Shown piece after piece: positions 1 through 26,078 of a DNA stretch of 26,078 nucleotides; within the stretch, counting starts at the first letter, position 1, and each line of letters begins with the position of its first letter. The translations under genes were made by a program, and so were the position numbers. The notes beneath the pieces were generated by a model, which worked only from the letters and a program-made list of their open reading frames with translations, ran no database searches and was not told the origin of the DNA. Source of the DNA: a virus; the IMG/VR virus record IMGVR_UViG_3300037247_001015, positions 1 through 26,078 of that record; one strand, written 5' to 3'.

Positions 1-792
1 CGCAACGACAGGCGTTCCAAGGTGCCCATCCTCTTCGAGCGCACCTTCGAGGACGGTAACCGCTACGGCGGGGATATCACGTTCTGCCGCAAATGGCGGG
101 CCACCGGCGGCAAGGTCTTCGCTGCCTATGAAATGCGTTTAGGGCACACGGCCAAGACGATCATCACGGACAGCCTGGGGGCAGCTCTTAGGCGCCAGCG
201 GGGGAGCACGCTGCGGTATGTCGCGGATAAGATACGGCAGGGCAGTGAAGACATCGCGCTTCTGAGCGAGGCCCTCAGACACCTGGGGAACCCTTATGGG
301 GCGTCCGAAGACGTGTTGATTCTAGCGGTCTTGATGGCCCGTAAGGCGGACGGCCCGATCCTCGAGATCGGCAGCGGGCTTTCCACAATCCTGATGGCCG
401 CGGCGGTGCCGGAGCAGACGGTCTATTGCATCGAGCACGATCCGGGCTGGGCCGAACGACTGAAGTCCATGGCCTACTCGGCTGGTACGACCAATATCGC
501 GCTCTGCACGCAGCCTATCCGCGATGGCTGGTATGACCTGTCGGACATCGAATTGCCGTCGCGCTTTGCGCTCGCACTGGTCGATGGCCCGCCGCGCAAC
601 CTAGGCAGCCGCATGCCCTTCTACGAGCGCCTGGCTGGGTCTTGCGAGACCATCATCGCCGACGACGCGGATGATCCAGGCTACGCCGAGGCCATCCAGA
701 CATGGGCCAGCCAGAACGGCCGCATGGTCGATTTCGTGGACCAGCGCGCGGCCCTCATTCGATTGCAAGACGAGAAGGAGAAAGCAGCATGA
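1..792 (+). CDS. Glycosyltransferase-like / SAM methyltransferase fusion, 5'-truncated by window edge
   Basis: The frame is open from base 1, so the GTG at 22 is probably internal and the protein starts upstream. Residues below count from that GTG. About residues 14-50 (GGDITFCRKW, then MRLGHTAKT) look like the C-terminal tail of a family 2-type glycosyltransferase, where a [DE]..FC..W pattern and a later LGH are usual. From about residue 110 there is a class I SAM methyltransferase fold: glycine-rich motif I ILEIGSGLS (114-121), an acidic residue ending strand 2 in YCIEHDP (E138), and a DGPP motif at 188-191 typical of Methyltransf_24-like enzymes. It probably modifies a glycan or small acceptor rather than DNA, since no NPPY-type motif is present. 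It overlaps the next gene by ATGA. The methyltransferase half is confident; the glycosyltransferase half is a remnant judged by eye, and the acceptor is unknown. Confidence 0.75.
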   Translation, partial: RNDRRSKVPILFERTFEDGNRYGGDITFCRKWRATGGKVFAAYEMRLGHTAKTIITDSLGAALRRQRGSTLRYVADKIRQGSEDIALLSEALRHLGNPYGASEDVLILAVLMARKADGPILEIGSGLSTILMAAAVPEQTVYCIEHDPGWAERLKSMAYSAGTTNIALCTQPIRDGWYDLSDIELPSRFALALVDGPPRNLGSRMPFYERLAGSCETIIADDADDPGYAEAIQTWASQNGRMVDFVDQRAALIRLQDEKEKAA

Positions 793-1103
793 GCTACGTC
801 AGAAGGCGCTACCGCGTGGTGGACGGCAAGCTGAAGAAGGTCTGGAACGGCACGAACGAACCCGGCTGGTTCAAGGTCAAGGCCGATGCCTGGGCGGCGG
901 CGGCGGTACCGCAAGAGCCGCATCCCACGGCGCCAACGGAGAAGGTCGCCGAGGGCACACCCGCCGCCGACTACGAGACCTGGAAGGCGCCGCAGCTTCG
1001 CGCCGAGATCAAGGTCCGCACCGGCAAGGGTCCGAAAGTGGGCACCGAGTCAAGCAAGGTCGCGATGATCGAGAAATTGCGGGGCCTGGACGCTGCCGCA
1101 TGA
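789..1103 (+). CDS. Small protein with C-terminal SAP/HeH-like domain
   Basis: A 104-aa protein. The ATG at 789 overlaps the upstream stop (ATGA) and has a purine-rich ribosome binding site (GAGAAGGAGAAAG) just before it; longer in-frame starts inside the upstream gene lack this. The basic N-terminus (MSYVRRRYRVVDGKLKKVW) is followed by an Ala/Pro-rich linker. The C-terminal segment, about residues 60-100 (YETWKAPQLRAEIK, later SSKVAMIEKLR), has the pattern of a SAP/HeH-like helix-extended-helix motif, often a nucleic-acid-binding module in phage head-tail linker genes. It lies between the sugar/methyl-transferase gene and the adaptor gene and overlaps both by four bases, so it is probably part of the late structural operon. 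The SAP call rests on pattern only. Confidence 0.7.
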   Translation: MSYVRRRYRVVDGKLKKVWNGTNEPGWFKVKADAWAAAAVPQEPHPTAPTEKVAEGTPAADYETWKAPQLRAEIKVRTGKGPKVGTESSKVAMIEKLRGLDAAA

Positions 1104-1756
1104 GCGATCTCGGTACCATGATCGCGCGCATCAACGACGAGTTGGCGCTTCCGATGGTTGCGGCGCGCATCCCCAATGCCATCCAGGCGGCGATCCGCTA
1201 CTACGAGTCCGAGCGGCTCTGGTTTAACGAGGGGGAATCCACGGCCAGCACGGTAGCGAGTCAGCAGGCTTATGCCATGCCGACCGACTTCCTGGAGCCG
1301 GATGTGCTCACCATCACCTATACGACCGATAACATCCGCTTCACGCTCAAGCGGCGCCCCTGGTCGTGGATGCGCCTGCACCAGATCGATCCGGATACTA
1401 CCTCGCGCCCCCGTGATTGGTCGTACTACGCGGACCAGATCTGGCTCTATCCGATCCCGGATCAGGTCTACACGCTCACGATGTCGCATCTGAAACGCTT
1501 GGCGGCGCTCTCGGCCTTTGCCGATACCAACGAGTGGATGACACACGGCGAGGAACTGATTCGCACCCGTGCCGAGTGGGATCTGCTGTTCCATACGGCG
1601 AAAAACTACAAGGCCGCGGAGGCCTTGGAGCGGGCGGTCGAAAAAGCGCTCTCCAATCTGCGCGGCAAGTCGTCACAGAAGATTTCGACCGGAAAGCTGA
1701 GCTTCGACGACGGGCTCATGACGAGCCGCGGCAACTATCAGATTCTCTACCAATAA
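1100..1756 (+). CDS. Phage head-tail adaptor protein (SU10 adaptor-like)
   Basis: A 218-aa protein starting at ATG 1100 inside the ATGA overlap with the previous gene. The helical N-terminus (LGTMIARINDEL, then IPNAIQAAIRYYESERLWF) is followed by a beta-rich core with YAMPTDFLEPD and a C-terminal helical part containing EELIRTRAEWDLLF. This is the signature I know from SU10-type adaptor proteins, ring-forming proteins bound under the portal that connect head and tail in short-tailed phages. Length fits the family. No stem-loop separates it from the upstream genes, but a hairpin with a T-run lies about 65 bases after its stop, so a transcript may end there before the fibre cassette. A second protein of similar type is encoded at 9289-9915. 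Family call good; exact virion position inferred. Confidence 0.85.
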   Translation: MSDLGTMIARINDELALPMVAARIPNAIQAAIRYYESERLWFNEGESTASTVASQQAYAMPTDFLEPDVLTITYTTDNIRFTLKRRPWSWMRLHQIDPDTTSRPRDWSYYADQIWLYPIPDQVYTLTMSHLKRLAALSAFADTNEWMTHGEELIRTRAEWDLLFHTAKNYKAAEALERAVEKALSNLRGKSSQKISTGKLSFDDGLMTSRGNYQILYQ

Positions 1757-1820
1757 TTGGGAATGAGCTTGCGCCTCATCCAGGTCCGGGAATGTGACGG
1801 GCAGTGCTGCAAGTTCTCCC

Positions 1821-1850
1821 GCCCGGCCCTGGCCGTGAAGCGGGCCTTTT
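1821..1850 (+). terminator. Possible weak intrinsic terminator
   Basis: GCCCG (1821-1825) can pair with CGGGC (1841-1845), or alternatively GGCCC (1825-1829) with GGGCC (1842-1846); either is followed by TTTT (1847-1850). The stem is only 5 bp and the loop is long, so it is weak. It sits in the 113-base gap between the adaptor gene and the fibre cassette. No convincing promoter is visible in that gap. Confidence 0.35.
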
Positions 1851-1869
1851 CATGTCTGGAGATAAGCTG

Positions 1870-2031
1870 ATGCCTAAATTCGACCAGGATGCCGTAGACG
1901 AGGTTGTGCGGATTTTACAGCCGCAGATTGACGAGTTAAAGGCTCGGCCCGCTGGGAAGCAGCCAGTGAAATACGTTGTCATTTACAATGACGGCTCGAC
2001 TGATACCTTTGATCTCGTGCTTGTGGTTTAA
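1870..2031 (+). CDS. Small hypothetical protein at start of fibre cassette
   Basis: A 53-aa acidic protein. I chose ATG 1870 because GGAG (1858-1861) lies 8 bases upstream; in-frame starts at 1804 and 1852 would run through the terminator-like hairpin or lack a good ribosome binding site. The sequence begins MPKFDQDAVDEVVRILQPQI, then a Lys/Pro spacer and a beta-like end (VKYVVIYNDGSTDTFDLVLV). It is the first gene of the AT-richer block. I do not recognise a family. Its position just before a tailspike suggests a small fibre-associated or capping protein, but nothing in the sequence proves this. Confidence 0.6.
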   Translation: MPKFDQDAVDEVVRILQPQIDELKARPAGKQPVKYVVIYNDGSTDTFDLVLVV

Positions 2032-2037
2032 CGGGCT

Positions 2038-3900
2038 GTGCTCCCCATGCCGTCCATTATCACCGCAGAGACAACGGCCGGAGATACCACGTGGCATCTG
2101 CTGGACACGGCACATGCGGACTACGCGACTGCCATCACATTGATGACGACATGGCTATCAGAGACACACCCGACTGATCCGCTAATTCAACGTGCTGCTG
2201 GTGTGAACCGAGAGCTTGTGAAGGCTATTGGTCGAGGTGACGCTGACCGTGAAGGCACAGTCCTTGCGACTGAGGGCGAGGGGGATGTTCTTTTACAGCT
2301 TTATGATTTTGGCGAGCATGAATTGATGCGAGCGCTTCTCGGTCTGACCGGAGTGACGGTCCGGTATGTTCGCCCGAAGCAGGGATCAGATTACGGCGAT
2401 AACAGCGGCAAGTCCTATGGGGATGCTTTTAACGGTATCGAGAGCACGACATTTGCAGCGAGTGGGGTTTATTACCTCTGTGGTTTTCATATGCCTACCT
2501 GGACGAACACTTCTTCCATTGCTTTTAAGGGACTGCTTGCACTCAGTAGCGGTATCTCCAGTGCCCGCACCACATTACGCGGTGATTTGAAGCGTCATCC
2601 CGGAGTGATAGATAACGGCCACTTTGAGACATTTGCCACTTGGAGTGACGAGACGGGCGGGGTTTGGTCTGCGGAAATTCCTGTTGATTACGTGGGAAAT
2701 TATTGGTTCGAGAACCCTTCGTATAACAGTGTCGGGGTTCTTTTAACCAGGGCTTCCACACAGTCGGAGATGGAGAGCACGCCAGGCAGTCAGTGGTCGG
2801 ACAACTATAGCGGCTCCCAGGGGGGCGTGCAGACGATCTACATCCATACCACGGACGGCCTTACCCCGTCTGCCCGTATCGTATGGCCGTTGTGGGGCTA
2901 CCGGATCGACTACAGGAATCTCTCTCACATCGACATTATCGGCCTTGAGTGGCGTCACTGGAATCCGAATTGGGGTAATGTCACCACGGATACCGATGAG
3001 ACGGTAACGGATGCTAGTTGGATCGACAGCACCTTCATCTGGTCCCCGCGCCTGAGAATGTTCGATATCGTAAAAGGATCGCAGAATTTACTCTGGGACA
3101 ATTGTGAGATTGCTTATTCCGGCAACGGGATTTATCTCGTTTCTACAACGTCGAACATGAACATTGTTGATAATTTTACGGTGAGGAACTGTCGTCTGCA
3201 CGATTTCAGCAATGCCATAAAGGGCAACCTATTACAGCATGATAGTCATTGCGTGGGCTGTCAAGGTGGCACGAATGGTGTGATCTCGGGTAATAGGATG
3301 TGGAACTCGGACGTTCCTATGGACCTTTATGTTTTCAGGGAAACTGGGCCAGATTGGCACCAAGCCCAGAACAACATCCTCATTGAGGATAATGTGATCT
3401 TTGGCCCCCACGGCGAGAGCATCTTTCCCAACAGTGTGGGGATCAAGATGGAAGGGGACAACGACTATATCGGAGAAACGCCCGGGATGGATCAAAACAT
3501 CACGGTCCAGAATAATCGCGTCTTTGGTGGTTTTGACTGGGGGATGCAGAACACGCGAGATGGACAGATTAAGTTTTTGAACAACGATGTCAGGGATTGT
3601 GACGTGGGCTTCCGTTCCGACAAGGACTATACGGAAGACACCAAGCGATATGGCTCAAGCTGCACGCTGGACGGAAACTTTTTCAGTGATTGCGATAAGT
3701 TTATCAAGAACCAGACGGCGGCTTCTGAATCCGATCCCGGATCGAAGATTGTAAGCGATAACAACACTTTTGAGTTGCGCGACGATCAATCTGCCTCGGA
3801 TTTGCTTTTTGAGTGGAAGGCGGCTGACCAGAGCTTTGCTACCTGGAAGGCAAATTCGCATACGGGGGCGATCTTCGATCCCAACTCGGTGATGTCGTAA
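2038..3900 (+). CDS. Tailspike / pectate-lyase-like beta-helix protein
   Basis: About 620 aa from GTG 2038; ATG 2047 three codons later is an equally possible start. The first roughly 105 residues look like a helical virion-attachment part. From about residue 110, VRYVRPKQGSDYGDNSGKSY and DAFNGIES match the entry to right-handed parallel beta-helix tailspikes of the pectate-lyase-like superfamily. The middle carries repeated short NN/ND turn motifs (WDNCEIAYSGNGIYL, FTVRNCRLHDFSNAIKGN, ILIEDNVIFGPHG, ITVQNNRVFGG, IKFLNNDVRDCDVGF), the usual ladder of a beta-solenoid. Such proteins bind and often cleave capsule, LPS or exopolysaccharide. Catalytic residues cannot be named from sequence alone. 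Base composition is more AT-rich than the structural backbone, consistent with exchange of host-range genes. The next gene starts at the last base of its stop (TAATG). Confidence 0.8.
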   Translation: MLPMPSIITAETTAGDTTWHLLDTAHADYATAITLMTTWLSETHPTDPLIQRAAGVNRELVKAIGRGDADREGTVLATEGEGDVLLQLYDFGEHELMRALLGLTGVTVRYVRPKQGSDYGDNSGKSYGDAFNGIESTTFAASGVYYLCGFHMPTWTNTSSIAFKGLLALSSGISSARTTLRGDLKRHPGVIDNGHFETFATWSDETGGVWSAEIPVDYVGNYWFENPSYNSVGVLLTRASTQSEMESTPGSQWSDNYSGSQGGVQTIYIHTTDGLTPSARIVWPLWGYRIDYRNLSHIDIIGLEWRHWNPNWGNVTTDTDETVTDASWIDSTFIWSPRLRMFDIVKGSQNLLWDNCEIAYSGNGIYLVSTTSNMNIVDNFTVRNCRLHDFSNAIKGNLLQHDSHCVGCQGGTNGVISGNRMWNSDVPMDLYVFRETGPDWHQAQNNILIEDNVIFGPHGESIFPNSVGIKMEGDNDYIGETPGMDQNITVQNNRVFGGFDWGMQNTRDGQIKFLNNDVRDCDVGFRSDKDYTEDTKRYGSSCTLDGNFFSDCDKFIKNQTAASESDPGSKIVSDNNTFELRDDQSASDLLFEWKAADQSFATWKANSHTGAIFDPNSVMS

Positions 3901-4151
3901 TGGCGACGATAACCTTTTCCCTTAGTTCAACTTGCGCTGGAACGAACCATTATGACGTGACGGTTCATCTTGGCGCGCAGTCGACTACGTTTTCAGTCTC
4001 GCATAAGAACGACTTCGAGCCCATGACTGGCGCGGAAAAGAAGCAATTCGCGAAGGATTTAGTACGGTTTCTTGTCGGGGAGTTGGTGGACCGTGGTGTA
4101 ACGAACGTAAGAACAAAACTGGCAGCGGCTTCGCTGACGTTGGAGATTTAG
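3900..4151 (+). CDS. Small fibre-cassette protein, unknown
   Basis: 83 aa, starting at ATG 3900, which shares its first base with the preceding TAA stop. It has a beta-like, Ser/Thr-rich first half (ATITFSLSST, YDVTVHLGAQSTTFSVS) and a helical second half (EKKQFAKDLVRFLVGELVDR). No known domain recognised. Translational coupling to the tailspike and lack of spacing to the next structural gene (start 4152) argue for a partner of fibre assembly or a small decoration protein. Confidence 0.65.
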   Translation: MATITFSLSSTCAGTNHYDVTVHLGAQSTTFSVSHKNDFEPMTGAEKKQFAKDLVRFLVGELVDRGVTNVRTKLAAASLTLEI

Positions 4152-5198
4152 ATGGCGTTTCAGGTCATACCTGGTGGAATGTACCTACCCATGATTAGTC
4201 GTGTTGCTTCTCAGTCGTTGCAAAACTTTCTTCTTGACGCGGCGAGTGAAAAGGCAGCAGGGGTCTTCCAGGCGCCAAAAGACGGAACCATTAACAAAGT
4301 TGGGTTTCTAGCGAGGACGGTAACGACCGGAGATACTGTGGACGTGCGTTTGGAGACCGTCAGCGACGCGAATGGAGACCCTACGGGCACGCTCTTAGAT
4401 ACGAACACCAACGCCTCTCAAGTCATTGGCAGTGGCGATGATAATACTTGGTTCCTAACAACACTTACTGCGGGGGCGGCAGTTAGCAAGGGAGATAAGA
4501 TTGCGGTCGTGATCGTGAACGGGGCCGCACCAGGCGACTTGAATATTGGCGTGATCAGTGCGGGCAACCAGAATTTTCCTTACCCTGATCATTTTACGGC
4601 CGCCTGGGCAAAGAATAATGGACGGAGCCCCGTATTTGCGCTCGAATATTCTGACGGAAGTTACGCGATTGCCGATGGGGTTTTCCCTGTTTCGGCAAAA
4701 TCCAACGAGACTCTTGCATCAAATACTACGCCGGACGAGAGGGGCCTTAAATTCAAACTTCCTATTCCGTTTCGCGTGACGAAGTGCTGGTTCGAGATTG
4801 ATCCGAACGATAATTTCGATGTGGTGCTTTACGACAGCGATGACTCGGTTCTGGAAACATATAGTTTTGACAAGGATATTTCAGCGACCAGCAATATTAT
4901 AACTACTCGTATAACATTTGCGTCCCCGCACGAACTTCTCGAGGATACTTTTTATCGTATCACCATCAAGCCAAGTACGACGACCTTGGTTACATTGGGT
5001 GAGTTTGATGTTGACACTGCCGCGATCATGGACTCGTTTGATGGTGGTCAAGATTTTCATCATACCTCGCGTACCGATGGTGGGGCTTGGACCGATACCA
5101 CAACCAAGCGTCCCCTTATGGGACTGTTAATTGACGCTTTCGATGATGGCGTAGGTGGCGGCGCAGCTAGCATTCTCTCAGGAGGGTTTGGGCTATGA
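4152..5198 (+). CDS. Beta-rich virion/fibre structural protein
   Basis: 348 aa, starting directly after the preceding TAG. The sequence is almost entirely short beta-strand-like segments rich in T, S, D, N and G. Residues about 20-150 read like a jelly-roll or carbohydrate-binding type sandwich (VGFLARTVTTGDTVDVRLET, then WFLTTLTAGAAVSKGDKIAV), and a second similar half follows (FRVTKCWFEIDPNDNFDVVL to FYRITIKPS). The C-terminus is Gly-rich (GVGGGAASILSGGFGL), a common ending in phage fibre and hinge proteins. It sits between tailspike and long fibre and overlaps the latter by ATGA. The exact role (fibre shaft, receptor binding or decoration) cannot be read from the sequence. Confidence 0.65.
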   Translation: MAFQVIPGGMYLPMISRVASQSLQNFLLDAASEKAAGVFQAPKDGTINKVGFLARTVTTGDTVDVRLETVSDANGDPTGTLLDTNTNASQVIGSGDDNTWFLTTLTAGAAVSKGDKIAVVIVNGAAPGDLNIGVISAGNQNFPYPDHFTAAWAKNNGRSPVFALEYSDGSYAIADGVFPVSAKSNETLASNTTPDERGLKFKLPIPFRVTKCWFEIDPNDNFDVVLYDSDDSVLETYSFDKDISATSNIITTRITFASPHELLEDTFYRITIKPSTTTLVTLGEFDVDTAAIMDSFDGGQDFHHTSRTDGGAWTDTTTKRPLMGLLIDAFDDGVGGGAASILSGGFGL

Positions 5199-8100
5199 AA
5201 ATTCCGGCTGGGTCTACAGACGTCTCGCTTTTCGTGTACTTCGTTGATGACGTGGGTGGCACCAATCCCGGTGAGCCAACAACGGGGCTGTTATTCAGTG
5301 ATATAGAGACAGGCGGGTCAGCCTCATATGCTCGACAAGGCGCGGCACGGGTAGATTTGGAGCTGATAACCCTTGCATCGGCTAGTGCTGCCCATGCAGA
5401 CGGTGGATTTATTCTTTTAGACAACACGAGTATGCCGGGAGTATATCGTGTCGATTATCCCGATGCTGCTTTCGTCGTTGGTGTTGAAATGGCGGTGATC
5501 CAACTCGTAGCGGCGTCTGCCAAAAATACAATAATGCGGCCTTTATGGATAGACCTTGAAACTGTTCAAGCTGATTTAGACAATGCTACGGACGGTCTCG
5601 GAGCGCTGAAAGCGCTGATTGATGCAATCCCGACCACGGCAATGCGGGGCACGGACAATGCGTTGCTTGCAGCGTCTATCAACCTTACAGGTGGCGCGGT
5701 CGATACGGTTACGACGCTCACCGGCAAGCAGGGCTTCAACGCCATGGTCGATACCACGGTGGCGACGGTTAACAGTCAGACCGACTTTGACTTGACGGCT
5801 GGTTCCGGCGACGACGACGCTTACAACGATGCAGTGGTTGTATTTGAGGATGCAGACGGCGATCAGTCCTTCCGGCGCGTCACAAATTACACTGCGGCCA
5901 GCAACAATATAGTGATTGACGCGGCCCCTGATTTTACCGTGGTCGCCACAGACCCGGTTCGTATCTATCCGGCGGCAGTGACTCCCACGGCTGCGGTGAT
6001 TGCTGATGCGATTTGGGACGAGGCAACAGCGGATCATATTACGGTTGGCACTTTCGGTCAGCGTCTTTCGACGCTTGAAAGCGGCACGGCGGTAGCGGCC
6101 ACAGCGAGCACGATCACGCTTGACGCCGGATCGTCCGAACTAGCGGACTTCTACAACGACACGCTCATCGTAATCACTGCGGGCACTGGCGCGGGACAGG
6201 CACGTTTCATCAGCGACTACGCTGTGACCACCAATGTGGCGACAGTGAATTCTAACTGGATCACCACACCCTCGACCGATAGCGTCTATTATATTATTCC
6301 GTTCGGTTCGATCCCCGGTGCGAGCGCGCCTACCGCTGCACAGGTGGCCGATGCTGTTCATGATGAGGCTCTGGCCGATCATCAAATTCAGGGCTCGGCT
6401 GGCGCGGCAGTCACAATGACTGCCTATCTTGGTCCGCAAGGGCCGGGTGTTTACCTTGACGATGGCGTGGCGAACACAGGGACGACGCTCGGTGACGATG
6501 GGACGCGCGAGAAACCTGTCAGTACGATTGCGGCGGCGACTACTATTGCATCGGGTCTTGGGGTCCAGTTAATCTATTTGGTCAACGATACCGTGACCAC
6601 ACTGGCTCAGACCTATGAGGGGTGGGTTTTTGTTGGTCTCGGTCTCAGTAATAAAATTACGCTGGGCTCGCAGGATGTAGACAATTCAGAGTTCTGTAAT
6701 CTTATTCTGACCGGAACGCAGGGCGGCACTGGCCAACTGTACGCACATCACTGTTCGCTGACTGCGCTTGTTTCTGCTGAACTTATTGCAATGAGTTGCT
6801 GGCTAACCGGGAACAACACACTTCGCGCCGCGACCACTCACATATTCAAAGATTGTTGCAGTGCTGTAGCGGGAGATGCAACGCCTGATCTAACTTTCCC
6901 CGGCTCGGGAACGACGGAAGTGAATTTCCGTCATTATTCTGGTGGGCTAACGGTAAAAAGCGGAACTACTAATGACACTATATCTTTTGAGGGCAACGGC
7001 CAACTTATCGTTGATGCATCCTGTACTAGTCTTACTGTCCGGCCGCGCGGCAACTTCAAGCTTACGGACAACGGCACGACCACTGATATTGAATTAGAGG
7101 CTGTGCCCAACCTGACGAATATCAAAGCCGAGTTTGATACGGCATTAGCAGACATCAATTTAGATCATTTCATGAAAGTTGCGGTTACCGATAGCGACGT
7201 AGTAGACGATAGCGCTTTGGCCAAGCTGGCGGATGCCGGAGCTACGGCAGATTGGTCAAACTACCGCAACGAAGAAGATAGCCAACGGGCCATTAGTGAA
7301 AAGGTTGGTGCGATTGGCACCGTAACCGGCAGTGGTTTTCCTTATGCCGTCGATGGCGACAATACGCTCCGCGACACGATAGACAACGCTGCGGCCGTGG
7401 ATAAGGGTGGCGGGTTGGTTGGCATCCCGGTCACCGGGCATGGTTTTGTTGCCGGTAAAGAAATCACGATTGCCGGGTCAACAAACTATAACAACGCTTA
7501 CGCAATTGTCAGTCAGACCACGAACGAGGTCGTGATTACCGAGACCTATGCTGCCGAAACGTTTGGCGGTAGCGAAACAATTGTTTCGTCCATTGAAGGG
7601 GTCGTGTTTGTTGGCACTCAAACCCTGACATTTGCCGCGACCGAAGCTGAAGACGGCGCTACGCACGATATTCTGCACGATAATAACGTGATTGATATTG
7701 TGTACTCAATTTCCATTGACGGTGGGCAACGCGCCACTGACATCGAGCTTAAGGGCTTTGTAAATAGCGCCAATGACAACATTTTAGTTCAGGCTTTTGA
7801 TTTTGCTGGCTCTGATTGGGAAACTCGCGGGACATTAGTTGGGCAGGGAGGATCGTCCAATAAGACGGTGGCCGTAAAGGCGTTGGCAAAACACACTGGG
7901 ACGGGTGCAAATCTTGGCCAAATATACGTCCGATTAATTACCGAGGCCGGCTCGTCATCCCCGACGCTAAAGACAGACGAATTGTTCGTTGATGCCAGCG
8001 GGATCGGACAGTCTGTTGGTTATGCGTTAGGCAGAATATGGGCCAACACTCTCAGTGGTGTGGCAGGAACAGTGCCCTTCACGCACGGTGTAGGAGATAA

Positions 8101-9100
8101 CCCCTCTTTGCTTTGGGCGGACGTGCTGACTTTATCGGCATCCGTAGGGCTTACCGATTTTCACATCATTAATGGGTCTACTATTCAACTCACTGGTAAC
8201 AGCGACAATTTCTCACTGTTCGGGAATAACTGGACGCTTGATCTAAACGGTCAATCGGTGGACGGCGCACATTTTGAAGGCGCTACCGTAAGCGGCACTT
8301 TCACAGGCACACCTGAATTTGATGACTGCACCATTGGGTCTATTACTGGGCCGTCCGCTGATCTCCATGATTGCGGCCTAGATGGTACCATCACCGCCAA
8401 CGCCGCGGGCAGTTGGGTAGCCCACCACTGCTACTCGGCCATTGCTGGTGCCACGACCCCGATCTTCGACTACGGCACAGACGCTGCGGTCAACTCCAAT
8501 GTCACGCTTGGGGATTATCGAAACGGTATCGAATTCCGCAACCTGAACAATGCAGGCACGGATCTGCTTAGTCTGTCCGGCACGGGGCAGGTTATCTATG
8601 CGGCCTCGTGTAGCGGGACCGTTAACCAGCGTGGCGAATGGAAGGTCACAAACACGGGCGGTGTGACGATCACCGAGGACGATAACACGGCAAACATCGC
8701 GGGTATCCTGGCCGATACTGACAATATCCAGACGCGGCTCCCGGCGGCACTCGTTGGGGGGGCGATGGATTCAAACGTGAGTGCCTTGCAGGCCAATGTC
8801 ATAACGGCAGCAGTAATCGCCGCAGCGGCTTTGAATGGCAAGGGCGATTGGAACATCGGTAAGACCGGGTACGCGCTGAGCGCGGCGGGCGTTGATGCGA
8901 TCCTGGACGAGACTTACGAGGGCACCACAACGTTCCGCCAATTCCTGCGCCTCGCGGCGGCCCCGCTCTTCGGCATACTCGCCGGAGCGGCGACCACGAC
9001 CGTGACCATCCGTGACGAGGCGGACAGCAAGGATCGGATCACGGCGACCGTTGACAGTTCCGGTAACCGCACGGCCGTCACCCTCGACAAGACGGCCTGA
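5195..9100 (+). CDS. Large modular tail fibre protein with duplicated domains
   Basis: 1301 aa; ATG 5195 overlaps the prior stop. Visible modules: an N-terminal beta domain (1-110); two related repeats of about 65 residues (about 190-255 and 300-370) with the pattern [FI].L.AG....[AF]YND.[VL].V; two linker repeats, ADAIWDEATADH (about 270) and ADAVHDEALADH (about 385); two beta-solenoid-like domains (about 413-636 and 957-1165) sharing HHC, AIAG/AVAG, GTGQVIYAASC/GNGQLIVDASC and RGEWKVT/RGNFKLT; and a C-terminal tail with AILDETYEGTTTFRQFLRL plus a beta hairpin ending TAVTLDKTA. Cysteines recur within the solenoids. This architecture fits a long trimeric fibre built by duplication. Most of the gene is AT-rich, but the last roughly 700 bases return to the GC-rich backbone style, suggesting a conserved attachment end joined to an exchanged shaft. 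Confidence 0.8.
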   Translation: MKIPAGSTDVSLFVYFVDDVGGTNPGEPTTGLLFSDIETGGSASYARQGAARVDLELITLASASAAHADGGFILLDNTSMPGVYRVDYPDAAFVVGVEMAVIQLVAASAKNTIMRPLWIDLETVQADLDNATDGLGALKALIDAIPTTAMRGTDNALLAASINLTGGAVDTVTTLTGKQGFNAMVDTTVATVNSQTDFDLTAGSGDDDAYNDAVVVFEDADGDQSFRRVTNYTAASNNIVIDAAPDFTVVATDPVRIYPAAVTPTAAVIADAIWDEATADHITVGTFGQRLSTLESGTAVAATASTITLDAGSSELADFYNDTLIVITAGTGAGQARFISDYAVTTNVATVNSNWITTPSTDSVYYIIPFGSIPGASAPTAAQVADAVHDEALADHQIQGSAGAAVTMTAYLGPQGPGVYLDDGVANTGTTLGDDGTREKPVSTIAAATTIASGLGVQLIYLVNDTVTTLAQTYEGWVFVGLGLSNKITLGSQDVDNSEFCNLILTGTQGGTGQLYAHHCSLTALVSAELIAMSCWLTGNNTLRAATTHIFKDCCSAVAGDATPDLTFPGSGTTEVNFRHYSGGLTVKSGTTNDTISFEGNGQLIVDASCTSLTVRPRGNFKLTDNGTTTDIELEAVPNLTNIKAEFDTALADINLDHFMKVAVTDSDVVDDSALAKLADAGATADWSNYRNEEDSQRAISEKVGAIGTVTGSGFPYAVDGDNTLRDTIDNAAAVDKGGGLVGIPVTGHGFVAGKEITIAGSTNYNNAYAIVSQTTNEVVITETYAAETFGGSETIVSSIEGVVFVGTQTLTFAATEAEDGATHDILHDNNVIDIVYSISIDGGQRATDIELKGFVNSANDNILVQAFDFAGSDWETRGTLVGQGGSSNKTVAVKALAKHTGTGANLGQIYVRLITEAGSSSPTLKTDELFVDASGIGQSVGYALGRIWANTLSGVAGTVPFTHGVGDNPSLLWADVLTLSASVGLTDFHIINGSTIQLTGNSDNFSLFGNNWTLDLNGQSVDGAHFEGATVSGTFTGTPEFDDCTIGSITGPSADLHDCGLDGTITANAAGSWVAHHCYSAIAGATTPIFDYGTDAAVNSNVTLGDYRNGIEFRNLNNAGTDLLSLSGTGQVIYAASCSGTVNQRGEWKVTNTGGVTITEDDNTANIAGILADTDNIQTRLPAALVGGAMDSNVSALQANVITAAVIAAAALNGKGDWNIGKTGYALSAAGVDAILDETYEGTTTFRQFLRLAAAPLFGILAGAATTTVTIRDEADSKDRITATVDSSGNRTAVTLDKTA

Positions 9101-9279
9101 TGTTTCCGCCGCGGTTTTTCCCAGACCGCATGTTTGCCAAGCGGTATTTCCCGGTCAGTTCGAGCGTGGTGCCAAGCATCTGGACGCCGACGACACCTGC
9201 CTCAAGTATCTGGACGCCCGAAGCCGAAGCCTCCGATGCCTGGACGCCCGAAAGCCCGGCCTCGACCATTTGGACATAG
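9100..9279 (+). CDS. Short WTP-repeat phage protein
   Basis: A 59-aa ORF starting at ATG 9100, whose A is the last base of the fibre stop (TGATG), and ending 9 bases before the second adaptor gene. The N-terminus is aromatic and basic (MFPPRFFPDRMFAKRYFPVS). The rest is a short repeat, SIWTP - SIWTP - DAWTP - TIWT, spaced by 10-12 residues with small or acidic residues between. I associate such tiny WT-repeat proteins with the same position in other alphaproteobacterial phages. Function unknown; the tryptophans could pack on the surface of a virion ring. Tight coupling on both sides and the clear peptide repeat support a real gene. Confidence 0.7.
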   Translation: MFPPRFFPDRMFAKRYFPVSSSVVPSIWTPTTPASSIWTPEAEASDAWTPESPASTIWT

Positions 9280-9288
9280 GTATAGAAC

Positions 9289-9915
9289 ATGGCGATCTCC
9301 TCCTACGGCGAGTTGAAAACCGCTGTGGCCAATTTTCTTACGCGCGCCGACCTGACAGCGCGCATCCCCGAGTTTATCGCGCTTGGCGAGGGGCGGCTGT
9401 TTACAGACCTGCGGTGCCGGGAGATCGAGGCGACAGCCAATATAGTCCTCACAGCGGCCCAACGTGCCGACCCGTTGCCTACGAGATTCGTGCAGGCACG
9501 CTCGCTTTATCTGGCTGGGTCGCCCAATGTCCGCCTCGAATACCGCAGCCCGGCCGAATACTGGTCGGTCTATGCGGACATTCCTACCGCACCTCCCGAG
9601 TATTACACCATCGAGCAGGAAGACTTCCTTTGGGGCCCGGTCCCGGACGCCACCCCGACGGTCACCGTGGCGCACTACGCCCGGCCCGCCGCCTTCTCGG
9701 CAGACGCGGACACCAACGCCATCATTGCGCGCTGGCCCAACTTCTACCTCTACACGGCGCTCCTCGAATCCGCGCCATTCCTGGGTAACGACCCGCGCAT
9801 CGTTACCTGGGCAGGACTCTATGAGACCCTGCTGGAGAGCGTCCACGCGGCCGACAAGCGCGACCGTTACTCCGGTGACGTGATCGTGCCCGACCGGGAC
9901 GCGCAACTGACATGA
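9289..9915 (+). CDS. Second adaptor-like head-tail connector protein
   Basis: 208 aa from ATG 9289. The pattern is that of phage adaptor proteins: a helical start (SSYGELKTAVANFL, then IPEFIALGEGRLFTDLRCRE), a beta core (YRSPAEYWSVYADIP, YYTIEQEDFLWGPVPD, TVTVAHYARP) and a C-terminal helix in which the subunit ends (DTNAIIARWPNFYLYTALLE and on). The DTN.....W..LYL.A....A.....D pattern is common in SU10 and P22-gp4-like connectors. It is followed by the nozzle/hub gene with an ATGA overlap, which is the usual order in short-tailed phages, so this is more likely than the 1100 gene to sit next to the nozzle. The two adaptor-like proteins are not obvious recent duplicates. Confidence 0.8.
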   Translation: MAISSYGELKTAVANFLTRADLTARIPEFIALGEGRLFTDLRCREIEATANIVLTAAQRADPLPTRFVQARSLYLAGSPNVRLEYRSPAEYWSVYADIPTAPPEYYTIEQEDFLWGPVPDATPTVTVAHYARPAAFSADADTNAIIARWPNFYLYTALLESAPFLGNDPRIVTWAGLYETLLESVHAADKRDRYSGDVIVPDRDAQLT

Positions 9916-11735
9916 GTCTGACCGAGCGCCTGTCCAAGCTGAGCGATTACCCTCAGACACCCCCTCCTGCCGCCCTGGAGAAGCGCAGCCCGGGCCTGCA
10001 CGCCCGCATGTTGGAGGTCTACCAGATACTCCAGCAGACCAGCCCGGACTGGCCGACCATCCCATTCGGGGATTGGATGCCCGATCTGCCGGACTTCGCC
10101 AACCCGGGAGCCACGGTGGCCAAGAACGTCATCCCGGCGGAGCGCAGTTATCGGCCCCTGGGGGCGCTTCAGGCGGCCACGGACGCACTTGCCGCAAGAG
10201 CTCTTGGCGCCGCCATCGGCCGGGATTCGGCTGGCAATCACTTCAATTATGCGGGCGATGTGTCCAAGCTTTACGAGGTGCGCGCCTCTGGTGTGACGGA
10301 CAAGTCGAAGGGCGGGGGGTATTCTACGGGCTCGGGCGAGATCTGGGAGTTCGCCCTGTTCGGCAACCGTTTGATCGCGACCAATTACACCGACGCGGTA
10401 CAGGGGATCGACGTGGGGGCCGCCGGGTTGTTTGCCGACCAATTCACCTCGACCCTGACTCCGAAGTTTCGGCACTTGGCGGTCGTGCGTGAGTTCCTGG
10501 TTGGTGGCAACAGCAATGACGCGACGGACGGCGTAGTGCCGCACCGCACTTGGTGGTCGGCCTACAAAGACCCCTTGGACATGGACCCCGACGCACAAAC
10601 GCAGTGTGATTTCGAGGACCGCCCTGCGGCGGGCTGGGTGCAACGCATCGTGGGCGGGCTGGAGTATGGTTTGGTTTTCCAGCAGCGCGGTATCACGCGC
10701 ATGAGCTATGCGGGCGGCGAGACTATCTTTCAGTTCGACTCCATCGACAGAAAACGCGGCACGCCCATTCCCAATTCCGTGATCGGCCACGGGCGAATGG
10801 TCTATTTTATTTCCGAGGAGGGTTTTTTCGTCACGGACGGCACCCAGAGCTATCCCATCGGGGCCAATCAGGTTGATAGAACCTTCTGGGGCCAGTTCGA
10901 CATAAGCAACGCTCACTTGGTTTCCTCCGCCATCGACCCGCTGAACAAGCTGGTGGCCTGGGCCTTCCTAGGCGCGGGCGGCGTGCTCAAAATCTTCTTC
11001 TACGACTGGCAGGACCGGCGCTGGTCCGAGGCCGAGGTGGAGGTAGAAATACTGGTCAACGCCACCTCGGAAGCCTTTACCCTGGAGGAGCTCGACGCCG
11101 TGGCCCTCGATTCCGCGGCGGACACGACCATAAGCGTCAACGAGGCCGGCGGGCAGACGGTTATTTCCGTCACCAGCGAGTCAGGTTTCTCCGCCAACGA
11201 TACGGTGCGCATCACGCTCAACGATGCGAGCATTCACCAGACGACCGTGGCGAGCGTGGCGGCTGGCGAGATTACCATAGACGATGCCCTGCCGAGCGCG
11301 GCGGACTCGGGCAATCGCTTCGTGCGCACCACCATTGACGTGCTCACGCCCTCCCTCGACAGCCCGCAGTGGCAGGGCGGTGGGTTGAACTTCGGCGCCT
11401 TCGACACGGCGCACAAGCTGGCCTATTTCGACGGGGCGAACTTGGCGGCCACCATCGAGACCGGCGAGGCGCAGCTTAACCCCGGCGGGCTGAGCAAATT
11501 GACCAAGCTGCGTCCGCTTATCGACGGCGGCACCATCACGGCACAGGTGGCGGGACGGGACCGCTTGATTGACGCCGTGGCGTTTGGCGGTTCTGGGGCT
11601 CTGGATGATATTGGCGAGATCGGGATTTTGGACGAGTCCCGTTACCACCGCATCCGCTGCTCCATTGCTGCGGGGGGAAGTTGGAACCACGCCCAGGGAG
11701 TCCAGGCGCAAGTGAGCCCCATGGGGTCGCGGTAA
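9912..11735 (+). CDS. Tail nozzle/hub protein (podovirus, P22 gp10 / T7 gp12-like role)
   Basis: 607 aa from ATG 9912 (ATGA overlap). After a helical leader (residues 1-50), the segment IPFGDWMPDLPDFANPGATV followed by AKNVIPAERSYRPLGAL is the conserved entry of phage tail hub or nozzle proteins. A repetitive beta-propeller-like region follows (EIWEFALFGNRLIATNYT, KFRHLAVVREFLVGGN, GLVFQQRGITRMSYAGG, GRMVYFISEEGFFVTDG). At about residues 390-475 an additional beta domain is inserted (DTTISVNEAGGQTVISVTSE to ITIDDALPSA), after which propeller-like sequence resumes. It would close the tail tube and hold the spikes. Position after an adaptor and before inner-virion genes agrees with this. The assignment to a particular model phage protein is by analogy, not alignment. 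Confidence 0.8.
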   Translation: MSLTERLSKLSDYPQTPPPAALEKRSPGLHARMLEVYQILQQTSPDWPTIPFGDWMPDLPDFANPGATVAKNVIPAERSYRPLGALQAATDALAARALGAAIGRDSAGNHFNYAGDVSKLYEVRASGVTDKSKGGGYSTGSGEIWEFALFGNRLIATNYTDAVQGIDVGAAGLFADQFTSTLTPKFRHLAVVREFLVGGNSNDATDGVVPHRTWWSAYKDPLDMDPDAQTQCDFEDRPAAGWVQRIVGGLEYGLVFQQRGITRMSYAGGETIFQFDSIDRKRGTPIPNSVIGHGRMVYFISEEGFFVTDGTQSYPIGANQVDRTFWGQFDISNAHLVSSAIDPLNKLVAWAFLGAGGVLKIFFYDWQDRRWSEAEVEVEILVNATSEAFTLEELDAVALDSAADTTISVNEAGGQTVISVTSESGFSANDTVRITLNDASIHQTTVASVAAGEITIDDALPSAADSGNRFVRTTIDVLTPSLDSPQWQGGGLNFGAFDTAHKLAYFDGANLAATIETGEAQLNPGGLSKLTKLRPLIDGGTITAQVAGRDRLIDAVAFGGSGALDDIGEIGILDESRYHRIRCSIAAGGSWNHAQGVQAQVSPMGSR

Positions 11736-12167
11736 GTGCCCGTAACCAGCCCCCGGGCCAGCGCGCGGGACTTCCGCATCGCGCCGCCGGCCTTCTATGG
11801 CGATGTGGGCCGTGCGCTCGAAGAAGCAATCCCGGACCCGGAGGCCCGCCGCCCTCTGCGGAGCCTGTTCACACAGTTGATCGAGTGGCAGCGCCTCACG
11901 GTGGAAGTCGTGAACCGCGCCATGGACGGGAAGCTGAACGCGCGCGGCACGGTGACGCTCGATGCCAACCAGGCGACCACGACTCTTCTTGACCGGCGCA
12001 TCGGACCCGACAGCGTGATCCTGCTCATGCCCACGACAGCGAATGCGGCCACTGAATTGGCCACGCTCTATCAAGATTACCCGAACACAACCCAGGGACA
12101 GGCGGTGCTCAACCATGCGAACAACGCCCAGACCGACCGCGATTTCGCCTATTTCCTCCTTGGGTAG
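11736..12167 (+). CDS. Conserved phage tail-region structural protein
   Basis: 143 aa, using GTG 11736 immediately after the preceding TAA; there is no better in-frame start and the N-terminus reads well from here. Residues 1-60 are helical (LEEAIPDPEARRPLRSLFTQ). The C-terminal part, about residues 70-143, is a small beta domain with GTVTLDANQATTTLLDRRIG, PDSVILLMPTTANAA and a final LNHANNAQTDRDFAYFLLG. That ending (HANNAQTDR.F.Y...G) is frequent at the end of small tail or virion proteins in many phages. Molecular role unknown; probably a decoration or tail-associated protein. Confidence 0.75.
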   Translation: MPVTSPRASARDFRIAPPAFYGDVGRALEEAIPDPEARRPLRSLFTQLIEWQRLTVEVVNRAMDGKLNARGTVTLDANQATTTLLDRRIGPDSVILLMPTTANAATELATLYQDYPNTTQGQAVLNHANNAQTDRDFAYFLLG

Positions 12168-12570
12168 CCTGCGCCAGGTGCCGCCGCTCGCGGTGCTGCA
12201 CGAATGGCCCCGGGTGGCGCCCTTGATCCGCGAGGCACTTGAGAGAGGCGAGGGCTCCTACCTGGAGGCCGACGTGGCCATGGCCTGCATGGGCGGGCTC
12301 TGGGGGCTCTGGCTGGTGGAACGGGACGGGCAAGTGGCGGCGCTCTGCGTGAGCGAAATCATCAATTTCCCGCGCAAGAAAAAGTGCCTGCTGCGCTACC
12401 TGGCGGGCGACTGGGAAACGATTGAGGCGCATATCCCGGATATCGAGGCTTACGCCCGGGCACAAGGATGTCACATGCTCGAAGGCTACGCCCGCAGGGG
12501 CTGGGCGCGGCGCATGGGCGATTGGGAGCAACGCTACGTGATCTTACAGAAGGAGCTTGTGGATGCGTGA
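12160..12570 (+). CDS. GNAT-like inner-virion protein (T7 gp13-type)
   Basis: About 136 aa. The start is uncertain: TTG 12160 (overlapping the upstream stop) gives MGSLRQVPPLAVLHEWPR; GTG 12178 would start at VPPLAVL. Family members I recall start with LRQVPPL-like sequence, which favours the earlier codon. The body has GNAT-like features: a helix LIREALERGEG, strands LWGLWLVERDGQVAALCVSE, then a helix ending in YARAQGCHMLEGYARRGWAR and a final strand RYVILQKEL. The acetyl-CoA loop is not clearly conserved, so catalytic activity is doubtful. In T7-like phages a GNAT-fold protein (gp13) occupies this place between tail nozzle and inner core genes and helps build the ejection apparatus. Confidence 0.65.
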   Translation: MGSLRQVPPLAVLHEWPRVAPLIREALERGEGSYLEADVAMACMGGLWGLWLVERDGQVAALCVSEIINFPRKKKCLLRYLAGDWETIEAHIPDIEAYARAQGCHMLEGYARRGWARRMGDWEQRYVILQKELVDA

Positions 12571-12892
12571 AACGTGGTTTTCCGCCGTGCGGCACAAGGC
12601 CGACACGGGCTCGGGTGCGGACCCCGGTTTCGGCGCCGGGCGATTTATGCAGGGCGGCTTTCCCGGGGCGGGAGAATTCCCCGGACAGACGCCGTTCGGC
12701 GGGTTTCCCCCTGCCTCGGGTTTGATGCCTTGGGATTATCAGGTGCCGACACCTGTCTTGCCGGCTACGCCCGCACCCGCTGCGGCCGTGGCGCAGGCAT
12801 CTCCGGCGAGGACGCAGAGGCAGGTCCCCCAAATACCGTCCTGGGACCCGCGGAGCGCCGAGTGGCAGGCCTGGAACACAAACCAGAGGTAG
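12563..12892 (+). CDS. Gly/Pro-rich small phage protein
   Basis: 109 aa from ATG 12563, preceded by AGGAG (12551-12555) at good spacing; an in-frame GTG at 12557 is too close to that site. The N-terminus MRETWFSAVRHKADTGSGAD resembles the start of the next protein (ETSWFAAACHKGGGD), suggesting a shared short docking motif of the type [ET]..WF.A..HK. The rest is Gly, Pro, Phe and Ala-rich and probably disordered, ending SWDPRSAEWQAWNTNQR. It overlaps the GNAT-like gene by 8 bases. No known domain; probably a minor virion component. Confidence 0.65.
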   Translation: MRETWFSAVRHKADTGSGADPGFGAGRFMQGGFPGAGEFPGQTPFGGFPPASGLMPWDYQVPTPVLPATPAPAAAVAQASPARTQRQVPQIPSWDPRSAEWQAWNTNQR

Positions 12893-12901
12893 GACTGAGC
12901 C

Positions 12902-13753
12902 ATGATTCATAGTTCGGCAGCCCCTCGCGAGACTTCCTGGTTCGCCGCAGCCTGCCACAAGGGCGGCGGGGATACGAGCACGACCACGACCGAGCCCTGG
13001 GCGGCGCAGCAGGATTACCTCGAGCGCGGTTTCCGCGAGGCCGAGCAGAACGTCCTGGACCGTCCGCTCAGTTACTTCCCCGAATCCACGGTAGTTCCCT
13101 TCGCGCCCGAGTCCACGGCCGCCTTGGGGGCTCAGGGCAGTCGGGCATACCAGGGCTCTCCCCTGCTCGGTGGGGCCCAGGGCTATACCCAGGACGTGCT
13201 GAGCGGCCAATACCTCTCACCCGAGAGCAACCCGTTTCTAGGCGGTGTGGCGGATGCGGTGCTCTCCCAGGTGCAGCCTCAAGTCGCGGGGACTTTCGCG
13301 CGCGCCGGGCGCACGGGTGGATCTCCTTTGGCGGCGGAGGCCCTGGGCAGAGGCGTTTCCAGGGGCATAGCACCCTACCTGTTCGGCGAGTACGGACGTG
13401 AAAGAGGGGCCATGGAGGCTGCCGCCGGAAGGGCGCCGGGACTTGCGCGTGAGGATTATTTCGATATCGGGCAATTGGCCAGTGTGGGCGCGAGACGCGA
13501 GGCCAAGGCCGGGGAGAGCCTGTCGGAGTCTATCAACCGCTGGAACTTCGCCCAGGGCGAGCCAGCCAACCGCATCGGCCAGTATGCGGGGCTGGTCGGC
13601 GGGAATTACGGGGGGACGAGCACGCAGAGCACCAAGTCCTCGTCCGACCCTCTGATGCAAATGCTGGGCCTCGGTCTCATGGGGGCGGGAATGGTCGGGG
13701 GCTTTCCGACCGCAGGCGGCGGCAGCGTGGGCGCTTCCGCGTTGGGGAAATAG
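12902..13753 (+). CDS. Inner-virion / DNA-ejection-type protein
   Basis: 283 aa from ATG 12902. After the short N-terminal WFAAACHK motif comes TTTTEPWAAQQDYLERGFRE, a pattern I know from conserved phage ejection or tail proteins (EPW..QQ.YL). The middle is Ala/Gly-rich with many helices (AGTFARAGRTGGSPLAAEAL, YLFGEYGRERGAMEAAAGRA) and a DYFDIGQLASVG segment. The C-terminus is glycine- and methionine-rich with a hydrophobic stretch (LMQMLGLGLMGAGMVGGF) that could insert into a membrane. Small, Ala/Gly-rich, amphipathic proteins encoded just before a giant inner protein are typical of P22/T7-type ejection proteins. Identity to a named protein is not claimed. Confidence 0.7.
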   Translation: MIHSSAAPRETSWFAAACHKGGGDTSTTTTEPWAAQQDYLERGFREAEQNVLDRPLSYFPESTVVPFAPESTAALGAQGSRAYQGSPLLGGAQGYTQDVLSGQYLSPESNPFLGGVADAVLSQVQPQVAGTFARAGRTGGSPLAAEALGRGVSRGIAPYLFGEYGRERGAMEAAAGRAPGLAREDYFDIGQLASVGARREAKAGESLSESINRWNFAQGEPANRIGQYAGLVGGNYGGTSTQSTKSSSDPLMQMLGLGLMGAGMVGGFPTAGGGSVGASALGK

Positions 13754-13756
13754 GTC

Positions 13757-14857
13757 ATGCCGGAAATCATGCCACAGCAGGGCGGCTATCAGCTCGACCC
13801 CATGCTCCAGCAGTACATGCAGCAGCAACGCCAGATGCAGTTTTTCAACACGCTCAAGCAGTTGGGCCAGGGTTTCTTACGCTCGGCTGGTGGGCCTGCG
13901 GCCCGGTTCGCCGGGGCCTTCCCCCAGGGCCAGGGTGGCGGGGGTGGCATGCTCGACATGATCCGTCTCCAGGACATGCTGGAGCGGCAGCGTGACCGGC
14001 AGACTAAAAGAGAACGGGCGCGCAAGCAGGACTTCGCCCAGGACGCCCTGGCCGCAGGCGACCGCTACGACCCGGGCAATCAGATCCTCTGGGATCAGCC
14101 CCCGGCCGCGGGGCAGGAACAGCCCGCCGCGACCGAGCAACAGCGTCAGGGCCTTCTTGCCCAGGCTTATCCGGAGCCCTACGGCAAGGCGCAGATCGAG
14201 CGGGAGTTTCCCGCGCCCGTCGATTACTCCACGCCCACGACCGTTCTGGGCCCGGACGGTAAGCCCCAGTTGGTGCGCTTCCCCAAGAAGGGTACGGGAG
14301 CGCCGCGCCCAGTAGAGGGATATCAACCGTACAGTAAGCCCGGCGAAGCCCCAGCGCTGCTTCAATACGCGGACGCCTACAAAGCCGCCATGGCCAAGGA
14401 GGGTAAGCCGGTATCCGATGCGGTGGCCCTGCGCTGGGCGCGCACGTCGGTCAGCAAGAGCCCGGAGGAGGTCTGGGTCAGCGTCTATAACACGAACCGC
14501 CGCGCCTTCGAGGACGACGCCGCCGCACGCAAGATGGCCGACGAAATCAGCAAATATGTGGCAAGCTTTCAGACAGGAGGGCCACCGGCACAAGCAACCG
14601 CCCCAACTCCAAGCCCCAGCCTGCCCGGCGCGGCCGAGGCGGCCGTTCCCAGCGGGCCCGGCGTCCCGCAGCGCAAGCCAAACCTGGCGGGGCAAGTCCT
14701 TCCCATCGAGGACGAGACGGCGGTTGCCCTTGACCCGACCCTCAAGGCCCGCGTGGACGGCGGTGAGGAATTGAACGATGCCGAGCTGCAAAAGCTGAAA
14801 GCCGAGAACCCCGGTCAGTTCTGGGCGCTCTACGATTACGTGAAGTCCGCCCGATGA
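13757..14857 (+). CDS. Inner-virion structural protein, Gln/Pro-rich
   Basis: 366 aa from ATG 13757, three bases after the previous stop. The N-terminus is Gln/Met-rich (PMLQQYMQQQRQMQFFNTLK), followed by a Gly-rich stretch (QGQGGGGGMLDMIRLQDMLE) and a charged helix (RQRDRQTKRERARKQDFAQD). A Pro/Gln-rich linker, a small domain around residues 175-275 (LLQYADAYKAAMAKEGKPVS to VSVYNTNRRAFEDDAAARKM) and a C-terminal ELNDAELQKLKAENPGQFWA segment follow. It overlaps the polyvalent gene by ATGA, so the two are probably translationally coupled and co-assembled. No enzyme motif seen. Confidence 0.7.
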   Translation: MPEIMPQQGGYQLDPMLQQYMQQQRQMQFFNTLKQLGQGFLRSAGGPAARFAGAFPQGQGGGGGMLDMIRLQDMLERQRDRQTKRERARKQDFAQDALAAGDRYDPGNQILWDQPPAAGQEQPAATEQQRQGLLAQAYPEPYGKAQIEREFPAPVDYSTPTTVLGPDGKPQLVRFPKKGTGAPRPVEGYQPYSKPGEAPALLQYADAYKAAMAKEGKPVSDAVALRWARTSVSKSPEEVWVSVYNTNRRAFEDDAAARKMADEISKYVASFQTGGPPAQATAPTPSPSLPGAAEAAVPSGPGVPQRKPNLAGQVLPIEDETAVALDPTLKARVDGGEELNDAELQKLKAENPGQFWALYDYVKSAR

Positions 14858-17800
14858 CGCTGCTCGAGAGCATGGAGCGCATCGCCGGCGAGCCCGAGGG
14901 CGGTGGCATGCTGGCTGCCCTGGAGCGCGTGGCGGGTCCGGACCATATCCCCCGCCGTAAGCCGGAAATCCGCCGCCTGCAACCGGGCGAGTTCATGCAG
15001 AACCCGGACGGTAGCCGCTCCACCGAACTTTCCGTGACGGTCAACAATCCGGCCATCAACCAGGGCCGTCCGACCAACATCCCTACAATCTACAGCGTTG
15101 GCGGCCGGCCTCGGCGCGTACCTGAAGAACAGGCCATCGCGCACGCTTTGGGCACAGGCGAGAAGTTTCCCTCCTTCGACAGTATGGAACAGGCGGTTGC
15201 CGCCGCAGAGGCGCGCTCCGATGCCGGCGGGCGGTTTGCCGATGCCGGGCCGAGGACCTTGAGCGTCGAGCAGTTCGAGGCGGGCCTGCCGCCCCCGGTG
15301 CCAGAGGTCCCCAGCCTGACTCGTAGCGCCGTGCACGGAATCGCCCAGGGCGCGGCTGGTGGTATTGCGGCTTTCCCGGAGCAGTTCGGCATAGGCAACC
15401 AGGCCGGGCCACGGTGGATATACGAGCAGTTCGGCAAGATGGATCGTGGCGAGCGACCATCGTTGGGGATGCTGGCCGGCGACACGGCGCGCGTCGTCGA
15501 ATACTTCCATGGCGATGAAGCCACCCGGCAGAGGCTCCGGCAAGACATAGGGGGCGAGATCAGACCCGTTGCCGAGGAACCTGCCTACCAATTAGGCCAG
15601 CGCATCCGCGAGAGCACCGCCGAGGCGTTCCCGGTCGCCCCCGAGCACGAGGGCCGCTTCCCCGTCGCGCTCGGGCGCGGCCTGGGCAGCACCGGAACCT
15701 TCTTGCTCACGGGCCTTGCCGGGCGTGTCCTGCGCCTGCCCGCGCTTGGCGTCGTGGCCGGGACCGGCGCGGTGGCAAACTCCGCGGAGGTGTTCCGGGA
15801 CGCTATCGACCGGGGCGCGTCTTTCGAGGATGCCCATAAGGCAAGCAAGTTAGCCGGGCTGGTCGGCACCTCCGAGGCGGTGCCCATCGTGAAGCTCCTT
15901 GACCGCTTGGACGACGCCACGGGCGGGCAGATACGCCGGATAATTATCCGCGCGGGCCAGGGCGGGCTGGAGGAAGGAGCCCAGGAGCTATTCCAGTCGA
16001 TCTCGGAAAACCTCATCGCTTCCGATCTGGTTGCTTACGATCCCGAGCGCCGCACCTTCCAGGGTACAGGCGAAGCGGCAGGCGTCGGCTTCACCGTGGG
16101 TGTGTTGTTTAATATGCTCGCCTCCATGCTGGGGGCCAAGATGCGCCGGGCGCCCTCCGCTAAAGACTCCGCTGCGGCCCCTGGGGAGCCCGCACAGGCC
16201 GATCTCGCTCCCGGCGTGGCGCAGGTGGGGGTCGGCGCGGCATTGCAGCAGCGGCGCCAGGAAGCGGCCCCACCCACAGAACCCACCACGCCACAACCAG
16301 AAGCCAGGCCAGAAGATGTCCTAGAGCTGACAGAGCGCGCAGAGCCCAAAGACCCAGTGGAAGAAATACTGGAATTAACGCGGCGAGCGCCACGGGCTCC
16401 CGTAGAAGCTCCAGCAGCGCGTCCAGAAGGGGTTTCTCAGGAAGCGGCTCCACAGGCCGAGGTTAGCACCGCCAGGCCCGATGAGCCAGTCATGGTGCGG
16501 CCCGAGCCGGCCGAGCGCTTCCCGGGCAAGAAGATCCCGCGCAAGCGCCCCGTGCGGACCAAGCCCCTCACCCTGGCCGAGTTCATCGCCGCCGAGGGCG
16601 GCATGCAGGACGTGACCGGCGAGCTCAAGGCCATGGACGCGCAGCTTTGGCATCGCGGCAAGCCCTTCCGCGGGCGTCTGGTGCGGGACGACGGCAAATC
16701 CCCCGCTGAGATGGCTGCGATTCTCACCGAGGCCAAATACCTGCCCGAGAACGAGGTGGGACGGGGCTCAGCGACGGCGAACGAGCTCTACGAGGCGCTG
16801 AGCGAGGAACTGGCCGGGCGCAACGTCTATTCCGAGTTCGACCGCTCGGAAGTAGAGCGGCGCGCCGAGCAGGACCAGGCCGAAAGCCAGCGGGACGAGG
16901 CTGAATACCGCCGTGAAGCCCTGCGGGATCAGGCGCGGGAGGCGGGCATTCCAGAGCAGGCAATCGAGCGCCTGGACGATACGGCGCTCTCCAACGCGGT
17001 GGCCTACGAGATCGAGGCGCGCTCGACGCCGGAAACGGCTGACAGGGACGCCGAAATAGTAGAGACTGAGGCCGACCGCCTGATAGAGGAGGCTCGCGAT
17101 GCCTTCGCAGACTATGAATGGAACGACCCTGGGGACCTCCCCGTCCGAGCCCTTGGCGCGCTCCCGGAGGCGCCTGGCCTACCTGGAGGCGAAGCTGCAA
17201 GATCCGAACCTGGCCCCGCCGCTGCGCGAGAAGGTGAAGGCCGCCCGGAATATGCAGGCCCGCGCGGTGCGGATCAGGCAGAAGTTGAGCAAGTAACCTC
17301 TGGAAGCCCTGAATACGAAGCCGCCTATCAGGCGAGCACCGCCGCCAGCAAGAAATTCCGCAAGTTTGAAGAAGCCTATCGCACCCGGATGGCCAGCGAT
17401 GAGGAATTCCTGGCCGCGAGGGCAGAGCACGAGGTTGCGCAAAAGAAATTCGATGAGGCGTTTGCTGCCGAGCAAAAGAGGAAGCCCGCCACCGAGGCGG
17501 CCGGCCCGAAGAAATCCCTGTTTGCCAGCCGATCCGTCGCCAACGCAGCCGATATCGTCGACTGGGCGCGGGAGCAGGGATTTAAGACCACACTCGCCCC
17601 TGATGACATGCACGTCACGATTGCCCATTCCAGCGCCGCAGTGGCGTGGGGCGCGGCGGGCAAGGCCACGCCAGCAGAGCGCGTCGAGGGTGGCAAGCGC
17701 ACAATCGAGGCTCTCGGCGACAACGGCGCGGTGGTGTTGCGATTCGACTCCCCAGCATTGCAAACGCGCTGGCAGCAATACCGTGATGCTGGGGCGTCAT

Positions 17801-20800
17801 GGGACTTTCAAGGGTACAAGCCGCACATCACAATCACTTACGAGGGCGGCGATGTTGACCTATCAAAGGTCGAGCCCTACGCCGGGCCAATCCTTCTCAG
17901 TTCGGAACGGCAAGAACCAGTCGACGAGGACGCGGTTTCCAAGGTCGATGAAGTGCCGACTGGGGCGGCCGCAACGCCCTCCACCGAAACCACCCCCCAG
18001 GGCCTCCAGGCCGTCATCCCCGGTGCCGAGCGGATCGGCAACCGCGCTCTGATTGAACGGCGCATGGATGATGTTCTGCGCGCGGAGGCCGAGCAGAAGC
18101 CTGCTGACGAGGGCCTGTTCGACGTGGCGGGCCGTGGGCAAGCGGACTTGGTGGAGCAGGCGAAGGCACCCAAGCCAGCGCCGAAACAGGGCAATCTGAA
18201 GGCCGCTGCCAAGCTGCGTAAGACCGCCGACGGTTTGCAAAAGCAGATCGACGCCAAGAGGAATCCCGGCATCGCCGATCAGAACTTCACGCCCCGGCGG
18301 GCACGCATCGCGGAGGGCATGCGCCGGGATGCGGATCGTATTGAAGAAATCCAGACCCAGCTTCGCACTCTGGCCGATCTGCAAGAGCGCGGCGAAGCGC
18401 CCACCCTTCTGGCGAAGATCACCAGCAAGGCTCAGATCGAAAGCCTACGTTGGCGAGATTTTCCGACAGAGGCTTACGACACGGGCGGGCCTGCGCGATT
18501 GAAGAAGGCCGGCATCACGACCGGAAACTTCGATAAGGCCAAGCAGGCGCTTGAGCAGCTTTCCGCCGATGTTGTGGAACAGCAGCGGACGGAACGAAAG
18601 CAGGGGCGCCTCAAGCAGCGCATCCAAGAGATCGAATACGGCCGCGGCATCAAGGACTTCTTCCAGACGCCCGAGGCCGTCGCCCAGCGCATGGTGGAGA
18701 TGGCCGACATTCAGCCGGGTATGGAGGTCTTGGAGCCCTCGGCCGGTGCCGGCGCGATCGCGCGGCAGATCAGGGAAGCGGCTCCCGATGCTAATCTCAC
18801 GACGGTCGAGGCGGCCCCGAAGTTGGCAGAGATACTGCGTGAGCAGGATTTCGAGGTACGCCAGGAGGACTTTCTGGAAAGAGGCGGGGCCTACGACCGG
18901 ATCATCATGAACCCGCCCTTTTCGAAGGGCCAAGACGTGGCCCATGTCCGCCATGCCTACGAGATGCTGGGCCCCGGCGGGCGACTCGTCAGCATTATGA
19001 GCCCGCACGGGTTTTTTGCGAACGACAAGAAATCCCAGGACTTCCGAGCGTGGCTCGAGGAGCGCCAGGTTACGCTTGACGATGTTGAGGGCTTGGAAAG
19101 CGGCACCTTCGAGCAGACGGGTGTCTCTTCCAAGCTGGTCGTCATCGACAAGCCCGATCCCGTTACCGAGATGCACGCCGGCGTTCACCTGCCCTCCCTG
19201 CAACGCTTCTGGGCGCCGGCCGCAGACCGCATCATCGACTCCCTCGCCGAGGGCAAGTACAGCCCCTTCGCGCGCTACCTGAAGGGCTATCCCTTCAAGG
19301 ATCCAACCATGGGGGGCCTGCCGGAGCGTGCCGAGTACCTGGGCAAGCGCGGCGTCACGCAAGGGACCATATACCGCACGAACCGGGCGGCCGGGCGGCT
19401 CAACGATGCCTTGCGCAAGGCCCCCGAGGCCGACCAGCGCGCCGCTCTCGACTATCTGACGACCGAGGGTGCGGACCCCAAGACTCTGCCGCCCAGTGTC
19501 AGGGGCGCGGCGGTGGCGGCCAAGTCTTCGATCAAGAAGCTGGGCAAGCAACTGGTGCGCAGTGGGCAACTCTCCCCGGAAGCCTACGAGCGCCACGCGG
19601 ACGCCTACCTGCCGCGGGTCTATCTCAAGCACCTCATGGAGCGCACGGGCTTCGGGGCGGGGCTGAAGATCAGCGATCAGGGCTATCTCAAGGAACGCAC
19701 CGACCTGCCGGCGGAATACCGCGATCTCTACCTGGGCGAGATCAAGGACGTGGGATTCCTGGTCACCAAGGCGCTCAGCCAGCCCGCGCGGGATCTGGCC
19801 ATGATCGACTTCCTGCGGGACGTGTCGCGGAACCCGAACTGGGTACTGCAGGAGAGTCTTGTCGAGTGGACGGCGCCGGGCATGACCAAGCCCAGGAAAG
19901 TGACGCCCTACTGGCTCAAGGCGGAGGCCGATTTTCTACGCAGGCGGGCCGCGGCCATGCCGGACCTCGAGCAGCGTGCGCGTGCCCGGGAGATCGCGGA
20001 CCAGATGAGCGAGACGGCGGAGGCCGGCCTGGGCCTGTTCCGCGAGGCCCACGGGCGCATCCCGAAGGACTACCGCGAGATGCCTGACAACCCCCGCTAC
20101 GGCGATCTCAGGGGCTTGGTCGTTCGCCGGGAGGTCCATGACGACATCGTGGGCGCCGGCGGCATGTGGGTTGGAGAAAAAGGGGCCTACGACAAAACCT
20201 TCGACAAGCTCGCCAGCTTCAACGCTTGGTGGAAGATGATGAAGGTGCCCTTCAATCCGCCGACGCAAATCCGAAATTTCGTCTCCAACGGTGTGCTGCT
20301 GGATGTCTCGGGTGTGCCCTTCCAGAAATTGCCCATCCTTTACGCTCGCGCCTTCAACCAGATCAGGAAGAACGGCAAGCACTACCGCATCGCGGTCAAG
20401 CACGGCATCCCGGCCTCGACGTTTACGGCGGCGGAACTGTACCGCATCAAGCCCGATATCTTGCGGGTCAAGGGAGAGAAGGGCGGGGTGGCTGGCAGGC
20501 TCTACCGCATGGCCGAGCCCCTGGCGCGGATCGCCAAGGCCCCGGGCGACCTCTACCAGTTCTCCGAGACCTGGGGAAAGACGGTCAAGATCATCGACGC
20601 CATGGAGCGCGAGGGGATGAGCGAGGAGCAGGCCGTGGCTGCGGCGCAAGAAGCCCTGTTCGACTATTCGCTGGTGCCCTCTCTCGTCAAAGCACTAAGG
20701 ACCCGGCCCATCGGAGCGCCGTTCATCACGTTTTATTACAAGGCATTTCCGGCCGTGATGAAGGGCGCCATCCGCCATCCAGGCAAGATGGCCAAGTACT

Positions 20801-21573
20801 ACATCCTGCCCTACGTGCTCGGGGACATGCTGGTGGCGTCTCTCAGGGACGTGGACGAGGAGGACGTGGACAAGCTGCGCAAGGCCCTGCCCCAGTGGTT
20901 GCAGGACCAGGGGCACGTCTACCTCTTTCCCTACAAGGACGAATCCGGCCGCTGGGCTTTCGTGAACTATGGCTATTTCCTCCCGTGGGCGTTGCACGAG
21001 CGCACCATGCGCAATGCCATGGAAGTGGCCACAGGGGAGTACGAGGGTTCGGTCAACGATCTTATGTCCGAGGTGGGTATCCTGGGCGGGCCGGTGCCGC
21101 AGATCATCTCTGCGCTAATGACGGGCGTCGATCCCTGGACGGGCCGGGAGATTGTCAAGGACACCGATCCGCCGCGCGAGCAGATTTACAAACTCATGAT
21201 GTACGCTTGGCGCATGATGGGGCCGTCGTGGCTCACGGACCAGGGCGTTCTCGGCCACATGCAGCGCTCGATCGAGGGCACGCCCAACTACTACGGCGAT
21301 GCGCCGCTCTCGCCCGCGCAGGCCGCCGGCCGGGCCGTGGGCGTCAACATCTACCCGACCGATCCGGTACAGAGCCGACAGCGCAACATCCGGCGCAAGG
21401 CTTTCGAGATCGAGCGGACTAGGCGTGATGCCAAACGGACCCTGCGCAACAAGGCGCTCACGCCGGAACGCCGCGGGGATCTGCGCAAGCAGTACCGAGC
21501 CCAAATTGACCGTCTGAGAGAAGACCTGAAGCGCTACCGCGCGGTAAGCCAGGTCCATCCCAACCTGAGGTAA
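14854..21573 (+). CDS. Giant phage polyvalent protein with 2H-phosphodiesterase and DNA methyltransferase domains
   Basis: 2239 aa from ATG 14854 (ATGA overlap). Parts in order: about 43-125, a phage module with NPDGSRSTELS, RPTNIPTIY and FPSFDSMEQAVAAAEARSD; 270-430, a Gly/Ala-rich hydrophobic segment (GRGLGSTGTFLLTGLAGRVL and on) suited to membrane insertion; 430-560, a Pro/Glu linker; 570-675, a domain seen in other polyvalent proteins (KPLTLAEFIAAEGG, WHRGKPFRGRLVRDDG); 675-880, charged helices; 889-1025, a 2H phosphodiesterase with H920-V-T922 and H991-I-T993, resembling anti-CBASS Acb1; 1115-1240, helical lead-in; 1265-1435, an N6-adenine-type methyltransferase with EPSAGAGAIA (1294-1303) and NPPF (1353-1356); 1440-2239, a structural C-terminus with a hydrophobic FITFYYKAFPAV near 1957. 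Position among inner-virion genes suggests it is ejected with the DNA. Domains are read by motif; ejection is inferred. Confidence 0.85.
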   Translation: MTLLESMERIAGEPEGGGMLAALERVAGPDHIPRRKPEIRRLQPGEFMQNPDGSRSTELSVTVNNPAINQGRPTNIPTIYSVGGRPRRVPEEQAIAHALGTGEKFPSFDSMEQAVAAAEARSDAGGRFADAGPRTLSVEQFEAGLPPPVPEVPSLTRSAVHGIAQGAAGGIAAFPEQFGIGNQAGPRWIYEQFGKMDRGERPSLGMLAGDTARVVEYFHGDEATRQRLRQDIGGEIRPVAEEPAYQLGQRIRESTAEAFPVAPEHEGRFPVALGRGLGSTGTFLLTGLAGRVLRLPALGVVAGTGAVANSAEVFRDAIDRGASFEDAHKASKLAGLVGTSEAVPIVKLLDRLDDATGGQIRRIIIRAGQGGLEEGAQELFQSISENLIASDLVAYDPERRTFQGTGEAAGVGFTVGVLFNMLASMLGAKMRRAPSAKDSAAAPGEPAQADLAPGVAQVGVGAALQQRRQEAAPPTEPTTPQPEARPEDVLELTERAEPKDPVEEILELTRRAPRAPVEAPAARPEGVSQEAAPQAEVSTARPDEPVMVRPEPAERFPGKKIPRKRPVRTKPLTLAEFIAAEGGMQDVTGELKAMDAQLWHRGKPFRGRLVRDDGKSPAEMAAILTEAKYLPENEVGRGSATANELYEALSEELAGRNVYSEFDRSEVERRAEQDQAESQRDEAEYRREALRDQAREAGIPEQAIERLDDTALSNAVAYEIEARSTPETADRDAEIVETEADRLIEEARDAFADYEWNDPGDLPVRALGALPEAPGLPGGEAARSEPGPAAAREGEGRPEYAGPRGADQAEVEQVTSGSPEYEAAYQASTAASKKFRKFEEAYRTRMASDEEFLAARAEHEVAQKKFDEAFAAEQKRKPATEAAGPKKSLFASRSVANAADIVDWAREQGFKTTLAPDDMHVTIAHSSAAVAWGAAGKATPAERVEGGKRTIEALGDNGAVVLRFDSPALQTRWQQYRDAGASWDFQGYKPHITITYEGGDVDLSKVEPYAGPILLSSERQEPVDEDAVSKVDEVPTGAAATPSTETTPQGLQAVIPGAERIGNRALIERRMDDVLRAEAEQKPADEGLFDVAGRGQADLVEQAKAPKPAPKQGNLKAAAKLRKTADGLQKQIDAKRNPGIADQNFTPRRARIAEGMRRDADRIEEIQTQLRTLADLQERGEAPTLLAKITSKAQIESLRWRDFPTEAYDTGGPARLKKAGITTGNFDKAKQALEQLSADVVEQQRTERKQGRLKQRIQEIEYGRGIKDFFQTPEAVAQRMVEMADIQPGMEVLEPSAGAGAIARQIREAAPDANLTTVEAAPKLAEILREQDFEVRQEDFLERGGAYDRIIMNPPFSKGQDVAHVRHAYEMLGPGGRLVSIMSPHGFFANDKKSQDFRAWLEERQVTLDDVEGLESGTFEQTGVSSKLVVIDKPDPVTEMHAGVHLPSLQRFWAPAADRIIDSLAEGKYSPFARYLKGYPFKDPTMGGLPERAEYLGKRGVTQGTIYRTNRAAGRLNDALRKAPEADQRAALDYLTTEGADPKTLPPSVRGAAVAAKSSIKKLGKQLVRSGQLSPEAYERHADAYLPRVYLKHLMERTGFGAGLKISDQGYLKERTDLPAEYRDLYLGEIKDVGFLVTKALSQPARDLAMIDFLRDVSRNPNWVLQESLVEWTAPGMTKPRKVTPYWLKAEADFLRRRAAAMPDLEQRARAREIADQMSETAEAGLGLFREAHGRIPKDYREMPDNPRYGDLRGLVVRREVHDDIVGAGGMWVGEKGAYDKTFDKLASFNAWWKMMKVPFNPPTQIRNFVSNGVLLDVSGVPFQKLPILYARAFNQIRKNGKHYRIAVKHGIPASTFTAAELYRIKPDILRVKGEKGGVAGRLYRMAEPLARIAKAPGDLYQFSETWGKTVKIIDAMEREGMSEEQAVAAAQEALFDYSLVPSLVKALRTRPIGAPFITFYYKAFPAVMKGAIRHPGKMAKYYILPYVLGDMLVASLRDVDEEDVDKLRKALPQWLQDQGHVYLFPYKDESGRWAFVNYGYFLPWALHERTMRNAMEVATGEYEGSVNDLMSEVGILGGPVPQIISALMTGVDPWTGREIVKDTDPPREQIYKLMMYAWRMMGPSWLTDQGVLGHMQRSIEGTPNYYGDAPLSPAQAAGRAVGVNIYPTDPVQSRQRNIRRKAFEIERTRRDAKRTLRNKALTPERRGDLRKQYRAQIDRLREDLKRYRAVSQVHPNLR
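17099..17296 (+). CDS. Possible nested gene inside the polyvalent ORF
   Basis: A 65-aa ORF in another forward frame, fully inside the polyvalent gene. ATG 17099 is preceded by AGGAGG (17087-17092) with 6 bases spacing, one of the best ribosome binding sites in the window. The product has a Ser/Thr-rich start, then looks like a basic two-helix coil: ARSRRRLAYLEAKLQDPNLA, then PPLREKVKAARNMQARAVRI. In the same stretch the main frame reads as a low-complexity Pro/Gly/Ala/Glu linker, which is compatible with the sequence being constrained by the second frame. It could be a genuine nested small protein, or the relic of a gene once fused or shifted. No known family. Confidence 0.35.
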   Translation: MPSQTMNGTTLGTSPSEPLARSRRRLAYLEAKLQDPNLAPPLREKVKAARNMQARAVRIRQKLSK

Positions 21574-21596
21574 TCGAAGCGACCACCACCATCTCC

Positions 21597-21622
21597 AGCC
21601 CGCATTCCTGGCGGGCTTTTTT
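21597..21622 (+). terminator. Intrinsic terminator after polyvalent gene
   Basis: A perfect 7-bp stem AGCCCGC (21597-21603) / GCGGGCT (21611-21617), 7-base loop, then a run of T to 21622. It begins 24 bases after the polyvalent stop codon and just ahead of the second fibre gene, so it probably separates or attenuates transcription between the inner-virion block and the receptor-binding block. Confidence 0.85.
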
Positions 21623-21667
21623 CATGGGAGCGCCCAGCCAATCGCAGAAATCAACGATTTCAATATC

Positions 21668-22909
21668 GTGGACTCTTCCAACACCACAGAAATGCCTGAA
21701 GGCCAGGCCCCCAGCACGGTCAACGACGGCGTTCGTGCGATTCAGGGCACTCTTGCCCGCTGGCACAAAGACAACAACGGCTCGCTGGTCTCGACCGGCT
21801 CGGTCAATGTCTTCGCCCTGGCGGCCAATCGGACCATCTCGGCCTACTACGACGGACTTACTTTCACCTTCGAGGCGGCAACGGCCAATACGTCAACGGC
21901 AACCATGAACGTTGATGCCGTGGGCGCTCAGGCTATCGTCTGGCCGGACGGAACGGCGCTCAGGTCCGGCGACATTCCGGCCGAGGCCAAGGTGACGATT
22001 CGCTATGACCTGGGGAATACGCGCTGGCTGTTGTGTACGGTATCGGCGGCGGCTGCGAGCGAAACAGTACATGGGATGGCCGAACTCGCGACCCAAGCGG
22101 AAACCGACGCAGGCACCGATGATGCGCGGATCGTCACACCGTTGAAACTTGCAACTGCTGCCCCAATGCCGCGCGGCTACTTGTCCGGGCTCACGCTCTC
22201 GAACGATGCCGACGCAACCAATGATATCAATGTGACGGCAGGCGCGGCGCGTAACGCGGACAACGACGGCGGCCTCATTCTGGCGAGCGAGCAGACCAAG
22301 CAGATAGATGCTTCCTGGGCGACCGGAGACGATGCTGGCGGCCTTTCCTCGTCACTTACTTTAACCAACGACACCTGGTATCACGTTATCCTCGGTCTAG
22401 TATCCGGCACCGTGGAAGTCGGTTTCGACACAAGCGTTACGGGCGCAACCCTCGTCTCCGATCACTCCTTCTCCAACACCCGCCGCATTGGTTCGGTTCG
22501 GCGTGGCACCGCAGCGAACGTGGCTTTCCTACAGCAAGGCGATCACTTCTTCTGGGACAGCCCGCCGCTTGACGTGAGCGTGACCAACCAAGGAACCAGC
22601 GCCGTCCCTCGCACGATGACCATACCGCCTGGCATCAAGATCGTCGGCATCTTCGCGCTCTTTGGCGATCACGCATCAAGCAACCCAGGCATCTACGTGC
22701 GCTCGCCCGACGTGAGCGATCTCACGCCAAACATCACGGCTTCGCCGGGAGTGACGTTGCGCGTGCAGGGCAGCGGCGTGGAGGATACGGTTCAAGCTAT
22801 GGTCCTGACGGACACCTCGTCGCAGATCGAGACGCGCTCCACCCTGACCTCGACCATCCTACGTATCGCCACGATCGGCTATATCGACCGGAGAGGAAGG
22901 GACGACTGA
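21668..22909 (+). CDS. Second tail fibre / receptor-binding protein
   Basis: 413 aa from GTG 21668. The reading frame and recognisable sequence continue upstream to at least 21641 (AEINDFNIVD), so the true N-terminus is probably MAEINDFN... with an ATC at 21641 in the start position; GGGAG (21626-21630) is 10 bases before it. The N-terminal part (EMPEGQAPSTVNDGVRAIQG, ARWHKDNNGSL) is a phage fibre attachment region. It is followed by a beta-rich stalk (FEAATANTSTATMNVDAVGA), the segment VHGMAELATQAETDAGTDDA typical of phage fibre joints, and a distal beta domain (IPPGIKIVGIFALFGDHASS to ILRIATIGYIDRR) likely to contact the receptor. The next gene starts inside the stop (TGATG), as usual for a fibre and its small partner. 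Confidence 0.8.
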   Translation: MDSSNTTEMPEGQAPSTVNDGVRAIQGTLARWHKDNNGSLVSTGSVNVFALAANRTISAYYDGLTFTFEAATANTSTATMNVDAVGAQAIVWPDGTALRSGDIPAEAKVTIRYDLGNTRWLLCTVSAAAASETVHGMAELATQAETDAGTDDARIVTPLKLATAAPMPRGYLSGLTLSNDADATNDINVTAGAARNADNDGGLILASEQTKQIDASWATGDDAGGLSSSLTLTNDTWYHVILGLVSGTVEVGFDTSVTGATLVSDHSFSNTRRIGSVRRGTAANVAFLQQGDHFFWDSPPLDVSVTNQGTSAVPRTMTIPPGIKIVGIFALFGDHASSNPGIYVRSPDVSDLTPNITASPGVTLRVQGSGVEDTVQAMVLTDTSSQIETRSTLTSTILRIATIGYIDRRGRDD

Positions 22910-23274
22910 TGACCAAGCAATGCGCGTTCGACACGGCTACGGGCCTCTTTGTGGCTGGCGTCAGTCAGGGCGACCCGCGCGACGATCCGGCGAACCAGGC
23001 CCTGATCGAACTACCTGATTACCCCGACCGCCGAACCGAGCGTTGGGATGGTGCGGACGGGATTCGCCCTGCCACGGCGCAGGAGATCGCCGATTACGAC
23101 GAGGCGGAAGCCCAGAGCGCGGCGGTGGCCGATATCGACGGCCTCAAGGCGCTCAAGGCCCTGGCCGTCGAGACGCTGATCGAGATCAACGCCCTGCGCA
23201 GCAACGCGGGGATGGGCAACGTCGCGCCGGCCGATTGGCGGCAGCGCCTGATCGACCGTTACAAAGGATTCTAG
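22909..23274 (+). CDS. Fibre-partner / tail-fibre-assembly-type small protein
   Basis: 121 aa from ATG 22909, overlapping the fibre stop (TGATG). N-terminal residues 1-60 are beta-like with a DPRDDPANQALIELPDYPDR segment; a short acidic helix follows (AQEIADYDEAEAQSAAVADI), then a C-terminal helix pair with TLIEINALRSNAG and WRQRLIDRYKGF. A long C-terminal helix ending in W..RL...Y is common in proteins encoded directly after phage fibres, often chaperones or caps. Role inferred from position. The gene is followed 20 bases later by tandem hairpins. Confidence 0.7.
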   Translation: MTKQCAFDTATGLFVAGVSQGDPRDDPANQALIELPDYPDRRTERWDGADGIRPATAQEIADYDEAEAQSAAVADIDGLKALKALAVETLIEINALRSNAGMGNVAPADWRQRLIDRYKGF

Positions 23275-23276
23275 AT

Positions 23277-23599
23277 ATGCCCCCTTTTCCCCCAGCCGCT
23301 TTCGGGCGGCTTTTTTCATCGCCGCCTTCGGGGCGGCGTTTTTCCTGGCCTCGGGGGCCCTAGCCGAACCGACCTGTGACAAACGGGGCAAGATGCTGGC
23401 TTTTCTAGCCAAGAAGTACAAGGAAAGCCCCGTCGCGGCCGGCGTGACGAATACGGGCGGCTTGGTCGAGGTTCTGACCGACGGCAAGGGCGGCACCTGG
23501 ACCATCATCGTCACCACGCCGCAGGGCATGAGCTGCCTGGTCGCCGCCGGCGAGGGCTGGCGCAACATGGAGCGAATCGCCACCGAGCCCGAGGCGTGA
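23277..23599 (+). CDS. Small secreted phage protein, apparent -1 frameshift near its start
   Basis: The mature part, from about 23366 to 23599 (EPTCDKRGKMLAFLAKKYKE to the EPEA end), with two cysteines and GTWTIIVTTPQGMSCLVAAG, matches a family I know as small secreted proteins of alphaproteobacteria and their phages. Read upstream in the same frame, 23294-23365 encodes a good Sec signal peptide (RFRAAFFIAAFGAAFFLASG, then ALA before EP), but no ATG, GTG or TTG occurs in that frame back to TGA 23249. ATG 23277 has a good ribosome binding site (AAAGGA, 23263-23268) but is one frame away; a -1 shift in the C/T-run 23280-23293 would join them. It is either a slippage site, an indel, or initiation at ATG 23393 giving 68 aa without export. 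Confidence 0.55.
23294..23316 (+). terminator. Terminator-like hairpin 1 of a tandem pair
   Basis: AGCCGC (23294-23299) pairs with GCGGCT (23306-23311), 6-base loop TTTCGG, followed by T to 23316. It lies 20 bases after the stop of the fibre-partner gene, where a terminator is expected, but it also lies inside the frame that encodes the signal peptide of the next protein. Confidence 0.7.
23320..23343 (+). terminator. Terminator-like hairpin 2 of a tandem pair
   Basis: CGCCGCC (23320-23326) pairs with GGCGGCG (23332-23338), loop TTCGG, then TTTTT (23339-23343). The stem is perfect over 7 bp and GC-only, so strong. Only three bases separate it from the T-run of the first hairpin. It also codes for AAFGAAF of the putative signal peptide. 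Confidence 0.7.
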
Positions 23600-23600
23600 C

Positions 23601-23894
23601 GTGAGCCGCTCGCTGCTGCATTACGGCGAGAAGGTTAAGGAGGACGAGTTCTGCCGCCGGCTCGCGGCGCTGCGCCGCCGCAAGTGGGACGCGGCGGTCC
23701 GGGAAGGCGGCTTCTGGGGCGGCGATCCCTGGACACAAAAGAGCCTCGCCCGGCGCATCGGTGTCCACGCGGTCACGCTGTCGCTCTGGGAGTCGGGCTC
23801 GCGCCGGCCCGGGGCGTTCGTCCTCTTCGAGCGCTGGGCCAAGGCGCTCGGCGGCGAGTTCAGTGTCGAGCTCAAGACGCCAGAGGTTCCATGA
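23601..23894 (+). CDS. XRE/Cro-type helix-turn-helix regulator
   Basis: 97 aa from GTG 23601, one base after the previous stop. The DNA-binding core is residues 44-85: WTQKSLARRIGVHAVTLSLW, then ESGSRRPGAFVLFERWAKAL, with the usual helix 2 (QKSLARRIGV), turn and recognition helix (AVTLSLWESGSRRP). The N-terminal 40 residues are basic and helical, and a short beta end (GEFSVEL) may mediate dimerisation. It lies in the same strand as late genes, overlapping the next gene by ATGA, unlike a classical divergent phage repressor. It could modulate late or lysis expression, or bind DNA in another role. Family confident; target unknown. Confidence 0.8.
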   Translation: MSRSLLHYGEKVKEDEFCRRLAALRRRKWDAAVREGGFWGGDPWTQKSLARRIGVHAVTLSLWESGSRRPGAFVLFERWAKALGGEFSVELKTPEVP

Positions 23895-24094
23895 CGGACT
23901 GGCGCACCAGCGACGTCTACCGCTGCCCGGCCGGGCGGGCGTGGCGCGTGCTCGCCGCCGGGCCCTCGGCCTCCTGCCTCGGCCGCCAGGAGTCCGGCCC
24001 CACGGTGGCGCTCCTCTCGGCCGAGTTGGACTACCTGGTGGTGAAGCGGACCGACGACCCGGATTTGCAAAAACTGGAGCGGATAGATGGGTGA
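23891..24094 (+). CDS. Small hypothetical protein
   Basis: 67 aa from ATG 23891, which overlaps the regulator's stop (ATGA); longer in-frame starts lie inside that gene and give unlikely sequence. The peptide reads MTDWRTSDVYRCPAGRAWRV, LAAGPSASCLGRQ and then LSAELDYLVVKRTDDPDLQK. Two cysteines are present; no membrane segment, no known domain. It overlaps the next gene by 8 bases, so it is likely transcribed with the lysis genes. Confidence 0.6.
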   Translation: MTDWRTSDVYRCPAGRAWRVLAAGPSASCLGRQESGPTVALLSAELDYLVVKRTDDPDLQKLERIDG

Positions 24095-24248
24095 CAAAGA
24101 CACGGAGAAGCGGCTCCGCGATGTCGAGGAATTCATTGCCCAGGTGAAGGGCGGGCGCAGGCTGTTCCTCTGGATTTGCAGCGCGGCAGGGGCACTGCTC
24201 GGTTTGCTGGCAATCTTCTGGGACAAGCTGTTCGGAGGCGGGGGGTGA
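24087..24248 (+). CDS. One-TM small membrane protein, holin-like
   Basis: 53 aa from ATG 24087. A charged helical N-terminus (GDKDTEKRLRDVEEFIAQVK) precedes one hydrophobic segment, about residues 31-46 (LFLWICSAAGALLGLLAIFW), and a short DKLFGGGG tail. It overlaps the lysozyme gene by GTGA. A soluble charged helix plus one TM next to an endolysin fits a class III-like holin, a pinholin-type helper or an antiholin. A second holin candidate lies just after the lysozyme. Which one makes the hole cannot be decided here. Confidence 0.65.
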   Translation: MGDKDTEKRLRDVEEFIAQVKGGRRLFLWICSAAGALLGLLAIFWDKLFGGGG

Positions 24249-24661
24249 TTGATCTTCTCACGGAAGACCTGAAGCGAGACGAGGGGTTTGTCTCCCACGC
24301 CTACCAGGACAGCGAGGGCTACTGGACTATCGGATATGGTCGATTGATCGACGAACGGCTTAGAGGCGGGATTGGCGATGACGAAGCCGAATATCTGCTT
24401 GAGAATGATATCCGCCAATCCATGACCGACCTTGATTACGCCCTGACGTGGTGGCGTGCCCTTCCAGAGCCCTCACAGCGCGGCCTGGTCAATATGTGCT
24501 TCAACCTGGGGCTACCCCGCCTCTTGAGCTTCAAGAAGATGCTGGCCGCCTTGGAGGCCGGTGACAGGGGCAAGGCTGCCATGGAGTGCCTAGATTCTAA
24601 ATGGTCTCGGCAGGTAGGCGAGCGGTTGCGGCGTATCGCTGCGTTGTATCGAAACGACTGA
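24245..24661 (+). CDS. Endolysin, T4-type lysozyme (GH24)
   Basis: 138 aa from GTG 24245, preceded by GGAGG (24234-24238) at 6-base spacing; an in-frame start at 24176 would lie far inside the previous gene. The GH24 catalytic triad is visible: E13 in KRDEGF, D22 in YQDSEG and T28 in WTIGYG, with the same spacing as E11/D20/T26 of T4 lysozyme. Further landmarks are the IGYGRLIDERL helix and LVNMCFNLGLPRLLSFKKML. It cleaves the MurNAc-GlcNAc bond of peptidoglycan. No signal peptide or SAR-type N-terminal TM is present, so it should accumulate in the cytoplasm and need a holin. Length is near the family minimum but complete, ending WSRQVGERLRRIAALYRND. Confidence 0.93.
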   Translation: MIDLLTEDLKRDEGFVSHAYQDSEGYWTIGYGRLIDERLRGGIGDDEAEYLLENDIRQSMTDLDYALTWWRALPEPSQRGLVNMCFNLGLPRLLSFKKMLAALEAGDRGKAAMECLDSKWSRQVGERLRRIAALYRND

Positions 24662-24673
24662 AGGAGTAAACTG

Positions 24674-24850
24674 ATGATTACCAAACTTATCAACCGCCTG
24701 AAGGAGCCGAGCACCTATGCGGGACTGTCCGGCATGGCACTTCTAGGGCTGGGCTGGACTCCGGACGAATTCAAGGTCTGGATTGGGGCCGTGGCTGGGC
24801 TGTTTGCCTTCCTGTCCATTATTTTGAAAGAGATTGGAGCGGAAGCATGA
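24674..24850 (+). CDS. Holin-like small membrane protein
   Basis: 58 aa from ATG 24674 with AAGGAG (24661-24666) 7 bases before it. The start (MITKLINRLKEPSTYAGLSG) is of a type common in small phage holins (R.L.EPSTYAG..). Two hydrophobic stretches follow, about 16-28 (GLSGMALLGLGW) and 36-50 (VWIGAVAGLFAFLSIIL), separated by a turn with PDE, giving a two-TM hairpin with a charged KEIGAEA end. It directly follows the lysozyme. Best candidate for the holin that releases the endolysin. Confidence 0.75.
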   Translation: MITKLINRLKEPSTYAGLSGMALLGLGWTPDEFKVWIGAVAGLFAFLSIILKEIGAEA

Positions 24851-24945
24851 AGAAACATGGCGGGACTGGTCCTCATGGACGGGTGGTTGACTACCTGAAA
24901 TGCTACTTGTCTTCGTCTAGGATCGCATCAATGAGGTTATCTTGA
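24847..24945 (+). CDS. Possible very short peptide
   Basis: A 32-aa ORF starting at ATG 24847, overlapping the stop of the holin-like gene (ATGA). It reads MKKHGGTGPHGRVVDYLKCY and then LSSSRIASMRLS. The coupled start is suggestive, but the peptide resembles nothing known to me and may be a decayed remnant. Low confidence. Confidence 0.25.
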   Translation: MKKHGGTGPHGRVVDYLKCYLSSSRIASMRLS

Positions 24946-25270
24946 ATCACCAGCTTGATAATTCGAGTTACCAGAATTGCTACGGTTACCTTACGTCTGT
25001 GGGCCTCAGCATAAAAGACACTGGCGCACTGCCGGCGGCAGGCGCCCCGCTAGTTCGCTCGTGTAGAACGCTTTGCGACTCTTATATGGCAGATTCATTG
25101 TTACCTCACTTAAGTTGCTGCGGGCCGGACGCTACCCCGGCTATTGCCCGTAACGTGGGCAAATCGGGCGAGCTGGGAACCCCCACTCCACCGCCATGCG
25201 GTTCTCCGCAAGCGAGCGTGGCAGCTTTCCACGCCTCCGCAGCACCGCATTGTAACACAGAGGAAAGCCT
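24946..25270 (+). other. Gene-poor gap with strong hairpins, possible structured RNA
   Basis: About 325 bases with no convincing gene; the single open frame across it (from 24942) codes for an implausible Cys- and Pro-rich sequence. Several inverted repeats are visible. The strongest is GGCGC(A)CTGCC / GGCAGGCGCC at 25023-25046: ten base pairs with one bulged A and a GGC loop. Weaker ones are GCCC/GGGC near 25146-25160, GCGG/CCGC at 25198-25209, and GCGTGG/CCACGC at 25216-25234. None is followed by a T-run, so they are not ordinary terminators. No tRNA or convincing promoter found. The gap ends in the ribosome binding site of the lipoprotein gene. Confidence 0.4.
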
Positions 25271-25630
25271 ATGACCATCTGGAAACCCATCATCCTGCTG
25301 CTGTTCCTGGGGGCCTGCACGCCCAGCCAACTCTACACGACATTCGAGGAAGCTGGTGCGGCCGGGAAAGCCTATGTGAACGAGCAGATCATGGTCCGGC
25401 AGGATTACCGCGGAAAGAAACGTGTGGCGGTGGACGCCGAATACCGGGCTGAGATGCGTTCCGCCGATGAAGCCGAGCGAGCCGGGAAAATGGAGAAAGC
25501 CAAGGAGCATTGGGCCGCCGCCCGCGCGGTTATCGACCAGAACATGCCGGACTTGAAGGCGGCGAAGGAAAAGCTCAAGGACTTCTTCGAACCGGCCAAG
25601 ACCGACCCGAGCATCAAGCCCGCCGAATGA
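25271..25630 (+). CDS. Small lipoprotein, spanin-like candidate
   Basis: 119 aa from ATG 25271 with GAGGAAAG just upstream. The N-terminus MTIWKPIILLLFLGACTPSQ is a lipoprotein signal peptide with lipobox L13-G14-A15-C16; cleavage before C16 would leave a lipid-anchored protein with T at +2, compatible with outer-membrane sorting. The mature part is mostly charged helix, especially 60-105 (RAEMRSADEAERAGKMEKAK, then KAAKEKLKDFF). Placed after endolysin and holin and overlapping a lipase gene, it could be the outer-membrane part of the spanin system, although no inner-membrane partner is seen. A superinfection-exclusion lipoprotein is another possibility. Confidence 0.75.
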   Translation: MTIWKPIILLLFLGACTPSQLYTTFEEAGAAGKAYVNEQIMVRQDYRGKKRVAVDAEYRAEMRSADEAERAGKMEKAKEHWAAARAVIDQNMPDLKAAKEKLKDFFEPAKTDPSIKPAE

Positions 25631-26078
25631 AATCCCGCTATCCTCTGGGTGATTTGGCCTGGCTTTCGGCGCTGGTGTACGAGCCTTGGCCAGAGGTAGA
25701 GCGTGAACTTAAACCCCGGGATATAAAGCTTGTCGCCACCCTGGACCACCGGGGCACACAAGCCATGCTGGTAAAAGCCCCGGCTTGGCAGGCCATTGTC
25801 TTTCGAGGTACGGAAGCATCAAAGGGCAGCATCATCGATCTATTCAGGAATCTGGCCCGCCCCTGGCCGGTTCCCTGGATGGGTCCGGGCAAGTGCCACG
25901 CCGGGTATCGGGATGCGCTGGCAGCCATTGCCTTCGAAGCCGGGGAGATGGCCAAGAAAGTACCTTCTAAGATTCCCCTCTATGTCGCCGGCCATTCCAT
26001 GGGAGCCGCGCTGGCGACCCTCTATGCGGCTTGGTATGCCCACGCTTATCCGAAATGGAAACTCGCCGCTTTAGTCAG
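25627..26078 (+). CDS. Class 3 lipase, 3'-truncated by window edge
   Basis: At least 150 aa from ATG 25627 (ATGA overlap with the lipoprotein); the frame is open to the end of the window. The pattern is that of Lipase_3 enzymes: AWQAIVFRGTEAS (about 56-68, oxyanion-loop strand), CHAGYRDAL (about 93-101) and the nucleophile elbow VAGHSMGAALATL with S124 in GHSMG. The catalytic Asp and His would lie beyond the window. No signal peptide, so it is made in the cytoplasm. Its reaction would be hydrolysis of acyl esters, perhaps membrane phospholipid or host lipid. Four-base coupling to a lipoprotein in the lysis module suggests expression with lysis genes. Family confident; role inferred. Confidence 0.85.
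   Translation, partial: MKSRYPLGDLAWLSALVYEPWPEVERELKPRDIKLVATLDHRGTQAMLVKAPAWQAIVFRGTEASKGSIIDLFRNLARPWPVPWMGPGKCHAGYRDALAAIAFEAGEMAKKVPSKIPLYVAGHSMGAALATLYAAWYAHAYPKWKLAALV

What the first reader, a model, noticed from the sequence alone, without database searches (positions are those of the whole stretch)
17518..17930. Acb1-like 2H phosphodiesterase (candidate anti-CBASS) embedded in a giant polyvalent protein
Seen: residues 889-1025 of the 2239-aa protein contain two H-x-T motifs, HVT at 920-922 (17611-17619) and HIT at 991-993 (17824-17832), 71 residues apart, each in a strand-like context (DMHVTIAHS and YKPHITITYEGGD), followed by DLSKVEPYAGPILL. Known: this is the 2H phosphoesterase signature. 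T4 Acb1, which degrades CBASS cyclic nucleotides, has, as I recall, H44/T46 and H113/T115, a spacing of 69. Inference: the enzyme sits in a protein encoded with inner-virion genes, so it may be injected with DNA and remove CBASS signals before early genes are expressed. A virion-delivered anti-CBASS enzyme fused to a methyltransferase would be a new arrangement.
Basis: partly seen in the sequence, partly recalled or inferred. Interest (0 to 1): 0.85.

Follow-up and report, generated by a model that had tools for sequence, protein, structure and literature searches.

The report
Acb1 enzyme inside phage ejection protein
A phage protein that is probably injected into the host with the viral DNA carries, as a removable module, an enzyme domain of the family that destroys the alarm molecules of the bacterial CBASS immune system; similar fusions had been noticed and their role predicted, but injection by the virion and activity on CBASS signals have not been shown.

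Summary
Residues 889-1028 of the 2239-aa protein (17518-17937) match Pfam Acb1 (PF23474) at E 9e-36, fold with confidence (pLDDT 89), and resemble solved Acb1 (7t27, Z 16.5) much more than LigT (Z 10.8). The HxT/HxT tetrad is intact. Among T4's ligand contacts, F107 and E141 are kept, Y12 is F, and W74 and the lid W147 are absent. The domain belongs to a large Acb1 branch fused to portals, MuF proteins, head proteases and other polyvalent proteins, separate from T4 57B.

The gene lies late, after an ejection protein and before a tail fibre. A related phage has its ortholog, with an N-terminal transglycosylase, where P22 encodes gp16. In a close relative (79% identical C-terminus), exactly the Acb1 stretch (164 aa) and the methyltransferase stretch (345 aa) are missing: both are removable modules.

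So virion delivery is likely but inferred. CBASS signals are the likeliest substrate, untested; action in the producing cell is a real rival. Iyer et al. 2017 already reported 2H domains in phage polyvalent, portal and MuF proteins and predicted signal destruction, so this is a new member of a known kind.

The parts
14854..21573 (+). Giant polyvalent protein, 2239 aa
   Evidence: ORF; multiple unrelated enzymatic domains
17518..17937 (+). Acb1-family 2H phosphodiesterase domain, residues 889-1028
   Evidence: PF23474 E 9.4e-36; AF2 pLDDT 89; 7t27 Z 16.5
17611..17619 (+). First HxT motif, HVT 920-922 (T4 H44/T46)
   Evidence: H44 invariant in all letters of 73 sequences, T46 73/73
17824..17832 (+). 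Second HxT motif, HIT 991-993 (T4 H113/T115)
   Evidence: H113 invariant, T/S at 115 in 72 of 73
17521..17523 (+). F890, at T4 Y12 (base-stacking)
   Evidence: alignment
17806..17808 (+). F985, at T4 F107 (base-stacking)
   Evidence: alignment
17914..17916 (+). E1021, at T4 E141 (adenine N6 contact)
   Evidence: alignment; role in T4 from PMC9117128
17488..17979 (+). Removable module holding Acb1 (residues 879-1042), exactly absent from the ortholog in L016
   Evidence: three-way alignment and junction coordinates
18154..19188 (+). Removable module (residues 1101-1445) holding the DNA methyltransferase domain (about 18646-19161), absent from L016
19189..21570 (+). Conserved C-terminal scaffold (residues 1446-2239)
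   Evidence: 79% identical in L016, 44% in L017, 27% in phage ctwe8250
12902..13753 (+). Ejection-protein homolog
   Evidence: phrog_4287 DNA ejection protein E 1.9e-10
13757..14857 (+). 366-aa protein directly upstream, kept in the same place in the L016 phage (37%)
21668..22909 (+). Tail-fibre-like gene downstream
   Evidence: PHROG tail fibre matches
671..1756 (+). SU10-type adaptor protein (short-tailed phage)
   Evidence: PF24175 E 2.5e-17
9912..11735 (+). Virion structural protein
   Evidence: phrog_3287 E 4e-56

Best explanation
The domain is a catalytically competent Acb1-family 2H phosphodiesterase carried as an optional cargo module in the largest ejection protein of a short-tailed phage (the place of P22 gp16). 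The protein is made late, packaged in the head or neck and ejected with the DNA; in the new host the domain cleaves 3'-5' bonds of cyclic oligonucleotides by metal-free acid-base catalysis and so blunts CBASS or a related signalling defence from the start of infection. Shown here by computation: family, fold, intact tetrad, late and ejection-type gene context, removability. Inferred: packaging, injection, substrate, anti-CBASS effect.
For: Family and fold: Pfam Acb1 E 9e-36; closest solved structures are Acb1 7t27/7t26, Z 16.5/16.4, rmsd about 2 A, against 14.2 for a Burkholderia phage phosphodiesterase and 10.8 for LigT. Catalysis: in 73 sequences under 70% identical, H44, T46 and H113 are invariant, and positions 12 and 107 are almost always aromatic or His, so the virion-fused branch appears to be under selection as an enzyme; the window keeps F107 and E141. 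Virion link: relatives are fused to portals of three Pfam types, MuF, S78_2 and DUF2213 head proteins and to giant proteins with SLT, SNase+LPD38 or NUDIX. Ejection: neighbour phrog_4287; the L062 ortholog has an SLT domain and lies in the order Ad3 adaptor, Hc3, DNA ejection protein, another gene, giant protein, tail fibre. Module: exact absence of residues 879-1042 in L016.
Against: No experiment on this protein. W74 and the lid W147 are absent in the window (E and A). W74 is not a feature of this branch, but W147 is kept in 55 of 73; its ortholog L062 also has A there, so it is a lineage trait that could alter substrate. The gene is late, so the enzyme could act in the producing cell. Host and its defences are unknown (no relative in genome contigs). 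The window is a 26-kb fragment.
Confidence: 0.55

Rival explanations
1. An active 2H enzyme that acts mainly in the cell where it is made: as a late product it removes cyclic nucleotides when CBASS is triggered by late phage components, and its presence in an ejection protein is incidental.
For: The gene is in a late structural cluster. Solo Acb1 proteins such as T4 57B work from expression in the infected cell.
Against: Repeated fusion of the same domain to portals, MuF, head proteases and ejection-type proteins is hard to explain if the place in the virion did not matter; expression alone would not need fusion.
Confidence: 0.2
2. An injected 2H enzyme with another substrate: other nucleotide signals (for example cyclic triadenylate of type III CRISPR) or RNA ends with 2',3'-cyclic phosphate, or an RNase like Usb1.
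For: 2H superfamily is diverse; Iyer et al. 2017 proposed RNase as one option; lid Trp and W74 missing; a second phage 2H phosphodiesterase (9q2y) is also similar, Z 14.2.
Against: Sequence and fold are nearest Acb1, clearly above LigT and Usb1; the adenine-contacting E141 and stacking F107 are kept; Hobbs 2022 found nine further Acb1 relatives all active on 3'3'-cGAMP and cAAA, though whether any is virion-fused was not determined here.
Confidence: 0.2
3. A catalytically irrelevant or structural domain in a head or ejection protein.
For: It is built into a structural-type protein.
Against: Catalytic residues are the most conserved columns of the family; a close relative does without the whole domain while keeping the scaffold, so it is not structurally required.
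Confidence: 0.05

Closest known systems
T4 Acb1 (57B) and FBB1 Acb1 (PDB 7t26/7t27)
   Same: Fold (Z 16.5), HxT/HxT tetrad, F107 and E141 positions
   Different: T4-type is a solo ~152-aa protein and a separate branch (100/100); here a module in a 2239-aa protein, with Y12 to F and no W74 or W147
2H domains of phage polyvalent proteins and portal/MuF fusions (Iyer et al. 2017, PMC5512222)
   Same: Same kind of architecture and same proposed role against nucleotide signalling
   Different: That paper predates Acb1 and leaned also to RNase; here the domain is identified as Acb1-family and shown to be removable between close relatives
Acb1-bearing portal of cyanophage Pam3 (PDB 8hds, 'Pam3 portal protein')
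   Same: Closest PDB sequence; C-terminal Acb1-like domain on a virion protein
   Different: Fused to a portal; second motif is H-x-S
P22-type ejection proteins (gp7, gp20, gp16)
   Same: Gene order in the L062 phage: Ad3, Hc3, DNA ejection protein, another gene, giant protein, tail fibre
   Different: No sequence match of the giant protein to gp16 was found; analogy of position only

Membership tests
Acb1 family (PF23474) | Sequence match above curated cut-off over the whole domain | tested here: met
   123 bits against cut-off 27; model positions 3-142 of 144
Acb1 family (PF23474) | Acb1 2H fold | tested here: met
   AF2 pLDDT 89.4; 7t27 Z 16.5, rmsd 2.2 over 134
Acb1 family (PF23474) | HxT/HxT catalytic tetrad | tested here: met
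   HVT 920-922, HIT 991-993
Acb1 family (PF23474) | Metal-free cleavage of 3'3'-cGAMP, cUA or cAAA | not testable with these tools
   needs purified protein
T4-type Acb1 branch | Full base-stacking set Y12, W74, F107, W147 | tested here: not met
   F, E, F, A in the window; W74 is rare in the family (2 of 73) and W147 is kept in 55 of 73, so this excludes the T4-type branch, not the family
T4-type Acb1 branch | Groups with 57B in a tree | tested here: not met
   T4-type solo proteins split off at 100/100; window with the virion-fused branch
Phage polyvalent protein | Several unrelated enzymatic domains in one polypeptide of a tailed phage | tested here: met
   Acb1 plus DNA methyltransferase; late structural context
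Phage polyvalent protein | Packaged in the virion and delivered to the host | not testable with these tools
   needs virion proteomics; context supports it

The most novel reading that the evidence does not exclude
The largest ejection protein of these short-tailed phages has cargo sites into which counter-defence enzymes (Acb1, methyltransferase and others) are swapped, so that the virion injects an anti-CBASS enzyme before any phage gene is expressed.
Probability: 0.4. Interest if true: 0.75.

Novelty: new member of a known kind. Interest (0 to 1): 0.5.

Why it matters
All tested Acb1 proteins act after expression, as far as the papers read here tell. If the virion-fused branch is active, many phages bring the antidote to cyclic-nucleotide immunity with them. 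The window/L016 pair, with and without the module on the same scaffold, is a natural test of whether the domain is dispensable cargo, and the Acb1 branch on portals makes the question answerable with cultured phages such as phiPSA1, RHEph04 or Pam3.

Tried and rejected
C-terminal scaffold structure: AF2 from three sequences gave pLDDT 45, pTM 0.29, so no fold search was made. LPD38 in the scaffold: no Pfam match and hhalign to L067's LPD38 region was not significant. Host identification through bacterial genomes: no relatives of the domain or the scaffold by the pattern search used, which is limited and does not show absence. A search for relatives of the stretch just before the domain found none. 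PADLOC gave only methyltransferase-type matches. NCBIfam gave no Acb1 model match for T4 57B either, so it is uninformative. phrog_755 'RNA ligase' and 'prohead protease' labels on solo Acb1 genes were rejected as function calls. Paper search for the BCSR5 phosphodiesterase found nothing. Searches for papers on virion-borne Acb1 or Acb1 in portals found none on point; the library holds only open-licence papers.

Full report
Observation. The ORF at 14854-21573 encodes 2239 aa. T4 57B was fetched and has H44, T46, H113 and T115, as in Hobbs et al. 2022 (PMC9117128). The stretch is a full-length Pfam Acb1 domain: 123 bits, E 9.4e-36, residues 889-1028; LigT scores only 25.7 bits on the isolated domain, against 130.1 for Acb1.

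Fold. AlphaFold2 with nine window and viral-contig sequences gave mean pLDDT 89.4, pTM 0.83. Foldseek ranks FBB1 Acb1 first. VIA-align gives Z 16.5 and 16.4 for Acb1 with and without product, 14.2 for a Burkholderia phage phosphodiesterase, 10.8 for LigT, about 9 for Usb1.

Active site. Position 12 is Y in 68, 107 is W, F, H or Y wherever present, W147 is kept in 55, E141 in 34, W74 in 2. The window has F, F, A, E and E at 12, 107, 147, 141 and 74. Its ortholog L062 has the same except Y at 12. So the catalytic centre is intact, the adenine contact is kept, and the lid tryptophan is lost in this lineage. Substrate preference may differ from T4.

Which Acb1. A maximum-likelihood tree separates T4-type solo proteins (100/100) from a branch holding the window and domains fused to virion proteins; inside that branch many forks are weak. 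Fusion partners are Phage_portal, Phage_portal_3, Portal_Mu, MuF, S78_2 protease and DUF2213. The Pam3 portal has a solved structure entry and is the nearest PDB sequence. A scan of viral contigs with the C-terminal half found 307 encoding relatives, 80 kept. Several sit in giant proteins: L062, 2660 aa, with an SLT transglycosylase; L067, 2702 aa, with SNase and LPD38; L064 and L105 with portal and NUDIX; L072 with NUDIX and an ADP-ribosyltransferase match.

Module gain and loss. L016 lies on a 53-kb contig and encodes a giant protein 79% identical to the window's over residues 1446-2239. Aligned with L062 and the window, it passes directly from ...EFAAEERRQP to TTEATPQG..., so window residues 879-1042 (Acb1) are missing with conserved sequence on both sides; residues 1101-1445 (methyltransferase) are likewise replaced by 5 aa. 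No Acb1 match occurs anywhere on that contig (the search engine found no control hit in that call, but the same family search rings in the window and four other records). L062, much more distant (41% over 563-1103), has Acb1 in the same place. The simplest reading is that Acb1 was present in the common ancestor and lost in L016; repeated gain cannot be excluded.

Ejection context. In the window the order is ejection-protein homolog (phrog_4287), a 366-aa protein, the giant protein, a tail-fibre-like gene, with an SU10-type adaptor upstream. In the L062 phage it is Ad3 adaptor, Hc3, a 331-aa protein, DNA ejection protein (phrog_598), a protein of at least 324 aa, the giant protein, a tail fibre. 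From general knowledge this is the P22 order gp4, gp10, gp26, ejection proteins, tailspike, with the giant protein in the place of gp16. In the L016 phage, terminase, portal and Hc3 are on the same contig and a tail fibre follows. In phage ctwe8250 a 2166-aa protein with a related C-terminus closes the structural block. These are positional arguments; packaging is not shown.

What was known. Iyer et al. 2017 (PMC5512222) describe 2H domains in phage-type polyvalent proteins and in MuF and portal fusions, state that 2H is found only in the phage type, and propose either an RNase or destruction of nucleotides from counter-invader systems. They also list DNA adenine methylases and lysozyme domains in such proteins. 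Hobbs et al. 2022 found nine further Acb1 relatives all active on 3'3'-cGAMP and cAAA; whether any is virion-fused could not be read from the text. No open-licence paper reporting a virion-borne Acb1 was found.

Verdict. Acb1-family phosphodiesterase: about 0.95. Catalytically active: about 0.8. Delivered by the virion: about 0.75. All together with CBASS or a related cyclic-oligonucleotide signal as target: 0.55. These are judgements, not computed values.

Noticed in passing
L064:3732-10190, L105:4086-11480, L072:6885-11210: Acb1 next to a NUDIX domain in giant proteins, two of them with a portal domain and two with an ADP-ribosyltransferase match; the pairing NUDIX-Acb1 recurs.
   Followed up: partly
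L067:3771-11876: 2702-aa protein with SNase, Acb1 and LPD38, a classical polyvalent protein.
   Followed up: partly
L057:4989-5441 (phage DSS3P8 gp129): Annotated as prohead protease but the 150-aa product is essentially an Acb1 domain; the label may come from Acb1-protease fusions.
   Followed up: partly
L062:8436-10300: By eye, after Acb1 the ortholog has an ART-like HGT...YLT stretch and an HEVIH metallopeptidase-like motif; not tested with models.
   Followed up: no
window 25510-26076: Lipase class 3-like gene at the window's edge; a similar gene lies downstream in the L016 phage, and an esterase/lipase in the L062 phage.
   Followed up: partly
window 5195-9100: 1301-aa protein in the structural region without any Pfam or PHROG match.
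   Followed up: no
L052:15149-15601: Acetyltransferase-like gene among the late genes of the L016 phage, near the giant protein that lacks Acb1.
   Followed up: no
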